From assembly GCF_016595675.1 (NCBI RefSeq), contig NZ_JAENJH010000002.1, forward strand, positions 372,001 to 436,000: a stretch of DNA of 64,000 nt. Reading direction: 5' to 3'. This document shows positions 1 through 64,000 of the stretch, piece after piece. Every line of letters starts with the position of its first letter. Position 1 is the first letter of the stretch. Made by a program: the position numbers and the translations under genes. The DNA comes from Prauserella cavernicola. GTDB taxonomy: Bacteria; Actinomycetota; Actinomycetes; Mycobacteriales; Pseudonocardiaceae. The notes beneath the pieces are model-generated. The model saw only the letters and a list, made by a program, of their open reading frames with translations. It did no database searches and was not told the origin of the DNA.

Positions 1-356
1 AGTCGCACCGCGTGCAGGTCGTCCGCCGCGACGGCCGTGACTTCGGTGACGGACTCCGCGCAGCCGCGCACCCCGAGCCTGCCGGAATCCGCCCGCTGGG
101 CCGTGATCCGGGGGTCCGCGTTCGGCCGGACGACCACGGGGGCGGGCCCCGGCGCGGAGGAGCGGGCGTCGGCGGGCGCGACCTCGGCGGTGGTGGCGAG
201 GCCAGGCCCACCCGTGTGGGCCGGGGTCCGCGTCGCGGGCTCGCCGGTGCGGGCGACCAGTACCGCCATGCCGACGATCACGAGCAGCACGGCCAGTCCC
301 GCCGCGGCGAGCGGCACCCGGTGCGAGCGCGACGGCGGTGGACTCAGGCTGCTCAT
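1..356 (-). CDS. Membrane-anchored or secreted protein, N-terminal part (runs off window)
   Basis: Open frame on the minus strand from an ATG at 356 to the window edge, without a stop. A ribosome binding site (GGAAGGGG) lies just before the ATG. The first 14 residues are polar and basic; residues about 15-35 form one hydrophobic segment (start VPLAAAGLAVLLVIVGM), followed by a Pro/Ala/Thr-rich linker and then more ordered sequence with one Cys. This reads as a signal anchor with an exported domain. The C-terminal domain is outside the window, so no function can be given. Plus-strand frames over the same bases are shadows. Confidence 0.6.
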   Translation of the reverse strand, partial: MSSLSPPPSRSHRVPLAAAGLAVLLVIVGMAVLVARTGEPATRTPAHTGGPGLATTAEVAPADARSSAPGPAPVVVRPNADPRITAQRADSGRLGVRGCAESVTEVTAVAADDLHAVR

Positions 357-455
357 GGTTCCCCTTCCACGGCGCGAATGGTGCGGGGTGAAACGCGGTC
401 TCCACTAGGTGTGTCGTCGAGAGGTGGCGCAGTGCTACACGCCGAGCACCATGCG

Positions 456-680
456 TCAGTGTTTCCGGGCGCCGCCGTATCTTCGCTCGCGTTCGAGAGT
501 GCCGTCCATCCTCCCGATCACCAGCACGCTGGGCGCGTTCGTCCTCGCCACCCGCGCGGCCTCGGCGACGGCGTCGCGCTTGCGGCAGTGCCGGGACAGT
601 TCGAGGCCGTCGTGGACCACCTGCCAGGTCAGTGAGTCCGGCGAGAAGTGGAACTCCACCTGGAACCGCTTGTGCCTCAT
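456..680 (-). CDS. Small DUF2188-like protein
   Basis: 74 residues. The start at 680 (MRHKRFQVEF) was preferred over an upstream in-frame start because a good ribosome binding site (GGAGGGAG) lies 5 nt before it and similarity to the family begins there. The pattern resembles DUF2188: a short beta strand with a Trp (SLTWQVVHDG), then a helix rich in Arg/Ala and a strand ending in a Gly/Arg-rich tail (IGRMDGTLERERRYGG). Such proteins are of unknown function. It is transcribed away from the XRE/ImmA pair, with a 117-bp shared upstream region. Confidence 0.6.
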   Translation of the reverse strand: MRHKRFQVEFHFSPDSLTWQVVHDGLELSRHCRKRDAVAEAARVARTNAPSVLVIGRMDGTLERERRYGGARKH

Positions 681-724
681 GTTCGCTCCCTCCGCAATGC
701 CGTTGCTACAGTGGCATAACGTAT

Positions 725-732
725 CAGTACTG
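725..732. promoter_or_regulatory. Palindrome in divergent promoter region
   Basis: CAGTACTG is a perfect 8-bp palindrome midway between the divergent starts at 680 and 798. A TTGACA box follows at 748-753 on the plus strand, without a well-spaced -10 that I can identify. It is a candidate operator for the XRE protein encoded next door, on position only. Confidence 0.25.
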
Positions 733-797
733 CGACAGATGGCAGAATTGACACACCCCTGTGATAGTGAAAGAGACGACTCACGGAGGGCGACGAT

Positions 798-1169
798 ATG
801 GAAGGCCGGATGGACGCGCGACGGCTCTACGACGCGCTGGATGCGCAACGGGGCGCACGTGGCATGTCATGGCGGCAGCTCGCGGACGAGTCCGGCGTCA
901 GCCCGTCACTGCTGAGCCGGATGGGCAACGGCCACAGGCCGGACCTCGACGGCTTCATCGCGCTCGTGCAATGGCTCGGCTCGCCGGCGGAGGCCTTCAT
1001 GGTCTGGCCGGACGGGCAGGAACGCAGCCGCGACGAACCCGCGCTCGAGACACAACTCGCCCTGCTGTTGCGAGCGAGAGAGGACCTCTCGGAAGCGGAC
1101 AAGGACTACCTGCTGGAGATCGTCGGCGCGACGATGCGAAGGATCAAAGTGGACCGTCAGGAGAGATGA
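798..1169 (+). CDS. XRE-family helix-turn-helix regulator
   Basis: 123 residues, ATG at 798 behind GGAGGG. Residues about 20-70 form a Cro/CI-type HTH (SWRQLADESGVSPSLLSRM is the two-helix core, followed by the usual D-G-F-x-A-L-V-x-W-L). The C-terminal 50 residues are helical and charged and may dimerise. Its stop codon overlaps the ATG of the ImmA-like protease gene (ATGA, 1166-1169), so the two are translationally coupled. XRE/ImmA pairs usually form a repressor plus a metalloprotease that cleaves it after a stress signal; that is inferred here from the pairing. Confidence 0.85.
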   Translation: MEGRMDARRLYDALDAQRGARGMSWRQLADESGVSPSLLSRMGNGHRPDLDGFIALVQWLGSPAEAFMVWPDGQERSRDEPALETQLALLLRAREDLSEADKDYLLEIVGATMRRIKVDRQER

Positions 1170-1771
1170 GCGTGGCCCTACGGCGCGGTTTCAAGGCAGA
1201 AGCGAAGAGACTGGCACTCGAAGTCCGTGCCGAGCTCGGCGTCCACGTGTTCGCCCCGCTCGACCCGTACGCGCTCGCCGAGCTGTACGGCATCGAGGTG
1301 CACGACCTGAGCGATCCCTCACTGCCCCGCGACGCGGTACGGCACTTCACGGGACCAGCGGCCGACGCGTTCTCCGCCGCACTGGTGTCCGTCGGCAGGG
1401 GCTGCGTGATCATCGAGAACCACGTGCACGAACCGAACCGCCGCCGCTCGACCATCGCCCACGAGATGGCGCACGTGTTGCTGGAGCACGACTTCGGCGT
1501 GCTGCTCACCGACGGGGAGCAGTGCCGATCGTCCTCTTCGGACCTGGAACTGGAGGCGGCGGAGCTGTCCGGCGAACTGCTCGTTCCCTGCGACGCGGCA
1601 CGCACGGCGGCCTTCCGCGGGTGGACCGACTCCTCGGTGGCGAGGTACTTCCGCGTGAGCCGCAGCATGGCCCGCTGGCGGCTCAACGCCACGGCGGCGA
1701 GGCGAATCGCCCGCTGCACCAAGGCGAAAGGGCGCGGCACGCTCGCGGCCGACGCCGCCAGAGCCGGCTAA
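1166..1771 (+). CDS. ImmA/IrrE-type metallopeptidase
   Basis: 201 residues. The ATG overlaps the stop of the XRE gene. The zinc-binding HEMAH motif sits near residue 100 (STIAHEMAHVLLEHDF), preceded by the strand and helix typical of the ImmA/IrrE (COG2856) fold; a second acidic helix (SDLELEAAELSGELLVP) follows, where this family has its third metal ligand and conserved LLxP. The C-terminal region is basic and helical and could bind DNA or the partner. Expected to cleave the cognate XRE repressor. The gene ends 7 bp from the convergent methyltransferase gene. Confidence 0.8.
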   Translation: MSVALRRGFKAEAKRLALEVRAELGVHVFAPLDPYALAELYGIEVHDLSDPSLPRDAVRHFTGPAADAFSAALVSVGRGCVIIENHVHEPNRRRSTIAHEMAHVLLEHDFGVLLTDGEQCRSSSSDLELEAAELSGELLVPCDAARTAAFRGWTDSSVARYFRVSRSMARWRLNATAARRIARCTKAKGRGTLAADAARAG

Positions 1772-1777
1772 GACCGG

Positions 1778-2629
1778 CTAGGGCTTGCGGCCCACCGCAC
1801 CGACGATGCACTGCGCGGCGGCGCTCAGCGGCTTCAGCTCCGGTCCGTCCGGCCACCACTGACCGCACACCGCGAGCCCGGGCTCCGAGAGCGGGTTGGG
1901 CTTGATGAGCTCCAGCCCGTCGAGCATCTCCATGACCTCGTCCCTGGTGCGGAACTGCCCCGCTCCCATCGGCCCGTTGACGAGGATGCCCTCGATGCGC
2001 TTGGCGACGGCCGTCAGCTCCGGCACCTCGGGGTCGAAGAAGTGCGAGAAGACCACGTAGCTACCCGAGGGCAGCGCGTCTATGTACTCACGCATCACAG
2101 CGGCACCACCGTCACCGGTCAGGTGGTGCATCGTGCCGACGTGCAGCAGCACCACCGGCTCCGTGAAGTCGATCTGCTTGCGCACCACCGCGTGCTCGAG
2201 CACCTGCGAGGGCTCGAAGATGTCCGCCGAGATCATGCCGACGTACTCGTTCTCCTCGAGCAGCGCACGTCCGTGAGCGAGCACCACCGGGTCGTTGTCG
2301 ATGTAGACGACGCGCGCCTGCTCGTTGACGCGCTGCACGATCTGGTGGGTGTTCTCGGCGGTCGGCAGGCCGGAGCCGCAGTCGATGTACTGCGCGATGT
2401 CGGTCTGCCGAGCGAGGAACCGGCAGGCCCGGTTGAGAAAGCCCCGGTTGCCGCGCGCGATGTCCACCGCCTCGGGAACCGCCGTGCTGATCCGCTCCAT
2501 GACCTGGCGGTCGACCTCGTAGACGTCCTTGCTGCCGAGGAACCCGCCGTACACCCTGGCGATGCTCGGACGGCTCGGGTCGACTCCGACTGGGACCTGG
2601 CTCGGCGACTTCGTCGTCGGCTCAGCCAT
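1778..2629 (-). CDS. DUF574-type SAM-dependent methyltransferase
   Basis: 283 residues from the ATG at 2629, which has GAGG 7 nt upstream; an in-frame GTG at 2671 would add 14 residues without a better ribosome binding site. The sequence follows the actinobacterial DUF574 family from end to end: N-terminal PSIARVYGGFLGSKD, the nucleotide-binding region IDCGSGLPTAENTHQ, the acidic strand VVYIDNDPVVLAHGRALL, LLHVGTMHHL and the FSHFFDPE loop. The family is expanded in Streptomyces and Pseudonocardiaceae and has a Rossmann methyltransferase fold, but its substrates are largely unknown. It stands alone between convergent ImmA and the next minus-strand gene. Confidence 0.85.
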   Translation of the reverse strand: MAEPTTKSPSQVPVGVDPSRPSIARVYGGFLGSKDVYEVDRQVMERISTAVPEAVDIARGNRGFLNRACRFLARQTDIAQYIDCGSGLPTAENTHQIVQRVNEQARVVYIDNDPVVLAHGRALLEENEYVGMISADIFEPSQVLEHAVVRKQIDFTEPVVLLHVGTMHHLTGDGGAAVMREYIDALPSGSYVVFSHFFDPEVPELTAVAKRIEGILVNGPMGAGQFRTRDEVMEMLDGLELIKPNPLSEPGLAVCGQWWPDGPELKPLSAAAQCIVGAVGRKP

Positions 2630-2707
2630 TGCGACCTCGCAGATGATCTCGCTTCGGGCGGTGGAGAACACAGAGTAGTGCCAGCGCCGCGACCGGTAAA
2701 CGGCCGG

Positions 2708-3151
2708 TCAGCTCACGGCCTTCTTCACCAGTTCGGTGATGGCGTCCTCGGCCTGCTCGGTCAGTTCGGAAACCGCGTACGCGGTCGGCCAGATGCCGCT
2801 GTCGTCGTCGAGATTCGCCTCGGGCGTGACCCCGAACGACGAATAGCGTTCCTGGTCTGCCTGGCCACTACGGAAGAAGCACACGACTTTTCCTTTCCTC
2901 GCGTAAGCGGGCTGCCCGTACCACAGCTTCGGCGCCAATTCCGGGGCGTTGCCGGTGACGATCGCGTGGATGCGTTCGGCCAACGAGCGGTCGGGTTCGG
3001 GCATCTCCGCGATCTTGGCCAGCAGGTCGGCCTCGGCCGCGGCAGCCTTGTTACCGCGCCCGGTGCCCGCCTCCTTCTTCAGCTCGGCGGCGCGTTCCTT
3101 CATTGCCGCGCGCTCGCTCTCGGAGAATCCGCTGTTCGCCTCGGTGCTCAA
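2708..3151 (-). CDS. DUF1801-domain protein
   Basis: 147 residues using a TTG start at 3151 (LSTEANSGFS) with GGGGAG 8 nt before it; the longer open frame upstream has unlikely composition. The N-terminal half is a charged helix (SERAAMKERAAELKKEAG). The second half carries the DUF1801/YdhG-like core (ERIHAIVTGNAPELAPKLWYG, then PAYARKGKVVCFFRSG), the fold seen in frataxin-like small proteins of unknown function. Conserved in actinobacteria as a monocistronic gene; no functional inference from context. Start codon is the least certain part. Confidence 0.65.
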   Translation of the reverse strand: MSTEANSGFSESERAAMKERAAELKKEAGTGRGNKAAAAEADLLAKIAEMPEPDRSLAERIHAIVTGNAPELAPKLWYGQPAYARKGKVVCFFRSGQADQERYSSFGVTPEANLDDDSGIWPTAYAVSELTEQAEDAITELVKKAVS

Positions 3152-3319
3152 CGCTGTCGCTCCCCTGCCGTGGATCGGACTTTTCGTACGAGCGACGTTA
3201 ATCGGCCGGCACGCCCAGGCGCTTCTCGAATCCTGATCGATCGCGGGCCTGCGACCCCAATGCCGGCATGCCGGGCGGGGAGTGAACACCGCGCCCGGCA
3301 TATCGCCTGGTCATCAATG

Positions 3320-3404
3320 CGGAAGCGGAGGGATTTGAACCCCCGGTCGGTTGCCCGACGCTCGCTTTCAAGGCGAGTGCATTCGGCCGCTCTGCCACGC
3401 TTCC
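3320..3404 (-). tRNA. tRNA-Ser(TGA)
   Basis: 85 nt class II tRNA. The acceptor stem GGAAGCG (5' end at 3404) pairs with CGCTTCC at 3321-3327; base 3320 is the discriminator (G) and CCA is not encoded. The anticodon loop reads CTTGAAA between stems ACTCGC/GCGAG, giving anticodon TGA for UCA codons. There is a long variable arm, as serine tRNAs have, and a normal T-loop GGTTCAAATCC. It is on the same strand as the flanking MarR and DUF1801 genes. Confidence 0.95.
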
Positions 3405-3424
3405 CCGTCGGTCAGCCTAACGCC

Positions 3425-3901
3425 TCAGCCTTCGAGGTCCGTCAGGTGTGTGAGCACTCGGCCGAAGACAGTTGCCATGGCCACCTGCTCGTCAGTGCTC
3501 ATCAGGTCGATCAGGTGCGCGCGCACGCCCTCGACGTGGGTGGGCGCCGCGCCGTCGAGCAGATCGACACCCTGCTGCGTCAGTTCCGCCGTGACTCCCC
3601 TGCGGTCCTCGGGATCCTTGCCCCGGCGCACGTAGCCCGCGACCTCCATACGGCCGACCTGGTGCGAGAGACGGCTCTTCGTCGACCCGAGCATCGTGGC
3701 GAGCTCGGTCATCCGCATCCGGTTCTCCGGCGCCTGCGACAGGCACACGAGCACCTCGTAGTCGATCAGCGAGACCTCGTGGCCGTCCGTCAGCTCGCGG
3801 TGCAGGCGCTGCCGCAGCCGCAGCGTCGACACGATGTAGGAGCGCCATGCGTTCATTTCCGTGTCCGAGAGCCAGCGCACCTCGTCGGGAACCTGCGTCA
3901 T
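3425..3901 (-). CDS. MarR-family transcriptional regulator
   Basis: 158 residues from ATG at 3901. The winged-helix core is clear: RMRMTELATMLGSTKSRLSH is the DNA-recognition part, VGRMEVAGYVRRGKDPEDRRG the wing with the conserved D-x-R-G. Helices before and after form the usual dimer interface. Target genes cannot be read from the context because the nearest gene, tRNA-Ser, is downstream on the same strand and the region upstream is gene-free. The start has no Shine-Dalgarno; a TACTCT box at 3909-3914 ends 7 nt before the ATG, suggesting a leaderless transcript. Confidence 0.85.
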   Translation of the reverse strand: MTQVPDEVRWLSDTEMNAWRSYIVSTLRLRQRLHRELTDGHEVSLIDYEVLVCLSQAPENRMRMTELATMLGSTKSRLSHQVGRMEVAGYVRRGKDPEDRRGVTAELTQQGVDLLDGAAPTHVEGVRAHLIDLMSTDEQVAMATVFGRVLTHLTDLEG

Positions 3902-3908
3902 GTCACGG

Positions 3909-3914
3909 AGAGTA
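3909..3914 (-). promoter_or_regulatory. -10 box for leaderless marR
   Basis: TACTCT on the minus strand, 7 nt from the ATG at 3901. This matches TANNNT with +1 on the start codon; no Shine-Dalgarno is present. Confidence 0.4.
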
Positions 3915-3949
3915 GGCCGTGGGCTTCCGGCCAGGATCACCGGATGGTG

Positions 3950-4345
3950 ACCGCTCCCACCGGTTGTGGGGCCGCCCCGGAGGGAGGATCCTGAGGGGAA
4001 CGGAGGAGTCGTACCGGCCCCGGGACTCCGCGACGGAGTGCCAGTTGGACGGTCCACCGGGAAAGGCCAGGTGGTGCTGTGACAGGTGATTCCCAGCGGT
4101 TGTCCGCCCGCTGTGTCCCCACGGATGGGACGGCCTGAGCCGGCCCAGCCGCGATGTGAGCAGCACCGGGTGTTCACGCGACTTCTCGCGCATGACGGCG
4201 TTCTCGAGCCCTGAGTCGGTGCGATTTCTGTGATCACACCACAGCGCTTCTCGCCGGCCCGGGACGCGGCCGACCGCACGAAAACTGGACAACCTCGGTA
4301 GACCTGGGTGCGATGGCGATTGGGACCATCGCACCCAGGCTTTTT
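3950..4345 (+). ncRNA. Candidate structured non-coding RNA ending in a terminator
   Basis: The 521 bp between marR and the aminopeptidase gene hold no credible protein frame. On the plus strand the stretch has a run of short hairpins (for example CAGCGG with CCGCTG, ACTCCG with CGGAGT, CCACC with GGTGG, GTCCC with GGGAC) and finishes with a strong intrinsic terminator at 4303-4345. No plus-strand gene lies upstream to use that terminator, since marR and the tRNA point the other way. A 10-bp palindrome TGTGATCACA lies at 4229-4238. I could not match it to RNase P, tmRNA or SRP RNA. The 5' end is a guess. Confidence 0.3.
4303..4345 (+). terminator. Intrinsic terminator
   Basis: A perfect 14-bp stem, CCTGGGTGCGATGG (4303-4316) with CCATCGCACCCAGG (4326-4339), 9-nt loop, followed by CTTTTT. 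The T run makes it a plus-strand terminator, which implies a plus-strand transcript from the gene-free region. Confidence 0.8.
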
Positions 4346-4371
4346 CGTGTCAGGGCCCGTTCCACCACGAA

Positions 4372-4406
4372 GGCCCCTCGCCCGCGCGGTGCGCGAGCGA
4401 GGGGCC
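4372..4406 (-). terminator. Hairpin downstream of the aminopeptidase gene
   Basis: GGCCCCTCGC (4372-4381) pairs perfectly with GCGAGGGGCC (4397-4406). It lies 17 bp past the stop of the minus-strand M28 gene and has no clear T tract, so it may act as a GC-type terminator or 3' stabiliser. Confidence 0.5.
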
Positions 4407-4422
4407 CAGTCGTGAGCGGGTG

Positions 4423-5940
4423 TCAGGCCGCCGCGTCGTGTTCGGCGGTCACGAGGGTCCGCTGCGCCGAGCGCTGCCCGGCGACCTTCGCCTCGTTCTT
4501 CTTGCCCTTGGGAGCCACACCGTTGACGTCCTCGGTGCTGATCGCGTACTTCGCCGCGACCCGCGCCATCGCGTCAGCGTTGCGGTCGAGCGCCGCGCGG
4601 TCGACGTTGCCCAGGTTGTCGCAGGCCCGGTGGTAGCAGTCGTCGAAGGCCTTTCCGGCCTCGCCGCCCCACTTCGCCGCCTGCTCCTCGGTCTTCACGC
4701 CGTCGCCTCCGGTGAACAGGCCACCGGCCGGGATGCCCACCGCGATGAACTCTCCGTAGTCGGAGCGGCCGTCGAAGTCGGTGCCCTCCGCCTCGATGTC
4801 CCTCGTGGCGAGCGCGTCGACGAACGACTGCTCGATCTGCGCCGAACCGTACGGTCCCGGGCCGGCACCCTCGCCGTCCGAGTCGTCCCCGTCGTAGACG
4901 AAGTACCCGGCGTTCGGCGAGCCGATCATGTCGAAGTTCAGGTACAGCGCGATGTCGAGCTGCTGCTCGAACGACAGCGAGTTGACGTAGTGCGTCGAGC
5001 CGACGAGCCCGAACTCCTCGGCACCCCACCACGCGAACCGCACCGCGTTGTTGACCTTGGCCTTGCCGCCGAGCTGCACGGCCGTCTCCAGCAGTGCCGC
5101 CGAACCGGTGCCGTTGTCGTTGATCCCGGCGCCGTCGGCGACACCGTCGAGGTGAGCACCCGCCACCACGACGTTGTCCTTGCGGCCGGTCTTGGTCTCG
5201 GCGATGACGTTGAAGGTCGTGCGCTCCTCTTCGAAGGCGCGCAGTTCCAGCGCGGTCTCCGCACCGTCCTGCGACAGCAGCGCCTGCGCGTCCTCCTGGC
5301 TGATGCCACCGGTCGGGATGCGCGCCTGCGACGGGTCACCGAGCGTGCCGTTGAGGGGCCCCGGCTCGTTGTTGTAGACGATCGCGCCCGCGGCGCCGGC
5401 GTCGGCAGCGGCGATCTGCTTCTCCGCGAACGAGCACACTCCGCGCTCGACCAGGACGATCTTGCCGGTCGCATCGCCGTAGTCCGCGGCCTCACAGCCG
5501 GGGCTGTCGTCGGAGGCGATCACGGAGAGCGGGGCGGTGAAGCCGCCCTCCTCCGTGGAGGGGCTGTAGCTCATGATGATGATCGGCACATCCGTACCGG
5601 CCACCGCGAGGCTCTCGGCGAGCGTCTCGGTGTAGGTGAACGGGAACTCCTGGCGCGTCACGTCGTATCCCGCGGCCTCGAGTTTGCCCGCGACGTAGTC
5701 CGCCGACGCGTCGTAGCCCGGTGTGCTCGCGGCGCGGTTGCCGCCGTTGGTCTCGGCGATCCGCTGCAGCGCGATCAGATGCCGGTTGATGTTGCCGACG
5801 TCGACGTTCTTCGCGAGTTTGTCCGCGAGCTTGTCGCCCGGGTCGGGTTTCGCGGCCGCGGTGGCGGTGCTGGTGAGCACGAGTCCGGCACACGCGGCGA
5901 TGACGACGGCAGGTCTGAGTTTGCCTCTGGTGGATGACAT
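4423..5940 (-). CDS. Secreted M28 zinc aminopeptidase with PA domain
   Basis: 505 residues from ATG at 5940, chosen because a ribosome binding site (GAAGGGG) precedes it and a Sec signal peptide begins there (RPAVVIAACAGLVLTSTA, cleavage near TAAAKP). A protease-associated domain covers about residues 130-240. The M28 catalytic domain follows with its metal and catalytic residues in order: GAHLDGV, D in GINDNGTGS, GAEEFGL (catalytic Glu plus ligand), NFDMIGSPN, and the last His in CYHRACD. Closest type is the Streptomyces griseus leucine aminopeptidase group, which acts outside the cell on peptides. It is divergent from the quinone reductase gene. Confidence 0.9.
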   Translation of the reverse strand: MSSTRGKLRPAVVIAACAGLVLTSTATAAAKPDPGDKLADKLAKNVDVGNINRHLIALQRIAETNGGNRAASTPGYDASADYVAGKLEAAGYDVTRQEFPFTYTETLAESLAVAGTDVPIIIMSYSPSTEEGGFTAPLSVIASDDSPGCEAADYGDATGKIVLVERGVCSFAEKQIAAADAGAAGAIVYNNEPGPLNGTLGDPSQARIPTGGISQEDAQALLSQDGAETALELRAFEEERTTFNVIAETKTGRKDNVVVAGAHLDGVADGAGINDNGTGSAALLETAVQLGGKAKVNNAVRFAWWGAEEFGLVGSTHYVNSLSFEQQLDIALYLNFDMIGSPNAGYFVYDGDDSDGEGAGPGPYGSAQIEQSFVDALATRDIEAEGTDFDGRSDYGEFIAVGIPAGGLFTGGDGVKTEEQAAKWGGEAGKAFDDCYHRACDNLGNVDRAALDRNADAMARVAAKYAISTEDVNGVAPKGKKNEAKVAGQRSAQRTLVTAEHDAAA

Positions 5941-6047
5941 AGGCACGTCCCCTTCGTGACTGAGGAGCGTCACTTTTGTGTGTTCTGCCCGTAAGGTCAA
6001 GGACCATTCGTAGGAAAGACAGACCCACGAGGGGTTGCGTTGTGACA

Positions 6048-6053
6048 TAGGGT
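6048..6053 (+). promoter_or_regulatory. -10 box for leaderless quinone oxidoreductase
   Basis: TAGGGT, 6 nt before the ATG at 6060; no Shine-Dalgarno. The same box and spacing occur before emb at 33092. Confidence 0.5.
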
Positions 6054-6059
6054 TCCCTT

Positions 6060-7037
6060 ATGCACGCCATCAAGATCAGCGAACCCGGCGGCCCCGACAA
6101 TCTCGTGTGGACCGAGGTCGCCGACCCCGTGCCCGGCGCCGGAGAGGTGCTGATCGACGTGGCCGCGAGCGCGGTCAACAGAGCGGATCTGCTGCAGCGG
6201 CAGGGCAACTACCCGCCGCCGCGCGGAGCGAGCGACATCATCGGCCTCGAGTGCTCCGGCACGATCATCGAGCTCGGTGAGGGCGTCGAGGGCTGGCAGG
6301 TCGGCGACGAGGTGTGCGCGCTGCTCTCCGGAGGCGGCTACGCCGAGAAGGTCGCCGTGCCCGCGGTGCAGCTGCTGCCCGTGCCCGGCGAGGTGGAGCT
6401 GCTCTCCGCTGCCGGTCTGCCCGAGGTCGCCTGCACGGTGTGGTCGAACGTCGTCATGCACGCGGGCCTTTCCGAGGGAGACGTACTGCTCGTCCACGGC
6501 GGCGCGGGCGGCATCGGCACGCACGCGATCCAGGTCGGCAAGGCGCTCGGCGCGACCGTCGCCATCACCGCGGGTTCGCCGGAGCGACTGGAGCGCTGCC
6601 GCCAGCTCGGCGCGGACATCGTGATCAACTACCGCGACCAGGACTTCGTCGAGGAGCTCAAGAACGAGACCAAGGGCGCCGACGTCATCCTCGACAACAT
6701 GGGTGCCAAGTACCTCGGCCGCAACGTCGACGCTCTGGCCACCGGCGGGCGCCTCGTGGTGATCGGCATGCAGGGCGGCCTCAAGGGCGAGCTGAACCTC
6801 GGCAAGCTCATCGGCAAGCGCGGCAGCATCGCGGCGACGACCCTGCGGGCCCGGCCGGTCGAAGAGAAGGGCGCGATCGTGGCCGACGTGCGCGAGCGCC
6901 TGTGGCCGCTCGTCGTGGAGGGCTCCGTGCACCCGGTGATCGACCAGGTGATCCCGATGGCCGAGGCCGCGGACGGGCATCGCGCACTGGAAGAGGGCGG
7001 CGTGTTCGGCAAAATCGTGCTCGCCGCGAAGTCGTAG
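6060..7037 (+). CDS. NAD(P)H:quinone oxidoreductase, MDR superfamily (PIG3-like)
   Basis: 325 residues. The whole chain follows the zinc-free quinone oxidoreductase/TP53I3 group: N-terminal GroES-like domain (ADLLQRQGNYPPPRGASDIIG, then GLECSGTI), then the Rossmann domain with LLVHGGAGGIGTHAIQVGKALG and the NADP-type AGSPERLERCRQLGAD. It would reduce quinones by one or two electrons in the cytosol. In M. tuberculosis the corresponding gene (Rv3777) also sits beside the aminotransferase-V-like gene, and here that neighbour is convergent 12 bp downstream. Confidence 0.9.
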   Translation: MHAIKISEPGGPDNLVWTEVADPVPGAGEVLIDVAASAVNRADLLQRQGNYPPPRGASDIIGLECSGTIIELGEGVEGWQVGDEVCALLSGGGYAEKVAVPAVQLLPVPGEVELLSAAGLPEVACTVWSNVVMHAGLSEGDVLLVHGGAGGIGTHAIQVGKALGATVAITAGSPERLERCRQLGADIVINYRDQDFVEELKNETKGADVILDNMGAKYLGRNVDALATGGRLVVIGMQGGLKGELNLGKLIGKRGSIAATTLRARPVEEKGAIVADVRERLWPLVVEGSVHPVIDQVIPMAEAADGHRALEEGGVFGKIVLAAKS

Positions 7038-7049
7038 CGGCTCGGCGGT

Positions 7050-8249
7050 TCAGCGCAGCTCTTCGAGCACCCGCACCAGCTGGTTGATCTCGAAGACGTT
7101 GGAGTAGTGCGCCAGGCCGATGCGCACGGCGCCACCGACCTCGCCGACCCCGAGCGCCGCGAACAGTCCGCTCGCGCCCTCGTCGGCGAACGCGCACAGT
7201 CCCTGCGAGGCCAGGTACTCGGCGACCTCGGCCGCCTTGCGGTCGGCGACGGCGAACGCGAGCGACGGGATCCGCCGCATCGCGTCGCCGATCACCATCA
7301 CGTGCCGCAGCGACCGCAGCTCCGTGGACAGCTGCGCGAGCAGCCCGGCGTGGTACGACTTCGCCGAGCCGAGCGAGGTCAGCAGCCGTTCCCGGCGTGA
7401 GCCGGCCGCGGCGTCGTCGAGCCCGGCGAGGTAGTCGATCGAGGCGATGAGCCCCGCGAGCAGCGGGTACGCGTGCGGGCCGAGCTCGAGCCTCGCCGCA
7501 CGCCGCGCGTTCGGGTCGAGCGACACCGACGGCAGGCGCTCCAGCATCTCCGGGTCGCGGAAGACGAGCGCGCCGACCGCGGGCCCTCCCCACGTCTGCG
7601 CCGAGAGCACCACCACGTCGGCGCCGAGCGCGTTGACGTCCAGCGGGAGGAACGGGGCGGCGTAGGTGGCGTCGACGACCACGAGCGCACCGACGCGCTT
7701 GGCGATCTCCACGACGGTCGGCACATCGGGACGCGTGCCGACCGAACCCGACGCGCACGTCAACGACACCGCCTTGGTGCGTGCGTTCACCAGGTTCTCG
7801 TACTGCCACGCGGGCAGCTCGCAGGTCTCTATGTCGATCTCGCCCCAGCGGACCGCCGCGCCGATGCGCTTTGCCGCGCGCTGCCACGGCGCGATGTTCG
7901 CGGGCTCGTCCAACCGGGACACGACGACCTCGTCGCCGAGGGTCCAGCGTGTGGACAGTGCGTCGACGAGGCGGCCCAGCAACACCGAGGCACTCGGGCC
8001 GAGTACGACACCGTCGGGATCGGCGCCCACGAGGTCGGCGACCGAACGGCGCGCGGCAGCCACGATGCTCTCCGCGCGCTGGGAGGCGGGAAATGCTCCG
8101 CCGGGTCCGGAAACCGGAGCCCGCATCGCCGTCGAAACCGCTGAGGCGACCTGTTCTGGGACGAGCATTCCGGTTGCGCCGTCGAAGTGAATCCAGCCAT
8201 CACCCAGTGCGGGAAACAACCCACGGATCCGAGCGACGTCAAACGCCAT
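7050..8249 (-). CDS. Aminotransferase class V-fold protein lacking the PLP lysine (Rv3778c-like)
   Basis: 399 residues from ATG at 8249. It matches cysteine-desulfurase-like proteins along its length (IHFDGATGMLVPEQV at the N-terminus; VVVDATYAAPFLPLDVNALGAD in the middle). In that family the lysine that binds PLP lies in a motif like S-A-Y-K-x-x-G-P; here the segment reads VVLSAQTWGGPAVGALVF, so Thr stands where Lys is expected. The protein may therefore bind a ligand without aminotransferase or desulfurase chemistry. It is divergent from bpa, as in M. tuberculosis, where Rv3778c lies near Rv3780. Confidence 0.75.
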   Translation of the reverse strand: MAFDVARIRGLFPALGDGWIHFDGATGMLVPEQVASAVSTAMRAPVSGPGGAFPASQRAESIVAAARRSVADLVGADPDGVVLGPSASVLLGRLVDALSTRWTLGDEVVVSRLDEPANIAPWQRAAKRIGAAVRWGEIDIETCELPAWQYENLVNARTKAVSLTCASGSVGTRPDVPTVVEIAKRVGALVVVDATYAAPFLPLDVNALGADVVVLSAQTWGGPAVGALVFRDPEMLERLPSVSLDPNARRAARLELGPHAYPLLAGLIASIDYLAGLDDAAAGSRRERLLTSLGSAKSYHAGLLAQLSTELRSLRHVMVIGDAMRRIPSLAFAVADRKAAEVAEYLASQGLCAFADEGASGLFAALGVGEVGGAVRIGLAHYSNVFEINQLVRVLEELR

Positions 8250-8255
8250 GAGCAC

Positions 8256-8261
8256 ACCGTA
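8256..8261 (-). promoter_or_regulatory. -10 box for leaderless aminotransferase-V-like gene
   Basis: TACGGT on the minus strand, 6 nt before ATG 8249, with no Shine-Dalgarno. Confidence 0.45.
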
Positions 8262-8392
8262 CGGAGGCGTAGTTTCGCTGTGCGTTCGGGGTTGCCCTGG
8301 TGAACACGGTAAGCGACGGTTCCGGCTACGCTCGGATGTCGAGCGTCTCGTATCGCTGTGCAGCAGTTCCGAAGTGAGCCAGGATGGAGCAT

Positions 8393-8962
8393 ATGACGGA
8401 GCCGAATTTCCCGAATTCACACACAGCCGGTAGCCAAGAAGGTGACCAGTCACACCACGTGGTGGTAGTTGGGCCCGATGGCGCTCCGGTGGGTGCGGCG
8501 CGGATCGGTCCCGGTGCCGACGGGGAGAAGAACGAGAGCGTCGGCGACATGGTCGAAGAACCGGCCAAGGTCATGCGGATCGGCACGATGATCAAGCAGC
8601 TCCTCGAAGAGGTGCGCGCCGCTCCGCTCGACGACGCGAGCCGCAACCGGCTGCGCGAGATCCACCAGACCTCGATCAAGGAGCTGGAGCAGGCGCTCGC
8701 CCCCGAACTGCAGGACGAGCTCGAGCGGCTGGTGTCGCCGTTCACGGACGACTCGACGCCGACCGACGCGGAGCTGCGGATCGCGCAGGCCCAGCTCGTC
8801 GGCTGGCTGGAGGGCCTCTTCCACGGCATCCAGACGGCGTTGTTCGCTCAGCAGATGGCCGCCCGCGCCCAGCTGGAGCACATCCGCCGTGGCCTGCCGC
8901 CCGGCACCGGAGGCGGCGAGCAGCCCTCCGGCGGAATCGGCAGCCCCGGCCAGTACCTCTAG
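8393..8962 (+). CDS. bpa: Bacterial proteasome activator Bpa (PafE)
   Basis: 189 residues from ATG 8393 (an ATG 9 bp upstream is possible). It matches M. tuberculosis Rv3780 closely: PAKVMRIGTMIKQLLEEVRA, DDASRNRLREIH, ELRIAQAQLVGWLEGLFHGI and QTALFAQQMAARAQLE are all there, and the protein ends in GQYL, the C-terminal motif that docks into the 20S proteasome and opens its gate. Bpa forms a ring and feeds unfolded proteins to the proteasome without ATP. The N-terminal 50 residues are variable. The last four bases overlap the convergent GT-C gene. No proteasome genes lie in the window. Confidence 0.95.
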   Translation: MTEPNFPNSHTAGSQEGDQSHHVVVVGPDGAPVGAARIGPGADGEKNESVGDMVEEPAKVMRIGTMIKQLLEEVRAAPLDDASRNRLREIHQTSIKELEQALAPELQDELERLVSPFTDDSTPTDAELRIAQAQLVGWLEGLFHGIQTALFAQQMAARAQLEHIRRGLPPGTGGGEQPSGGIGSPGQYL

Positions 8963-10461
8963 CGGCCGGTGAGCCGGTCGAGCCAGCGGTCCACCGTCAG
9001 GTCGTAGCGCCCCGGGTCGTGTGTCCGCTGCGCCTCTTCGACCTTCGGCGCGAGCGCGGCCCGGACCTGGGGCGCGTACTGCGGCAGGACGTAGACGTTC
9101 TGCCAGTACTCCTCGCGCATCCGGACCTCGCCGACCTGCTCGTAGCCCGCGATCGCCACGGGCACGTTGAGGCCGTACTTACGGTCCGGGATCCCCGGCT
9201 GATAGGACGTCACCATGAGCACAGTCGGGCGTGCGTCCATCACCACCTCGGTGGGATCGGCGCCGTGCGCGATGGCCTCGTCGTTGAGTCCGATGTAGTC
9301 GATCGACTGCCAGTCGCTGTAGTACGGGATCGCGCCCGCGTCGCTGACAGCCAGTGTGCGCGCGTCCTCTGGCACGTCGGCCTCGGCGAGTCCCCTGCCG
9401 ATCGCGACGTGGGCCCGCTGGAGGTCCGAGCCGTAGTTGGCGATCAGCGGCAGGTCCGGCGCGGTCGCGCCGGCGACCGCGACCCAGCCGACGGTGATGG
9501 CGCCCACCGCCGTGGCCGCGAGCCGCTGCCCGATCGCGGCCACGGCGATTCCCGCACCGAGGCACAGCACCGGGAACACGTGGTAGGCGAAGCGGTGCAG
9601 GTAGTCCATCGTCGGACCGGACAACGCGTACGGCAGCCAGGTCGCGACGACGGTGAGGCAGAACAGCCCGCCCTTGAACCACAACCCGGCCACCACGAGC
9701 AGGGCGAGCGAGAGCAGCAGCAACGGCGCCAACAGGATCGCCGTGGTCACCACCCACTCGGCGCCCGCTTCCAGGTTGCCGAACTTGACGTAGAAGGTGT
9801 TCGGCAGCAGCTGTCCGTAGTAGAACCAGCGCCAGACGAAGTACCCGGCGCCGACCGCGGCCGCGATGACGGTCGTCCAGCGCGCCACCGGCATCCGGCG
9901 GGAGTACCAGAACCACACCGCGAACGCGGGCAGCGCGGCGAGCAGGCCCTCCGGCCGCAGCATTCCGAGGAACAACAGCAGCAGCGGCGGCTCCCAGTCG
10001 AACACCCGCTCCTCGTCGATCACGCGCACTGCCACGATCACGAGCCGCAGCAGCACCGCGGCGAAGGCCACCGTCTCCAGGCCGCTGTTGGCGTGGAAGT
10101 ACGTGGGCAGGAACAGCACGAACGCGAGGCCGGCGACGACCGATCCGGCGCCCTCGGTGGCCCGCAGCAGCATCACCAGCGTGATGGCGCCGAGCACCAG
10201 CGAGGTCACCTTGGCGACCAGCACCAGGTCGGCGCCGAGCGCGGACCACAGCGCGTGCCACAGCATCCAGGCGAAGTTGGTGAAGCCCTCGACGGCGTCA
10301 CCGCCGACGTTCCAGACCGGACCGAGTCCCTCGGCGAGGTGCTCGCTGTAGCGGAACGTGATGAACGCGTCGTCGATCACGAAGTCCCACGTCAGCCACG
10401 CGCCGAACGCGAACAGCACCGTGAGCCCCAGGCCGAGGCCGATCCGTGCGGCCTTGGTCAT
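8959..10461 (-). CDS. GT-C membrane glycosyltransferase in the pseudaminic acid operon
   Basis: 500 residues from ATG at 10461 with GAAGGAG upstream. The protein starts with one membrane helix followed by WDFVIDDAFITFRYSEHLAE, the Asp-containing first outer loop expected of GT-C enzymes that use polyprenyl-phosphate sugars (AftB/mannosyltransferase type). About ten hydrophobic segments follow, then a soluble C-terminal domain with a D-x-G-A-x-x-Y ... D-x-x-G-L-x-D motif shared with the two other GT-C proteins in this window. Its ATG overlaps the stop of pseG (ATGA), so it is translated with pseF-pseG. Sugar and acceptor are unknown; coupling to Pse genes suggests a role in the same glycan. 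Confidence 0.75.
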   Translation of the reverse strand: MTKAARIGLGLGLTVLFAFGAWLTWDFVIDDAFITFRYSEHLAEGLGPVWNVGGDAVEGFTNFAWMLWHALWSALGADLVLVAKVTSLVLGAITLVMLLRATEGAGSVVAGLAFVLFLPTYFHANSGLETVAFAAVLLRLVIVAVRVIDEERVFDWEPPLLLLFLGMLRPEGLLAALPAFAVWFWYSRRMPVARWTTVIAAAVGAGYFVWRWFYYGQLLPNTFYVKFGNLEAGAEWVVTTAILLAPLLLLSLALLVVAGLWFKGGLFCLTVVATWLPYALSGPTMDYLHRFAYHVFPVLCLGAGIAVAAIGQRLAATAVGAITVGWVAVAGATAPDLPLIANYGSDLQRAHVAIGRGLAEADVPEDARTLAVSDAGAIPYYSDWQSIDYIGLNDEAIAHGADPTEVVMDARPTVLMVTSYQPGIPDRKYGLNVPVAIAGYEQVGEVRMREEYWQNVYVLPQYAPQVRAALAPKVEEAQRTHDPGRYDLTVDRWLDRLTGR

Positions 10462-11420
10462 CGCAGGGCTCCTTCGAGTGCGTCGAGTACACGGGCGGCG
10501 CCCCGGCCGTCGACGGCCTCCGAGGCCGACGCGGCCAGCCGCTGCCTCACGGCGGGCTCGGCCAGCAGCGCGCCGAGTGCGGCACCTGCCTCGTTCAGTG
10601 CGGTCGCGGTGCCCAGCCCGGCGGCAAGGCCCTGGTCGACGGCGGCGCGGTAGCCCGCCGCCTGGTTGTCGACGAGCTGCACGATCGCGGCGGGCACGCC
10701 GATGCAGCAGAGCTCGAACAGGGTCACGCCCGCGGCGCTGACGACCAGGTCGGTGTCCACGAGCTTGTCGTGCAGGCCAGGCCCGGGCGGCGAGACGACG
10801 AAACGCTGAGCGGGTCCCGGCTCGGGCAGCTCGGGCTCGCCGCGCACGAGCGCCTCGACGGAGCACGCGACGCCCGTGGCGCGCAGTGCCCGCAGCAGCT
10901 CGACGACGACGTCCTGCCAGACCCCGCCGCCGCCCAGCACCACCAGCACGCGCGCGGATCCGTCCGGCCGGGACGCGGCCGCGCGCTTGTCCCTCGCCTC
11001 GAGCACCACCTGCCGCAGCGGGGCGTAGGAGACGCCGGTGAGCACCACGCCGGAGCCGTCGTCGGGCCTCGGCTCCGGCACCAGGCCGCAGTCCACCACG
11101 ACGTCGGCGCAACGCCTGCCGAAGGGGCCGTCCTCGAAGGACACCAGCGCCGCGCCCGCCGCGTTCGTCTCGGCCCGCAGCTCGCCGAGCTCGTAGTGGT
11201 CGACCACCAACGCGTCGTAGCCGCGCGGGGACGTCTCCGGCGGCAGCATCGGCACGGCCAGCTCGGCGAAGCGGGCCGCGAGGAAGTCGGCGTTGTCGGT
11301 GCGCCCGGCGAAGGCGACGTCCCAGCCGCGCGCCACGGCCTGCTCGGCCAGCGCGACGACGCGGGAGATGTGCCCGGCCCCGATCTGGCGCGACGAGTCC
11401 GCCCGCAGCAGGATCCTCAC
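10458..11420 (-). CDS. pseG: UDP-2,4-diacetamido-2,4,6-trideoxy-altropyranose hydrolase PseG
   Basis: 320 residues from GTG at 11420, which overlaps the pseF stop (GTGA). Diagnostic N-terminus VRILLRADSSRQIGAGHISR matches PseG, including the His of the IGxGH motif used as catalytic base. The chain has the GT-B fold layout, with VVVDHYELG and VVDCGLVPEP in the first domain and LVVLGGGGVWQDVV and VVSAAGVTLFELCCIGVPA in the second (nucleotide-binding) domain. It removes UDP from the bis-acetamido sugar to give the free 6-deoxy-AltdiNAc that PseI condenses with phosphoenolpyruvate. Cytosolic. Confidence 0.85.
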   Translation of the reverse strand: MRILLRADSSRQIGAGHISRVVALAEQAVARGWDVAFAGRTDNADFLAARFAELAVPMLPPETSPRGYDALVVDHYELGELRAETNAAGAALVSFEDGPFGRRCADVVVDCGLVPEPRPDDGSGVVLTGVSYAPLRQVVLEARDKRAAASRPDGSARVLVVLGGGGVWQDVVVELLRALRATGVACSVEALVRGEPELPEPGPAQRFVVSPPGPGLHDKLVDTDLVVSAAGVTLFELCCIGVPAAIVQLVDNQAAGYRAAVDQGLAAGLGTATALNEAGAALGALLAEPAVRQRLAASASEAVDGRGAARVLDALEGALR

Positions 11421-12151
11421 CGCACCGCCTTCTGCTCCACGTTCGCGTTCAACGCCACCAGGTCGGGGCGGCGTCGCAGCACGCTCACGACCTCGCCCCA
11501 CGAGGGGATGCCGTCGCCGAGCTCGGCGACCACACCCTCCAGTACCGCCCAGTCCGGCTCGGTGTCGAGCGTGACACGCAGGTCGTCGGCTGGTGGCGCC
11601 ACGACCATACCGGCGCAGGAATAACGTTCCGGGTGCCCGTACACACCGGGCGTGACGTGTTCGCGGTGCGCGCCCTCCGGCTCGCGGCCCTGCTCGACGA
11701 GCACCGGCACGCGCACCAGCTCCGCGTCGAAGCCACGCGGCAGCGTGCGCACGAGGAAGTTGTTCACGTAATCGACGTCCGGCCGTGCCCGCCACAGCGC
11801 CACCAGCTGAGCGAGCAGCGCGGGATCGTGCAGCGGGCAGTCGGCGGTGAGCCTCACCACGGCGTCGGCGGGATAACGCTCGCACGCCAGCAGGAATCGG
11901 GCGAGTACGTCGTCCAGCGGCCCCCGCACCACGTCCGCTCCGCAGCGCGCGGCCTCCTCGGCCACGGCGTCGTCGTCGGCGGCGTCCGACGTGGCGACCA
12001 CCACCCGGTCGACTCCCTCGGCCGCGAGCGCGGCCCGCACGACCCAGCCGAGCACGCTGCGACCGCCCAGCTCACGCAGCACCTTGCCCGGCAACCTGGT
12101 CGAGGAGGCCCTCGCCTGGATGACGACGTTCACGACGGGTTGCTCGCGCAT
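11417..12151 (-). CDS. pseF: Acylneuraminate-type cytidylyltransferase (PseF/SpsF family)
   Basis: 244 residues from ATG 12151 (an ATG 9 bp upstream is the alternative; a CATCAT box 7 nt before 12151 favours a leaderless start there). The nucleotide-binding N-terminus reads VVIQARASSTRLPGKVLREL, followed by VVRGPLDDVLARFLLACERY and VVRLTADCPLHDP, the usual SpsF/PseF signatures. It would activate pseudaminic acid as CMP-Pse. PseF is assigned rather than a sialic acid NeuA because it lies head to tail with pseG and divergent from pseB. First gene of the pseF-pseG-GT-C minus-strand operon. Confidence 0.75.
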   Translation of the reverse strand: MREQPVVNVVIQARASSTRLPGKVLRELGGRSVLGWVVRAALAAEGVDRVVVATSDAADDDAVAEEAARCGADVVRGPLDDVLARFLLACERYPADAVVRLTADCPLHDPALLAQLVALWRARPDVDYVNNFLVRTLPRGFDAELVRVPVLVEQGREPEGAHREHVTPGVYGHPERYSCAGMVVAPPADDLRVTLDTEPDWAVLEGVVAELGDGIPSWGEVVSVLRRRPDLVALNANVEQKAVR

Positions 12152-12200
12152 GGGTGACATGATGGCCGGAAGTCGAACGTCTGCAACGCGGAGGTAACCC

Positions 12201-13184
12201 ATGACCGAGCTCGACGGGGCGAGCATCCTGCTCACCGGTGGTACGGGCTCGTTCGGAAAAGCGTTCATCACCCACGCGCTCGCCGAGCTGAACCCGCGCA
12301 GGCTGGTCGTGCTCTCACGCGACGAGCTGAAGCAGTACGAGGTCCGCAGGCAGTTCGGTGACGACCCGCGGCTGCGGTGGTTCATCGGCGACGTCCGCGA
12401 CCGGCGCAGGCTCGAGCGCGCGATGCACGGCGTCGACTACGTGGTGCACGCCGCGGCGCTCAAGCAGGTGGACACCGGCGAGTACAACCCGTTCGAGTTC
12501 GTCCAGACCAACGTGGTCGGCTCGCAGAACGTGATCGAGGCCGCCATCGACTCCGGCGTGCGCAAGGTCGTGGCGCTGTCCACCGACAAGGCGTCGAGCC
12601 CGATCAACCTCTATGGCGCCACCAAACTGTGTGCCGACCGCATGTTCATCAGCGCCAACCACTACGCGGCGACGCACCCGACCCGCTTCGCCGTGGTGCG
12701 CTACGGCAACGTTATGGGCTCGCGCGGCAGTGTCATCCCGTTCTTCCGCTCACTCGCCGAGCAGGGTGAGTCGCTGCCGATCACGCACAAGGAGATGACC
12801 CGCTTCTGGATCACGCTGCCGCAGGCGGTGCGGTTCGTGGTCGACTCGTTCGACCAGATGAACGGCGGCGAGCTCTACGTCCCGAGAATCCCGAGCATGC
12901 GGCTCGTCGACCTGGCACAGGCGATCGCGCCGGGCAGCCCGATGCACGAGGTCGGCATCCGGCCCGGCGAGAAGCTGCACGAGGAGATGATCGCCCCGGA
13001 CGACGCGCGCCGGACGGTGCGGCTCGAGGACCGCTACGTGGTGCAGCCGCACATCGCGGGCTGGGGCTACGAGCCGCCCGAGCGCGGAGTCGCCGTGGAG
13101 GACGGCTTCGCCTACCGCTCGGACACCAACGACCTCTGGCTCGACACCGACCAGCTGCAGGAGCTGATCGCCGAACATGAGTGA
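12201..13184 (+). CDS. pseB: UDP-GlcNAc 4,6-dehydratase (inverting) PseB
   Basis: 327 residues, ATG at 12201 behind GGAGG. The short-chain dehydrogenase core is of the PseB/FlaA1 type: ILLTGGTGSFGKAFITHAL (NADP site), SRDELKQYEVRRQF, RWFIGDVRDRRRLERAM, VVHAAALKQVDTGEYNPFE, then STDKASSPINLYGATK carrying the Thr/Asp/Lys catalytic set and the Tyr-x-x-x-Lys. It performs the first step of pseudaminic acid synthesis, giving UDP-2-acetamido-2,6-dideoxy-L-arabino-hexos-4-ulose. pseC overlaps its 3' end by 8 bp. Confidence 0.9.
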   Translation: MTELDGASILLTGGTGSFGKAFITHALAELNPRRLVVLSRDELKQYEVRRQFGDDPRLRWFIGDVRDRRRLERAMHGVDYVVHAAALKQVDTGEYNPFEFVQTNVVGSQNVIEAAIDSGVRKVVALSTDKASSPINLYGATKLCADRMFISANHYAATHPTRFAVVRYGNVMGSRGSVIPFFRSLAEQGESLPITHKEMTRFWITLPQAVRFVVDSFDQMNGGELYVPRIPSMRLVDLAQAIAPGSPMHEVGIRPGEKLHEEMIAPDDARRTVRLEDRYVVQPHIAGWGYEPPERGVAVEDGFAYRSDTNDLWLDTDQLQELIAEHE

Positions 13185-14316
13185 GCCGTTCCTGCCCTAC
13201 GGGCGCCAGTCGATGGGTGACGACGACCTCGCCGCCGTCGCCGAGGTGCTGCGCGGCGACTGGCTCACGACAGGCCCCGCGGTGAGCCGGTTCGAGGCCG
13301 ACCTCGCCGAGCACACGGGCGGAACCCCGGCGGTGGCGGTCACCTCGGGAACGGCGGCGCTGCACGTGGCCTACGCGGCGGCGGGCGTCGGGCCGGGCGA
13401 CGAGGTGGTGACCAGCCCGATGACGTTCGTCGCCACCGCGGCGGGCGCGGCGCTGCACGGCGCGAAGGTCGTCTTCGCCGACGTCGAACCCGACACCGCC
13501 AACCTCGACCCCGCGGCCGCTCGTGCGGCGCTGACGAGCCGCACGAAGGTGCTCGCCGCCGTCGACTACGCGGGCCACCCCGCCGAGCTGGACGAGCTGC
13601 GCACGCTGGCCGACTCGGCCGAGGTGCTGCTGCTGGAGGACGCGGCGCACTCGATCGGCGGCTCGTGGCGCGGCAGGCCGATCGGCTCGCTGGCCGATCT
13701 CACGACGTTCTCGTTCTTCGCGACGAAGAACCTGACCACGGCCGAGGGCGGAGCCGTGGTGAGCGCGTCGGAGGAGCTGCTCGCGCGCGCCAGGGCGTTT
13801 CGCAACCACGGCCTCGTGCGCGATCGCTCCGAGCAGCGCAACCCCGACGAGGGCGGCTGGCACCAGGAGGTGCACGCCTTCGGCCTCAACTACCGCCTGC
13901 CGGACGTGCTGTGCGCGCTCGGCAGCAGCCAGCTGCGGCGGCTGGCCGCGTTCAAGCGCCGCCGCGCGGAGATCCACACGCGCTACGACAAAGCGCTGGC
14001 CGACCTCGACGGCGTGCGCACCCCGGTGACCCGCGACGGCGCCGACCCGATGTGGCACCTGTACTCGCTGCGGGTGCTCGACGGCAGGCGCAGGGCACTG
14101 TTCGAGCACCTGCGCGGGCTCGGCATCGGCGTGCAGGTCAACTACGTGCCCGTGTACTGGCACCCGGTGTTCGAAGACCTCGGCTACCGGCGCGGGCTGT
14201 GCCCGAACGCGGAGCGCTACTACGCGGAACAGCTGTCGCTGCCGCTGTTCCCGGATCTCACCGACTCCGATGTGGACCGCGTGATCACGTCCGTGCGGTC
14301 GTTCTTCGGGGCCTAG
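13177..14316 (+). CDS. pseC: UDP-4-amino-4,6-dideoxy-GlcNAc-altrosamine transaminase PseC
   Basis: 379 residues. DegT/DnrJ/EryC1-type PLP aminotransferase with a full active site: VTSGTAALHVAYAAAGVGPG (phosphate-binding), LLLEDAAHSIGGSW (Asp that contacts the PLP ring nitrogen) and FSFFATKNLTTAEGG, where the Lys forms the Schiff base. The start YGRQSMGDDDLAAV and the IGVQVNYVPVYWHPVFEDLG segment near the C-terminus are typical of PseC. It aminates the PseB product at C4 using glutamate. Overlaps pseB by 8 bp and, at its 3' end, the convergent MMPL gene by 32 bp. Confidence 0.9.
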   Translation: MSEPFLPYGRQSMGDDDLAAVAEVLRGDWLTTGPAVSRFEADLAEHTGGTPAVAVTSGTAALHVAYAAAGVGPGDEVVTSPMTFVATAAGAALHGAKVVFADVEPDTANLDPAAARAALTSRTKVLAAVDYAGHPAELDELRTLADSAEVLLLEDAAHSIGGSWRGRPIGSLADLTTFSFFATKNLTTAEGGAVVSASEELLARARAFRNHGLVRDRSEQRNPDEGGWHQEVHAFGLNYRLPDVLCALGSSQLRRLAAFKRRRAEIHTRYDKALADLDGVRTPVTRDGADPMWHLYSLRVLDGRRRALFEHLRGLGIGVQVNYVPVYWHPVFEDLGYRRGLCPNAERYYAEQLSLPLFPDLTDSDVDRVITSVRSFFGA

Positions 14317-16477
14317 GGGTTCGCGGCTCGGGTTCGGGCTCCAGGTGCGGCAGCACGCGGTCGAGCCAGCCCGGCAGCCACCAGCAGCGGTCGCCGAGCA
14401 GGAACATCGCGGTGGGCACGATGATCAGCCGGATGATCGTGGCATCGATCAGCACGCTCACCCCGAGGCCCAGCGCCAGCATCTTGATCACGACGCTGTC
14501 GGCGAGCAGGAACGCGAAGAACACCGACATCATGATCAACGCCGCCGAGCTGATCACCCGCGCCGTGACGGCGAGGCCGGTGACGACGCTGGAATGGCTG
14601 TCGCCGGTCTTGCGCCACGCCTCGTGGACGCGGGAGAGCAGGAACACCTCGTAGTCCATCGACAGGCCGAAGACGATCGCGAACATGATCATCGGGACGT
14701 AGGACTCGATCGGCACCGACTCGGAGACGCCGAAGAACGACCCGCCCCAGCCCCACTGGAACACGGCGACGATCACGCCGTAGGCGGCCGCGATGGACAG
14801 CAGGTTCAGCACCGCGGCCTTGAGCGCGAGGACCGGGCTCCGGAAGGACACCAGCAGCAGCACGAACGCCGCTCCTACGACGATGCCGATGATCAGCGGC
14901 AGTCTGGCCGCGGCGATGTCGCGGAAGTCCAGCTGGCCCGCCGTCTGGCCGGTGACGTAGCTCTGCGCTCCGGTGCCACCGAGCACGTTCGGCAGGGTCT
15001 GGTCCCTGAGCGTGTGCAGCAGGTCGTCGGTCGCGGTGTCCTGCGGCGCAGAGGCGGGTGTGACCGTGGAGACCAGGACCGCACCGTCCTGGCTGAGCGT
15101 CGGCGGGCTGGCCGAGGCGACGTCGTCGGTCCCGGCGAGCGCCTGCTGGAGCCGCTGGGCGAGGTTGCCGTCCTGGCCGGGGTCGCGCAGCACCACGGCC
15201 ACCGTGAACTGCCCGTTCACGCCGGTGCCGAAGCCGCCCGCGAGCGCGTCGTAGGCCTCGCGCGTGGTGCTGCCCTGCGGATCGGCGCCCTGGTCGATGT
15301 GCCCGAGCTGCATCGAGAACGCCGGGATGGCCAGCACCCCCGCCACCACGACGCCACCGCACAACGCGAGCCACGGGTGCCGCACGAGGCCGCCCGCGTA
15401 GCGCTGCCACGTGTCGGTCGAGCCCTTCGCCGGTGCCTCGGCCACGGGTTTGCGGACGTGCAGCCGGTCGATCCGGCGGCCGGCCAGCCCGAGCAACGCG
15501 GGCACCAGCGTCACCGCGGTGCACGCGGCCGTGATCACGGTGATCGCGGCGGCGAGCCCCAGTTTGCCGATGAAGCTGACCCCGACGGCGAACAGCCCGA
15601 GCAGCGCGATCACCACGGTCGTCGCCGCGATCAGCACCGAGCGGCCGCTGCCCGACACCGTGCGTCCCGCCGCGGTCGCCGGATCCACACCGTCCATCAG
15701 CAGCTGCCGGTGCCGCGTGGTGAGGAACAGCGCGTAGTCGATGCCGACGCCGAGCCCGATCATGATCGCGAGCGTGGGCGCGGTGGTGGCGAACTGGACC
15801 TGGCTGGCCAGCAGCCCCAGCAGACCGACGCCGGTGAACACGCCCACCACCGACGTCGCGATCGGCAGGCCCGCGGCGAGCACGCTGCCGAACGCGAGCA
15901 GCAGCACGATGATCGCGACCCCGATGCCGATCGCCTCGGACGTGCGGTCGGCGTTCTCCGGTTCGGCGGCCTGGCCGAGGCTGCCCGCGTAGAAGACGGA
16001 GACGCCTGCCGCCCGCACCGGATTCGTCGCGGTGTCGACGGCGTCGACGAGGCTGGTGCCGATCGAACCCGGATCGGCGTTGAACTGGACGGTCGTGAAG
16101 GCGACCCTGCCGCTGGGTGACACCGCCCCCTGCGCGAACGGATCGGATGCGGCCAGCACGTGGTCGACCCCGCGAACGGAGCCGACCGCCTGCTCGATCA
16201 CGTTCCGCTGCGAGCTGAGGGAGCCCGAACCGGTCTCGAAGACGATGCGGGCGGAGTCCGCACTGCGCGTCACGCCGTGCTCGACGAGCACCTGGCTGCC
16301 CTGGCCGGACTGGGTGCTGGAGATGGAGAAGTCGTCGCTGTAGGCGTCGCCGACCACGTGCGTACCGACCGTGGCCCCCGCCAGCACCACCAGCCAGATC
16401 AGCAGCACAGGCCACGGATGGCGCGCGCAGTGTCTGCCGAGCCGTTCGAGCGGTCCCGCTGGTGCGCTGGTGGCCAT
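14285..16477 (-). CDS. MMPL/RND-family membrane transporter
   Basis: 730 residues, ATG at 16477 with AGGAGG 8 nt before it. Two repeats, each one transmembrane helix, a large outer domain and five helices, as in MmpL proteins: the first begins RHPWPVLLIWLVVLAGATVG, the second near residue 370 (RHPWLALCGGVVVAGVLAIP). The Asp/Tyr pair typical of proton-driven MMPL is visible as GIDYALFLTTRHR in the first half and SMDYEVFLLSRVHEAW in the second. It probably exports a lipid or glycolipid. Same strand as, and 96 bp downstream of, pseI, so it may export the Pse-containing product; this is inference. Confidence 0.85.
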   Translation of the reverse strand: MATSAPAGPLERLGRHCARHPWPVLLIWLVVLAGATVGTHVVGDAYSDDFSISSTQSGQGSQVLVEHGVTRSADSARIVFETGSGSLSSQRNVIEQAVGSVRGVDHVLAASDPFAQGAVSPSGRVAFTTVQFNADPGSIGTSLVDAVDTATNPVRAAGVSVFYAGSLGQAAEPENADRTSEAIGIGVAIIVLLLAFGSVLAAGLPIATSVVGVFTGVGLLGLLASQVQFATTAPTLAIMIGLGVGIDYALFLTTRHRQLLMDGVDPATAAGRTVSGSGRSVLIAATTVVIALLGLFAVGVSFIGKLGLAAAITVITAACTAVTLVPALLGLAGRRIDRLHVRKPVAEAPAKGSTDTWQRYAGGLVRHPWLALCGGVVVAGVLAIPAFSMQLGHIDQGADPQGSTTREAYDALAGGFGTGVNGQFTVAVVLRDPGQDGNLAQRLQQALAGTDDVASASPPTLSQDGAVLVSTVTPASAPQDTATDDLLHTLRDQTLPNVLGGTGAQSYVTGQTAGQLDFRDIAAARLPLIIGIVVGAAFVLLLVSFRSPVLALKAAVLNLLSIAAAYGVIVAVFQWGWGGSFFGVSESVPIESYVPMIMFAIVFGLSMDYEVFLLSRVHEAWRKTGDSHSSVVTGLAVTARVISSAALIMMSVFFAFLLADSVVIKMLALGLGVSVLIDATIIRLIIVPTAMFLLGDRCWWLPGWLDRVLPHLEPEPEPRTPRPRRTTART

Positions 16478-16541
16478 CCGCGACCTCCTGGCTCAACCCC
16501 CAGGTGAGTCGCAGAGTCGCACGCCGGACGCGGCGGCCCCA

Positions 16542-16555
16542 GGGCCGAAAGGCCC
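16542..16555 (-). terminator. Short GC hairpin between pseI and the MMPL gene
   Basis: GGGCC-GAAA-GGCCC with a stable tetraloop, in the 96-bp gap. No T tract, so it may only attenuate transcription from pseI into the MMPL gene. Confidence 0.25.
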
Positions 16556-16573
16556 CGCGTGATCAGTGGGCGC

Positions 16574-17620
16574 TCAGAGAAGGTCCCAGGTCAGCGGCGT
16601 GCCCTTGGGTGCGTCGACGCGGAAGCTGCGGCCCAGCACCGTCGTGATCTCGGCCGGCGCGAGCCCGCCAGCGGGCCGGATCGACCGGACGTTGCGCTCG
16701 GTCACCGCCTCGCCCGCACGCACGTCCTCCACGACGTAGAGCGAGCGGCGCAGGCGCAGGCCCTCGCGCTCGCTGTCCTTCGGCCCGATCACGGGCCTGC
16801 CCAGTGCCTGCCAGGCGCGCCTGGTCTCGGTGACCAGCGCGGCCAGCTCGGCGGGTTCGAGGGAGAACGCGGAGTCGACGCCGCCGTCGTCGCGGCTGAG
16901 GGTGACGTGCTTCTCGATGGCGCACGCGCCCAGCGCCACAGCCGCCACCGGCGCGCCGAGGCCGGGCGTGTGATCGGAGAGGCCAACCAGCGAGTCCGTG
17001 ACAGAGGCCAGCACCGGCAGTCCGCGCAGGTTGCTCTCCTCCGGCGCCGCCGGGTAGCTCGCGGTGCAGCCGAGCACGATCAGCTGGTCGTTGCCCGCCT
17101 CGCGCGCGGTGCGCACGGCCGCGTCGATCTCGGCGACCGACGCCATGCCCGTGGAGATCACCAGCGGCTTGCCGGTGCGCGCGCACAGCTCGATCAGCGG
17201 CAGGTCGACGATCTCCGACGACGCGATCTTGTACGCGGGCGCGTCGAGCGACTCCAGCAGTTCCACGGCGGTCGGGTCGAACGGGCTGGAGAACACCTCG
17301 AGCCCGTGCTCACGGGCCCTGCGGAACAGCGGCTCGTGCCACTCCCACGGCGTGTGCGCGCGCTCGTAGAGCTGGTAGAGGTTCTGCCCGCCCCACAGCT
17401 CGTGCTCGTCGCTCAGCCGGAACGCGGGGCCGTCCACGTCGATCGTGATCGTGTCGGGCCGGTAGGTCTGGAGCTTCACGGCCTGCGCGCCGGTGGCGGC
17501 CACGGCGTCGACGATCGCCAGCGCGCGGTCGAGCTCGCCGTTGTGGTTGCCCGACACCTCCGCGATGACGAACGGCGGGTGCTCGGGCCCGATCTCGTGC
17601 TTACCGATGCGGACGGACAT
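16574..17620 (-). CDS. pseI: Pseudaminic acid synthase PseI (NeuB family)
   Basis: 348 residues. A TIM-barrel NeuB/PseI domain (residues 1-280: FVIAEVSGNHNGELDRAL, VKLQTYRPDTITID, FSSPFDPTAVELL, PAYKIASSEIVDLPLI, ISTGMASVAEIDAAV, GLSDHTPG, CAIEKHVTLSRDDGGVDSAFSL is read across the barrel) is followed by a SAF antifreeze-like domain (RSLYVVEDVRAGEAVTERNV to the end). It condenses 6-deoxy-AltdiNAc with phosphoenolpyruvate to make pseudaminic acid. The PFDPTAV and SSEIVDLPLI wording fits PseI better than NeuB or LegI. pseH lies 2 bp upstream. Confidence 0.88.
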   Translation of the reverse strand: MSVRIGKHEIGPEHPPFVIAEVSGNHNGELDRALAIVDAVAATGAQAVKLQTYRPDTITIDVDGPAFRLSDEHELWGGQNLYQLYERAHTPWEWHEPLFRRAREHGLEVFSSPFDPTAVELLESLDAPAYKIASSEIVDLPLIELCARTGKPLVISTGMASVAEIDAAVRTAREAGNDQLIVLGCTASYPAAPEESNLRGLPVLASVTDSLVGLSDHTPGLGAPVAAVALGACAIEKHVTLSRDDGGVDSAFSLEPAELAALVTETRRAWQALGRPVIGPKDSEREGLRLRRSLYVVEDVRAGEAVTERNVRSIRPAGGLAPAEITTVLGRSFRVDAPKGTPLTWDLL

Positions 17621-17622
17621 GG

Positions 17623-18099
17623 CTACGCATTCTCCAGTGACTTGGCGAGCACGCGGAACGGCCCTGGCTCCGGGGTGACGGCGTAGCCCGCCCTGCCGAA
17701 CAGGGCGAGCGACGCCACGTTGTCCTCGTGGACGGTGGCGAGCACCCGGCGCGCGGAGCGCAGCCCGCGCAGCTCGCGCTCCCCCGCGGCGAGCACGCGC
17801 CCGGCCAGGCCCCTGCCCCGGCTCCCTGGCGCGACGGTGATGCTGACCTCCCAGGTGCCCACGGACTCGCCTTCCACGACGTCGAACCGGACGGTCCCCA
17901 CGGGCCCGCCCTCCTCGGCGACGAACAGCAGCCGGTCTGGCGAGGCCAGCACGCCCTCGAGCCAGCGCATGTGGTCCTCGAGCGCCACGACCTCACCGGC
18001 GCGCGACCACCGCCGCGTCCCGGGATCGTTGCGCCAGGCGAGCAGCAGCTCCGCATCGCCCTCGGTGGCCTCGCGGACCGTCAGCGGGGCCTCGGTCAC
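17623..18099 (-). CDS. pseH: GNAT N-acetyltransferase, PseH candidate
   Basis: 158 residues from GTG 18099, whose GTGA overlaps the stop of the coiled-coil gene. GNAT fold: LTVREATEGDAELLLAWRND at the N-terminus (as in PseH/RimJ types), EVSITVAPGSRGRGLAGRVL forming the acetyl-CoA pyrophosphate loop (R/Q-x-x-G-x-G/A equivalent), then TVHEDNVASLALFGRAGY. In the pathway it would acetylate the 4-amino group of UDP-4-amino-4,6-dideoxy-AltNAc. The assignment rests on the position between pseI and the rest of the cluster, since GNATs are hard to tell apart by motif. Confidence 0.75.
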   Translation of the reverse strand: MTEAPLTVREATEGDAELLLAWRNDPGTRRWSRAGEVVALEDHMRWLEGVLASPDRLLFVAEEGGPVGTVRFDVVEGESVGTWEVSITVAPGSRGRGLAGRVLAAGERELRGLRSARRVLATVHEDNVASLALFGRAGYAVTPEPGPFRVLAKSLENA

Positions 18100-18575
18100 C
18101 CCGCGGCGCCCGCGCGGTCCTCGAGCCTGCGCAGCCGCTCCTCGTACTGCGCGATGCCGGTGAGGCGCACGCGCACCTGGGCGTGCTGGCGCTGCACCTC
18201 CTCGATCAGGGTGCGGGCCTCGGCGAGCTCCGGCTTGTCGGCCGACGGCGCCAGCGCGAGCTTGGCGCGCAGGTCCTCCAGCCGGCCCTCCTGCGCCGCG
18301 ACGTGCGGCACGAGGCGTTCCACCTCGCCGCGCGTCCAGCGCAGGTGACCGCGTGCGTCCTCGAGCCCCGCCTCCAGCTCCGCCAGTCTGCGCCGGTGGT
18401 CGTTGGTGCAGTTCTCCTGCTCGGTGAGGCGGTCGGCGTGCCGGTCGAGACGGTGCAGCTGCTCGAGCCGCTCGACGAACGGGCGCAGTCGCTCCTCGAC
18501 GCGGTAGTCGATCAGCCTGGCGAGCCTCGTGCCTGCGCTCGCGCGAAGCTTTCTCAACGGGTTCACTGACGCCAT
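18096..18575 (-). CDS. Coiled-coil protein of the Pse operon
   Basis: 159 residues, ATG at 18575 with GAAGGA upstream. A basic N-terminus (NPLRKLRASAGTRLARLIDY) is followed by an almost unbroken heptad-rich helix from about residue 35 to 150, with many Glu, Arg and Leu. No signal peptide, membrane segment or catalytic motif. The start resembles short proteins found beside glycosyltransferases in actinobacterial glycan loci, but I cannot name a family. It lies 27 bp from the GT29-like gene and overlaps pseH by 4 bp, so it is cotranscribed with both and may scaffold the enzymes; this is inference. Confidence 0.65.
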   Translation of the reverse strand: MASVNPLRKLRASAGTRLARLIDYRVEERLRPFVERLEQLHRLDRHADRLTEQENCTNDHRRRLAELEAGLEDARGHLRWTRGEVERLVPHVAAQEGRLEDLRAKLALAPSADKPELAEARTLIEEVQRQHAQVRVRLTGIAQYEERLRRLEDRAGAAG

Positions 18576-18602
18576 CGCACGGTGTCCTTCGGGTCGGGTC
18601 GG

Positions 18603-19262
18603 TCAGCGGAGGAACGTGGTGTTGCCGGTCGTCGTCCACGACGCCAGCAATCTTCCCTCGGCGGCGATCTGGTGCTCGGGTCCCACGATGCACGAATCTC
18701 CCGCCGCGTGCTCCCAGGAGGTCTGGTGCGGGTCGTCGATGAACGAGAATCCGGTGAGCACCAACTCAGCGTCGGGAAACGCGGTCCGCGCGATCCACGC
18801 GGCCATCGTGCCCGTCGTCGCCCAGAAACCCTCCGTGCTCGTCGGCAGGTCGAGCGCCTGCGACAGCGGAAGAGTCACCTCGCTGTTCGACACCGGGACG
18901 AAGCCGAGGTCGGCGGGCCACCACTGCGGGATGTTGTCGGGCTCCCAGTGCAGTCTGCCCGGCTCGACCAGCAGGTAGAGGCGCCAACGGTAGTCGGCGA
19001 AGACCCACTTGGTGGCGCGCAGGGCCCGGTTGAACACCACGACGTGGGTCCGGTTCCCGACGGCGGGCGGAGCGCCCGGCTCATCGCACACGAACCCGTT
19101 GACGCGCAGCACGAGGTCACAGGAATCGATGGTCTTGGCCCGCTGCTCATCGGCGGCGAGCGGCTGGTTGCCGACCACGGCGACCGAGCGCGGCCGCGGC
19201 CGATCCGCGTACGACTCGAGCAGGCTCGTGAGCAGACTCGGCGCCCGGACGTCGCTCTCCAT
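18603..19262 (-). CDS. GT29 (sialyltransferase)-like protein
   Basis: 219 residues from ATG 19262. Three sialyltransferase motifs are readable in order. The L motif runs from about residue 27: SVAVVGNQPL, then TIDSCDLVLRVNGF and VGNRTHVVVFNRAL, matching the V-V-G-N ... I-D-x-x-D-x-V-x-R-x-N ... V-G-x-R-T pattern. The S motif is ATTGTMAAWIARTAFPDAEL followed by VLTGFSF. The VS motif is HQIAAE, i.e. His-x4-Glu. There is no signal or membrane segment, so it would act in the cytosol with a CMP-sugar. Being first in the operon with pseH and pseI, it is the best candidate for a pseudaminyltransferase. Activity is inferred. Confidence 0.7.
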   Translation of the reverse strand: MESDVRAPSLLTSLLESYADRPRPRSVAVVGNQPLAADEQRAKTIDSCDLVLRVNGFVCDEPGAPPAVGNRTHVVVFNRALRATKWVFADYRWRLYLLVEPGRLHWEPDNIPQWWPADLGFVPVSNSEVTLPLSQALDLPTSTEGFWATTGTMAAWIARTAFPDAELVLTGFSFIDDPHQTSWEHAAGDSCIVGPEHQIAAEGRLLASWTTTGNTTFLR

Positions 19263-19270
19263 GTCGAGGC

Positions 19271-19276
19271 AAGCTA
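19271..19276 (-). promoter_or_regulatory. -10 box for the GT29-like/pse operon
   Basis: TAGCTT on the minus strand, 8 nt before ATG 19262; no Shine-Dalgarno. The same box and spacing precede the GT-C gene at 33013. Confidence 0.45.
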
Positions 19277-19439
19277 TCACCACACCGGCAGTGCGCAAGG
19301 CGTACACGCACAGCTACCGAGTGCTCCGAATGGGGCAGCGCGACCGATCAACGACGGGTCAGTGAGGCGGTTTTCGGGCGAAGTGGACCGTCCACGCGTG
19401 CTGAAGCGGACGCGCGCGATCGCCGTCATCCGTCGCCAG

Positions 19440-19445
19440 TACCCT
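19440..19445 (+). promoter_or_regulatory. -10 box for leaderless wzm
   Basis: TACCCT followed by 8 nt and the GTG at 19454. Same hexamer as before dprE1 and serS. Confidence 0.4.
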
Positions 19446-19453
19446 CGTATCTC

Positions 19454-20386
19454 GTGCACGCCACAAGCACCGTCGACTCAACGGAAACGTCCACGATGAG
19501 CTCGGGACCGCCCGCCTCGGACAGCCGCACGCTCAAGCGCGCGCTGGCCGATCTGTCCGCCGGCGCCCGGCAGCGCGAGCTGTGGGGACACCTGGCCTGG
19601 CAGGACATCAAGCAGCGGTACCGGCGCTCCGTCCTCGGTCCCTTGTGGATCACGCTGAGCATGGGTATCACCGCGCTCGGCCTCGGGCTGCTGTACTCAC
19701 AGCTGTTCGACGCCGAGATCGGCACGTTCCTGCCCTACATCACCACGGGCTTCATCGTCTGGAACTTCATCCTGGGGTGCCTGACGGAAGGTACGGACAC
19801 CTTCATCTCCAACGAAGGGCTGATCAAGCACCTGCCGGCACCGCTGTCGGTGTACGTGCTGCGCACCGTGTGGCGGCAGAGCATCATGTTCGCCCACAAC
19901 ATGATCATCTACTTCATCGTCATCGCGATCTTCTGGGGTTCGGTGACCACGCCGGACTACTCGATCACCGAGGGCGGCATGCCGCAGCCGGGCCTGAACT
20001 GGGGCGTGCTGCTGGCGATCCCGGCGTTCGCGCTCATCGCGGTGAACGCGGGCTGGGTGGTGCTGCTGTTCGGCATCGCGTCCACGCGCTTCCGCGACAT
20101 CCCGCAGGTCGTCACCAGCCTGATCAACCTGCTGTTCTTCATGACGCCGATCGTCTGGTCCACCGACATTCTCAGGGACAAGTTCGGCGAGAGCGTCGGC
20201 TGGCGAGATCTCGTGGCCGAACTGAACCCGCTGTACCACTTCATCCAGCTCCTGCGCGCCCCGCTCATCGGCAACGAGCAGAGCTGGCACCACTGGGCGA
20301 TCGTCGGCGCCTTCACCGTCGTCGGCTGGCTACTGGCACTGCTGGTGCTGCGCAACTACCGTGCCCGCGTCTCGTATTGGGTGTGA
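19454..20386 (+). CDS. wzm: Polysaccharide ABC exporter permease Wzm (Rv3783/RfbD type)
   Basis: 310 residues from GTG 19454. ABC-2 type permease with six hydrophobic segments. The cytosolic N-terminus WGHLAWQDIKQRYRRSVLGP before the first helix is the classical signature of O-antigen/teichoic acid exporters. Later RDIPQVVTSLINLLFFMTP and ELNPLYHFIQLLRAPLIG are also typical. With Wzt it exports lipid-linked galactan in AG-producing bacteria (Rv3781/Rv3783 in M. tuberculosis). The cluster position next to the Pse genes leaves open that it also moves a Pse-containing glycan. Seven bp to wzt. Confidence 0.88.
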   Translation: MHATSTVDSTETSTMSSGPPASDSRTLKRALADLSAGARQRELWGHLAWQDIKQRYRRSVLGPLWITLSMGITALGLGLLYSQLFDAEIGTFLPYITTGFIVWNFILGCLTEGTDTFISNEGLIKHLPAPLSVYVLRTVWRQSIMFAHNMIIYFIVIAIFWGSVTTPDYSITEGGMPQPGLNWGVLLAIPAFALIAVNAGWVVLLFGIASTRFRDIPQVVTSLINLLFFMTPIVWSTDILRDKFGESVGWRDLVAELNPLYHFIQLLRAPLIGNEQSWHHWAIVGAFTVVGWLLALLVLRNYRARVSYWV

Positions 20387-20393
20387 CGACAAG

Positions 20394-21197
20394 ATGATCA
20401 GCATTGACGTGTGGAACGCGTCCGTCGACTTCCCCATCTTCGACGCGAAGACCCGCTCACTGAAGAAGCGGGTGCTGGGCAAGGTCGGCGGCAAGATCGG
20501 CACCGACAGCAAGGTGCCCATCATCGAGGCACTGCACGACATCAACGTGTCGATCAACAGCGGCGACCGGATCGGCCTCGTCGGCCACAACGGCGCGGGC
20601 AAGTCCACGCTGCTGCGGCTGCTCTCCGGCATCTACGAGCCCACGCGCGGTGCCGCGAGGGTCCGGGGCCGCGTGGCGCCCGTCTTCGACCTCGGCGTCG
20701 GTATGGACCAGGAGATCTCGGGCTACGAGAACATCATGGTCCGTGGTCTCTACCTGGGCATGACGCGCAAGCAGATGGAGAAGCGCGTCGACGACATCGC
20801 CGAGTTCACCGAGCTCGGCGACTACCTGGCGATGCCGCTGCGCACCTACTCCACCGGTATGCGCGTCCGGCTGGCACTGGGTGTGGTCACGTCCATCGAC
20901 CCGGAGATCCTGCTGCTCGACGAGGGCATCGGCGCAGTCGACGCGGCGTTCCTCAACAAGGCCCGCGACCGCCTCGTCGACCTGGTGAAGCGCTCGGGCC
21001 TGCTGGTGTTCGCCTCCCACCAGGACGACCTGCTGCTGGAACTGTGCACCTCGGCCATCTGGATGGACGAGGGCCGGATGAAGATGCAGGGCTCCCTGCG
21101 CGAGGTCCTCACCGCCTACAAGGGCAGGGACCCGTACTCGAACGTCAGCAAGGAGACGCTGGAGCGCCTCGAAGCACCTGCGCTGAGCGGCGACTGA
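20394..21197 (+). CDS. wzt: Polysaccharide ABC exporter ATPase Wzt (Rv3781/RfbE type)
   Basis: 267 residues from ATG 20394. Complete ATPase: Walker A GLVGHNGAGKSTLLRLLSGI, Q-loop region VFDLGVGMDQEISGYENI, signature YSTGMRVRLALG, Walker B PEILLLDEG and H-loop VFASHQD. The N-terminal 45 residues (MISIDVWNASVDFPIFDAKT) are the extension common to Wzt/TagH proteins. There is no extra C-terminal carbohydrate-binding domain, as in the mycobacterial homolog, so substrate recognition does not depend on a capped chain. Lies between wzm and glfT1 in one operon. Confidence 0.9.
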   Translation: MISIDVWNASVDFPIFDAKTRSLKKRVLGKVGGKIGTDSKVPIIEALHDINVSINSGDRIGLVGHNGAGKSTLLRLLSGIYEPTRGAARVRGRVAPVFDLGVGMDQEISGYENIMVRGLYLGMTRKQMEKRVDDIAEFTELGDYLAMPLRTYSTGMRVRLALGVVTSIDPEILLLDEGIGAVDAAFLNKARDRLVDLVKRSGLLVFASHQDDLLLELCTSAIWMDEGRMKMQGSLREVLTAYKGRDPYSNVSKETLERLEAPALSGD

Positions 21198-21198
21198 C

Positions 21199-22104
21199 GT
21201 GTCCGCCAAGGAGCCGTTGCCGGAAGGCGCCGTCGTCGCCGTGGTGGTCACCCGCCACCGGCGGGAGCTGCTCGCCGACTCCCTGAAGGTCATCGAGGCG
21301 CAGACCCGGCCCGTCGACCACCTGATCGTGGTCGACAACGGTCCGGACCTGCCGGCCAAGGACGTGGTGGACGCCTACTCGCTGCCCGCCACCTACTTGC
21401 CGTCGCACCACAACCTCGGCGGCGCGGGCGGTTTCGCGCTGGGCATGCTGCACGCGCTGGCGCTGGGCGCCGACTGGGTGTGGCTCGCCGACGACGACGG
21501 CAGGCCGGCCGACGAGAACGTGCTGCAGGTGCTGCTCGACGAAGCCAACCAACGCGACCTCGCCGAGGTCTCGCCGATGGTGGTCAACATCGACGAGCCG
21601 GAGCGGCTCGCGTTCCCGCTGCGCCGGGGACTCACGTGGAAGCGCTCGTCGGCGGAGCTGGGCAGCGACTTCCTGCCCGGTATCGCGTCGCTGATGAACG
21701 GCGCCCTGTTCCGCGCGTCGACGCTGGAGGTCACGGGTGTCCCGGACCTGCGGTTGTTCTTCCGGGGCGACGAGGTGGAGCTGCACCGCAGGCTGGTGCG
21801 CTCGGGCCTGCCGTTCGGCACTTCGCTGCGCACGGCCTACCTGCACCCGAACGGCTCGGACGAGTTCAAGCCGATGCTGGGCGGCCGGTTCCACGCGCAG
21901 GACCCCGAGAACGAGGTGAAGCGGTACTACACCTACCGCAACCGCGGCTACCTGCTGTCGCAGCCGGGGATGCGCAAGATCGGCGCGCTGGAGGTGCTGC
22001 GCTTCGGCCTGTACTTCGTGGGTGTGAAGCGCGACCCGAAGGCGTTCGTGCAGTGGCTGCGCCTGGTGCGGCAGGGCCGCAAGGAACGCTTCTTCCGCTA
22101 CTGA
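21199..22104 (+). CDS. glfT1: Galactofuranosyltransferase GlfT1
   Basis: 301 residues from GTG 21199, 1 bp after the wzt stop. GT2 (GT-A fold) enzyme: AVVAVVVTRHRRELLADSL at the start, LIVVDNGPDLPAKDVVDAYS, the galactofuranosyltransferase-type NLGGAGGFALGMLHAL, and the metal-binding triad WLADDDGRP. A later RGDEVELHRRLVRSGLPFG segment holds the base-bearing acidic residues. It adds the first two galactofuranose units to the rhamnosyl-GlcNAc-PP-decaprenyl linker on the cytosolic side of the membrane. Same order Rv3781-Rv3782-Rv3783 set in mycobacteria. Confidence 0.88.
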   Translation: MSAKEPLPEGAVVAVVVTRHRRELLADSLKVIEAQTRPVDHLIVVDNGPDLPAKDVVDAYSLPATYLPSHHNLGGAGGFALGMLHALALGADWVWLADDDGRPADENVLQVLLDEANQRDLAEVSPMVVNIDEPERLAFPLRRGLTWKRSSAELGSDFLPGIASLMNGALFRASTLEVTGVPDLRLFFRGDEVELHRRLVRSGLPFGTSLRTAYLHPNGSDEFKPMLGGRFHAQDPENEVKRYYTYRNRGYLLSQPGMRKIGALEVLRFGLYFVGVKRDPKAFVQWLRLVRQGRKERFFRY

Positions 22105-22119
22105 GACTTGTACAAAAAA

Positions 22120-22150
22120 GGGCCCCGAGCGCCTTCGCTCGGGGCCCTTT
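22120..22150. terminator. Bidirectional terminator
   Basis: 12-bp perfect stem GGGCCCCGAGCG/CGCTCGGGGCCC with CCTT loop, flanked by AAAAAA on the left and TTT on the right. It serves glfT1 and the convergent WXG/PPE-like gene. Confidence 0.85.
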
Positions 22151-22161
22151 CGCGTGTGGTC

Positions 22162-23640
22162 CTACTCGCCGATCACGGGCGGCGCGGTGCGCATGTCGGT
22201 GCCGAACACCTCGTCGGGGTCACCCTCGACGAGGTAGGTGGGCCGCTGGTGCTCGGCGTCGTCCTCGCCCTTGCCACCGCGACCGGCACCACCCATGCCG
22301 CCTGCCATGCCCGCACCCCGGCCACCGGCCGCGGCGGCGGCACCGGGAGCGGCGGCGCCACTGCCCATCGGCCCCATGCCGGTCTTGGCCGCGCCGGAGG
22401 ACGCGCCGGGAGCCGCTCCCGCCCCGGAGCCGCTGCCGCCGGGGCCGAAGCCACCGGCGCCACCGCGACCGAGCTTGCTGGAGTAGTCGGACCCTCCGGC
22501 GCCACCCATGCCGCCTCCGCCCATCGGCCCCATGGGCATCGCACCCATCCCGTTGAGGCCGTTGTTGCCGCCCCCTCGAGAGGGCATCCGCGGCGGCGTG
22601 GCCGTGGGCGGCCGGTACCCGGACGGGTTGGTGCCGCGAGGTGTGGACCCGGTGACGTTGCCGGCCGGCAGGGGCGTGGGAACGGAGCTCCCGCCGCCAC
22701 CGATCGAGCCACCACCGCTGCCGTAGCTGCCACCGCCACCGGCGCCGGGCACGGTGCCTCCGCCGGGAACGGAGCCCCCGCTGAACCCGGACGCCTCGGT
22801 GCCCCCGTTGCCGGGCATGTTGATACCGGTACCGGGCGGCTTGAGCCCCGTGCCCTCACCGCTGCCGACGCCGAACTTCGGCGGCTCGGCGAACACGGGC
22901 TGCTTCGACGCGGCCCCGTAGAGGTCGTTGTCGTACTGGGTCATCACCCGCGCGGCCTCGCTGTGGGCCTCTTGGTTGCGCTGGTAGGTCTCGATGGAGC
23001 TGTTCATGCTGTCGACCATGGTGAAGGGGTTTCCCCCCCATTTCGCCATCTCGGTCTTCCAGTCGAACGGCACCTCTTCGGGCATGCTGTTCTTGGCGGT
23101 GGTCGCGGCTTCCGACTGCTGGTACATGACCTCGGAAGCCAACTGGGCATTGCTGGAGTTGCCGTCGGCCCAGGTGCTGAGGCTGTCGAAGTAGCCGTGC
23201 GCCTGGTCGGCCGCACTGCCCTCCCACTCGTGCTGCGACTTGCCGACGGCGTCCTTCAGCTGAGTGGCGAACTCGGAGAACATGCTGTGCAGCTCGTGGT
23301 AAGCCGTCGAGACCTCGGTGATCTGGCCCGCGTCGAGGTTCTCCGTGACGTAGCGGGACATCTCCTGGTGCTCGACGCCGGGGTAGTTGGCGCCCGACGG
23401 CTGGAGGCCCTCGACGTACTGCACCTCGCCGGACGACAGCTCTTGGACCCGGTTGTTGCCGATCTCGTCAGCCTGCTTGCCGGCCTTCGCCGTGGCCACG
23501 ACCTGGTTGATCATGCCCATCAAACCGGTGGTGTCGACACCGGCCTGTTCCATCTCGGTGAGCCGCTGCTGCCGTTCGGCAGGCGCCATCTGAGCCAGTT
23601 GTTCCGGCGTGTAATGCGGCGTCGGTGCAGTAGGCATCAT
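22162..23640 (-). CDS. WXG100/PPE-like type VII secretion substrate with Gly-rich tail
   Basis: 492 residues from ATG 23640 (AAGGGG upstream; ATG 23637 also possible). The N-terminal 230 residues are helical and hold a WXG motif (SQHEWEGSAADQAHGYFDSL) within a helix-turn-helix like WXG100/PPE proteins. Then a long low-complexity part rich in Gly, Pro, Ser and Met (about residues 250-460). The C-terminus is an acidic conserved tail (PTYLVEGDPDEVFGTDMRTA, then PPVIGE), which I recognise from Pseudonocardiaceae PPE-like proteins. Probably exported by an ESX system; no ESX core genes are in the window. The DUF3558 lipoprotein lies 2 bp upstream. Confidence 0.7.
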   Translation of the reverse strand: MMPTAPTPHYTPEQLAQMAPAERQQRLTEMEQAGVDTTGLMGMINQVVATAKAGKQADEIGNNRVQELSSGEVQYVEGLQPSGANYPGVEHQEMSRYVTENLDAGQITEVSTAYHELHSMFSEFATQLKDAVGKSQHEWEGSAADQAHGYFDSLSTWADGNSSNAQLASEVMYQQSEAATTAKNSMPEEVPFDWKTEMAKWGGNPFTMVDSMNSSIETYQRNQEAHSEAARVMTQYDNDLYGAASKQPVFAEPPKFGVGSGEGTGLKPPGTGINMPGNGGTEASGFSGGSVPGGGTVPGAGGGGSYGSGGGSIGGGGSSVPTPLPAGNVTGSTPRGTNPSGYRPPTATPPRMPSRGGGNNGLNGMGAMPMGPMGGGGMGGAGGSDYSSKLGRGGAGGFGPGGSGSGAGAAPGASSGAAKTGMGPMGSGAAAPGAAAAAGGRGAGMAGGMGGAGRGGKGEDDAEHQRPTYLVEGDPDEVFGTDMRTAPPVIGE

Positions 23641-23642
23641 GA

Positions 23643-24227
23643 TCACCCCTTGGGAAGTTTCGGCTCAACGATTTCGGCGATCTCGGACACCGTGCCGCAC
23701 ATGTCGTCGAATTTGAACCCGTTCAAAGTGACGTCGACACGAGAGGTCTCACCCACGCCAAGAGCGACAATGCAACCGCCAGGCCCCGGCATCTGGGCAA
23801 CCTCGCGGTCACCAATGGAACCGGCCCTGACCGGGTTGCCCTCGATCGGCTCCGCGTCTTTTACGCCCTGGGAGTCGCGAATCGCGATTCCGACGGCGAA
23901 CCCGTCATTGCCCGCCTCGACACCGGTCTGCCAGCTACAAGCTCGGGCTCCGCCCGTACTTTCAGGTCCCGCGCTATCAACCTGGCCGAACTCGCTGAGC
24001 TCCTCGGGGCTGAGCAACGAGCACGGATCCAGGCCCACCGTCGGCGCGTCACCATCACCACTGTCAACCGAATCGCTCACCGAAGGCGCACCACTCGACT
24101 CGGCAGCGGTCGACGGCTCGGTTCCCGCCGGCTGAGCCTCGCCCGGTTCCTCCCCGGAGCAGGCGGACAACAACACAACCGACAGCACCACGGCAACGGC
24201 TGAGAAACGTGAGATCTTGTGTCGCAT
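23643..24227 (-). CDS. DUF3558 lipoprotein
   Basis: 194 residues from ATG 24227. Lipoprotein signal SAVAVVLSVVLLSACSGEEP, with Cys near residue 22 as the lipidated residue, then a Ser/Glu/Pro-rich linker. The DUF3558 domain begins at LDPCSLLSPEELSEFG and contains the ACSW and a late Cys (MCGTV), probably paired in disulfides as in the mycobacterial LprB/LprC-type proteins. Extracellular side of the membrane, function unknown. It belongs to the minus-strand group with the WXG/PPE-like gene and is 10 bp from the next gene. Confidence 0.8.
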   Translation of the reverse strand: MRHKISRFSAVAVVLSVVLLSACSGEEPGEAQPAGTEPSTAAESSGAPSVSDSVDSGDGDAPTVGLDPCSLLSPEELSEFGQVDSAGPESTGGARACSWQTGVEAGNDGFAVGIAIRDSQGVKDAEPIEGNPVRAGSIGDREVAQMPGPGGCIVALGVGETSRVDVTLNGFKFDDMCGTVSEIAEIVEPKLPKG

Positions 24228-24237
24228 CCGTCCAGTC

Positions 24238-24705
24238 CTAGCTTGACCGAACACTGTCGGCCGCTGAGTTCTCGGCTTCGTGATAGTTCTCGACGGCCTT
24301 CGTCAGAGCCGTTTGAAGATCCTCCAAGACCTGGGAAAACTGCTTCAAGACAGTTCCCGCTGATCCCACAGAATCCGCCGCGCTTCGCTGATCGTGCGCC
24401 GCCACAGCGTGTCCGTATTCATGCGCACCCAGCTTGGGCGCCTGAGAGAGCATCAAGACCGTTCGACGCTGAATCGTAAGCAGCCGAGTCTGCATCTCGG
24501 CCACTGCCTGCTCCAGCGGCTGCACACCCTCGGGACTGATCCGGAAGCCACCGTCGTGCGCCGCCTTGAGCAGCTTCTGCGACTCCGCCTTTGCGGCTCC
24601 GACGGCCTTGGTGTCAAGTGCGGAAACCGACTTGCCAATGGCGGCACCGGCTCCGGCGCCGACCGCTCCGGAATCGGACTGGCCATCCTCCCACGCGATC
24701 GGCAT
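24238..24705 (-). CDS. Helical protein, probable type VII secretion-associated
   Basis: 155 residues, ATG 24705 with GAGGGG 6 nt before it. Gly/Ala-rich start (GAVGAGAGAAIGKSVSALDT) then long helices with a loop near FRISPEGVQPLEQAVAEMQT. The end VENYHEAENSAADS carries a Tyr-x-x-x-Glu pattern like the YxxxD/E export signal of type VII substrates, placed after a helix pair. No WXG. I do not recognise a named family. It is the first gene of the lipoprotein and WXG/PPE-like group. Confidence 0.6.
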   Translation of the reverse strand: MPIAWEDGQSDSGAVGAGAGAAIGKSVSALDTKAVGAAKAESQKLLKAAHDGGFRISPEGVQPLEQAVAEMQTRLLTIQRRTVLMLSQAPKLGAHEYGHAVAAHDQRSAADSVGSAGTVLKQFSQVLEDLQTALTKAVENYHEAENSAADSVRSS

Positions 24706-24922
24706 CGCTACCCCTCATCTCGCCTGCGCATCCACGCCTATGTCGTCCGACGGCAGTTTACAAGGCGACAACCCACCACGGCGGGCGTTCACCAAAAACC
24801 GTCCACGACCGCGGTCTGACGCAGCCAGCCCCCGTTCGGTTCCATCAGGGTTACGGGTATGCCTCCAACCGGGCGTCCAGCCGCTGGTCGTCGGTCAGGT
24901 CGGGAGCAGTGCCGCCTTCCCT

Positions 24923-25708
24923 TCACCGCTGCAGGTACGGCTCCAGCTGCGCGTACAGCTGCTGGGCCAGGCGGGCGTTGTCGCCCGGGGCGTAGGTCAG
25001 CCACTGCTGGCCGTCCTCCGCCGAGCGCTGCGTGCAGAAGTAGCGGCCGTCCTCCGTGTCGAACCAGGCCAGCAGGCCCAGGTTCGCCGGCTTGCCGTCG
25101 CGGTCGAGGGCGAAGGGCGTGAACTGGCCGATTCCCGTTTTCGGCTTCTCGAACAGCCTGGCCACCGCGCGTTCCTGGGACGCCGACTGCGAGCGCGGCG
25201 CCGCGACGTTCGCGAACGGGTCATAGGCGTCTGCGCCGCCTGCCGCGTGGCGCGGACGCCTCGGGGCCGGTTTGGCCACCGTCACCGACTGGCCGGGCGC
25301 CGGGGGCGTGAGGGGCAGCAGGTCGACGATCGCCGAGACGAAGTTCGTCGGCCGCGACTCCTCGAACTTCAGCAGGTTGCCGTCCTGTTTCACGACCACC
25401 GCGAACTGGCCGTCCGACGACGCCCTCGCGAACAGCTCGCCACCCTTGTCGAGCTGGGCCGCCGCCGTGATCGCCAGTGGCGAACGGACGAACGTCTCGA
25501 GTGCGAGTTGCACGTCGGCATCGACACGGCCGCGTCGCACCAGGTCACGGCCTTCGAGGTCGCGGAAGACGGCTTCGCGCACCTGGGCGCGCTGCTCGTG
25601 TGTGGTGCCCATATGGGGGATCTGGAAAGGGAACGGAGCTTTTCCCAGTTTGAGGTGCTCGAGCAGCATGTCCGCCGCCACCAATGACAGCGAGAACGAA
25701 TGCGCCAT
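24923..25708 (-). CDS. EspG-family type VII secretion chaperone
   Basis: 261 residues from ATG 25708. Fits the EspG (ESX secretion-associated) family: FSLSLVAADMLLEHLKLGKAPFPFQIPHMG at the start is read as the family N-terminus (in shorter pieces VAADMLLEHL and PFPFQIPHMG), then a beta-rich centre (AITAAAQLDKGGELFARAS, FAVVVKQDGNLLKFEE) and a C-terminal helix (ARLAQQLYAQLEPYLQR). EspG proteins bind PE/PPE substrates and carry them to the secretion machine. Its neighbour, the WXG/PPE-like protein, is the obvious client. The 217 bp to the next gene hold nothing I can name. Confidence 0.75.
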   Translation of the reverse strand: MAHSFSLSLVAADMLLEHLKLGKAPFPFQIPHMGTTHEQRAQVREAVFRDLEGRDLVRRGRVDADVQLALETFVRSPLAITAAAQLDKGGELFARASSDGQFAVVVKQDGNLLKFEESRPTNFVSAIVDLLPLTPPAPGQSVTVAKPAPRRPRHAAGGADAYDPFANVAAPRSQSASQERAVARLFEKPKTGIGQFTPFALDRDGKPANLGLLAWFDTEDGRYFCTQRSAEDGQQWLTYAPGDNARLAQQLYAQLEPYLQR

Positions 25709-25828
25709 TTCCCTGTGCCCCCTGAAATCCCTCGTGTGCTGCGCATGCACGTTAGCAGCAGGGGTTCAGGCTGCGCTGTCAGCGAACCAATCTTGCCGTG
25801 ACGATCACCGGCTGCTGTTGTGGACTAC

Positions 25829-26071
25829 ATGTCCGATGAGAAATCCACCCTGGTCCTGCACCTGGTCAGCGGCGGCGAGCCGCTGCTGTTCACGGTGCAC
25901 CCGGACGCCGTCGCCGAACTCACCGAGCAGCTCGCGCTCTACCTCGACCACGGCTCCGTCCAGCCCATTCGAACCAAGGAGGACGTCACCCTGCAGGTGA
26001 ACTTCGCGCACGTCGCGGTCGCCTACGTCGACGACCTGCAGCGCAGGGGAAAGGTCTTCGGCCTGCACTGA
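25829..26071 (+). CDS. Small conserved hypothetical protein
   Basis: 80 residues from ATG 25829 (a GTG 9 bp upstream is also in frame). Composition and codon use are those of a coding gene. Predicted order: strand (TLVLHLVSGGEPLLFTV), helix (HPDAVAELTEQLALYLDHG), strands (VTLQVNFAHVAVAYVDDL), a basic end. Soluble, with no motif that I recognise. It stands between the divergent EspG gene and the convergent glfT2 and ends 24 bp before a strong terminator. No Shine-Dalgarno is visible. Confidence 0.55.
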   Translation: MSDEKSTLVLHLVSGGEPLLFTVHPDAVAELTEQLALYLDHGSVQPIRTKEDVTLQVNFAHVAVAYVDDLQRRGKVFGLH

Positions 26072-26094
26072 GCGGCCGGGCGAGACTGGGACCA

Positions 26095-26132
26095 CCGGGG
26101 TGGTGAGTGCCCCCCGGCACTCACCACCCCGG
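26095..26132. terminator. Bidirectional terminator
   Basis: 17-bp perfect stem CCGGGGTGGTGAGTGCC / GGCACTCACCACCCCGG with a CCCC loop, between the convergent small gene and glfT2. No T tract on either side. Confidence 0.65.
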
Positions 26133-26135
26133 CGA

Positions 26136-28085
26136 TCACAGCTCGTAGAGCCGCGTCCAGTTGTCGCGGCTGGTCAGCTCGGGCATGGCGCGCTTGTACT
26201 GCGCCTGCACCGCATGGCCTTCCTTGCGGAGCCGGTTCACGACGCGAACGCCGCGCTTGGCCAGGTCGAACATCCGGTCGCGGTCGTAGCGACGGACGCG
26301 CACACCCTCCTGGGAGGCGTCGGTGACGACCGCGGTCTCGAACAGCGACACGTGCCACCAGTGGGCCTCGTCGCTGGGGATGGCGCCGAGCGCGAAGCGG
26401 TGCTTGCCGAGCAGGCGGTTGAGACCGCGCTTGAGCAGCACCGCGCGCTGCATGCTGGGCCTTGGCGCCGTGTTGATGATGCCGATGTCGTTGGACGCGA
26501 TGCCGGGGACGTCGGTGGCGGCGTGCCGCTTGGTCTCCGGGTACTGCGCCCGGATCTCGCGGATCTCCTTCATCGCGGCGACACCGCCGTCGTGCAGGAT
26601 CTCCGGCCCCTCGAGGAAGTCCTCGACCGCCTTGATGAGGGTCGCCGAGAGTCCGTACTGCATGCCGAGCAGGTACCGCACCAGCTGGGCCATGAGGACC
26701 CGGGAGAGCACGTTCAGGTCGAACGGGCTGTGCAGCGCGGCCGTGATGATCGAGTTACGCAGGTTGAAGTAGCGGTGCCACTCGTCCCAGTCCTTCCAGT
26801 GGAAGTCCGCGTGCCACACGCCCGCGCCCGGCAGCGTCACGGTCGGGAAGCCGTGGGCCTTGGCCCGGTAGCTGTACTCCGCGTCGTCCCACTGGAAGAA
26901 GAACGGCATCGGGTAGCCGATCTCCTTGACCACCTCGTACGGGATCAGGCACGACCACCAGCCGTTGTAGCCGGCGTCGAGGCGGCGCTCCTGCTGCTTC
27001 GGGTTGCCGTTGTGGTCGACGCCGAGCAGGTCGGCGGTGTTGAAGCTGTGCGCCACCGGCTGGCCGGGCTCCAGCGTGTTGAGCCGGGCGTACTCCGCGC
27101 CGACGTGCAGCTGGTTCGGGTGGAGCAGGTTGAGCATCTGCCCGCCGACGATCATCGGGTTCGCCGCACGGTTGGAGAACGCCGTCAACCGGATCACGAG
27201 GTCCGGCTCGAGCAGCACGTCGTCGTCCATGAACAGCACGTTGGCGTGTTCGGTCTCGGTGTGCCCCGCGACCTCGTAGAGGCCGCGGGTGAAGCCGCCG
27301 GCGCCACCGAGGTTCGGCTGCTTGATGTAGCGCAGCTTGGTGCCGAGCTTCTCGGCGACCTCGGCGAAGCCGTCCCGCGAGTCGACGGTGTCGTTGCCCT
27401 GGTCGGCGACGTAGATGGCGTCGAGCGTGTCGAGCGCGGGCAGCGAGTCGGCCAGCGCCTTCAGGTTCGCCAGGCAGTCGTCGGCGCGGTTCATCGTGCA
27501 GATGGTCACCGCGGTCGGGCGCACCTTCTCCGGCGGCTCGACGGTCCAGCGGACGTCGGAGACGGTCAGGCGCTCACCGGCCTCGGTCTCCAGGTCGAGC
27601 CACAGCGCGCCGCCGTCGTAGAACTTGTCCAGCTTGGCCTCGAGCGAGACGGTGCCCGGCTGCTTGGCGTTGTCGACCTTCGTGGCGGCGACGGTGCGCC
27701 ACACGCCCTCGACGTCGGAGGCCCGCACGGACAGCTGACCGGAGCCGGTGACGGCGGCCTCGACGGTCACGGAGGCAACCTTGGTCCAGCGCTGCCAGTA
27801 GCTGGCGGGGAACCGGCCGAAGTAGGTGTTGCCCGACACCTTGGCCGAGGGCTCCAGCGTGAGGCTTTCGCGGTCGCGGGAGGCGACGCCCTCGGTGATG
27901 CTGGAGTAGAGGTCCTTGCTCACCACATCGGACGGCCCCGCGAAGAGACCGCGCTGCGCGAGGAGCCTGCCCTGGGGTGTGTGCTCGGAGAACAGCGCCT
28001 GCTCCTCGCTCGTCGTCGCGGCAGCCGGGGCCTTGCCGTTGGCGGCCGGCTGTTGTGCGGTGGCCGGAGCGGCTTTACCGGGCAT
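26136..28085 (-). CDS. glfT2: Galactofuranosyltransferase GlfT2
   Basis: 649 residues (M. tuberculosis GlfT2 is 637). N-terminal beta-barrel domain to about residue 190, then GT-A domain: VTICTMNRADDCLANLKALA, YIKQPNLGGAGGFTRGLYEV, metal-binding NVLFMDDDVLLEPD, the catalytic-base region FFFQWDDAEYSYRAKAHGFP, and VWHADFHWKDWDEWH with the third metal ligand His. The C-terminal helical domain ends in TRLYEL. It polymerises the alternating beta-1,5/1,6 galactan from UDP-Galf. The first 30 residues are Ala/Pro-rich and specific to this organism. GAGG lies 4 nt before the ATG. Confidence 0.95.
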   Translation of the reverse strand: MPGKAAPATAQQPAANGKAPAAATTSEEQALFSEHTPQGRLLAQRGLFAGPSDVVSKDLYSSITEGVASRDRESLTLEPSAKVSGNTYFGRFPASYWQRWTKVASVTVEAAVTGSGQLSVRASDVEGVWRTVAATKVDNAKQPGTVSLEAKLDKFYDGGALWLDLETEAGERLTVSDVRWTVEPPEKVRPTAVTICTMNRADDCLANLKALADSLPALDTLDAIYVADQGNDTVDSRDGFAEVAEKLGTKLRYIKQPNLGGAGGFTRGLYEVAGHTETEHANVLFMDDDVLLEPDLVIRLTAFSNRAANPMIVGGQMLNLLHPNQLHVGAEYARLNTLEPGQPVAHSFNTADLLGVDHNGNPKQQERRLDAGYNGWWSCLIPYEVVKEIGYPMPFFFQWDDAEYSYRAKAHGFPTVTLPGAGVWHADFHWKDWDEWHRYFNLRNSIITAALHSPFDLNVLSRVLMAQLVRYLLGMQYGLSATLIKAVEDFLEGPEILHDGGVAAMKEIREIRAQYPETKRHAATDVPGIASNDIGIINTAPRPSMQRAVLLKRGLNRLLGKHRFALGAIPSDEAHWWHVSLFETAVVTDASQEGVRVRRYDRDRMFDLAKRGVRVVNRLRKEGHAVQAQYKRAMPELTSRDNWTRLYEL

Positions 28086-28171
28086 CAGACCTCAGTCCTC
28101 CAAGGAAAACATTTCAAGCTGGGGCTTGCCCGATAAGGTACAGGCCACCGCCGAGGACAATCACAAGGCCA

Positions 28172-28621
28172 TCAAACCCGGGGTTCGCGGAACACGACCC
28201 ACTTCAACATCACGAAATTGATGGACGTTGCGGTGCCCTGCGCGATGATCCACGCGAGCGCGACGCGCCAGCTCAGATCGGCCGGCAGAAGTTCCAGTGA
28301 CAGAGCGTTGGTACCGACGTTGACGAAGAACGTGACCGTGTAAAGCAGCATGAAGCCGCCGACCCTGGCCGCTCCGCCACTTTGCGCACCCTTGAACGTG
28401 AACCGGCGGTTGAGAAAATATGCCGTCGTGGTGCCGGCGATGAAACTGATCGCCTTCGCGAGGTGCACCCACGTGCCCGCCTGCAACAGGGCCCAGTAGA
28501 TACCGGAGTCCACCAGCGCGCAGAAACCGCCGATGAGACCGAAACGAACGAGCTGCGCGAACAGGCTCGGAGAAGCGGAACTACCCGCCGTCTCGCCCGC
28601 CTGGGAGTCCGTCGCCACCAC
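28172..28621 (-). CDS. GtrA-family membrane protein (Rv3789-like)
   Basis: 149 residues from GTG 28621, with GAGG 7 nt upstream. Four hydrophobic segments: [40 protein letters not shown] (with the family motif NRRFTF after it), [20 protein letters not shown] and [20 protein letters not shown], ending in KWVVF. In M. tuberculosis Rv3789 sits before dprE1 and has been proposed to flip decaprenyl-phospho-arabinose or to recruit AG enzymes. Here it is divergent from dprE1 and about 85 bp from glfT2. Confidence 0.88.
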
Positions 28622-28680
28622 TGCACTACCTCGTCGGCCGGGGGATTCTGTCCGGTCCGAGTCTCGCACACGGGCATCGC

Positions 28681-28686
28681 TACCCT
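28681..28686 (+). promoter_or_regulatory. -10 box for leaderless dprE1
   Basis: TACCCT, 7 nt before the GTG at 28694. This fixes a start that gives exactly M. tuberculosis-like DprE1 numbering. Confidence 0.55.
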
Positions 28687-28693
28687 GGTCCGG

Positions 28694-30076
28694 GTGAGCG
28701 CAGCGACTCCAGAACCCCACACCGAACGCAGGGCACTCGCCGGGTGGGCCCGGACCGCCCCGACGATCGCGAACGTGCTGAGCACGCCCGACGTCGAGAC
28801 GATCGCCCGTGCGGTGGCCAGGGCGGGCGAGCGCGGTGTCATCGCGCGCGGCCTCGGCCGCTCCTACGGCGATCCGGCCCAGAACGCGGGCGGCCTCGTG
28901 GTCGACATGACCGCATTGGACCGGATCCACTCGATCGACCCCGACACGGCGACCGTGGACGTCGACGGCGGGGTCAGCCTCGACGCGCTGATGCGCGCGG
29001 CGATCCACCACGGCCTGTGGGTTCCGGTGCTGCCGGGTACCCGCCAGGTGACGATCGGTGGCGCGATCGCCAACGACATCCACGGCAAGAACCACCACAC
29101 GGCAGGCAGCTTCGGCAACCACGTGCTGTCGATGGACCTGCTGACCGCCGACGGCAGGGTGCGCACGCTGACCCCGGAGGGCCCCGAGTCCGAGCTGTTC
29201 TGGGCCACGGTCGGCGGCATCGGCCTGACCGGCATCATCGTGCGGGCCACGGTGCGGATGAAGCGCACGGAGACGGCGTATTTCATCGTCGACGCCGACC
29301 GCACGTCGAGTCTCGACGAGACGCTGGAGCTGTTCACCAACGGCTCCGACCTGAACTACGACTACTCGATGTCGGTGCCGGACCTGATCTCCAGGGACGA
29401 CCGGCTCGGCAGGGCCACGTTCTCGCGCGGTTCGCTGGCGAAGATCGACGACCTGCCCGACAAGCTCAAGGCCGAGCCGCTGAAGTTCGACGCGCCGGTG
29501 CTGATGACGCTGCCGGACGTGTTCCCGAACGGGCTGGGCAACAAGGTCACCTTCGGGCTGATCAACAACCTGTGGCAGCGCACGGTTCCGAAGCAGGGCG
29601 CGCGCGGCAAGATCCAGAACCTGACGCAGTTCTACCACCCCCTGGACATGCTCAGTGAGTGGAACAGGGCGTACGGATCGGCCGGTTTCCTGCAGTACCA
29701 GTTCTCCGTGCCGTTCGGCGCCGAGGACGACCTCAAGCGCATGTGCCGCAAGATCGCGAACTCGGGCCACTACTCGTTCCTCAACGTGTTCAAGCGCATG
29801 GGCGAGGCGAACCCCGCTCCGCTGTCGTGGCCCTCGCCCGGCTGGATGCTGAGCGTGGACTTCCCCAGCAAGGACGGGCTCGGCGCGTTCTGCAACGAGC
29901 TGGACGAGGACGTGCTCGCCGCGGGCGGCAGGCTCTACACCGCCAAGGACTCGCGCACGGCGGCCGAGACCTTCCACCGCATGTACCCCCGGCTCGACGA
30001 GTGGCGCAAGGTCCGCCACTCGGTCGACCCTGATGGCGTTTTCGTTTCCGACATGGCCAGGAGGCTGGAACTGTGA
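28694..30076 (+). CDS. dprE1: Decaprenylphosphoryl-beta-D-ribose oxidase DprE1
   Basis: 460 residues from GTG 28694 (M. tuberculosis: 461). FAD-binding PCMH domain: [20 protein letters not shown] and [20 protein letters not shown], with His and FAD contacts in [14 protein letters not shown]. Substrate domain with [35 protein letters not shown] and the C-terminal [19 protein letters not shown] ending [10 protein letters not shown]. It oxidises the ribose 2'-OH of DPR in arabinan precursor synthesis at the cell envelope. The residue aligned with M. tuberculosis Cys387, target of covalent benzothiazinones, is Ser387 (codon 29852-29854, in [13 protein letters not shown]). dprE2 overlaps its stop. 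Confidence 0.95.
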
Positions 30077-30828
30077 TCGACGCGGTGGGCAACCCCCAGT
30101 CGCTGCTGCTGCTCGGCGGCACCTCGGACATCGCACTGGCGATCGCCGAGAAGTACCTCGCCAAGCGTCCACTTCGGATCGTGCTGGCGGCGCGTCCCTC
30201 CGACCGGCTCGACGCGGCGGCCAAGCGGCTCGCCGACGCGGGTGCCGATGTTTCCACTGTGGACTTCGACGCGAAGGACACCGCCTCGCACCCCGCGATG
30301 CTCGACAAGGCGTTCGCCGGCGGCGACATCGACGTGGCCGTGGTGGCGTTCGGGCTGCTCGGCGACGCCGAGGAGGTCTGGCAGGACCACGCCAAGGCCG
30401 TTGAGCTGGCGACCGTGAACTACACGGCCGCCGTGTCGGTGGGCGTCGCGCTCTCGGACCGGCTCAAGAAGCAGGGCCACGGCAAGGTCATCGCGCTGTC
30501 GTCGGTGGCCGGTGAGCGCGTGCGGCGCTCGAACTTCCTCTACGGCTCTACGAAGGCCGGTTTCGACGGCTTCTTCCTGGGTCTTGGCGAGGCACTCAAA
30601 CCCTCCGGTGTCACGGTGACCGTGGTGCGCCCCGGCCAGGTGCGCACCAAAATGACCGAGGGCATGGGCAAGGCGCCGCTGGAGCAGACCGCGGAGCAGG
30701 TCGCCGAGATCGCCGTGACGGCCTCGCGGGCAGACAAGGACCTCGTGTGGGCGCCCGGCACGTTCCGCTGGGTGATGTCGGCGCTGCGGCACGTGCCGAG
30801 GCCGATCTTCCGCAAGCTCCCGATCTGA
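30073..30828 (+). CDS. dprE2: Decaprenylphosphoryl-2-keto-arabinose reductase DprE2
   Basis: 251 residues from GTG 30073, overlapping the dprE1 stop by 4 bp. Short-chain dehydrogenase: [20 protein letters not shown] is the family-specific form of the dinucleotide loop, [15 protein letters not shown] selects NADPH or NADH, and the catalytic set is the Ser of [14 protein letters not shown] with [12 protein letters not shown] (Tyr-x-x-x-Lys). C-terminal [15 protein letters not shown] is common to DprE2. It reduces the keto intermediate to decaprenylphosphoryl-arabinose, the donor for Emb. Confidence 0.93.
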
Positions 30829-30841
30829 GGTTCGACCGGCG

Positions 30842-33013
30842 CTACTGGATGAACCAGTAGCCGAACGACGTGTACTCGGGGTAGGGGCTCAGCAGCGGGC
30901 GAACCGGTGCGAGCTCCACCCTGGCCGTCGACGAGGTGATGGCGTCGGCGGGCACGGTGAAGGACTCGACGCTCCACTCGCCGCGCTTGGGCCCGAGGTT
31001 CCAGACTCCGACCTCGCGGCCGTCGACCAGCACGCGCACCGACCGCTCCTCGCCGGGGGCGAGGATCCGGCCCGCGATTTTCAGTTCCTTGCCCGGCTCG
31101 AGGTTGTGCGCGGTGAAGGACTCGCCACCGACGATGACCCTGCCGCTGTCGATGACGTCGTCCTGCCTGCGGAGCAGACTGTTGGGCTGCAGGCCAGGCT
31201 GCTGCATGCTGGCCTCGTAGTCGTGTGACTCCTCACTGTCGAGGTCGCCCGTGTTGAGGTAGTCGCGCACGTCGCCGGGGACGGGGCAGGCCGTGCCGGT
31301 GCCCGCGAGCTCCCAGTGCGCCTCGAAGACCTTGAGTTCCTCGAACGGCACGATCCGGAAGCCCGTGAGGTCCGCGGGCGCGCGCACGGGCAGCACCTCG
31401 AGCGGGTTGGGGCCGAGCACTCCGGCGTCCACGAGCGGCCGCATGGGAGCTCCGGGCTGCGGTTCGTAGATGGCGAAGTAGTCGGGGCGCTCGCCCGGTG
31501 GGAGCTTGCGCAGCTCCTCGTACAGCGCGCCGGTGCCGTTGTTGCTGGCCTCGGCCAGTCCGTTGGTGGCGAGGCCGATCGTGTCGATCACCTTGCGGTT
31601 GCCGAAGTAGGCGGCGGCGCCGACGTCCTTCACGGCGACGATCGCGTCTGGCGGCAGGTTGCCGTCGATCCAGACCCCCAGCGAGACGTCGGTGTCGCGG
31701 ATGGTCGCCGACTCGCGGCCGAGTTTCACGGCCCACGCTGGCAGTGCGACGAGCGAGAACAGCAGCGCCACGACCAGCAGCACGTGGAAGCCGATGCGGC
31801 GGGCCAGCGGCGCCGAGGCGACCCGCGAGATGGCGTGGACACCGCACACCGTCAGGAGGATGTAGAGCGGCATGAACGGGTGGAAGTAGCGCAGCTCGTG
31901 GATCAGCGCGGTGGACAGCGTGGACACCGACACCACGACGGCGCCGAAGCCCAGCACCACGGCGATGAGCAGCGGTCGCCACTGCCTGCGCGTGACGAGC
32001 AGGTACGCGACACCCATCAGGAAGACCACGAGCATGCCGGGGAAGGCGAAGTCCTGGCCGTTCATGCCGTTGAAGTACTCGAGCGTGCCCCGGATGTTGG
32101 CCATCGTGCGGTCGACGACGTCGCCGAAGTAGAGCACGGGCCGGTCGTTGAGGTGCGACTTCGACTGCACGCCGTTGGCCGAGAACGTGCCCGTGGCCAG
32201 CCGGTAGAACAGGTACTGCCCGGCGGCGGCCGCCAGCGGCAGCAGCGTCCACAGCGCGGGGCGCAGGACCTTCCGTTCGCGCCGGACACCGCGCAGGGTC
32301 CACAGCATCGCGCCGCAGAGCAGCACGGCGAGGATCATGCCCTCTGGCCGGACCAGCGCCATCGCGGTGGCGACGACGGGCGTCCACCGGAACCGCACCG
32401 AGGGTCGTTCCTTGACGAACACCAGCAGCGACGCCATCACCAGCATCGAGGTCAGCCCGACCTCCATGCCGCTGGCGGCGCCCCACAGCAGCGGTCCGCT
32501 CACGGCGACGAGCACGCCGGCCCAGACGCCGACGGCGCGGCTCACGAGGATCTTGCCGAGGTGGTAGACGAGCCCGGTGGTGATGGCCATGCAGATGACG
32601 CCGAGCACCACGGCGAAGATGAGGAACAGGCTGCCCTGGAAGCCGATGGCGTAGGCGCCGCCGAGCACGAACGCGTAGAGCAGGCTGCTCGCGCCGGTGC
32701 TGATGGGGTCGCCGGTGTTGTACTGGAACGGGTGGCCCTCGCCCAGCTGCTTGCCGTACTGCAGGTGGATGTAGACGTCGTCGAGCGGCGCGATCAGGGT
32801 GCCCTGGTTGTAGGCCAGGTCCACGACCACGAACACCGCGCCGAGCAGGAGCGAGACACCGCCGAGCAGCCACGCGAGGCCGTCTCGCCTGGTGAGGAAC
32901 GCGCGCGCACGCCCGGTGGGCACGTCGCGACGCGGCTCTTCGGCCCCGTCGTCGGTCTCGCCGCGCCTGTCCGTGTCGGCTGTCGTGGTCATCTCTCCCC
33001 GCCTGTCCGGCAT
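30842..33013 (-). CDS. GT-C-type membrane glycosyltransferase with C-terminal beta domain
   Basis: 723 residues from ATG 33013. Basic, acidic cytosolic N-terminus to residue 45, then about 11-12 hydrophobic segments. The first outer loop has IAPLDDVYIHLQYGKQLGEG, the Asp-Asp of GT-C enzymes. At about residue 445 KDVGAAAYFGNRKVIDTIGL repeats the D-x-G-A-x-x-Y ... D-x-x-G-L motif of the other two GT-C proteins here. The final 160 residues are a beta-rich domain (VIVGGESFTAHNLEPGKELK, RSVRVLVDGREVGVWNLG) that may bind carbohydrate. It stands where mycobacteria have aftA, but on the opposite strand, and is not evidently AftA. Sugar and acceptor unknown. Confidence 0.75.
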   Translation of the reverse strand: MPDRRGEMTTTADTDRRGETDDGAEEPRRDVPTGRARAFLTRRDGLAWLLGGVSLLLGAVFVVVDLAYNQGTLIAPLDDVYIHLQYGKQLGEGHPFQYNTGDPISTGASSLLYAFVLGGAYAIGFQGSLFLIFAVVLGVICMAITTGLVYHLGKILVSRAVGVWAGVLVAVSGPLLWGAASGMEVGLTSMLVMASLLVFVKERPSVRFRWTPVVATAMALVRPEGMILAVLLCGAMLWTLRGVRRERKVLRPALWTLLPLAAAAGQYLFYRLATGTFSANGVQSKSHLNDRPVLYFGDVVDRTMANIRGTLEYFNGMNGQDFAFPGMLVVFLMGVAYLLVTRRQWRPLLIAVVLGFGAVVVSVSTLSTALIHELRYFHPFMPLYILLTVCGVHAISRVASAPLARRIGFHVLLVVALLFSLVALPAWAVKLGRESATIRDTDVSLGVWIDGNLPPDAIVAVKDVGAAAYFGNRKVIDTIGLATNGLAEASNNGTGALYEELRKLPPGERPDYFAIYEPQPGAPMRPLVDAGVLGPNPLEVLPVRAPADLTGFRIVPFEELKVFEAHWELAGTGTACPVPGDVRDYLNTGDLDSEESHDYEASMQQPGLQPNSLLRRQDDVIDSGRVIVGGESFTAHNLEPGKELKIAGRILAPGEERSVRVLVDGREVGVWNLGPKRGEWSVESFTVPADAITSSTARVELAPVRPLLSPYPEYTSFGYWFIQ

Positions 33014-33021
33014 TCAGTCGT

Positions 33022-33027
33022 AAGCTA
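33022..33027 (-). promoter_or_regulatory. -10 box for leaderless GT-C gene
   Basis: TAGCTT on the minus strand, 8 nt before ATG 33013. The emb promoter lies back to back with it. Confidence 0.4.
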
Positions 33028-33091
33028 CCGACCAGATCGGGCGTCGCCGCGAGTGGGTTGACCCGCGCGGGCGCCCGCGCGGTCCTGTTCC

Positions 33092-33097
33092 TAGGGT
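33092..33097 (+). promoter_or_regulatory. -10 box for leaderless emb
   Basis: TAGGGT, then 6 nt and GTG 33104; identical to the arrangement at 6048-6060. Confidence 0.5.
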
Positions 33098-33103
33098 TCA
33101 ACG

Positions 33104-35959
33104 GTGTCCTTTCAACGCTGGGCGATCGCCGGCCTCGGACTCCTCTCGGCACTGACCGCTGTGCTCTTCGTGCTGGCACCGGTCAACCAGGACGTGACGA
33201 CCTACGAGTGGCCGTCGGCACAGGAGACCGAGAGCACGGCGCTGCCGCTCTTCCCGTACGAGCCCGAGCGGCTCGACGTGACCTTCGGCTGCGCTGACGT
33301 CACCACATTGGGTGAAGGTCTGCTGGTGTCCACGACTCCGGAGCGGCAGCCGGGGTCCCAGCCCAGCCCGCCCGGGCTGACGGCGAGGGCCGAGGGCGGC
33401 TCCGTCGTGGTGAGCCTCGGTGACGAGGAGCTGGCGCGACAGCCTGCTGGCGCTGACTGCGAGTGGGCGTTGCGCTCCGGCACGGACGGCACGCGCTTGA
33501 CGGTGGACGGCACCGAGGTGGGCCACAGCCGGAGCACGGCCGCCGTGAACGGGCTTTTCACAGACCTGAGCGGCGAGACGGGGCTGCGGGCCACGGTCGT
33601 ACCGGACACCAGGTACGAGACCTCCCCGAGCGCGCTCAAGCTCGTCGCCGGGGCGGTGTCGGTGGTGAGCCTGCTGGCCATGCTGGTGCTGCTGCACCGC
33701 TGGGAGGCACCGAGGACGCGGCACGTGCGCGTGCTGCCGAGGCGCTGGTGGCGGCCGACGCTCGCCGACGGAGCCGTCGCGGTCACGCTCGCGGTCTGGG
33801 CCGTGATCGGCGCGCTGACCGTGGACGACGGCTACATCGTCACGATGTTGAAGTCCGACGCCGACACCGGCTACGTCGGCAACTACTTCCGCTGGTTCAA
33901 CGCGCCGGAGGCGCCGTTCGGCTGGTTCTACGAGCTGTACCGCCTGCTGCTCGACGTCAGCGCGAACCCGTGGTTCCTGCGGCTGCCGTCGGTGCTGCTG
34001 GGCTTCGTCTCGTGGCTGCTGCTCGACCGGCTGCTGCTGCGCCGGTTCACGTCGGGGCCGAGACGGTACCTGCGCTGGGCGAGCGCCGCGCTGTTCCTGG
34101 CCTGGTACCTGCCCTTCGACGTCGGCGTGCGGCCGGAGCCGTGGATCGTGCTGGGCTCGCTGGTGGTGTTCGCGCTCGTGGAACGCGCGCTGGCGACCAG
34201 GGCGTTCACCCCGCTCGCGATCGGCGTCGTGGTGGCGGGCGCCACGGTGGCCGTGACGCCGACCGGCGTGGCCGCGTTCATGCCGTTCCTGGCCGCCCTG
34301 CCGCCGATCATCCGGCTGGCGCGCGGGCACTGGGGTCTGGTCCTGAGCACGCTGCTGGCCACGACGGCGAGCGCGCTGCTGTTCATGTTCTACGACCAGT
34401 CGCTGTCCGCCGTGCTGCACGCCACCGACGTGCGGACCGCGATCGGGCCGAGCTACGGCGTCACCGACGAGCTCATGCGCTACGAGCGGCTGTTCGACGG
34501 CACGCAGGTGGAGGGCGCGCTGAACCGCAGGGTTCCGGTGCTGCTGATGCTCGCGTCGATGCTGGTGCTCGCGGTACTGCTGGCGGTGCGGCGCATCCCC
34601 GGACTGACGGTGGGCCCGACGCGGAGGCTGCTCGTGGGCAGCGCGCTGTACCTCGTGGCGCTGGCGTTCACGCCGACGAAGTGGACGCACCACTTCGGCG
34701 CGCTGGCCGGGCTCGGCACGCTGGTCGTGGCCGTGACCGTCTACACCATCACGCGGGGCGCGCTGCGCAAGTCGTGGCAGAAGTCGCTGGTCATGGCGCT
34801 GCTCGCGGTGACGGTGATGTTGGCGCTCGACGCGCCCTCGCGCTGGTGGTACCTGTCCAACCTCAACGTCAAGTGGTCGATGGTCGAACCCGGTGTCCGC
34901 AACATCGACGCCTCACTGATCGTGCTGGTGCTGGGGCTGGCGATCGCCGTGGCGGGCCTGTTCGGCGCGTGGCGGTGGTTGCGCCAGCCGGGCTGGTTCG
35001 TGGTGGCCGTGGCGCTGGGCACGGTGGTCGTCCAGGTCGGGACCATGGCGTACGCGATGGTGCCGCGCTGGAACACCTACACGATGGGCAGGGCCAATCT
35101 GGACTCGATGGCCGGCGGCAGCTGCGGCGTCGAGGACTGGCTGGACGTGGAACCCGACGTGCGGGCCGGGCTGCTGCCCGCCCGCGGCGAGGCGACCGAA
35201 CAGGGCGGGTTCGTCACCAACGGCGGCTTCCCGAAGGGCATGCGACCGGGGGCGCCCTACGGCACCGACGAGGCTCCCGTGTGGGGCAGCGGCGGCGCGA
35301 AGGGCTCGCTCACCACCGGCTGGTACTCGCTGCCCGACGGCGCGGAGGCGCCCGACTCACCGCCGCTGGTGGTACCGGTCGGCGGAGTCGGCGAGGTGAC
35401 GGTGAAGCTCCAGTTCGCCGACGCGGACGGCACCGTGCTGCCCGATCAGGAGCAGGAGCTCGAACTGCACCACGAGGACGACGAGGACCCCGACCCGTCC
35501 TGGCGCGACGCCAGGTTCGATCCCGGCGACGCCGCGCAGGTGCGCGTGGTGGCCACCGACAACGCCGACGGCGAGGGCTGGATCGCGGTGGGCGCGCCGA
35601 GGCTGCCGAAGGTCGTGCCCGTCGCCGACGTGGTGCCCGTGTCGGAGCCGGTGATCCTGGACTGGGTGGACGCGTTCGTGCTGCCGTGCCGCGCCCCGTC
35701 GTCGGTGGCAGGCGGGCTCTCCGAGCCGGTGCGCTACCGCTTCGCCTCGGGCCCCAGCATCCGCTGGCTCGCCGGGGTGTCGCTGTCGCACGCAGCGGGC
35801 GGGCCGCACGCGCCGCTGCTGCAGCTGGCCACTCAGACCCCGGTACCGACCTACCTGCGCGGTGACAAGCTCTTCGAGCCCGTCAGCCTGTTCCGCCTCG
35901 ACTACGACCTGCCGGTGCGCGGGGTCTCGACCACCACCACCCAGCGTTCGGAGTCGTGA
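33104..35959 (+). CDS. emb: Arabinosyltransferase Emb (single EmbA/B/C homolog)
   Basis: 951 residues from GTG 33104. Emb architecture: N-terminal helix and outer domain (to about 195), a membrane part with about 14-15 helices, and a C-terminal outer domain with two carbohydrate-binding-like beta modules. The active loop is GALTVDDGYIVTMLKSDADT then YVGNYFRWFNAPEAPFGWFY, as in EmbB around its ethambutol region; the Met aligned with EmbB Met306 is present (IVTM). Later DAPSRWWYLSNLNVKWSMVE is read as the donor-side loop. It extends arabinan on galactan using decaprenylphospho-arabinose. One copy only, as in Corynebacterium. Confidence 0.93.
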   Translation: MSFQRWAIAGLGLLSALTAVLFVLAPVNQDVTTYEWPSAQETESTALPLFPYEPERLDVTFGCADVTTLGEGLLVSTTPERQPGSQPSPPGLTARAEGGSVVVSLGDEELARQPAGADCEWALRSGTDGTRLTVDGTEVGHSRSTAAVNGLFTDLSGETGLRATVVPDTRYETSPSALKLVAGAVSVVSLLAMLVLLHRWEAPRTRHVRVLPRRWWRPTLADGAVAVTLAVWAVIGALTVDDGYIVTMLKSDADTGYVGNYFRWFNAPEAPFGWFYELYRLLLDVSANPWFLRLPSVLLGFVSWLLLDRLLLRRFTSGPRRYLRWASAALFLAWYLPFDVGVRPEPWIVLGSLVVFALVERALATRAFTPLAIGVVVAGATVAVTPTGVAAFMPFLAALPPIIRLARGHWGLVLSTLLATTASALLFMFYDQSLSAVLHATDVRTAIGPSYGVTDELMRYERLFDGTQVEGALNRRVPVLLMLASMLVLAVLLAVRRIPGLTVGPTRRLLVGSALYLVALAFTPTKWTHHFGALAGLGTLVVAVTVYTITRGALRKSWQKSLVMALLAVTVMLALDAPSRWWYLSNLNVKWSMVEPGVRNIDASLIVLVLGLAIAVAGLFGAWRWLRQPGWFVVAVALGTVVVQVGTMAYAMVPRWNTYTMGRANLDSMAGGSCGVEDWLDVEPDVRAGLLPARGEATEQGGFVTNGGFPKGMRPGAPYGTDEAPVWGSGGAKGSLTTGWYSLPDGAEAPDSPPLVVPVGGVGEVTVKLQFADADGTVLPDQEQELELHHEDDEDPDPSWRDARFDPGDAAQVRVVATDNADGEGWIAVGAPRLPKVVPVADVVPVSEPVILDWVDAFVLPCRAPSSVAGGLSEPVRYRFASGPSIRWLAGVSLSHAAGGPHAPLLQLATQTPVPTYLRGDKLFEPVSLFRLDYDLPVRGVSTTTTQRSES

Positions 35960-35963
35960 AAAA

Positions 35964-35997
35964 GGCCCCCAAGTGCACCGGGGTGCGCTTGGGGGCC
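35964..35997. terminator. Bidirectional terminator
   Basis: GGCCCCCAAG (35964-35973) pairs with CTTGGGGGCC (35988-35997), inner part partly paired. AAAAA on the left supplies a T run for the minus-strand ubiA operon; emb ends just before it. Confidence 0.75.
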
Positions 35998-36014
35998 CAC
36001 GAGAGCCGAAGGGC

Positions 36015-36946
36015 TCAGAGGTAGTACGAGAACACCAGCGTGATGATCCAGGAAGCGCCGAGGACCTGGAGGACGCGATCGCGCAGCGCGATCTCCTCCG
36101 GCTCCCCCGCGTTGCCGCCGTCGACGTCGACGGCGTAGCGCAGCACGGCGATGACGAACGGCACCATCGAGATGACGCTCCACACCGTGCCGTCCATGCG
36201 CTGCTGCTGCTCGAAGGCCCACAGCGAGTAGGACATGATCAGGATCGCGGCCGAGGTCGCCCACACGAAGCGCAGGTAGCTCGCCGAGTACTTTTTCAGC
36301 GACGACCGGATCTTCGCGCCGGTCCGCTCGAACAGCATGATCTCGGCGTAGCGCTTGCCCGCGACCATGAACAGCGAGCCGAACGCGGTGACCAGCAGGA
36401 ACCACTGCGACAGGGCGATTCCCGTCGCGACACCGCCCGCGATCAGCCGCATCAGGAAGCCCGAGCCGACGATCGCGAGATCGACGACCGGCTGGTGCTT
36501 CAGACCGAAGCAGTAGCCGAGCTGGATGGCTTCGTAGACCAGCAGCACGATGAGCAGCCGCCAGTCGGCGATCAGGCTGATCGCACAGCCCGCGGCGAAG
36601 AACCCGACCGCGGAGACATAGGCCACCGGCACCGGCACGATCCCGGCCGCGATGGGCCGGTTGCGCTTGGTCGGGTGGGCGCGGTCGGCCTCGACGTCGA
36701 CCGCGTCGTTGATGAGATAGACCGAGGACGCCACCAGCGAGAACGCCACGAAGGCGACCAGCGCTTCGGCCAGCACGCCGAGGTTGGCGATCTCCCCCGC
36801 CGTGAACGGCGCGGCGAGCACGAGGACGTTCTTGACCCACTGCCGGGGCCGCGCGGTCTTGACCACGCCGAAGGCGATCCCTACCGGGCCCTTTTTGCTG
36901 GCTGGAGTGGCGTCGGTGCCGACTTCGGCACGCTCGGTCGTCTCAC

Positions 36947-36950
<4 letters not shown>
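36015..36950 (-). CDS. ubiA: Decaprenyl-phosphate phosphoribosyltransferase (DPPR synthase) UbiA
   Basis: 311 residues. UbiA prenyltransferase fold with nine hydrophobic segments. First motif SSVYLINDAVDVEADRAHPT holds N-D-x-x-D-x-x-x-D for Mg-phosphoribose-pyrophosphate binding, followed by KRNRPIAAG; the second acidic motif is near GLKHQPVVDLAIVGSGFLMR. RPRQWVKNVLVLAAPF at the start is typical of Rv3806c. It transfers 5-phosphoribose from PRPP to decaprenyl phosphate, the first committed step to arabinan donors. ATG overlaps the PAP2 stop by 4 bp; last gene of glf-PAP2-ubiA. Confidence 0.93.
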
Positions 36951-38915
<1,965 letters not shown>

Positions 38916-38928
38916 TCACCCGTTCGGA

Positions 38929-39810
38929 CTAACGCCCCTGCAACCCGGGGAGTAGTTCGTCGACGACCTGCTCGAGGACGGTCTCCCTGCCCTCGTAGGG
39001 CGTGCCGCTGCGCGGCCAGTGCGTGACGACGTCGGTGAAGCCCAGCTCGGCCGCCCTGCCCGCCGCGTCGGCGAAGGCCTCCTTGCTGGACAGCGAGAAC
39101 ACCGGGGCCGAGTCGAGGCTCAGGTGCCGCTGGATCCTGGCTGCGTCGCGGCCCTCGCTCTCGAGCGCACCGGAGAACCGCTCGGCCAGTTCGGCGACCC
39201 CGCTCCACCACTCGTCGAGGGTGTCGGCTGGCTTGCCGGTGGTGATCCAGCCGTCGCCGAGGTGCGCGGCCAGCGCGAGGGTGCGCGGCCCGTTCGCGGC
39301 GACGAGGAACGACGGGCGCGGCCGCTGGACCGAACCAGGCAGGTTCCTGGCGCCCCTCGCCGCGTAGTAGGTGCCGTCGTGATCGTGGTTGTCGGTGCGG
39401 AGCAGCCCGTCGAGCGCTTCGGAGAACTCGATGAAGCGGTCGGCCCGCTCCCTCACCGTGAGCTCCGGCTCGCCGAGCACCGTCGAGTCGTAGCCCGTGC
39501 CGCCCGCGCCGATGCCCAGCAGGAACCGGCCGTCGCTGACGTCGTCGAGGGTGATCACGTCGCGCATGAACGGGACGGGGTGCCGGAAGTTCGGAGAGGC
39601 GACGAAGGTGCCGAGCTTGATCCTCGAGGTCACCATCGCGGCGGCGGTCAGCGTGGGCACCGCGCTGAACCACGGGCCGTCGACGAGGTTTCTCCACCCG
39701 AGATGGTCGTAGGTCCAGGCGTGGTCGAAGCCGTATTCCTCGGCCGCCCGCCACTTGGGCTCGGCGGCCCACCACCGATCCTCCGGAAGAATCACAATGC
39801 CAACGCGCAC
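38929..39810 (-). CDS. LLM-class F420-dependent oxidoreductase
   Basis: 293 residues from GTG 39810 (a GTG 6 bp upstream is also possible). Luciferase-like barrel: RVGIVILPEDRWWAAEPKWR at the start, EYGFDHAWTYDHLGWRNL, IKLGTFVASPNFRHPVPFMR, DDVSDGRFLLGIGAGGTGYD with the family glycine stretch, and FLVAANGPRTLALAAHLGDG. Such enzymes use F420 or FMN; substrate is unknown. A TAGCGT box 8 nt before the start suggests a leaderless mRNA. Divergent from the HAD gene. The 205 bp down to glf hold only the glf promoter. Confidence 0.82.
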   Translation of the reverse strand: MRVGIVILPEDRWWAAEPKWRAAEEYGFDHAWTYDHLGWRNLVDGPWFSAVPTLTAAAMVTSRIKLGTFVASPNFRHPVPFMRDVITLDDVSDGRFLLGIGAGGTGYDSTVLGEPELTVRERADRFIEFSEALDGLLRTDNHDHDGTYYAARGARNLPGSVQRPRPSFLVAANGPRTLALAAHLGDGWITTGKPADTLDEWWSGVAELAERFSGALESEGRDAARIQRHLSLDSAPVFSLSSKEAFADAAGRAAELGFTDVVTHWPRSGTPYEGRETVLEQVVDELLPGLQGR

Positions 39811-39818
39811 GGGCACAC

Positions 39819-39824
39819 ACGCTA
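39819..39824 (-). promoter_or_regulatory. -10 box for leaderless LLM oxidoreductase
   Basis: TAGCGT on the minus strand, 8 nt before GTG 39810. Confidence 0.35.
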
Positions 39825-39877
39825 TCGGTGGGGTACGACACGGCGGAGCACGGGCACGGCTCTGGGAAACTGGACTG

Positions 39878-40693
39878 GTGGAGAGACCCCGCCTGATCGC
39901 GTCCGACGTCGACGGAACACTGCTCTCGTCCGCCACCCACCTCAGCGACCGCACGGTCGACGTCGTCGGCAGGGCGGTCGACGACGGTGTTCCCGTGGTG
40001 CTGGTGAGCGGACGCCCGCCCCGCTGGATCCCGCAGGTCGCAGAGCAGGCGGGCCTCACCGGGCTCGCCGTGTGCGCGAACGGCGCGATCCTCTACGACA
40101 TCGGCGCCGACCAGGTGCTCGACGTGCACGGCCTGCTCGACCCGGTGCTGCTGGCCGACGTCGCGAAGGCGCTCGACCACGCCCTGCCCGGCTGCAGGCT
40201 CGCCGCCGAGCGCATCGGCACGCGTGCGGTGGACCGGGACATGAAGAACTTCGTGATCGAGACCGAGTACCACAATCCGTGGGGCGACGGCGAGGGAACG
40301 GTGGTGCCCCGGGCCGAGGTCCTCGGGCACGCGGCGGTGAAGCTGCTGGTCAGCCACCGGAAGATGACCTCGGACGCGATGGCGGAGGCGGCCAGCGCCG
40401 TGCTCGACGGCACCGTGGACGTCACGTTCTCCTCCGGCGGCGGGCTGATCGAGCTCGCCGCCCACGGCGTCACCAAGGCCACGGGGCTCGCCGAGGTCGC
40501 GCGGCGGACGGGCGCCGACGCCGATGCCACGATCGCGTTCGGTGACATGCCCAACGACATCGAGATGCTGCGCTGGGTCGGCCACGGCGTCGCGATGGCC
40601 AACGCCCACCCCATCGTGCTGGCCGCCGCCGACGAGGTGACGGCGCCGAACTCGGAGGACGGCGTGGCCCAGGTGCTCGAGCGCTGGTTCTGA
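39878..40693 (+). CDS. HAD-superfamily Cof-type phosphatase (Rv3813c-like)
   Basis: 271 residues from GTG 39878. HAD IIB (Cof) layout: nucleophile motif LIASDVDGTLLSS, motif II VVLVSGRPPRW, cap domain residues about 85-190, motif III Lys in HGVTKATGLAEV and motif IV ATIAFGDMPNDIEML, ending GHGVAMANAHPIVLAAADEV. Cytosolic sugar-phosphate or nucleotide phosphatase, substrate unknown. In M. tuberculosis the matching gene (Rv3813c) also lies downstream of glf in the wall region. Convergent with the next GT-C gene, 6 bp apart. Confidence 0.85.
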   Translation: MERPRLIASDVDGTLLSSATHLSDRTVDVVGRAVDDGVPVVLVSGRPPRWIPQVAEQAGLTGLAVCANGAILYDIGADQVLDVHGLLDPVLLADVAKALDHALPGCRLAAERIGTRAVDRDMKNFVIETEYHNPWGDGEGTVVPRAEVLGHAAVKLLVSHRKMTSDAMAEAASAVLDGTVDVTFSSGGGLIELAAHGVTKATGLAEVARRTGADADATIAFGDMPNDIEMLRWVGHGVAMANAHPIVLAAADEVTAPNSEDGVAQVLERWF

Positions 40694-40699
40694 CCGGTT

Positions 40700-42400
40700 C
40701 TAGCCGCAGCGCACGTAGTCGTAGCGCGGGTCGGCGTCGAGGCTCTCGATCAGTGAGGGCGCCTGCGCGCGCCGCAGGAACAGCGAGATCCACCGCTGCT
40801 CGCCGCGCACCTGGAACGTGGCCACCTCGTACAGGCCCGCGTACGCCGGGTTGATGCCGCAGTGCTGCCGGTCGGTGTAGCCCTCCGCCGTGTCGACCGC
40901 GACCGAGGGCATCCGCACGTTCACCACGTAGTCGTAGTCGTCGGCGGCGCCCGTGACCTCCACGCCCGTGCGGGCTATGTACTCGTCGGTGAGGCCCATG
41001 ACGTCCACCACCACGATCCGGGAGCCCGCCGCGTACGCGAGCGCACCGCCCGCGTAGGTGCTCACGGCGGTACCGGGCTGCAGTCGCTCACCGAGCCACT
41101 CGCCGGTCTCGGCGAGCTCCTCCGTCGACGACCGCCAGTCGTGCATCGCGGGCGCCATGCGCGGGTGCGTTGTGGTGACCACCAGGGAGAGTCCGCACAC
41201 GGCCATCGCCACCACCGGCACTGTGCGCCTGGCGACGAGCCTGCCCGCCCTCGGCTGCGGGGACGGCACACCGGCCGCGCCCGCCACGAGGAACAGCCCG
41301 TAACCCGCCGCGGCGGCGACCGCCAGCAGCGGTGGCACGGGTGCGAGCAGCCGCCACGCGGGCAGGTCGTCCCCGCCGATGGCCACGGCGAAGCTCGCGC
41401 ACACCAGCGCGATCGCGAACAGCAGCCACACCAGCGATCGCGCCCGCGCCACCGGGCCGCCCGCGGGTCCCCTGCGGTTGACGAGGAACGCGATGGCGGC
41501 CACGGCGAGCAGCAGGAACACCTGGTAGACGAGCGAGAACCCGGCGAGGTAGTCCCAGCCGTCGCGCAGCTGGGCCGCCACCGCCGTCTCGCCGCCCGAC
41601 TTCGCGACGACCGCGTTGGACACCAGGTGTCCGTAGTAGGTGACCCGCCAGGCCGTCCAGGGCACGAGCAGCACGAGCGCGCCCAGCACGTAGCCGGCGG
41701 GCGCCCACATCGTCGTGCCCCTGCGCAGCGCGACGCCCAGCAGCCACAGCCCGCACACCACGGCGACGAACAGCCCCTCCGGCCGCGTCATCACCGCCAG
41801 CGCCACCAGCACGCCGGCGACCACCGACCGGCCCCCTGCGAGCGCGCTGCCCACGCACAACACCAGCAGCAGGAACAGCGGCGTCTCCAGGCCTGACGGC
41901 CCGTAGGCGGCGAGCGAGCTGACACCCGCGGTCACCACGGCCGCGCCGACGCCGAGACCGGGCAGGCCCGGCCCGTCGGGTTCCGCGACGCGCACGATGC
42001 GGTTGACCAGGAAGTAGGCCGCGAGCACGCAGCCGAGCGCGCACGCGATTCCGAGCGCGACCGCGGCGGGTTCCACGTCGGCTCCGAACATCCCCCTCGG
42101 CAGGGCGATCAGCACCATCCACAGGAAGTTCGAGTAGCCCTCGACGCGCTCACCGGCGTTGAACACCGGGCCGTAGCCGTCGGCGACGTTGCGGGCGTAG
42201 CGGAACGTGACGTAGGCGTCCTCGGCGACGGTGGAGTACAGCAGCTGGTGCACCAGCGCGAACGCCATGGCGAGCACGAGCGCCGCCGCCCGCCAGGCCT
42301 TGCTGCTGTTGATCCGGCTCCAGCCCGCGACCACGAAGACGGCGAGCACGAGCCACAGACCTGCCGACCCGGCGACCACTCGACCACCCCCAGCCCACAC
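40700..42400 (-). CDS. GT-C-type membrane glycosyltransferase, AftB-like candidate
   Basis: 566 residues from GTG 42400, with GGAGAG 7 nt upstream and a TAGCTT box further up. Two N-terminal helices, then the outer-loop motif LYSTVAEDAYVTFRYARNVA (Glu-Asp rather than Asp-Asp) and GYGPVFNAGERVEGYSNFLW, near-identical in layout to the GT-C at 8959. About 11 hydrophobic segments in all, then a C-terminal outer domain with YAGGALAYAAGSRIVVVDVM and GLTDEY, the motif shared by all three. In M. tuberculosis aftB (terminal beta-1,2 arabinosyltransferase) lies next to ubiA; position here makes AftB possible but not proven. Confidence 0.72.
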   Translation of the reverse strand: MWAGGGRVVAGSAGLWLVLAVFVVAGWSRINSSKAWRAAALVLAMAFALVHQLLYSTVAEDAYVTFRYARNVADGYGPVFNAGERVEGYSNFLWMVLIALPRGMFGADVEPAAVALGIACALGCVLAAYFLVNRIVRVAEPDGPGLPGLGVGAAVVTAGVSSLAAYGPSGLETPLFLLLVLCVGSALAGGRSVVAGVLVALAVMTRPEGLFVAVVCGLWLLGVALRRGTTMWAPAGYVLGALVLLVPWTAWRVTYYGHLVSNAVVAKSGGETAVAAQLRDGWDYLAGFSLVYQVFLLLAVAAIAFLVNRRGPAGGPVARARSLVWLLFAIALVCASFAVAIGGDDLPAWRLLAPVPPLLAVAAAAGYGLFLVAGAAGVPSPQPRAGRLVARRTVPVVAMAVCGLSLVVTTTHPRMAPAMHDWRSSTEELAETGEWLGERLQPGTAVSTYAGGALAYAAGSRIVVVDVMGLTDEYIARTGVEVTGAADDYDYVVNVRMPSVAVDTAEGYTDRQHCGINPAYAGLYEVATFQVRGEQRWISLFLRRAQAPSLIESLDADPRYDYVRCG

Positions 42401-42455
42401 CCCAGGACTCTCCGGGCAAAGCTAACGAGCCAGCGGCGCGGGGCGCGCTCCGGGG

Positions 42456-43850
42456 TCAGACTTGGCTCTCCAGCACGGTGTAGTCGATCTTGCCGCTGGC
42501 CTGCACCGGCACCCTGTCGATGGGGCGCACGTCGAAACCACTGGCGTGCAGGTGCATGAGGTCGGCCAGCGTCCTCGACACCTCCTTGCACGTCTCGGGC
42601 GAGGCGCTCTCGGCGAACAGCACCACCTTGTCGTCGGCCGCCACGGCTGCGGAGACCTCGATGCCGGCGCCGCGCACGGCGTGTTCGAGGTCGTCGAGGT
42701 TGACGCGGTTGCCGAAGACCTTGCCGATGCGCTTGAGCCTGCCCGTGATGAACAGGAACCCGTCCTCGTCGAGGTAGCCGAGGTCGCCCGTGTGCAGCAC
42801 GCCGCCGTTGTCGTCGCCCGCCGCGAGCTCGGCCTCGGTGCCCGCGTAGCCCATCATCACGTTGGGGCCGCGGTACACGATCTCGCCGACGATCTTGGGG
42901 TGCGTTGTCTCCTCGCCGTCGTCGCGGCGGATGGAGAAGGCGCCGTCCCGCAACGGTTGCCCGGCCGAACCGAGCTTCTCGGCGAGCCGTTCCGGCGGCA
43001 CGGTGGACATGCGCGGACCCGCCTCGGTCTGCCCGTACATCACGAAGAGCCTGCCGTCGACGCCGCTCATGGCGTCGTGGAAGTGCGAGACCAGCTCCGT
43101 GCGCAGCTTGCCGCCCGCCTGCGTCAGAGTGCGCAGGCTCGGGTAGCGCGCGGGGTCGAAGTCCAGGCGCCGCAACCGTTCGTAGTGGTAGGGCACCCCC
43201 GCCAGCGACGTCGCCTCGTGCTCGGCCACGGCGTCCCAGAAGCCCTGCTTGAACACCCCGGACGGCTCGATCACCACGGTCGCGCCGCGCACGAGGTGGG
43301 AGTTGAGCACCGACAGGCCGAAGCTGTAGTGCAGCGGCAGGCTCGTGGGCGCCACGTCGTCCACGGTGATGTCGAGGGTGTCTGCGATCGCGTCGGCGTT
43401 GGCCAGCAGCGCGGCGCGCGAGAGGCGCACGAACTTGGGATCGCCCGTGGTGCCGCTGGTCGACAGCAGCACGGCGAGGTCGGAGTGCGGCGGCACGGCC
43501 TCCGCCGTCGCGCGGACCCAGTCGCCGCCGGAGGCCGTGTACCCGGTGGGCGGCGCGGTGTCGGGTGCCGAGAGCACGGCCGCGGGCCGGAACGTGGTGA
43601 CGAACCGGTCGAGCGCTGGGCCGTCGAGCAACGGGTCGAGCAACGCGACGGCACGCTCCGCCTCGAACGCGGCGACGTAGCGCAGCACGCCCTCGAGGTC
43701 CACGCGCGTACGCGAGAACACCGCACCCTGCGGCAGTGCGGCGAGTTCGTCCCGCGCGCGCACCACCTCGGCGACGAGCTCGTCGCCCGCCAGGGTCCGG
43801 TCGCCTGCAACGTCCACCAGTCGGGCGCCATCGCCCAGCAGCGTGGTCAC
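42456..43850 (-). CDS. AMP-binding (ANL superfamily) acyl/aryl ligase-like protein
   Basis: 464 residues from GTG 43850 with GGAGG 5 nt upstream. Core motifs: LLSTSGTTGDPKFVRLSR (A3, phosphate loop), VMYGQTEAGPRMSTVP (A5), HTGDLGYLDEDGFLFITGR (A7/A8) and the catalytic Lys in VQASGKIDYTVL (A10). It is short for the family because the first 100 residues are reduced. It probably adenylates a small acid. Substrate unknown. It is divergent from the DegT-like gene at 44004, and such ligase/DegT pairs suggest a small dedicated pathway. Confidence 0.82.
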   Translation of the reverse strand: MTTLLGDGARLVDVAGDRTLAGDELVAEVVRARDELAALPQGAVFSRTRVDLEGVLRYVAAFEAERAVALLDPLLDGPALDRFVTTFRPAAVLSAPDTAPPTGYTASGGDWVRATAEAVPPHSDLAVLLSTSGTTGDPKFVRLSRAALLANADAIADTLDITVDDVAPTSLPLHYSFGLSVLNSHLVRGATVVIEPSGVFKQGFWDAVAEHEATSLAGVPYHYERLRRLDFDPARYPSLRTLTQAGGKLRTELVSHFHDAMSGVDGRLFVMYGQTEAGPRMSTVPPERLAEKLGSAGQPLRDGAFSIRRDDGEETTHPKIVGEIVYRGPNVMMGYAGTEAELAAGDDNGGVLHTGDLGYLDEDGFLFITGRLKRIGKVFGNRVNLDDLEHAVRGAGIEVSAAVAADDKVVLFAESASPETCKEVSRTLADLMHLHASGFDVRPIDRVPVQASGKIDYTVLESQV

Positions 43851-44003
43851 AACACCTCCGTGCGCCGCGCCGTCGCGACGGGCGCGGTCGGGTGAATCCG
43901 GTTTGCCACGGCAACACTTTCGTTGGCCCGTGGGCGTCTTGCTGCTTTCATGACCGGGCGATCACCTTACCCGTCAGGTCCCCCAGGAAAGAAGAAGTCC
44001 CGC

Positions 44004-45044
44004 ATGATCCCGCTGTCCGTGATCGACCTTCGCGACGCCGAGGCGCACGTGGCCGAGGTACTCCGATCGGGTCGGGTTTCGCGGGGTCCGGTGCTGGAGA
44101 CGTTCGAACGGGAGTTCGCCGCCGTCGCAGGGACGCGCTACGCGATCGCGGTGCAGGGCGGCACGGCGGCGCTGGTCACAGCGTTGCGGGCGCTGGGACT
44201 GCGGGCAGGTGACGAGGTGCTCACGTCGCCGCTGCTGCCGGTGGCCACGCTCGACGCGATCGTCGAGGCGGGGGCCACGGCGCGCTTCGCCGACATCGCG
44301 CGCGACGACTTCGCGCTGGACCCCGACGCGGCCGCGGGCGCGATCACGACGGCGACGCGGGTGCTGCTGCCCGCGCACCTGTTCGGGCAGACGGGTGATC
44401 TCGCCAAGCACGCGGCGATCGCGGCCGAATCGGGGCTGCGGTTGGTGGAGGACGCGCAGCAGGCGGCGGGCGCGACGTGCGCGGGCGCGCCCGCCGGGTC
44501 GTTCGGGCTCGGATGCTTCTCCACCCCGGAGGCCGGCGTGGTGACCACCGACGACGCCGAACTGGCCGGGCGGCTGCGCGACGAGGCCAGGCACGTGGTG
44601 CTGCCGGAGCTGCACGCGGCGCTCGCCCTGGCACGGTTGGAGCGGCTGAGCGCGACCACCGCGGCGCGGCGCTACCACGCACAACGGCTCACCGAGGGCC
44701 TGCGCGGGACGCCCGGCCTCGACGTCCCCCGCGCCCTGCCGGATCGCGAGCACGGGTGGCAGCAGTACTCCGTGCTGATCGGCCCGCACGCGATGCTCTC
44801 GCGCGACGAGCTGGCCGACGCGCTCACCGAGCGCGGCGTCGGCAACGGCGTGTGTCACCCGCGGCTGGTCTTCGACCACGACCGGTACGCGAGGCACCCG
44901 CTCGTGCCGCCGGTGAGCCCGCGCGACTTTCCCTCCGCCTCGCGGGTCAGCGAGGAGATGCTGACGCTGCCGGTGCATCCGGCGCTGACCGAGACCGACC
45001 TCGACACGATCATCGACGTCGTTCGGGAGGAACTGGGCGCGTAG
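44004..45044 (+). CDS. DegT/DnrJ/EryC1-family protein without the PLP lysine
   Basis: 346 residues from ATG 44004 (AAGAAG upstream). It follows the sugar aminotransferase fold: VQGGTAALVTALRALGLRAG, LLPAHLFGQTGDLAKHAAIA and LRLVEDAQQAAGATCAG with the Asp that contacts PLP. Where other members read G-C-F-S-F-x-x-x-K-x-x-x-x-G-E-G-G, this one reads GLGCFSTPEAGVVTTDDAEL, which is shorter and lacks the Lys. It is therefore unlikely to be a transaminase; it could bind a sugar nucleotide or act as a partner subunit. Compare PseC in this same window, which has an intact Lys. Confidence 0.72.
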   Translation: MIPLSVIDLRDAEAHVAEVLRSGRVSRGPVLETFEREFAAVAGTRYAIAVQGGTAALVTALRALGLRAGDEVLTSPLLPVATLDAIVEAGATARFADIARDDFALDPDAAAGAITTATRVLLPAHLFGQTGDLAKHAAIAAESGLRLVEDAQQAAGATCAGAPAGSFGLGCFSTPEAGVVTTDDAELAGRLRDEARHVVLPELHAALALARLERLSATTAARRYHAQRLTEGLRGTPGLDVPRALPDREHGWQQYSVLIGPHAMLSRDELADALTERGVGNGVCHPRLVFDHDRYARHPLVPPVSPRDFPSASRVSEEMLTLPVHPALTETDLDTIIDVVREELGA

Positions 45045-45073
45045 TGCCCGCGATGTCCGGAATACTCGGCGGC

Positions 45074-48000
45074 ATGCGCTTCGGCATCCTCGGTCCGCTC
45101 GACGTGCGCGGGCCTGGCGATGCCCCGGTGTCCGTGGGAGGGCCCAAGGTTCGCGCGCTGCTCGGCCTGCTGCTGCTCGAACCCGGCCGCATCGTGGGCA
45201 CGAACCGGCTCGTGGACGGCATCTACGGCGACGCACCTCCCCCTGGCACGGCGAACGCGCTGCAGTCACAGGTGTCGCGCCTGCGCCAGGCACTGCCCGG
45301 CCTCGTGGAACGCCATCCGGGCGGCTACCGGCTCGCCGTGGCCCCCGCCGACGTCGACGCGCACCGGTTCGCCGAACTCGCCGCCGAGGGCAGGACGGCG
45401 CTCGCGGCGGGGCAGCACGGCGTGGCCTCGAAAGCGCTGCGCGAGGCGCTCGCGCTGTGGCGCGGCCCCGCGCTGGCCGACCTGCCCGAACTCGCGGGCG
45501 CGCACGCCGCCCGGCTCGAGGAGCTACGGCTGTCAGCCGTCGAGGACCGCGTCGACGCCGACCTGGCCGCCGGCGACCCGGAACCGCTGGTTCCGGAGCT
45601 GCGCGACCTCGTCGCGGAGCATCCGCTGCGCGAACGGCTGCGCACCCGGCTGGTGCTGGCACTGCACGCGTGCGGACGAAGCGCCGAGGCGCTGAGCGCG
45701 TTCGACGAGGCCCGCCGCCTGCTCGCAGACGAGCTGGGCGTGGACCCGTCCCCCGAACTGGCCGACGCGCACCTGACGGTGCTGCGCGCGGAACGGGCGG
45801 ATCCGCCCAGGAATGGGCTGCCCGCGCAGCTCACGAGCTTCGTCGGGCGCGACGCCGAGCTGGCCAGGGTGACGTCGGCGCTGGCGAGTGCCCGGCTGGT
45901 CACACTCACCGGGCCGGGCGGCACCGGCAAGACGCGGCTGGCGATCGAGTCGGCCCGCGCGCATCCCGGCGAGGTCTGTTTCGTGGAGCTGGCCCCGCTC
46001 GGCGACGGGGCGGATCCCGCACAGGCGGTGCTCGACGCACTCGGGCTGCGGCAGACCGCGCTCGGCGCCCGCTCGCGCGGCGACCGGCCTGCCAGGCAAC
46101 GGCTCGTGCACGCGCTCGCCGAGCGCGACCTGCTGCTCGTACTGGACAACTGCGAGCACCTGGTGGAGCAGGCCGCCGAGCTCGCGGGCGAGCTGCTGGG
46201 CGGCTGCGGTGGCCTCCGGGTGCTCGCCACGAGCAGGGAGGCGCTGGGCATCACGGGAGAGGCACTGTGCCCGGTGCCGCAGCTGGCCCTGCCGCCGCCG
46301 CACGCGCCCACCGAGGACGCGCTGGACTACCCGGCCGTGCGCCTGTTCACCGAGCGCGCGGCCGCCGTCGCGCCCGGATTCGCCCTGGACGCGAACACAG
46401 CGGACACCGTCGTGCACATCTGCCGGGCACTCGACGGGTTGCCGCTCGCGATCGAGCTGGCCGCCGCGCGGGTGCGCTCGCTGCCGGTCGAGGAGGTCGC
46501 GACCCGGCTCGACGATCGCTTCGCGCTGCTCTCGCGCGGCAGCAGGACCGCGGCGCCCCGGCATCGCACGCTGCGCTCGGTCGTGGAGTGGAGCTGGGAC
46601 CTGCTCGACGACGAGGAGCGGCAGCTCGCGCGGCGCCTCACGGTCTTCGCGGGCGGCGCGACGATCGAGGCCGCACACCGTGTGTGCGGACTCGACGTCA
46701 ACGCCGTACCCGAGGTACTGAGCGGCCTCGCCGAGAAGTCGCTCGCCGACCTCGGCGCCGACGGCCGTTACCGGATGCTGGAGACGGTGCGTGCGTTCGG
46801 CGCGCACCAGCTGGACGCGGCGGGCGAACGGGACCGGCTGCACCGCGCCCACGCCGAGTACTTCCTCACGGTGGTCGACGAGGCGCAGGGCCACCTGGTC
46901 ACGGCGGCACAGCTGGAGTGGATGCGCAGGCTGGACGCCGACCACGACAACCTGCACGCGGCGATGCGCTGGGCCATCCGCTCGGACCCGCCCCTCGCGC
47001 TGCGGTTGCTGGCCTCCCTGATGCCCTACCTGTGGCTGCGCGGCAGGCGCACGGAAGCCACGACGCTCGCGGGCGAGCTGCTGGGCGTGCTCGAACCGGG
47101 GATGCCCGACGGCCTCGAGGAGGAGTACGCGATGTGCGTCTTCTCCGCCGCGTTCGTGGACCCCGAGGTGGACAGGCTCGCCGAGCACCGACGGGCCGTG
47201 CACGCCGAGGCCACCCGCATCAGGCGGCCGCCGGAGCACTCGTTCCTGCTCGTGCTGTGGGGCGCGGCCAACGGCATTCCCGAACAGAACACCACCGATC
47301 ACCTGCTGCGGCAGAGCATCGGGGCCTCGGCCGACCAGTGGAGCCGGGCGCTCGACCACTTCGGCTGGGGCATGCTGCGGATCTACGCGGGAGAGGTGCC
47401 GCTGGCCCAGCAGAATTTCGCCGCTGCCCGCGAGTTCTTCGGTGAACTGGGCGAGCGCTGGGGCCTGGCGCTGACGCTCAACGAGCTGGCCAGGCTCACC
47501 GGCTGGCGGGGTGAGCACGCGGAGGCGGTGGCGCTGTTCGACGAGGCGCTGGAGCTGGCCGGGCAGCTCGACGCGCTGGAGGACAGGGCCGAGGTGCTGT
47601 TCCTGCGCGGACAGGCCCACCTGCGGGCCGGATCGCGCGAGCGGGCCGAGGCCGACTTCGTCGAGTCGGAGCTACTGGCGCGCAGGCTGGGCACCCGCGA
47701 GATCGCCGCGTCGGCGCGCGGCGGGCTCGGCGACCTGGCCCGGCTGGACGGCGACCTCGCCGAGGCGGCCCGGCTCTGCGAGCAGGCCCTGGCCGACTGC
47801 CCGAGCGGGCTGTTCGGGTTCGACGAGGTGCGGGCGAACCTGGAGGTCTCGCTGGGGCGCATCGCCGAGGCCAGTGGCGAGTACGCCGAGGCGCGGCGGC
47901 GCTTCCGCGACGCGGCCCGGTCCGGGCTCGGCCGCTCGGACGTGCTGGTCGCGGCACTCGCGGCGGAGGGCCTCGCCGCGGTGTCGCTCGCGGAGGGCGA

Positions 48001-48217
48001 CGCGGCGGGAGCGGCCCGGCTGCTGGGTGCGGGCACGGCGGTGCGCGGCGGGGCGATCGCGGCCGACCCCGATGTCGAGCGCGTGGCCTCGGGCGCGAAG
48101 GCCGCACTGGGCGAGACCGGGTTCGCGGCGGCGCACGCGGCGGGCCTGGCGCTGAGCCAGCGCGAGGCGCTGGAGCTGGCCGGGCTGACGGGGCTGACGG
48201 GGCTGACGGGCGGCTGA
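45074..48217 (+). CDS. SARP/AfsR-type transcriptional regulator with NB-ARC and TPR-like domains
   Basis: 1047 residues from ATG 45074; an ATG at 45053 in frame is an alternative. Domains in order: OmpR-type winged helix (about 1-95, MRFGILGPLDVRG ... SQVSRLRQALPGL), bacterial transcriptional activation domain (about 97-245, ending LGVDPSPELADAHLTVLRAE), an NB-ARC-type ATPase with Walker A LTGPGGTGKTRLAIES near residue 280 and ATSREALGITGE near 385, then a helical and TPR-like region to the end. The protein ends with three copies of Gly-Leu-Thr. Probably an ATP-dependent activator of a nearby pathway or transporter; targets unknown. Confidence 0.88.
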   Translation: MRFGILGPLDVRGPGDAPVSVGGPKVRALLGLLLLEPGRIVGTNRLVDGIYGDAPPPGTANALQSQVSRLRQALPGLVERHPGGYRLAVAPADVDAHRFAELAAEGRTALAAGQHGVASKALREALALWRGPALADLPELAGAHAARLEELRLSAVEDRVDADLAAGDPEPLVPELRDLVAEHPLRERLRTRLVLALHACGRSAEALSAFDEARRLLADELGVDPSPELADAHLTVLRAERADPPRNGLPAQLTSFVGRDAELARVTSALASARLVTLTGPGGTGKTRLAIESARAHPGEVCFVELAPLGDGADPAQAVLDALGLRQTALGARSRGDRPARQRLVHALAERDLLLVLDNCEHLVEQAAELAGELLGGCGGLRVLATSREALGITGEALCPVPQLALPPPHAPTEDALDYPAVRLFTERAAAVAPGFALDANTADTVVHICRALDGLPLAIELAAARVRSLPVEEVATRLDDRFALLSRGSRTAAPRHRTLRSVVEWSWDLLDDEERQLARRLTVFAGGATIEAAHRVCGLDVNAVPEVLSGLAEKSLADLGADGRYRMLETVRAFGAHQLDAAGERDRLHRAHAEYFLTVVDEAQGHLVTAAQLEWMRRLDADHDNLHAAMRWAIRSDPPLALRLLASLMPYLWLRGRRTEATTLAGELLGVLEPGMPDGLEEEYAMCVFSAAFVDPEVDRLAEHRRAVHAEATRIRRPPEHSFLLVLWGAANGIPEQNTTDHLLRQSIGASADQWSRALDHFGWGMLRIYAGEVPLAQQNFAAAREFFGELGERWGLALTLNELARLTGWRGEHAEAVALFDEALELAGQLDALEDRAEVLFLRGQAHLRAGSRERAEADFVESELLARRLGTREIAASARGGLGDLARLDGDLAEAARLCEQALADCPSGLFGFDEVRANLEVSLGRIAEASGEYAEARRRFRDAARSGLGRSDVLVAALAAEGLAAVSLAEGDAAGAARLLGAGTAVRGGAIAADPDVERVASGAKAALGETGFAAAHAAGLALSQREALELAGLTGLTGLTGG
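48182..48208 (+). repeat. 9-bp tandem repeat in the 3' end of the SARP gene
   Basis: GGGCTGACG occurs three times in a row, encoding Gly-Leu-Thr each time, just before the stop. Being a multiple of three, copy-number change would keep the frame and alter the tail. Confidence 0.7.
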
Positions 48218-48284
48218 GGGCACCGTCTGCGCCCGTCAGTGTTCGGTGCGCGGACCGTCAGCGGAGCCGTCCACGGTGGGCCGC

Positions 48285-49421
48285 ATGAATGAACTTTCCA
48301 TCGTGGCAGGCGGTCGCCACGACTTCCTGACCGTCCGCCACCTGGTGGTCCGGGGTGACCAGGTGGCGATCGGGCGTGCACTGGCCGAGGAGGCCCACAC
48401 CAGTGCGGGCTGGGCTCCCGCGCCCACCGACCCGCTGCGCAACCGGGCGCGCTGGACGTGGTTCGAGCGCAACTGGCCGCAGCAGCACGCCCGTCTCTCG
48501 GGCGTGGCCGCGGCGTTCGGCCTCGATCCCGACGACGATTCGCTGCGCCTCGACGGCTTCTCCGGACTGCCGTCGGGCTCAGGCTGTTCGGCCGTGTGGT
48601 GCCCGCCGCAACAGGCCATCGACGGCAGGGGCAGGGTCGGCCGCAACTACGACTTCTTCACACTCAGCGAGGCCGAACTACTGGCCGAGTTCGGCAGCGG
48701 GCCCGCCGCCGAGGGCGGGGTCGCGCTGGCCTCGCGGCCGTACGTGCTCACGACGGTGCCCGACGACGGACTCGCCTCCACGGTGCTCACGATGTCCGAA
48801 CTGGACGGTTGCACCGAGGGCGTCAACGAGGCCGGGCTGTGCGTGGTGCTGCTGTTCGGCGACATCGAGGCTGCCGAGCCGCCGGCGAACCCTGTTCCGC
48901 AGGCCGGGCTCGACGTGATGCAGGTGCCGCGGTTCCTGCTCGACACGTGCGAGAACGCCGAGCAGGCCAAGCAGGCGCTGCTCGGGGCGAAGCTGTACGA
49001 CCAGGGCGCGCCGTGCCACTACCTCGTCGCCGACGCGGCGGGCAACGCGTTCGTCTGGGAGCGCGGCTCGAAGGACTCCGAGCACATCGTCGAGCAGGAC
49101 CACGGCGCGTTGTGCGTGACGAACCACCCGCTGCACCGCTACCCCGACGTCGCGGCGCTTCCTGAGGACACCGCCGAGACGTTCGAGACCTTCGCGCGGG
49201 CGCGCACGCTCGCCAAGCACACGGCGGCGCCGCTGTCGGCCGACTCGCTGCGCGAGGCGCTCGACGCGGCGAGCATGCCGGTGTCGGAGCTGCCGTGGCG
49301 GACGCTGTGGCGCAGCGTGCTCGACCCGGTCGACCGCACGCTCACCACGCGGTTCTACCTCGGTGACGCCGAGAGCTCCGTGCGGCACTCGCCCGAGCTG
49401 ATCTTCGAGGTGTCCCGATGA
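48285..49421 (+). CDS. C45-type Ntn-hydrolase-like protein (acyltransferase/peptidase family)
   Basis: 378 residues from ATG 48285. It resembles the acyl-CoA:6-aminopenicillanate acyltransferase and choloylglycine-hydrolase-like C45 families: the central Cys in GLPSGSGCSAVWCPPQQAID is the candidate nucleophile, followed by GRVGRNYDFF, with NEAGLCVVLLFGD and VTNHPLHRYPDV later. In many such enzymes self-cleavage exposes the Cys; here the Cys is internal (about residue 101), so activation by cleavage would be needed. Substrate unknown. Its stop overlaps the MFS start (ATGA). Confidence 0.72.
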   Translation: MNELSIVAGGRHDFLTVRHLVVRGDQVAIGRALAEEAHTSAGWAPAPTDPLRNRARWTWFERNWPQQHARLSGVAAAFGLDPDDDSLRLDGFSGLPSGSGCSAVWCPPQQAIDGRGRVGRNYDFFTLSEAELLAEFGSGPAAEGGVALASRPYVLTTVPDDGLASTVLTMSELDGCTEGVNEAGLCVVLLFGDIEAAEPPANPVPQAGLDVMQVPRFLLDTCENAEQAKQALLGAKLYDQGAPCHYLVADAAGNAFVWERGSKDSEHIVEQDHGALCVTNHPLHRYPDVAALPEDTAETFETFARARTLAKHTAAPLSADSLREALDAASMPVSELPWRTLWRSVLDPVDRTLTTRFYLGDAESSVRHSPELIFEVSR

Positions 49422-50959
49422 GCGGCGGGAGGGCGAGCACCCGCGAGTGGGTCGGGCTCGGCGTCCTGCTGCTGCCCAGCCTGCTGGTGGCGATGGATCT
49501 GTCGGTGCTGTTCTTCGCACTGCCGTTCCTCAGCGCCGAGCTGGAACCGACCAGCGCGCAACAGCTCTGGGTAGTCGACATCTACGGCTTCCTGCTCGGT
49601 GGTCTGCTCATCACGATGGGCTCGCTCGGCGACCGCATCGGCAGGAGGAAACTGCTGCTGATCGGGGCGGTCGCGTTCGGAGCGGCTTCACTGCTGTCGG
49701 CCTACTCGCAGAGCGCGGAGATGCTCATCGCCGCGCGGGCGCTGCTCGGCATCGGCGGCGCGACCATCGCTCCGTCCACATTGTCGCTGATCCGCAACAT
49801 GTTCCACGACGCGAGCCAGCGCACGCTCGCGATCTCGCTGTGGACGGCGGCGTTCGCGGGCGGTGGCGTGCTCGGCCCGATCATCGGCGGGTTCCTGCTG
49901 GAGCACTTCTGGTGGGGCTCGGTGTTCCTCATCAACCTGCCCGCGATGGCGCTGTTGCTGATTCTGGGACCGCTGGTGCTGCCCGAGTACAAGCACCCGC
50001 AGCCCGGCAGGTTCGACCTGCTCAGCGCGGTGCTGTCACTCGCGACCGTGCTGCCGGTGATCAACGGCGTCAAGCGGATCGCCGAGCACGGCGCCGACTG
50101 GTTCGCCATCGGGTCCATTGTGGCCGGTCTGGCGCTCGGACTCGTGTTCGTGGCGCGACAACGCGCCCTCGAACACCCGATGATCGACGTGCGGCTGTTC
50201 CGCAAGGGCGAGTTCGGTGCCTCGATCGTCACCGCGATGTTCGCGATCTTCGCCGTGATGGGACTGAGCCTGGTGTCGGCGCAGTACCTGCAGATCGTGC
50301 TCGGCATGCGGCCGTTGGAAGCCGCGCTGTGGTCGGCGCCGAGCTTCGCGGGCATGGCGGTGGGGACCACGGCGGCCGCCGTACTCGCCAGGTGGGTCCG
50401 GCCGGGGATCATCATCGCCTCCGGCCTGGTGCTCGCGGCGGGCGGTTTCACGCTGGTGCTGCGAGTCGGCGTCGACTCGGGGCTCGCGACCATCGTTGTG
50501 GCCATGGGGTTGATCGCCGCCGGAGTCGGTGCGGTGGCCGCTCTTGCCACGGACTTGGTGGTGGCCAGCGCTCCCCCGGAACGGGCGGGCAGCGCGTCGG
50601 CGATGTCGGAGACGGGCACGGAGTTCGGCGGCGCGCTGGGACTCGCGGTACTCGGCAGCGTGGGGGTTGCCGCGTACCGCTCGGAGTTCGCCGAGAACGC
50701 GCCTGCCGGGCTGCCGCCCGAGGCCGCGGCCGCCGCGCAGGACACGCTCGGCGGGGCGATGGCCGTGGCGGGTCAGCTGCCGGGCGAGACGGGCGCGGGT
50801 GTGGTCGAGACGGCACACGAGGCGTTCGTGTCGGGCATGCACACCACCTCGGTGATCGGTGGCCTGATCCTGGCCGCGGTCGCGGTGTTCGCGGCGGTGC
50901 TGCTGCGCAAGGTCCGCCCGACCTCGGCCCGGGAGGAACCGGCCCCCACGGCCGCGTAG
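49418..50959 (+). CDS. MFS exporter, DHA2 (14-helix) family
   Basis: 513 residues from ATG 49418, overlapping the C45-like stop by 4 bp. About 14 hydrophobic segments. DHA2/QacA signature features: MDLSVLFFALPFLSAELEPT in helix 1, motif A GSLGDRIGRRKLLLIG, motif C-like AGGGVLGPIIGGFLLEHFWW, then GFTLVLRVGVDSGLA and MSETGTEFGGALGLA late in the protein. A drug or metabolite exporter driven by proton exchange. Pairing with an Ntn-hydrolase-like protein suggests export of, or resistance to, an amide-containing compound; this is inference. Confidence 0.85.
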   Translation: MSGGRASTREWVGLGVLLLPSLLVAMDLSVLFFALPFLSAELEPTSAQQLWVVDIYGFLLGGLLITMGSLGDRIGRRKLLLIGAVAFGAASLLSAYSQSAEMLIAARALLGIGGATIAPSTLSLIRNMFHDASQRTLAISLWTAAFAGGGVLGPIIGGFLLEHFWWGSVFLINLPAMALLLILGPLVLPEYKHPQPGRFDLLSAVLSLATVLPVINGVKRIAEHGADWFAIGSIVAGLALGLVFVARQRALEHPMIDVRLFRKGEFGASIVTAMFAIFAVMGLSLVSAQYLQIVLGMRPLEAALWSAPSFAGMAVGTTAAAVLARWVRPGIIIASGLVLAAGGFTLVLRVGVDSGLATIVVAMGLIAAGVGAVAALATDLVVASAPPERAGSASAMSETGTEFGGALGLAVLGSVGVAAYRSEFAENAPAGLPPEAAAAAQDTLGGAMAVAGQLPGETGAGVVETAHEAFVSGMHTTSVIGGLILAAVAVFAAVLLRKVRPTSAREEPAPTAA

Positions 50960-50969
50960 GGGGCTGCGG

Positions 50970-51959
50970 CTAGGACTCCGGGAGGTTGCCCGTCACCAGC
51001 GGGATGACCTCCCGGAGTTTGTCGCACGCCTTCGCCGGGTCGTCCAGGTTGCCGCTGGCGAGGTACACCGACGAGTTCTCCGTGAAGCTCAACGTGGCCT
51101 GGCAGTTGACCTCCAGGTCCGCAGGAGCGGGGAAGAGCGTCCACGTGCGACCGTCCACGTCGACCTGTTCGCCCTCGCCGTCGGCGTAGGGCCACTCCTG
51201 CGCTGGCCGGTCGCCCGAGTAGAGGTCGAGCGCCTTGACGCCCTTCTCGCCGTCGGTGTCGGGCCACTGGCAGCCGGGCGGCGTGCCGTACTCCGGCATC
51301 TCCTCCAACGGCGTGGTGGCGCCGCTGAACCCGATCTGCTCGGCCTGCTCCGGCTTGAGCAGCGTGCACGGGTCAAGGTCGGCGAGCGCGCTCGGTTCCG
51401 GCTCGGGCTCCGGTTCGGGCGCGGGCTGCCCGCCCGGCAGGTGCGAGGAGACGTAGGGCGCGGCGGCCTCGGCCACCTCGCACGCCGCCTCCTCTGAGGA
51501 GAAGTCACTGCTGCTGAGCACGACGAACGACGTGTCGGAGAGCTCGTGCGCGAGCAGGCACACCGAACCGCCCGTGAGCGGGTCCGCGTAGTGCTCCCAG
51601 TCGAGGCCACCGAACTGCTTCGTCTCCACCGGCTGCTCGCCGGACACGTAGTCGACGAGCGGGAACGTGGACTCGAACGCGACGGTGAGCGAGTCCAGGT
51701 CGGACATATCGTCGGCCTGCGCGAACGTGCACGAGGGCGGCATCAGCTGCGAGGGCGTGCCCGGCGTGAACTCCCCCTGTTCGACCAGCTCCAGCGCGCT
51801 CGCGTCCTCGGGCGTCAGCAGCGCGCACGGCTCACCGGAGGCGGCCACGTCCTCGCTCGTGGGCGGGTTCTCCAGCGGCTGTGCCGTTCCGCCGACCGGC
51901 GTCGCGCACGCGCTGAGCAGGACCCCGGCAGCCAGCAGAACAAGAGCGTTGGCACGCAC
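50970..51959 (-). CDS. Lipoprotein with two DUF3558 domains
   Basis: 329 residues from GTG 51959 with GGGGGA upstream. Lipobox VLLAAGVLLSACATPVGG, Cys near residue 19. Two DUF3558-type domains: the first (about 43-175) has GEPCALLTPEDASALEL and SCTFAQ, the second (about 195-329) LDPCTLLKPEQAEQIGF and GCQWPDT. An EPEPEPEPS linker joins them. Outer side of the membrane, function unknown. It is the second DUF3558 protein of the window. Convergent with the MFS gene. Confidence 0.8.
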   Translation of the reverse strand: MRANALVLLAAGVLLSACATPVGGTAQPLENPPTSEDVAASGEPCALLTPEDASALELVEQGEFTPGTPSQLMPPSCTFAQADDMSDLDSLTVAFESTFPLVDYVSGEQPVETKQFGGLDWEHYADPLTGGSVCLLAHELSDTSFVVLSSSDFSSEEAACEVAEAAAPYVSSHLPGGQPAPEPEPEPEPSALADLDPCTLLKPEQAEQIGFSGATTPLEEMPEYGTPPGCQWPDTDGEKGVKALDLYSGDRPAQEWPYADGEGEQVDVDGRTWTLFPAPADLEVNCQATLSFTENSSVYLASGNLDDPAKACDKLREVIPLVTGNLPES

Positions 51960-52106
51960 GATGGGTCCCCCGTCCGGTCGTCGGCTGTGTTGCCGCCCGA
52001 TTAACGGGTGTCAGCGTAATCGGCCGCTCCGCGACGTAGGGGTTACATCGCATTTCCCGCCGGTGAAGCTTCGTCGCACTCCGGTGCCGCGCCCGCGCGC
52101 GAGACC

Positions 52107-52112
52107 TAGATT
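52107..52112 (+). promoter_or_regulatory. -10 box for leaderless racemase-like gene
   Basis: TAGATT, 7 nt before the GTG at 52120; no Shine-Dalgarno. Confidence 0.45.
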
Positions 52113-52119
52113 CGGCACC

Positions 52120-52878
52120 GTGATCGAGGAATCCGAGCTGTTCGGGCTGCCCGAGCCGACGGGGATCGGCCTGGTGGCCCCGTTCGACTTCGCACTGGAC
52201 CGCGAGCTGTGGCGCTGGCTTCCCGATCACGTCGGGCTGCACACCACGCGCCTGCCCTACCTGCCCGAGCCGGTGACGGTGCAACTCGCCTCCGCGCTCG
52301 GCAACCCGCACGGCGTGCGCAGGGCCACGCGCGACGTGCTCGCGCCGGAGCCGAAGGCGGTGGCCTACTCCTGCACGTCGGGCAGCTTCGTCGACGGAGC
52401 TGCGGGAGAGGCCGCACTCGTCGCCGCGATGCTCGACGCGGGAGCGCCGGCCGCCGTCACCACGTCCGGTGCGCTCGTCGGCGCACTCGAGGCGTTGGGA
52501 GCGCGCAAGGTCGCCGTGATCACGCCCTATGTGGACGGTGTGACCGGCAGGCTGCTCGACTACCTCGCCGAGTTCGGCTACACCACGTGCGCGAGCTTCG
52601 GGCTCGGGCTGCTCGGCGACATCTGGAAGATGTCCTACTCGGACGTGCTGCGCGCCGTCGCCGGGATCGATCCGACCGGCGCCGACGCACTGTTCGTCAG
52701 CTGCACCAACGTGCCCACCTACGACCTGATCGAGCCGCTGGAGCGCCACCTCGGCATCCCCGTGCTGACGGCGAACCAGGTGACCATGTGGGCCGCGCTG
52801 CGCGCCGCCGGGGTCACCGGGCTCGCCGCCCCCGGACGGCTATTCGCCGGCCGGGACGAGGACGTCTCTGCCGTTTAG
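52120..52878 (+). CDS. Asp/Glu racemase-fold protein (maleate isomerase/arylmalonate decarboxylase-like)
   Basis: 252 residues from GTG 52120. Two-domain Asp/Glu racemase fold with paired cysteines at the usual places: [15 protein letters not shown] (about residue 90) and [17 protein letters not shown] (about 190). [20 protein letters not shown] at the start and [21 protein letters not shown] in the middle match the maleate cis-trans isomerase group. Reaction unknown. Its last 39 bp overlap the convergent serS 3' end. Leaderless start proposed from TAGATT at 52107. Confidence 0.8.
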
Positions 52879-54108
52879 GAACGGCCGCAGCGCCTCGGGC
52901 ACGCGCACCGAACCGTCCTCCTGCTGGTGGTTCTCGAGGATCGCCACGATCCACCGCGTGGTGGCGAGCGTGCCGTTGAGCGTCGCGGCGGCCTGCGGGC
53001 GGCCGTTCTCGTCGCGGTAGCGCACGCCGAGCCGCCTGGCCTGGAACGTGGTGCAGTTCGACGTGGACGTCAGCTCACGGTAGGCCTGCTGCGTCGGCAC
53101 CCACGCCTCGCAGTCGAACTTGCGTGCCGCACTGGTGCCGAGATCGCCGGCCGCGGTGTCGATGACCCGGTAGGGCACCTCGATCTTGGCCAGCATCTGC
53201 TCTTCCCAGCCGAGCAGCCGCTCGTGCTCGGCCTCGGCGTCCTCGGGACGGCAGAACACGAACATCTCGATCTTGTCGAACTGGTGCACGCGGATGATGC
53301 CGCGCGTGTCCTTGCCGTACGAGCCCGCCTCGCGACGGAAGCACGTCGACCAGCCCGCGTAGCGGCGCGGACCCGCGGAGAGGTCGAGGATCTCGTCCGA
53401 GTGGTAGCCGGCCAGCGGCACCTCCGAGGTGCCGACGAGGTAGAGGTCGTCCTCCTCCAGCCGGTACACCTCCGACGAGTGCGCGCCGAGGAATCCGGTG
53501 CCAGCCATGATCTCCGGCCGCACGAGCACGGGCGGGATCATCAGCTGGAAGCCGTTCTCGGCCGCCTGCATCGCCGCCATGTTGAGCAGCGCGAGCTGCA
53601 GCTGCGCGCCCACACCGGTGAGGAAGTAGAACCGCGCGCCGGAGACCTTGGCGCCGCGCTCCATGTCGAGGGCGCCGAGCCGCTCGCCGAGTTCGAGGTG
53701 GTCGCGCGGCGCGAAGCCGAGCTCCCGTGGCGTGCCGACGTGCTTGAGGACGGTGAAGTCGTCCTCGCCGCCGGCGGGGACCGCGGGGTGAACGATGTTG
53801 GGCAGGCGGCGGTGCAGCTCGTCGAACTCGCCGCTGGCGCGCGACTGCTCGGCCTCGGCGGCCTTGACCTTCGCGGCCAGGTCCTTGCCCGTCTCGAGTA
53901 GCGCGGCGCGCTCGTCACCGCCTGCCTTGCCGATCTGCTTGCCAAGCTGCTTCTGCTCGGCCCGCAGCGTGTCGGCGGCGGCGATGGAGGACCTGCGCTC
54001 GGAGTCGAGGGAGAGCAACTTGTCGACGGCGGTCTCGTCTTCACCGCGGGCGCGCTGCGAGGCGCGCACCACGTCGGGGTCTTCGCGCAGAGTCCTGGGG
54101 TCAATCAC
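52840..54108 (-). CDS. serS: Seryl-tRNA synthetase
   Basis: 422 residues from GTG 54108. N-terminal coiled-coil arm that binds the long variable arm of tRNA-Ser (about 30-100). Class II motifs: motif 1 near [20 protein letters not shown], motif 2 [20 protein letters not shown], motif 3 [34 protein letters not shown] leads into the catalytic domain, and [18 protein letters not shown] is typical of bacterial SerRS. It charges tRNA-Ser, one copy of which lies at 3320. Length is standard. The ATG further upstream gives an unlikely N-terminus; TACCCT at 54116-54121 supports 54108. Confidence 0.95.
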
Positions 54109-54115
54109 GGTGACG

Positions 54116-54121
54116 AGGGTA
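54116..54121 (-). promoter_or_regulatory. -10 box for leaderless serS
   Basis: TACCCT on the minus strand, 7 nt before GTG 54108; no T-box or other leader is possible in a leaderless transcript. Confidence 0.5.
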
Positions 54122-54133
54122 GTCGGAAGGCAT

Positions 54134-54153
54134 GTGCAACTGACGGGTTGCAC
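54134..54153. promoter_or_regulatory. ArsR operator-like inverted repeat 1
   Basis: GTGCAAC (54134-54140), 6-bp spacer, GTTGCAC (54147-54153): a perfect 20-bp dyad. It lies just upstream of the serS -10 on one strand and of the SRPBCC/ArsR operon on the other. Confidence 0.6.
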
Positions 54154-54167
54154 CAAGCTCACCTCTT

Positions 54168-54187
54168 GTGCAACTCTGTGGTTGCAG
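54168..54187. promoter_or_regulatory. ArsR operator-like inverted repeat 2
   Basis: GTGCAAC (54168-54174), 6-bp spacer, GTTGCAG (54181-54187), one mismatch in the last base. It repeats the first dyad 34 bp away, 18 bp before the SRPBCC start. Confidence 0.6.
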
Positions 54188-54205
54188 CTGAGATGAGGAG
54201 ACATC

Positions 54206-55072
54206 ATGAACCCGGACCGCATCGAACGCGACATCCTGATCGCCGCACCGCCCGAGCGCGTGTGGTCGACGCTCACCGACTTCTTCTGGGTCGCCGACGA
54301 GGGCCGAGGCGGCACCGAGCCCCGCACCGGCGAGAGGTTCGTCGCCGTCAGCAAGGAGTGGGGCGACTACCCGATCCACATCGAACGCGCCGAGCCCCAC
54401 AGCTACCTGTCCTACCGCTGGTCGAGCGCCTATCCGGGACAGGAGCCCGCCGAGGGCAACTCCACGCTCGTGGAGTTCACGCTCGTCCCCGAGGGCGGCG
54501 GCACGCGCCTGTCGGTACTGGAGACCGGCTTCAGTTCCCTGCCGGAGGCCGACCGGCGGCAGGCCCACGAGGACAACTCCGGCGGTTGGCTGGCGCAGTT
54601 CGACATCCTGCGCGAACGCGTCGAGGGCGGCGCTGCCGTCCCGCTCGACCGCGTGGAGCGCGAGGTCGTCATCGACGCCCCCGCCGAGCGCGTGTGGGCC
54701 GCGCTGACCGCGCCGGAGTTCTGGCTCGGCGAGGCCGACCCCACCGGCTTCGCGATCACCGAGGGGGCTCGCGTGGTCGGCGAACACCCCGGCCACGGCA
54801 CGCTGCCCCACCACTTCGTGCGCGTCGAGCCGCAGCGTTACCTGGCCTACCGGTGGGCGAACCGGTTCCCGTCCAGTGAGCCCGGCCAGGACAACTCGAC
54901 GCTCGTGGAATTCACGCTCGTCCCGGAGGGCGACGGCACGCGGCTGCGCATGGTCGAGAGTGGGTTCGCCACACTGTCACTGCCAGGGAAGGAACTGCTG
55001 ACCGCGGCAGACGACAACGGCGAGAGCTGGGACACGGTGCTGGGCGAGCTGAAGACCTCCGTCGAGGAATGA
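54206..55072 (+). CDS. Tandem SRPBCC (AHSA1-like) protein
   Basis: 288 residues from ATG 54206, GAGGAGA upstream. Two copies of an AHSA1/START-type domain: [20 protein letters not shown] starts the first, [20 protein letters not shown] the second (about 155). Both have the Y-L-x-Y-R-W ([14 protein letters not shown] / [14 protein letters not shown]) and [12 protein letters not shown] blocks. This family forms a cavity for hydrophobic ligands or coactivates chaperones. It overlaps the ArsR gene by 4 bp, the common SRPBCC-ArsR pair in actinobacteria, which is usually autoregulated. Confidence 0.85.
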
Positions 55073-55401
55073 GCGACACCGGTTTCGACGCGGTGCTCGG
55101 CGCGATGGCCGACCCCACGCGCCGCGCGCTGCTCGACGCGCTCGCGGCACGGGGACAGGCCAGCGCTTCGGCACTGGCGTCGGATCTGCCCGTGTCGCGG
55201 CAGGCCATCGTCAAGCACCTGGCGGTGCTGGAGGAGGCGGGCCTCGTGTCGTCGGCCCGTGCGGGCCGCGAGGTCCGCTACACGCTGCGCTCGCAGGCCC
55301 TCGACGCCACCGCGCGCTGGATGTCCGCGCTCGCGGGCGACTGGGACCGCAGGCTGGACACCATCAAGCGCGCCGCGGAGAACACCGAGAACAACGACTA
55401 G
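55069..55401 (+). CDS. ArsR-family regulator
   Basis: 110 residues, ATG 55069 inside the SRPBCC stop overlap (ATGA). Winged helix: LGAMADPTRRALLDALAARG, SASALASDLPVSRQAIVKHL (recognition helix), then VLEEAGLVSSARAGREVRYT wing. No metal-binding Cys cluster, so it probably does not sense metals but a small molecule or protein partner. The two dyads at 54134 and 54168 are its best operator candidates. Bidirectional terminator follows at 55403. Confidence 0.88.
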   Translation: MSDTGFDAVLGAMADPTRRALLDALAARGQASASALASDLPVSRQAIVKHLAVLEEAGLVSSARAGREVRYTLRSQALDATARWMSALAGDWDRRLDTIKRAAENTENND

Positions 55402-55402
55402 C

Positions 55403-55436
55403 GAAGGCCACCTCGAACTCGTCCGAGGTGGCCTTC
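55403..55436. terminator. Bidirectional terminator
   Basis: 13-bp perfect stem GAAGGCCACCTCG / CGAGGTGGCCTTC, 8-nt loop, between arsR and the convergent hydrolase gene. No T tract. Confidence 0.7.
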
Positions 55437-55440
55437 GTCG

Positions 55441-56355
55441 TCAGCGGGGCAGGCCCCGCACCAGGTCGATCACCGCGTTCGCGAGCTGCTCGCCGCCATC
55501 TTCCTGCAGGAAGTGGCCGGCCCCGGTGATCACCGGGTGCTTCCGGCCCCCGGCGCCGGGCATGGTGCGCTCCAGGACGGGGCGCATGCCCGCCGTGATC
55601 GGGTCACCGTCGGAGAACGCGCACAGGAACGGCACGTCGAGCTTGGTCAGCTTCTCCCAGGCGGCCCGGTTGGCCTCGGTCGCGGGGTCGTCGGGACTGG
55701 TCGGGACCAGGCCCGGCATGGCCCTGGGACCCGCCTTGTACATCTCGTTCGGGAAGGGCGCGTCGTAGGCGGCGCGCTCGGCGTCGGTGAGCGTGGTCCG
55801 GCACCCGGACTGCACGAAACGTGCGACGTCGAGCACCTGCGCCTTCTGCACCGCGTCGTGGAAGGCCCACCACGGGGCGGGCATGTCCTGGTCGCCGGTC
55901 GGCAGTCCCGTGTTGGCCGCCACCACCCCAGCGAAGCGCTCGGGGTGCTCGGCCACCAGCCGCAGGCCGATCAACCCGCCCCAGTCCTGTCCGACGAGCG
56001 TGACGTCGCGCAGGTCGAGCGAGTCGAACGCGAACGCCCGCATCCACTCGACGTGGTTGGCGTAGGTGTGGTCGGTCAGGTCGGCGGGCTTGTCCGAGCG
56101 TCCGAAACCGACGAGGTCCGGAGCGATCGCCCGCAGTCCCGCGTCGGCCAGAACCGGCAGCATCTTCCGGTAGAGGAACGACCAGCTGGGCTCACCGTGC
56201 AGGAGCAGGACGGCGGGGCCGTCCGCTGGCCCCGCCTCGACGTAGCCGACGCGGACAATCCCGGTCACGGGGTTGTCCACGTCGGCGTACAAGTCCGGAT
56301 AGTCGAAGTCGGGCAGGTCGGCGAATCGGTCGTCGGGCGTTCGCAGTAACCGCAC
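55441..56355 (-). CDS. Haloalkane dehalogenase-like alpha/beta hydrolase
   Basis: 304 residues from GTG 56355. Haloalkane dehalogenase subfamily I features: LLLHGEPSWSFLYRKMLPVL (oxyanion region and halide-site Trp nearby), nucleophile DVTLVGQDWGGLIGLRL with Asp followed by Trp, catalytic acid CAFSDGDPITAG, and catalytic His ITGAGHFLQEDGG. N-terminal RTPDDRFADLPDFDYPDLYA is as in DhmA/DmbB-type enzymes. It could hydrolyse C-halogen bonds, though the natural substrate is unknown. Leaderless start proposed (TACGGT, 7 nt). Confidence 0.82.
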   Translation of the reverse strand: MRLLRTPDDRFADLPDFDYPDLYADVDNPVTGIVRVGYVEAGPADGPAVLLLHGEPSWSFLYRKMLPVLADAGLRAIAPDLVGFGRSDKPADLTDHTYANHVEWMRAFAFDSLDLRDVTLVGQDWGGLIGLRLVAEHPERFAGVVAANTGLPTGDQDMPAPWWAFHDAVQKAQVLDVARFVQSGCRTTLTDAERAAYDAPFPNEMYKAGPRAMPGLVPTSPDDPATEANRAAWEKLTKLDVPFLCAFSDGDPITAGMRPVLERTMPGAGGRKHPVITGAGHFLQEDGGEQLANAVIDLVRGLPR

Positions 56356-56362
56356 CCGACCA

Positions 56363-56368
56363 ACCGTA
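56363..56368 (-). promoter_or_regulatory. -10 box for leaderless hydrolase
   Basis: TACGGT on the minus strand, 7 nt before GTG 56355. Confidence 0.4.
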
Positions 56369-56372
56369 GTGC

Positions 56373-56819
56373 CTACGAGATGGCGACGGCTACCACGAGA
56401 CCGAGCGCGACGTGGGCCGCGGCGACCACGAAGCTCGCCGGGGCGAACTTGTCGCTCTCCACCGTGTTGCGCACGTCGATGCGGGTGACCCACTCGAGCA
56501 GGCGAACCGCGACGACCTGGGCGACGATCCCGATCAGGCCGTAGACGAGCGATGTGATGAGTCCCTCAGCGAGGTTGCTGGAGGACGTCCAGATCGCGAT
56601 CACGATGATGAACGCCATCGACACGAGCCCGGATGAGGTGATGATCACCGCGTTCGGCAGCCCGCGACGCACCAGCTCCGACAGCTTGCCCGGCGTGGTG
56701 AAGTCGATCGCGTAGAACCCGAGCAGCATCAGGAGCAGACCGACCACGGCGTAGAGCGCGATCGCGCCGATGCCCCTGGCCAGGTCGGAACCGAACGTGT
56801 CGGACAGCGCTACAAGCAC
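56373..56819 (-). CDS. DUF350 membrane protein (YjfL-like)
   Basis: 148 residues from GTG 56819 with GGGAGA 6 nt upstream. Four hydrophobic segments: GIGAIALYAVVGLLLMLLGF, PNAVIITSSGLVSMAFIIVI, GLITSLVYGLIGIVAQVVAV and VVAAAHVALGLVVAVAIS; FYAIDFTTPGKLSELVRRG sits between the first two. This matches the DUF350 family, of which E. coli YjfL is a member. It lies downstream of the GSP-synthase-like and DUF1190-like genes, in the same relative grouping as YjfL-YjfM-YjfC. Role unknown. Confidence 0.78.
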   Translation of the reverse strand: MLVALSDTFGSDLARGIGAIALYAVVGLLLMLLGFYAIDFTTPGKLSELVRRGLPNAVIITSSGLVSMAFIIVIAIWTSSSNLAEGLITSLVYGLIGIVAQVVAVRLLEWVTRIDVRNTVESDKFAPASFVVAAAHVALGLVVAVAIS

Positions 56820-56859
56820 GGAAGTTCTCCCAGAGTTGCTGATCGTTTCGCGTGGTTTA

Positions 56860-58026
56860 TCACGATTCCGGGATGCGATGGGGGACGAATGCCGCCCCGT
56901 CGTCGGTGACCAGGCCCGCGGTCTCCCTGATGCCGAGCCCGGCCGCGTTGTCGCCGACGATCCACGCACCCAGCGCGGGCCGGTAGCCGTCGAACTCGGG
57001 CAGCGGGTCGAACGCCTGGTAGACGAATCCCTCCGCGCCGTAGACGCCGCCTGTCTGCGTTTCGTAGCCGGTGGCGACGATCTGCACGTTCGAGCCCTCC
57101 CGGCCCAGCTTCGGCTTGCGCACGTACTCGGTGAGCAGGCCGGGCTGGTCGTTGAAGGCGGGCAGCAGGTTCGGGTGACCGGGGTAGTTCTCCCAGAGCA
57201 CGCCGAGGATCGCCTTGTTGGAGAGCAGCATCTTCCACAGCGGCTCGACCCAGAGCGTCTGCGGCAGCGACTCGACGGCGAAGCGGCCGAACTCCTCCTC
57301 GACCACCCACTCCCACGGGTAGAGCTTCACCACGGTGCTCATCGGCGACTCTTCGAGGTCGACGAAGCGCTTGAGCAGCGGGTCCCAGCCGATCTCCTCG
57401 ATCGCCAGCCCCACGGTGTCGAGACCGGCCTCGGCCGCGGTCTCCTGCAGGTAGGACGTGGTGATGTGGTCCTCGCCGGAGGAGTCGGCGCTCGACCACG
57501 TGAAGTGCAGTTCCTTGGACGGCAGCCCGTCACCGATCTCGGCCCAGCGCTCGACGAGCCGCTCGTGGATGGAGTTCCACTGGTCGTCGTCGGGGAAGAC
57601 GTCGGTCTTCCAGTGCCACTGCAGCACAGCGGCCTCGAGCAGCGAGGTCGGGGTGTCGGCGTTGTACTCGAGCAGCTTGGCCGGGCCGCTGCCGTCGTAG
57701 CGCAGGTCGAAGCGGCCGTAGAGGTGCGGGTCGCCGCGCTTCCACGAGTCGGCGATGTGCGGCCACACCCACTCGGGCAGGCCGAACTCGGCATACCGCT
57801 CGGTGAGCACCACGTGGTCGACGGCCTCGAGGCACATCGAGTGCAGCAGCTCGACGTCGGCTTCGACGGAGAGCACCTCGTCCATGGGCAGGACGTAGTG
57901 CACGGACTCGTCCCAGTAGGGCCGTTCCTGACCGGAGCCGTAGCGCGCGGGGGTGCCGTAGACCAGCCCCTGCTCCTCGACGATGCGTTTCCAGTCGCGC
58001 CGGGGCGGGCGGGACTCCCTGTGCAC
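56860..58026 (-). CDS. Glutathionylspermidine-synthase-like ATP-grasp protein (YgiC/YjfC-like)
   Basis: 388 residues from GTG 58026, next to the DUF1190-like stop. It belongs to the GSP_synth family (COG0754): CLEAVDHVVLTERYAEFGLPEWVW, AKLLEYNADTPTSLLEAAV with acidic metal-site residues, VVKLYPWEWVVEEEFGRF, and KPKLGREGSNVQIV with the ATP-grasp Lys and Arg. Actinomycetes lack glutathionylspermidine, so the acceptor is probably another peptide or amine. E. coli YgiC/YjfC do not make glutathionylspermidine either. Part of a three-gene group with DUF350 and DUF1190-like proteins. Confidence 0.82.
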   Translation of the reverse strand: MHRESRPPRRDWKRIVEEQGLVYGTPARYGSGQERPYWDESVHYVLPMDEVLSVEADVELLHSMCLEAVDHVVLTERYAEFGLPEWVWPHIADSWKRGDPHLYGRFDLRYDGSGPAKLLEYNADTPTSLLEAAVLQWHWKTDVFPDDDQWNSIHERLVERWAEIGDGLPSKELHFTWSSADSSGEDHITTSYLQETAAEAGLDTVGLAIEEIGWDPLLKRFVDLEESPMSTVVKLYPWEWVVEEEFGRFAVESLPQTLWVEPLWKMLLSNKAILGVLWENYPGHPNLLPAFNDQPGLLTEYVRKPKLGREGSNVQIVATGYETQTGGVYGAEGFVYQAFDPLPEFDGYRPALGAWIVGDNAAGLGIRETAGLVTDDGAAFVPHRIPES

Positions 58027-58617
58027 TTATGAGCCTCCGCTCTTGCCGAATCCGCCGCTGTTGATGCCGAAGCCACCGCGCTGGACGGTCGTGCCGGACT
58101 TCGTGGTGATGTTGGCGTTGGCCGGCTTGGTGTAGGAACCGCCGGACACGGTGCTGCCGACGGCGCCGGTGCCGCCGTAGTTGTAGCGGTACTGCTGGAA
58201 GCCACCGCCGGGCAGGGGCAGGAACATGAACCCGCCCGAGACGTAGCCGCCGTTGTTGTTGACGTAGTTCTCGTCGCAATACTGGTCGTTCTCGACGACC
58301 GTGCCGTCCTCGGTGGTGCACAGGGCCTCGACGTTGTCGGGCGCCGCGACCAGGTACCAGCCCGCGACCAGGCCCACGAGCCCCACGGTGACGCCGCTGC
58401 CGATCAGGACCTTGCGCCGGGTTTCCGCCTTGCGCTCGGCCTCGGCCTGAGCCCGCTCGGCTTCCTCCCTGCGCTGTTCCTCCTCGGCGAGGGCCTTGCG
58501 CCGGGCGCGACGCTCGGCCAGGGTCGGTTCTCGCGGCGTCGTGCTCCCGGCGTCCTGGAACCGCATGGAGCCACGCCGGGGTGGCTGCTCCTCGTTGGGG
58601 GTGTTGTCATCCGTCAT
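58027..58617 (-). CDS. DUF1190-like (YgiB/YjfM-type) membrane-anchored protein
   Basis: 196 residues from ATG 58617 (CGGAGTG upstream). A charged cytosolic N-terminus (ARRKALAEEEQRREEAERAQ, helical) is followed by one transmembrane segment (KVLIGSGVTVGLVGLVAGWY). The outer part has two Cys (LCTTEDG, QYCDENYVNNNGG) and a Gly/Asn/Ser-rich end, as in DUF1190 proteins like YgiB (CDDNYVN-type). It precedes the GSP-synthase-like gene directly. Confidence 0.7.
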   Translation of the reverse strand: MTDDNTPNEEQPPRRGSMRFQDAGSTTPREPTLAERRARRKALAEEEQRREEAERAQAEAERKAETRRKVLIGSGVTVGLVGLVAGWYLVAAPDNVEALCTTEDGTVVENDQYCDENYVNNNGGYVSGGFMFLPLPGGGFQQYRYNYGGTGAVGSTVSGGSYTKPANANITTKSGTTVQRGGFGINSGGFGKSGGS

Positions 58618-58705
58618 CGAGCACTCCGTAAACCGCGGGGCATGCGCCACCTCACCCTATCGACCTTCGGGCGCTCGCCGGTGCGAACAGGCATCATGGG
58701 TACCG

Positions 58706-59749
58706 ATGTCCGACGAGGCCAACCGGTTCCCCCCTATCAAACCGGCCGTGCGCACCAGGGTGCTCATGGTGGGTGTATTCCTGGGCGCCATCGTCGCGAT
58801 GTCGCTGAGCTGGGTCTTCTCCTGGGGGGTCGAAACCGAGGCCGACCGCGTCGAAGCAGCGCAGGAAGCAGCGGTGACGGCGCGCAGGGAGGCGTTCAGC
58901 TCGCCGCCCGGCAGCTGCCTCACCTGGACCAACACCGACGCGAGCGACGTCAAGAAGGTCGGCTGCGCGCAGGACCATCTGTTCGAGGTCGCGGGTGTGG
59001 TGGACATCTCCAAGGACTTTCCAAAGAACGCCCGCCTGCCGAACGCCGACAAGTGGCGCACGCTCACCGAGGAGAAGTGCGGGCAGAGCGTCCGCGACTA
59101 CCTCGACAAGCCGCTCGACCCGTTCGGCAAGCTCTCGCTCGGCGTGCTGAGGCCCGACGAACAGCAGTGGGCGCAGGGCGAGCGCAAGCTGCACTGCGGC
59201 CTGCAGCGGGTGGCGCCGGGCGGTGAGCTCCAGACGCTGACCGGACCCGCGAAGGAAGAGAACCAGTCGAACGTCTGGGAGCCGGGCACGTGCCTCGCGC
59301 TCGCCAACAAGACCGTGGGCGACCCGATCGACTGCGCCGAGGAGCACTCCTACGAGATCGTCGGCCTGGTCAACCTCGCGAACCACTTCGAGGACGGCTA
59401 TCCCTCGCCCGAGGACCAGCAGAAGTGGCTCGACACCGAGTGCTCGCGCATCGTCGGCGAGTACACCGGCGGCGCCAAGCTCCGCGACAAGGGCCTGCTG
59501 CTCGCGTGGGACCTGCGCGAGAAGGAGAGCTGGGACGCGGGCTCCACGCTGGTGAACTGCAAGGTCGGCGCCAAGCTCGAGGACAACAGCGGCCTGGCCG
59601 CGGTGCGCGGCAGCGTCTCCAAGGAGGCCCCGCCCCCGCCCGAGGACAAGCCGAAGCAAGGCGACGCGGAGCAGCCGGAGGGCGAGCGTCGGGGCCAGGA
59701 CCAGAACCAGGAGCAGCCTCCCGGCTCGGGTGAAGGCGACGGCGGCTGA
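58706..59749 (+). CDS. Septum formation family membrane protein (Rv3835-like)
   Basis: 347 residues from ATG 58706. One transmembrane segment near residue 20-40 (VLMVGVFLGAIVAMSLSWVF), then a septum formation domain: SSPPGSCLTWTNTDASDVKK with VGCAQDHLFEVAGVVDISKD, and a second copy-like block WEPGTCLALANKTVGDPIDC then AEEHSYEIVGLVNLANHF. The Cys pairs suggest disulfides on the outer side. The C-terminus is a Pro/Glu/Gln-rich tail. In M. tuberculosis Rv3835 also lies beside serS and the zincin gene Rv3836, which here begins 1 bp after the stop. Function unknown. Confidence 0.8.
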   Translation: MSDEANRFPPIKPAVRTRVLMVGVFLGAIVAMSLSWVFSWGVETEADRVEAAQEAAVTARREAFSSPPGSCLTWTNTDASDVKKVGCAQDHLFEVAGVVDISKDFPKNARLPNADKWRTLTEEKCGQSVRDYLDKPLDPFGKLSLGVLRPDEQQWAQGERKLHCGLQRVAPGGELQTLTGPAKEENQSNVWEPGTCLALANKTVGDPIDCAEEHSYEIVGLVNLANHFEDGYPSPEDQQKWLDTECSRIVGEYTGGAKLRDKGLLLAWDLREKESWDAGSTLVNCKVGAKLEDNSGLAAVRGSVSKEAPPPPEDKPKQGDAEQPEGERRGQDQNQEQPPGSGEGDGG

Positions 59750-59750
59750 C

Positions 59751-60101
59751 ATGCCGGTGGAGATGACGCTGCGGAGGTTCGAGGAGCTCGTGGCGGAGGC
59801 GCTCGACGCGGTGCCACCCGAGTTCGCCAGTGCGATGGACAACGTCGTGGTGCTGGTGGAGGAGCACAACGAGGAGGAGCCCGAGATCCTCGGGCTCTAC
59901 CACGGTGTCGCCCTCACCGAGCGCGGCCACGACTACGGTGGGGTGCTGCCAGACCGCATCTCGATCTACCGCGAACCGATTCTGGGCATCTGTTCCACCG
60001 AGGAGGACGTGGTGGAGGAAGTCCTGATCACCGTGGTGCACGAGATCGCCCACCACTTCGGTATCGACGACAGTCGGCTGCACGAACTCGGTTGGGGCTG
60101 A
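59751..60101 (+). CDS. Minimal zincin metallopeptidase (Rv3836-like)
   Basis: 116 residues from ATG 59751. Small protein with LITVVHEIAHHFGIDDSRLH near the end: the HExxH zinc motif with a further His after it (HHFGID) and Glu at HELGWG. Family is the minimal-zincin (DUF1025, metallopeptidase_1-like) group, about 110-130 residues. N-terminal RRFEELVAEALDAVPPEFAS is conserved. Its protein target is unknown; it is probably cytosolic. Cotranscribed with the septum-formation-like gene. Confidence 0.85.
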   Translation: MPVEMTLRRFEELVAEALDAVPPEFASAMDNVVVLVEEHNEEEPEILGLYHGVALTERGHDYGGVLPDRISIYREPILGICSTEEDVVEEVLITVVHEIAHHFGIDDSRLHELGWG

Positions 60102-60175
60102 CTGGCCCCCGACCGAACGAGTGATCATGCTTGCTCGCGCCGGGCGGGCGCGGTCTGCTCCGGAGATGGAGCGTG

Positions 60176-61375
60176 ATGTCGCGTAGTCACGGCCACCGGT
60201 TCGCGTGGCTGCTCGGCTCGAGCGCGTTCGGAAACCTCGGCGACGGAATCGGCAAGGTCGCGTTCCCCCTGCTGGCCGCCACGGTCACCAGGGATCCCGT
60301 GCTCATCGCGGGGCTCTCCGCTGCCCAGTTCCTGCCGTGGCTGCTGTTCGCGCTGCCGGTCGGCACCCTGCTCGACCGCATCGACCGGCGCAGCGCGATC
60401 GTGCTCGCCAACTGTGCACGGGCCGTGGTGGTCGGGGGCGTCGGCGCGCTCGTGCTGTTCGACGCGATCTCGATCTGGGTGGTGTACGCGGCGGCGCTGC
60501 TCATCGGGGTCGCCGAGACTGTGGCCGACAGCGCCACCAACGTGCTGATCCCCTTGGTGGTGGAGCGGGTGGGCCTCGCGAAGGCCAACAGCAAGCTGCA
60601 GGCCACCGAGATCGTGGGGCAGACCTTCCTCGGCGGCCCCATCGGCAGTCTCACGTTCGCGCTGTTCGCCGCGATGCCGTTCCTGCTGAACTCCGTCGCG
60701 TTCGCGGTGGGTGCGGCGCTGCTGATGGCGCTGGCGGGCAGCTACCGGCCGCGCGGCCCGGCGCGGCCGGAGTCGTCGCTGCGCACCGACCTCGCCGAGG
60801 GCGTGCGGTGGGTCCGCCGCGACCCGCTGGTCCTGCGGCTCGTGCTCGTCGCGGGTTCGCTGAGCCTGCTGAGCGAGCTGGCACAGGCGCAGCTCGTGCT
60901 CTACGCGCTGGAGGACCTGCGGCTCTCGGCCGCCGCGTTCGGGTTGTTCGCCTTCGTCGGCGGCATCGGAGGGCTCGCCGGCGCGGGAGTCGCCTCGCGC
61001 CTGCTCGACCGCCTCGGCAGGCGAGCCGTGCTCAGCGGCGGGATCGCCGTCTGCGGCCTGGCCTTCGGCGGAATGGGGTTCAGCACCCTGCCCGCCGTGT
61101 CGGCGGTGTTGTTCGGCCTGTTCGCCGCGGGCGTCGTCGCGGTCAACGTCCTGCTCGCCACGGTGCGCCACACGCTCGTACCCGGTGAACTGCTGGGCCG
61201 GGTACTGGGCGTATGGCGCACGGTGGTGTGGGGCTCGCTGCCGGTCGGCGCCCTGCTCGGAGGCGTGCTCACCGACGTGCTCGGCAGCTCCTCAGCCACG
61301 TTCGCGGTCTCGGGCGGGCTCCTGCTGGTGCTCGCCGTCGCCGCGTTCGCGGTGGTGCGGTTCCGACCGGCTTAG
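60176..61375 (+). CDS. MFS transporter, MFS_3/EntS-like
   Basis: 399 residues from ATG 60176. Twelve hydrophobic segments; helix-1 region FAWLLGSSAFGNLGDGIGKV, motif A LFALPVGTLLDRIDRRSAIV, helix-5 SNVLI-type ATNVLIPLVVERVGLAKANS then LQATEIVGQTFLGGPIGSLT, typical of the enterobactin exporter/macrolide efflux group. Substrate unknown. Its stop overlaps the convergent DUF4232 lipoprotein gene by 4 bp. Confidence 0.82.
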   Translation: MSRSHGHRFAWLLGSSAFGNLGDGIGKVAFPLLAATVTRDPVLIAGLSAAQFLPWLLFALPVGTLLDRIDRRSAIVLANCARAVVVGGVGALVLFDAISIWVVYAAALLIGVAETVADSATNVLIPLVVERVGLAKANSKLQATEIVGQTFLGGPIGSLTFALFAAMPFLLNSVAFAVGAALLMALAGSYRPRGPARPESSLRTDLAEGVRWVRRDPLVLRLVLVAGSLSLLSELAQAQLVLYALEDLRLSAAAFGLFAFVGGIGGLAGAGVASRLLDRLGRRAVLSGGIAVCGLAFGGMGFSTLPAVSAVLFGLFAAGVVAVNVLLATVRHTLVPGELLGRVLGVWRTVVWGSLPVGALLGGVLTDVLGSSSATFAVSGGLLLVLAVAAFAVVRFRPA

Positions 61376-62049
61376 GGCGCGTTGCCCGAGCCGGGCTGGA
61401 TGGTCTGCACGGTCAGCTGGTTGCCGGGGATGCCCTCCCCCGCACAGCCCTCACCGGCCATCTCGACGAACACCGACTCGGTCTCCTGCGGCGGGTACAC
61501 GCGCAGGCCGCGAACGTCGGTCGGCTTGCACTGCTCGGGGTCGTAGTTGAGGACCTGCGTGAAGCCGATCTCGGCGTAGGCCGTTTCGCCGGGCTTCAGC
61601 GCGATCGCGTCACCCTTGGTGCCCTCGCGGAACGCGGACGCACCGACCTGGTGGCCGTCCTCGCCCGCCACATACGAGACGCCGGGGTAGCCCTGGATCT
61701 CGCACGGCGCGTCGCCGGTGTTGGTGAACTGCAGCGGGCGGTACTGCGTACCCGCCGCGGCGTCGCCCTGGCCGAGCGCGACCTTGAGGTTGCCCGAGTT
61801 GCACAGGCCCGAGTTCTCCGGCGGAGGAGCGGGCTGCTCCGACTCCGTCGCACTCGGATCGCCGCTCTCCCCTTCTGAAGGCGGCGAACTCGGCTCCTGG
61901 GAAGAGGATTCCGCCGCCGAGGAACTAGGTGGGGTGGATGTGCCACCCGCATTGTCGGTGCCACCGCCGCAGCCGGCCAGCACCACGGTCAGTGCCGCTC
62001 CCGCGGCGGCCAAGGCCAGGTGCGAGACGTCAACGCGCTTGTCGGTCAT
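61372..62049 (-). CDS. DUF4232 lipoprotein
   Basis: 225 residues from ATG 62049 (GGGAGG upstream). Lipobox LAAAGAALTVVLAGCGGGTD, Cys near residue 27. A Ser/Pro/Glu linker to residue 80, then the DUF4232 domain: LKVALGQGDAAAGTQYRPLQ, TNTGDAPCEIQGYPGVSYVA, and CKPTDVRGLRVYPPQETESV. The conserved Cys residues probably form disulfides. Outer side of the membrane, function unknown; common in actinobacteria. Confidence 0.8.
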   Translation of the reverse strand: MTDKRVDVSHLALAAAGAALTVVLAGCGGGTDNAGGTSTPPSSSAAESSSQEPSSPPSEGESGDPSATESEQPAPPPENSGLCNSGNLKVALGQGDAAAGTQYRPLQFTNTGDAPCEIQGYPGVSYVAGEDGHQVGASAFREGTKGDAIALKPGETAYAEIGFTQVLNYDPEQCKPTDVRGLRVYPPQETESVFVEMAGEGCAGEGIPGNQLTVQTIQPGSGNAP

Positions 62050-62161
62050 GAGTGCCTCCCTTGCGTCGTGACTACCCGAGAGACGTGTAGACCACACGGA
62101 GGGTTGCGTGAATTGCTCACCCAAAAGCGCGAAAGTACGTCAAAATTCGCCCGTACGGGGA

Positions 62162-62785
62162 TCAAGAACCCATCGGCACACCGGCCCAGTCGAGACAATG
62201 CCAGCCGCCGTCGTCCCTGGTCTCCAGGCGGACGATGCCGGTGTTGGGCAGCAGACCCTGATCGGCGACGGCGGGGTCCACGTTGCTCGCGAGCCACTCG
62301 GCGCCGAGCCGGATGGCGCCGCCGTGGCTGACCACGACCACCACCCCGTCGGCGTCCACGTCGACGTGCTTGGCGCGCAGGTCACCGATCGCGGTCAGGT
62401 AGCGCTCGTGCACCTGCCTGCCGCTCTCGCCGCCGGGCAGCGCGAGGTCCAGCTCACCGCGGGTCCACGGGCCGACGGTGCCGAAGTAGGTGTCCATCGC
62501 CTCGCTGTCGGAGCGGTCCTCGAGGTCGCCGACGAAGATCTCCTGGACGCCCTCCACGACCTGCACGTCGAAGGCCAGCGACGCCGCCAGCGGCGCGGCG
62601 GTCTGCTGGGCTCGGGTCGCCTGCGACGCGTAGACCGCGGCGACGGACTCGCCCGCGAGCGTGTCGACCAGCTGCTCGGCCTGCCTGCGGCCCAGGTCCG
62701 TCAGCGGAGGGCCTGGAAGCGCGGTGTTGAGCGCTTTGAGCACGTTCGCCTCGCTCTGCGCATGTCTGACCAGGTACAACCTCAC
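62162..62785 (-). CDS. Histidine phosphatase (phosphoglycerate mutase-like, Rv3837c-like)
   Basis: 207 residues from GTG 62785, overlapping the pheA stop (GTGA). Histidine phosphatase fold with VRLYLVRHAQSEANVLKALN: the catalytic His in R-H-A-x-S-E, less common than R-H-G. Second His in VVVVSHGGAIRLGAEWL; Arg of ATRAQQTAAPLA. It lies in the same order as Rv3837c-Rv3838c. Probably a phosphatase for a small phosphoester, not a glycolytic mutase. Cotranscribed with pheA. Confidence 0.82.
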   Translation of the reverse strand: MRLYLVRHAQSEANVLKALNTALPGPPLTDLGRRQAEQLVDTLAGESVAAVYASQATRAQQTAAPLAASLAFDVQVVEGVQEIFVGDLEDRSDSEAMDTYFGTVGPWTRGELDLALPGGESGRQVHERYLTAIGDLRAKHVDVDADGVVVVVSHGGAIRLGAEWLASNVDPAVADQGLLPNTGIVRLETRDDGGWHCLDWAGVPMGS

Positions 62786-63690
62786 GCGAGCTCTCCCTTC
62801 CGCACCGCGTCCACCCACGCGTCGGCGTTGCCGAAATCGTCGTTGGCGGCGCCCGGCTCGATCGTCGCCTGCACACCGTCGGCCCGGGGGTGGGAGCCGA
62901 GGAAGCGCACGTTGTTGCACCGCCTGCGCAGCGCCGCGAGGGCGGCGCCGATCCGCGGCTCGGCGACGTGGCCCTCGAAGTCGATGAAGAACCGGTACAG
63001 GCCGAAGTTGCCCTTGATCGGGCGCGCGTCGAGCCTGGTCAGGTTGATGCCGCGCGTGGCGAGCTCGGCGAGCAGCTCGGCGAGCGCACCGGTGCGGTTG
63101 GCCGCGGCCGCGACGATCGACGTGCGGTCGGACCCGGTCGGCTCCGGCAGCACCCCCGGCGGCCTGAGCAGCAGGAACCGGGTGCGCGCGTCGGGCACGT
63201 CGGCGACCTCGGTGGCCAGCACCCGCAGCGGGTAGTGCTCGACGGCGACGGGCGCGGTGACGGCGGCGTCGTACTCGCCACGCTGCACCGCCACCGCCGC
63301 GGCGGCCGTTGACGACGAGACGACGGCCCTGGCCTCGGGCAGGTTGTGCTCCAGCCACCACCGCACCTGCGCGAGCGCGTGCGGGTGGCTCGCCACCGTG
63401 CGCACCGTCTCGACGTCGTCGCGCGTGAGGACGGTGAAATGCACGGGCAGCAGCGCCTCGGCGACGGCGACGAGCGGCGACTCCTCGGCGAGCCCGTCGA
63501 GGGTGGCCGACACCGGGCCCTCGACGGAGTTCTCGACCGGGACGCACGCGGCGTCGGCCTCGCCCCTGCGGACGCTGGTGAGAGCGGAGGAGATCGTCTC
63601 GACGGGCACCAGTTCGTCGGCGCCCGCGAGGCTGCGAGCGGCCTGCTCGGTGAAGGTCCCCTGCGGTCCGAAATAGGCGATGCGTGGCAC
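62782..63690 (-). CDS. pheA: Prephenate dehydratase
   Basis: 302 residues from GTG 63690. PDT domain: IAYFGPQGTFTEQAARSLAG, AACVPVENSVEGPVSATLDG and the T-R-F motif DARTRFLLL near residue 172. An ACT domain follows (RTGALAELLAELATRGINLT, then IKGNFGLYRFFIDFEGHVAE), with the usual ESRP replaced by DARP. It converts prephenate to phenylpyruvate in phenylalanine synthesis, regulated by phenylalanine through the ACT domain. A TAGCCT box 6 nt before the start suggests a leaderless mRNA. Same position as Rv3838c. Confidence 0.93.
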   Translation of the reverse strand: MPRIAYFGPQGTFTEQAARSLAGADELVPVETISSALTSVRRGEADAACVPVENSVEGPVSATLDGLAEESPLVAVAEALLPVHFTVLTRDDVETVRTVASHPHALAQVRWWLEHNLPEARAVVSSSTAAAAVAVQRGEYDAAVTAPVAVEHYPLRVLATEVADVPDARTRFLLLRPPGVLPEPTGSDRTSIVAAAANRTGALAELLAELATRGINLTRLDARPIKGNFGLYRFFIDFEGHVAEPRIGAALAALRRRCNNVRFLGSHPRADGVQATIEPGAANDDFGNADAWVDAVRKGELA

Positions 63691-63696
63691 GGCATC

Positions 63697-63702
63697 AGGC
63701 TA
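63697..63702 (-). promoter_or_regulatory. -10 box for leaderless pheA
   Basis: TAGCCT on the minus strand, 6 nt before GTG 63690. Confidence 0.5.
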
Positions 63703-63779
63703 CGGCGAGACGAGTTTCACTCGCATAGCCGGTAGGTCGGCCGGTTACCCCGATTGCCGTTTTTTGCCATGCTGTAGAC

Positions 63780-64000
63780 GTGACCGCCGAATCTGGCACC
63801 CACGTCTCGCGCGGCGGGCCGGCCAGCCAAGCCACGCACGGAACCCCTGAGCTGGTGCTGTGCGCGCTCGAACCCGACCTCGTCGCGGCGTGGGAATCCG
63901 TGCGGGACAACGCCGAAGGCCCGGTCAGAGTCCACTCCGGATCGGTCCTGGACGTCGGCGCGCAGGCGGTGGTGAGCCCCGCGAACTCCTACGGCTGGAT
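63780..64000 (+). CDS. Macrodomain protein, N-terminal part (runs off window)
   Basis: Open frame from GTG 63780 to the window end (73 residues, no stop). After a polar start, VHSGSVLDVGAQAVVSPANS then YGW is the first conserved block of a macrodomain (ADP-ribose binding; A-x-V-N/S-P-A-N). The CATGCT box 6 nt before the GTG suits a leaderless start. Divergent from pheA. The rest of the domain is outside, so ligand and activity cannot be judged. Confidence 0.6.
   Translation, partial: MTAESGTHVSRGGPASQATHGTPELVLCALEPDLVAAWESVRDNAEGPVRVHSGSVLDVGAQAVVSPANSYGW

Follow-up and report, generated by a model that had tools for sequence, protein, structure and literature searches.

A small GT29-type enzyme of a soil bacterium and its probable role in adding pseudaminic acid to a wall glycan

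The GT29 fold is best known from animal Golgi enzymes. A preliminary description of one stretch of Prauserella cavernicola DNA (64,000 nucleotides of contig NZ_JAENJH010000002.1, here called the window) drew attention to a short gene whose product carries the sialyltransferase motifs of this family, and suggested that in its setting, a pseudaminic acid (Pse) operon, it would be a GT29-type pseudaminyltransferase. What would such a protein do in a bacterium: which sugar would it transfer, with which partner, and to what? The main new point of the present analysis is that the enzyme forms an invariant pair with a coiled-coil protein (CC), that the nonulosonate pathways accompanying this pair are exchangeable, and that the pair lies mostly beside genes for galactan export. 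Our preferred reading, to which we assign a probability of about 0.6, is that a GT29-type nonulosonate transferase together with CC acts on lipid-linked galactan before export.

The gene, its motifs and its predicted fold

The gene and its candidate longer form are as follows.
18603..19262, minus strand: GT29-type CMP-nonulosonate transferase gene (putative pseudaminyltransferase), 219 aa
18603..19307, minus strand: the same gene in a candidate longer form from an upstream GTG, 234 aa

The open reading frame runs from the ATG at 19262 to the TGA at 18605-18603. The coordinates had been given correctly before, the coding strand being left unstated. A codon-usage gene caller prefers this ATG over the candidate GTG at 19307. 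A plus-strand frame across 18603..19262 was rejected: it is an antisense ORF, one among many in this GC-rich window, and the caller chooses the minus-strand gene. As originally described, the product is a soluble protein of 219 aa; it has no hydrophobic stretch of membrane-helix grade (highest 19-residue Kyte-Doolittle mean 0.99) and no predicted membrane helix.

The L, S and VS motifs are all present and in the order first reported: VAVVGN at residues 27-32, TIDSCDLVLRVN at 44-55 and VGNRTH at 68-73, followed by ATTGTMAAW at 148-156, TGF at 170-172 and HQIAAE at 197-202. They were examined in 51 distinct sequences, these being the window protein and 50 homologues with identities down to about 45%. 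The residues G31, N32, R41, D46, D49, R53, G69, T149, T150, G151, G171, S173, H185, G188, H197 and E202 are identical in all 51, and the motifs therefore exceed chance. Position 55 is Asn in 44 of the sequences and Thr in the other 7.

A Pfam search at E<=10 gave GT29 (PF00777) as the sole family for the window protein, with E 1.3e-4 and 21.9 bits against a cut-off of 23, the match covering the L motif alone (residues 23-79). Since this is 1.1 bits below the curated cut-off, the assignment rests on the fold and the motifs, and we call the protein 'GT29-type' rather than a formal member of GT29. When 36 members were scanned, 19 of them gave a PF00777 match at E<=1, the best being 4e-5. In the organism's own genome the window protein is the one PF00777 match, and the same search finds none in 14 control genomes. 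NCBIfam gave no family for the protein, and a single-sequence search of PDB sequences gave ST6Gal1 only, at E 0.22.

Foldseek was then used with the predicted model, in which residues 101-110 have a mean pLDDT of 52. Every PDB match at E<=0.001 is a GT29 enzyme (23 chains), with loose superpositions (TM 0.44-0.58 by query length, rmsd 5.2-12.3). The protein is thus predicted to have the GT29 fold. Sequence profiles give no significant alignment across the S and VS motifs. The S motif was matched by eye, its profile match not being significant; its parts are correctly ordered, with T149, T150, G151 and G171 among the invariant residues. H197 and E202 align with the H-x4-E of ST6Gal1 and ST8SiaIII, in a stretch that is not significant alone, and we take H197 to be the catalytic His. 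In Motif III (the His-Tyr region) the alignment has the invariant H185 followed by Ala or Ser, not Tyr. For the window protein, the HMM search (E<=10) and fold comparison (E<=0.001) that the preliminary description had proposed both return GT29 only; the membership it suggested is supported by the predicted fold and by the L and VS motifs, and falls short at the Pfam cut-off.

Could the motifs have arisen by chance in an ordinary Rossmann-fold protein, or the protein belong to GT42, GT52, GT80 or GT97? This is very improbable. None of these four families matches the window protein in Pfam at E<=10, each matches a single one of the 36 members (E 0.12-0.89), and the PDB matches are all GT29 as described above. 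It is also conceivable that the protein has the fold without being a transferase and serves as a sensor or scaffold that binds a CMP-sugar or a glycan, and GT29-like folds are indeed known in the non-sialyltransferases SteA, HPPK and thiamin pyrophosphokinase. We consider this improbable too: none of the 51 sequences departs from H197 and E202 in the VS motif, from H185 or from the T-T-G in the S motif, no other sialyltransferase family is found by Pfam at E<=10, and no other nonulosonate transferase was recognised beside the pair, the family search having covered a minority of the unlabelled neighbours. We infer that the window protein is catalytic.

A constant coiled-coil partner and exchangeable donor pathways

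The genes on the downstream side of the enzyme gene are as follows.
18096..18575, minus strand: coiled-coil partner CC, 159 aa, next gene downstream of the GT29-type gene after a 27-bp gap
17623..18099, minus strand: PseH-like GNAT acetyltransferase (TIGR03585, 38.3 bits, cut-off 93.1)
16574..17620, minus strand: PseI pseudaminic acid synthase (TIGR03586, 450.7 bits, cut-off 340.25)
13177..14316, plus strand: PseC aminotransferase (TIGR03588, 413.3 bits, cut-off 423.5)
12201..13184, plus strand: PseB 4,6-dehydratase (TIGR03589, 487.6 bits, cut-off 407.75)
11417..12133, minus strand: PseF-like cytidylyltransferase, which would make CMP-Pse (start by gene caller)
10458..11420, minus strand: PseG-like hydrolase (TIGR03590, 89.1 bits, cut-off 153.55; start by caller)
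8959..10461, minus strand: 500-aa protein, overlapping pseG by 4 bp

The CC and pseH genes share 4 bp, and pseI starts 2 bp past pseH; with the 27-bp gap, this makes the GT29-type gene, CC, pseH and pseI look like one operon. Gene starts come from our own caller, and CC lengths and gaps are therefore rough. In its single-chain model (pLDDT 86.2, pTM 0.38) CC has a helix of 103 residues (6-108) and another of 44 (115-158); the best of its seven possible registers places hydrophobic residues at 24 of 34 a/d positions. The columns of CC that do not vary, the first Met excepted, are in the C-terminal third, the N-terminal part varying in length among loci (starts as called).

The enzyme was searched for in 397 genomes of the same order, giving 39 matches at E<=0.001, of which 38 are strong (E<=1.1e-57) and one weak. 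The weak match G289 (E 4.7e-4, 21% identity) was dropped, as tblastn did not find it again in its region (L061). The strong matches fall in 24 genomes of the window's own family and 14 of a second family (f16); named carriers are Prauserella, Amycolatopsis, Saccharomonospora, Qaidamihabitans and an Actinophytocola MAG. The CC profile gives 38 strong matches (E<=7.1e-33) in the same 397 genomes, five weak ones (E 3e-4 to 6e-4) being left out, and these are exactly the 38 enzyme-positive genomes. In 52 of 52 loci CC is the next same-strand gene after the enzyme, separate and adjacent (L051 and L076 are the same region, counted twice among the 52 loci and once among the 51 proteins). The pair is absent from the other 359 genomes, and is therefore not a general step of arabinogalactan synthesis.

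We are accordingly rather confident that CC is a working partner of the enzyme. The same perfect co-occurrence and adjacency would also be expected if CC were itself the acceptor, carrying pseudaminic acid on its serines and threonines as flagellin does through Maf enzymes, which we think improbable. The invariant CC neighbour and the adjoining galactan exporter, the best clues to mechanism, had escaped the preliminary description.

Beyond the order, a sample of 396 genomes of the phylum gave two matches, the organism's own genome and a weak L-motif match (G702). Viral contigs searched with peptide patterns gave no match, and a plasmid search gave three weak partial matches at E 0.05-0.1. On a plasmid of Rhizobium sp. 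C104, a protein annotated as 'Urease operon accessory protein', perhaps misnamed (L087:3004-3597), scores 11.5 bits with PF00777 (E 0.2, below cut-off). A 484-kb uncultured phage (LR756508.1) encodes a GT29-like protein of 210 aa (L089:2965-3597; tblastn E 9e-5), which is a clear GT29 by PF00777 (93.8 bits) and reads HYWE at Motif III; the gene before it resembles, by eye, GDP-mannose 4,6-dehydratase. A second huge phage (LR756500.1, 462 kb) has another, of 206 aa (L098:1477-2097; tblastn E 1e-3). The earlier remark that bacterial members of GT29 are few agrees with a 2018 study, the available text of which gives 23 bacterial sequences, 19 of them alphaproteobacterial, with no function assigned (PMC5811610).

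As to the donor, PseB and PseI exceed their curated cut-offs, and PseC, PseF, PseG and PseH are recognised below theirs (for PseF, the longer ORF has CTP_transf_3 at 81 bits and TIGR03584 at 31.7 bits against 205.7). Judged by sequence, a pseudaminic acid pathway would surround the GT29-type gene, PseB and PseI being over their cut-offs and the remaining steps present. An MMPL-family transporter gene (14285-16477, minus strand) lies inside the Pse cluster, as it does in Prauserella flavalba (L040), and is not visible in the other loci drawn.

A synthase of the NeuB/PseI family is present in all 38 enzyme-positive genomes, on the enzyme's contig within about 12 kb in 37 and on another contig in one (G338). 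At E<1e-20 it is also found in 51 of the 359 enzyme-negative genomes; this makes 89 synthase genomes, eight synthase matches weaker than 1e-20 being left out. The Fisher values calculated here take no account of how the genomes are related, and we do not treat them as probabilities. It is worth adding that a single family (f15) holds 41 of those 51 genomes; these 41 presumably transfer their nonulosonate with a different enzyme.

The pathway found beside the enzyme-CC pair is one of three. The first is the Pse pathway. The second, NeuC-NeuB-NeuA, is predicted from its genes to make Neu5Ac, with a legionaminic route as an alternative; NeuC scores 352.4 bits in L066 and 331.2 in L076 against an NCBIfam cut-off of 235.9. 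The third combines a short NeuB with a fusion protein, part CMP-synthetase and part phosphatase (KdsC/Kdn-9-phosphatase kind), and because the match is under cut-off (82.6 and 116.4 bits against 180, NCBIfam) our label 'Kdn-like' for its product is a guess. NCBIfam was scanned for L055 and L057 (Kdn-like) and for L066 and L076 (Neu), and the remaining loci took their labels from tblastn similarity to these four or to the window PseI. Two were labelled Neu by hand: L053, which has NeuC and NeuA in the fetched stretch and the synthase just beyond, and L062, whose gene lies close to the end of its contig and whose synthase is found on a different one (L083). L082 has part of a PseI, at the end of a contig.

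On a tree of the 51 sequences the labels are Pse 35, Neu 9 and Kdn-like 7, with six changes by parsimony, and none of 200 shuffles clusters them as strongly. The enzymes of L068 (Neu) and L082 (Pse) are 87% identical. Amycolatopsis arida (L051) has Neu genes together with a Pse-type cytidylyltransferase, 74% identical to that of the window and about 4.2 kb downstream of the enzyme, as if a Pse pathway had been replaced and the cytidylyltransferase left over. In the L motif, R-V-N-G (residues 54-56 region) becomes R-[ML]-T-[ST] in L055, L058, L060 and L062-L065. Thr for Asn 55 is found in 6 of the 7 Kdn-labelled and 1 of the 9 Neu-labelled sequences; it is possibly a mark of donor specificity, or simply of shared descent.

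Since the same enzyme and CC accompany PseI in some genomes and NeuC-NeuB-NeuA or a Kdn-like pathway in others, we prefer the more cautious name 'CMP-nonulosonate transferase', which the window protein very likely deserves. This branch of enzymes tracks nonulosonates as a class and not Pse specifically, so that CMP-Pse as donor is read from the genes around the enzyme; that Pse is the donor in this genome seems likely. The pseudaminyltransferase first proposed thus keeps its GT29-type fold and its surrounding Pse genes, and loses exclusiveness, as the branch is also found with Neu and Kdn-like pathways.

Galactan export genes and the acceptor

On the other side of the enzyme gene are the following.
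19496..20386, plus strand: Wzm-like ABC-2 permease, divergent from the GT29-type gene with 233 bp between
20394..21197, plus strand: Wzt galactan exporter ATPase (NF050108, 466.2 bits, cut-off 400), 267 aa, start by caller
21199..22104, plus strand: GlfT1 galactofuranosyltransferase (NF050113, 505.1 bits, cut-off 330)
26136..28085, minus strand: GlfT2-like galactofuranosyltransferase, named from sequence and position

The last of these we take to be GlfT2-like; a family search of it matched no GlfT2 model. The wider window also encodes DprE1, UDP-galactopyranose mutase and an Emb-type arabinosyltransferase. Between glfT1 and glfT2 are minus-strand genes (22162-25708), presumably for parts of a type VII secretion system (EspG-like and Pro/Gly-rich proteins), which are also seen in many loci of Amycolatopsis and Prauserella.

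In 41 of 52 loci, spread over two families, about 5 kb or less separates wzm from the enzyme. Among the remaining 11, L057 has wzm at 8.8 kb, L062 lies close to the end of its contig, and nine, all of the second family, have no wzm in the fetched stretch. A galactan Wzt scores over its cut-off in all 14 positive genomes of that family; for the nine loci, it shares the enzyme's contig in six, 18-33 kb apart, and is on another contig in three.

Galactan synthesis is cytoplasmic, and the cytoplasm is also where a soluble enzyme that uses a CMP donor would be expected to work; this points to a lipid-linked galactan as acceptor. In the mechanism that we propose, the enzyme would transfer a nonulosonic acid from its CMP form (here CMP-pseudaminic acid) to a glycan at the cytoplasmic face, and CC, encoded just downstream, would bind and position it. 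The likeliest acceptor would be the growing lipid-linked galactan of arabinogalactan, ahead of export by Wzm-Wzt. The galactan would be capped or decorated, with CC as a scaffold and perhaps, as speculation, a ruler. Taken on its own, galactan as the acceptor is a tentative assignment, at slightly under even odds.

The chief alternative is a pseudaminyltransferase with a different acceptor, such as another lipid-linked wall glycan (for example one like a teichulosonic acid), a glycolipid, or a lipid carrier feeding the 500-aa protein at 8959-10461. By look only, we take that protein to be a multi-spanning GT-C transferase; it belongs to no Pfam or NCBIfam family, and its gene overlaps pseG. 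The nine loci with no wzm in the fetched stretch would fit this alternative, as would the case of Streptomyces coelicolor, whose main wall glycopolymer, according to the part of the source available, is a Kdn-containing teichulosonic acid (PMC7831098). Against it, the pair is close to wzm in the 41 loci of two families, the only glycan polymerases recognised nearby are galactan enzymes (few unlabelled neighbours having been family-searched), and the GT-C-like gene is unrecognised in many loci. We regard it as a real but doubtful alternative. In many Pse loci an unlabelled protein of about 360-430 aa takes the place of the 500-aa one.

Returning to galactan, a broader statement is possible, if rather uncertain: that the module of GT29-type enzyme and CC caps or decorates galactan before export and that its pathways are exchangeable, so that related actinobacteria would bear different sialic-acid-like caps (pseudaminic, neuraminic-type or Kdn-like) on one and the same wall polymer, added by orthologous enzymes. 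A literature search found no description of a nonulosonic acid on arabinogalactan; most subscription journals were outside that search, and actinobacterial wall chemistry of this kind may exist there. If the proposal is true, the GT29 fold gains a role in bacteria for which donor and acceptor are predicted and a partner protein is named, and some Pseudonocardiaceae are predicted to have arabinogalactan, or a wall glycan related to it, that bears nonulosonic acid. Because Pse, Neu and Kdn-like pathways have replaced one another repeatedly beside closely related enzymes, these loci offer a natural experiment on how the fold selects its donor. A GT29-type pseudaminyltransferase that is small and soluble would also be a useful reagent.

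Comparison with known systems

The animal GT29 enzymes (ST6GalNAc2, ST3Gal1, ST8SiaIII and ST6Gal1; PF00777) share 16-19% identity with the window protein in structural alignments. Unlike them, it is a soluble protein of 219 aa without a membrane anchor, scores below the Pfam cut-off, and is encoded in a bacterial cluster with a constant coiled-coil neighbour and Pse, Neu or Kdn-like partner pathways. As far as the available text goes, the bacterial GT29 proteins reported in 2018 likewise lack the membrane domain and the disulfide of the animal enzymes (PMC5811610). In that text the word Actinobacteria is absent, and function in bacteria could not be predicted (PMC5811610). The window branch differs from them, as they are described there, in its association with nonulosonate genes (Pse, Neu or Kdn-like), with CC and with galactan export.

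With the known pseudaminyltransferases, namely KpsS1 (GT118) and the Maf flagellin transferases, the window enzyme would have the transfer of pseudaminic acid in common. No GT29 pseudaminyltransferase was found described in a literature search whose scope left out most subscription journals, which agrees with the earlier statement that this donor specificity is not known to be described for the family.

A parallel to the locus as a whole comes from Klebsiella and E. coli, where several O-polysaccharides exported by ABC transporters are ended by terminal modifications tied to a coiled-coil length ruler, the terminating enzymes being Kdo transferases in two cases, WbbB (beta-Kdo) and Klebsiella O4 ORF7 (GT137), according to the portion of the source available (PMC11231755). 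WbbB and O4 ORF7 bring together a Kdo transferase, a long coiled coil and an ABC-exported polymer (PMC11231755). The window locus, with its predicted CMP-ulosonate enzyme, its coiled coil and its ABC exporter, resembles that arrangement. There are clear differences from WbdD, WbbB and O4 ORF7. The window enzyme and its coiled coil are encoded separately, as in every one of the 52 loci, and the enzyme, being GT29-type, is of another transferase family. The window Wzt is 267 aa as called, and its ABC model spans residues 15-257 of a 278-aa reading, which leaves no room for the C-terminal carbohydrate-binding module that reads the cap. Termination of the WbdD type, read by the exporter, was therefore rejected, two of its defining features (a coil on the enzyme polypeptide and a carbohydrate-binding module on Wzt) being missing here. 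In its single-chain model CC is a long helical rod able to act as a spacer, and we infer that it serves the enzyme as a spacer or scaffold.
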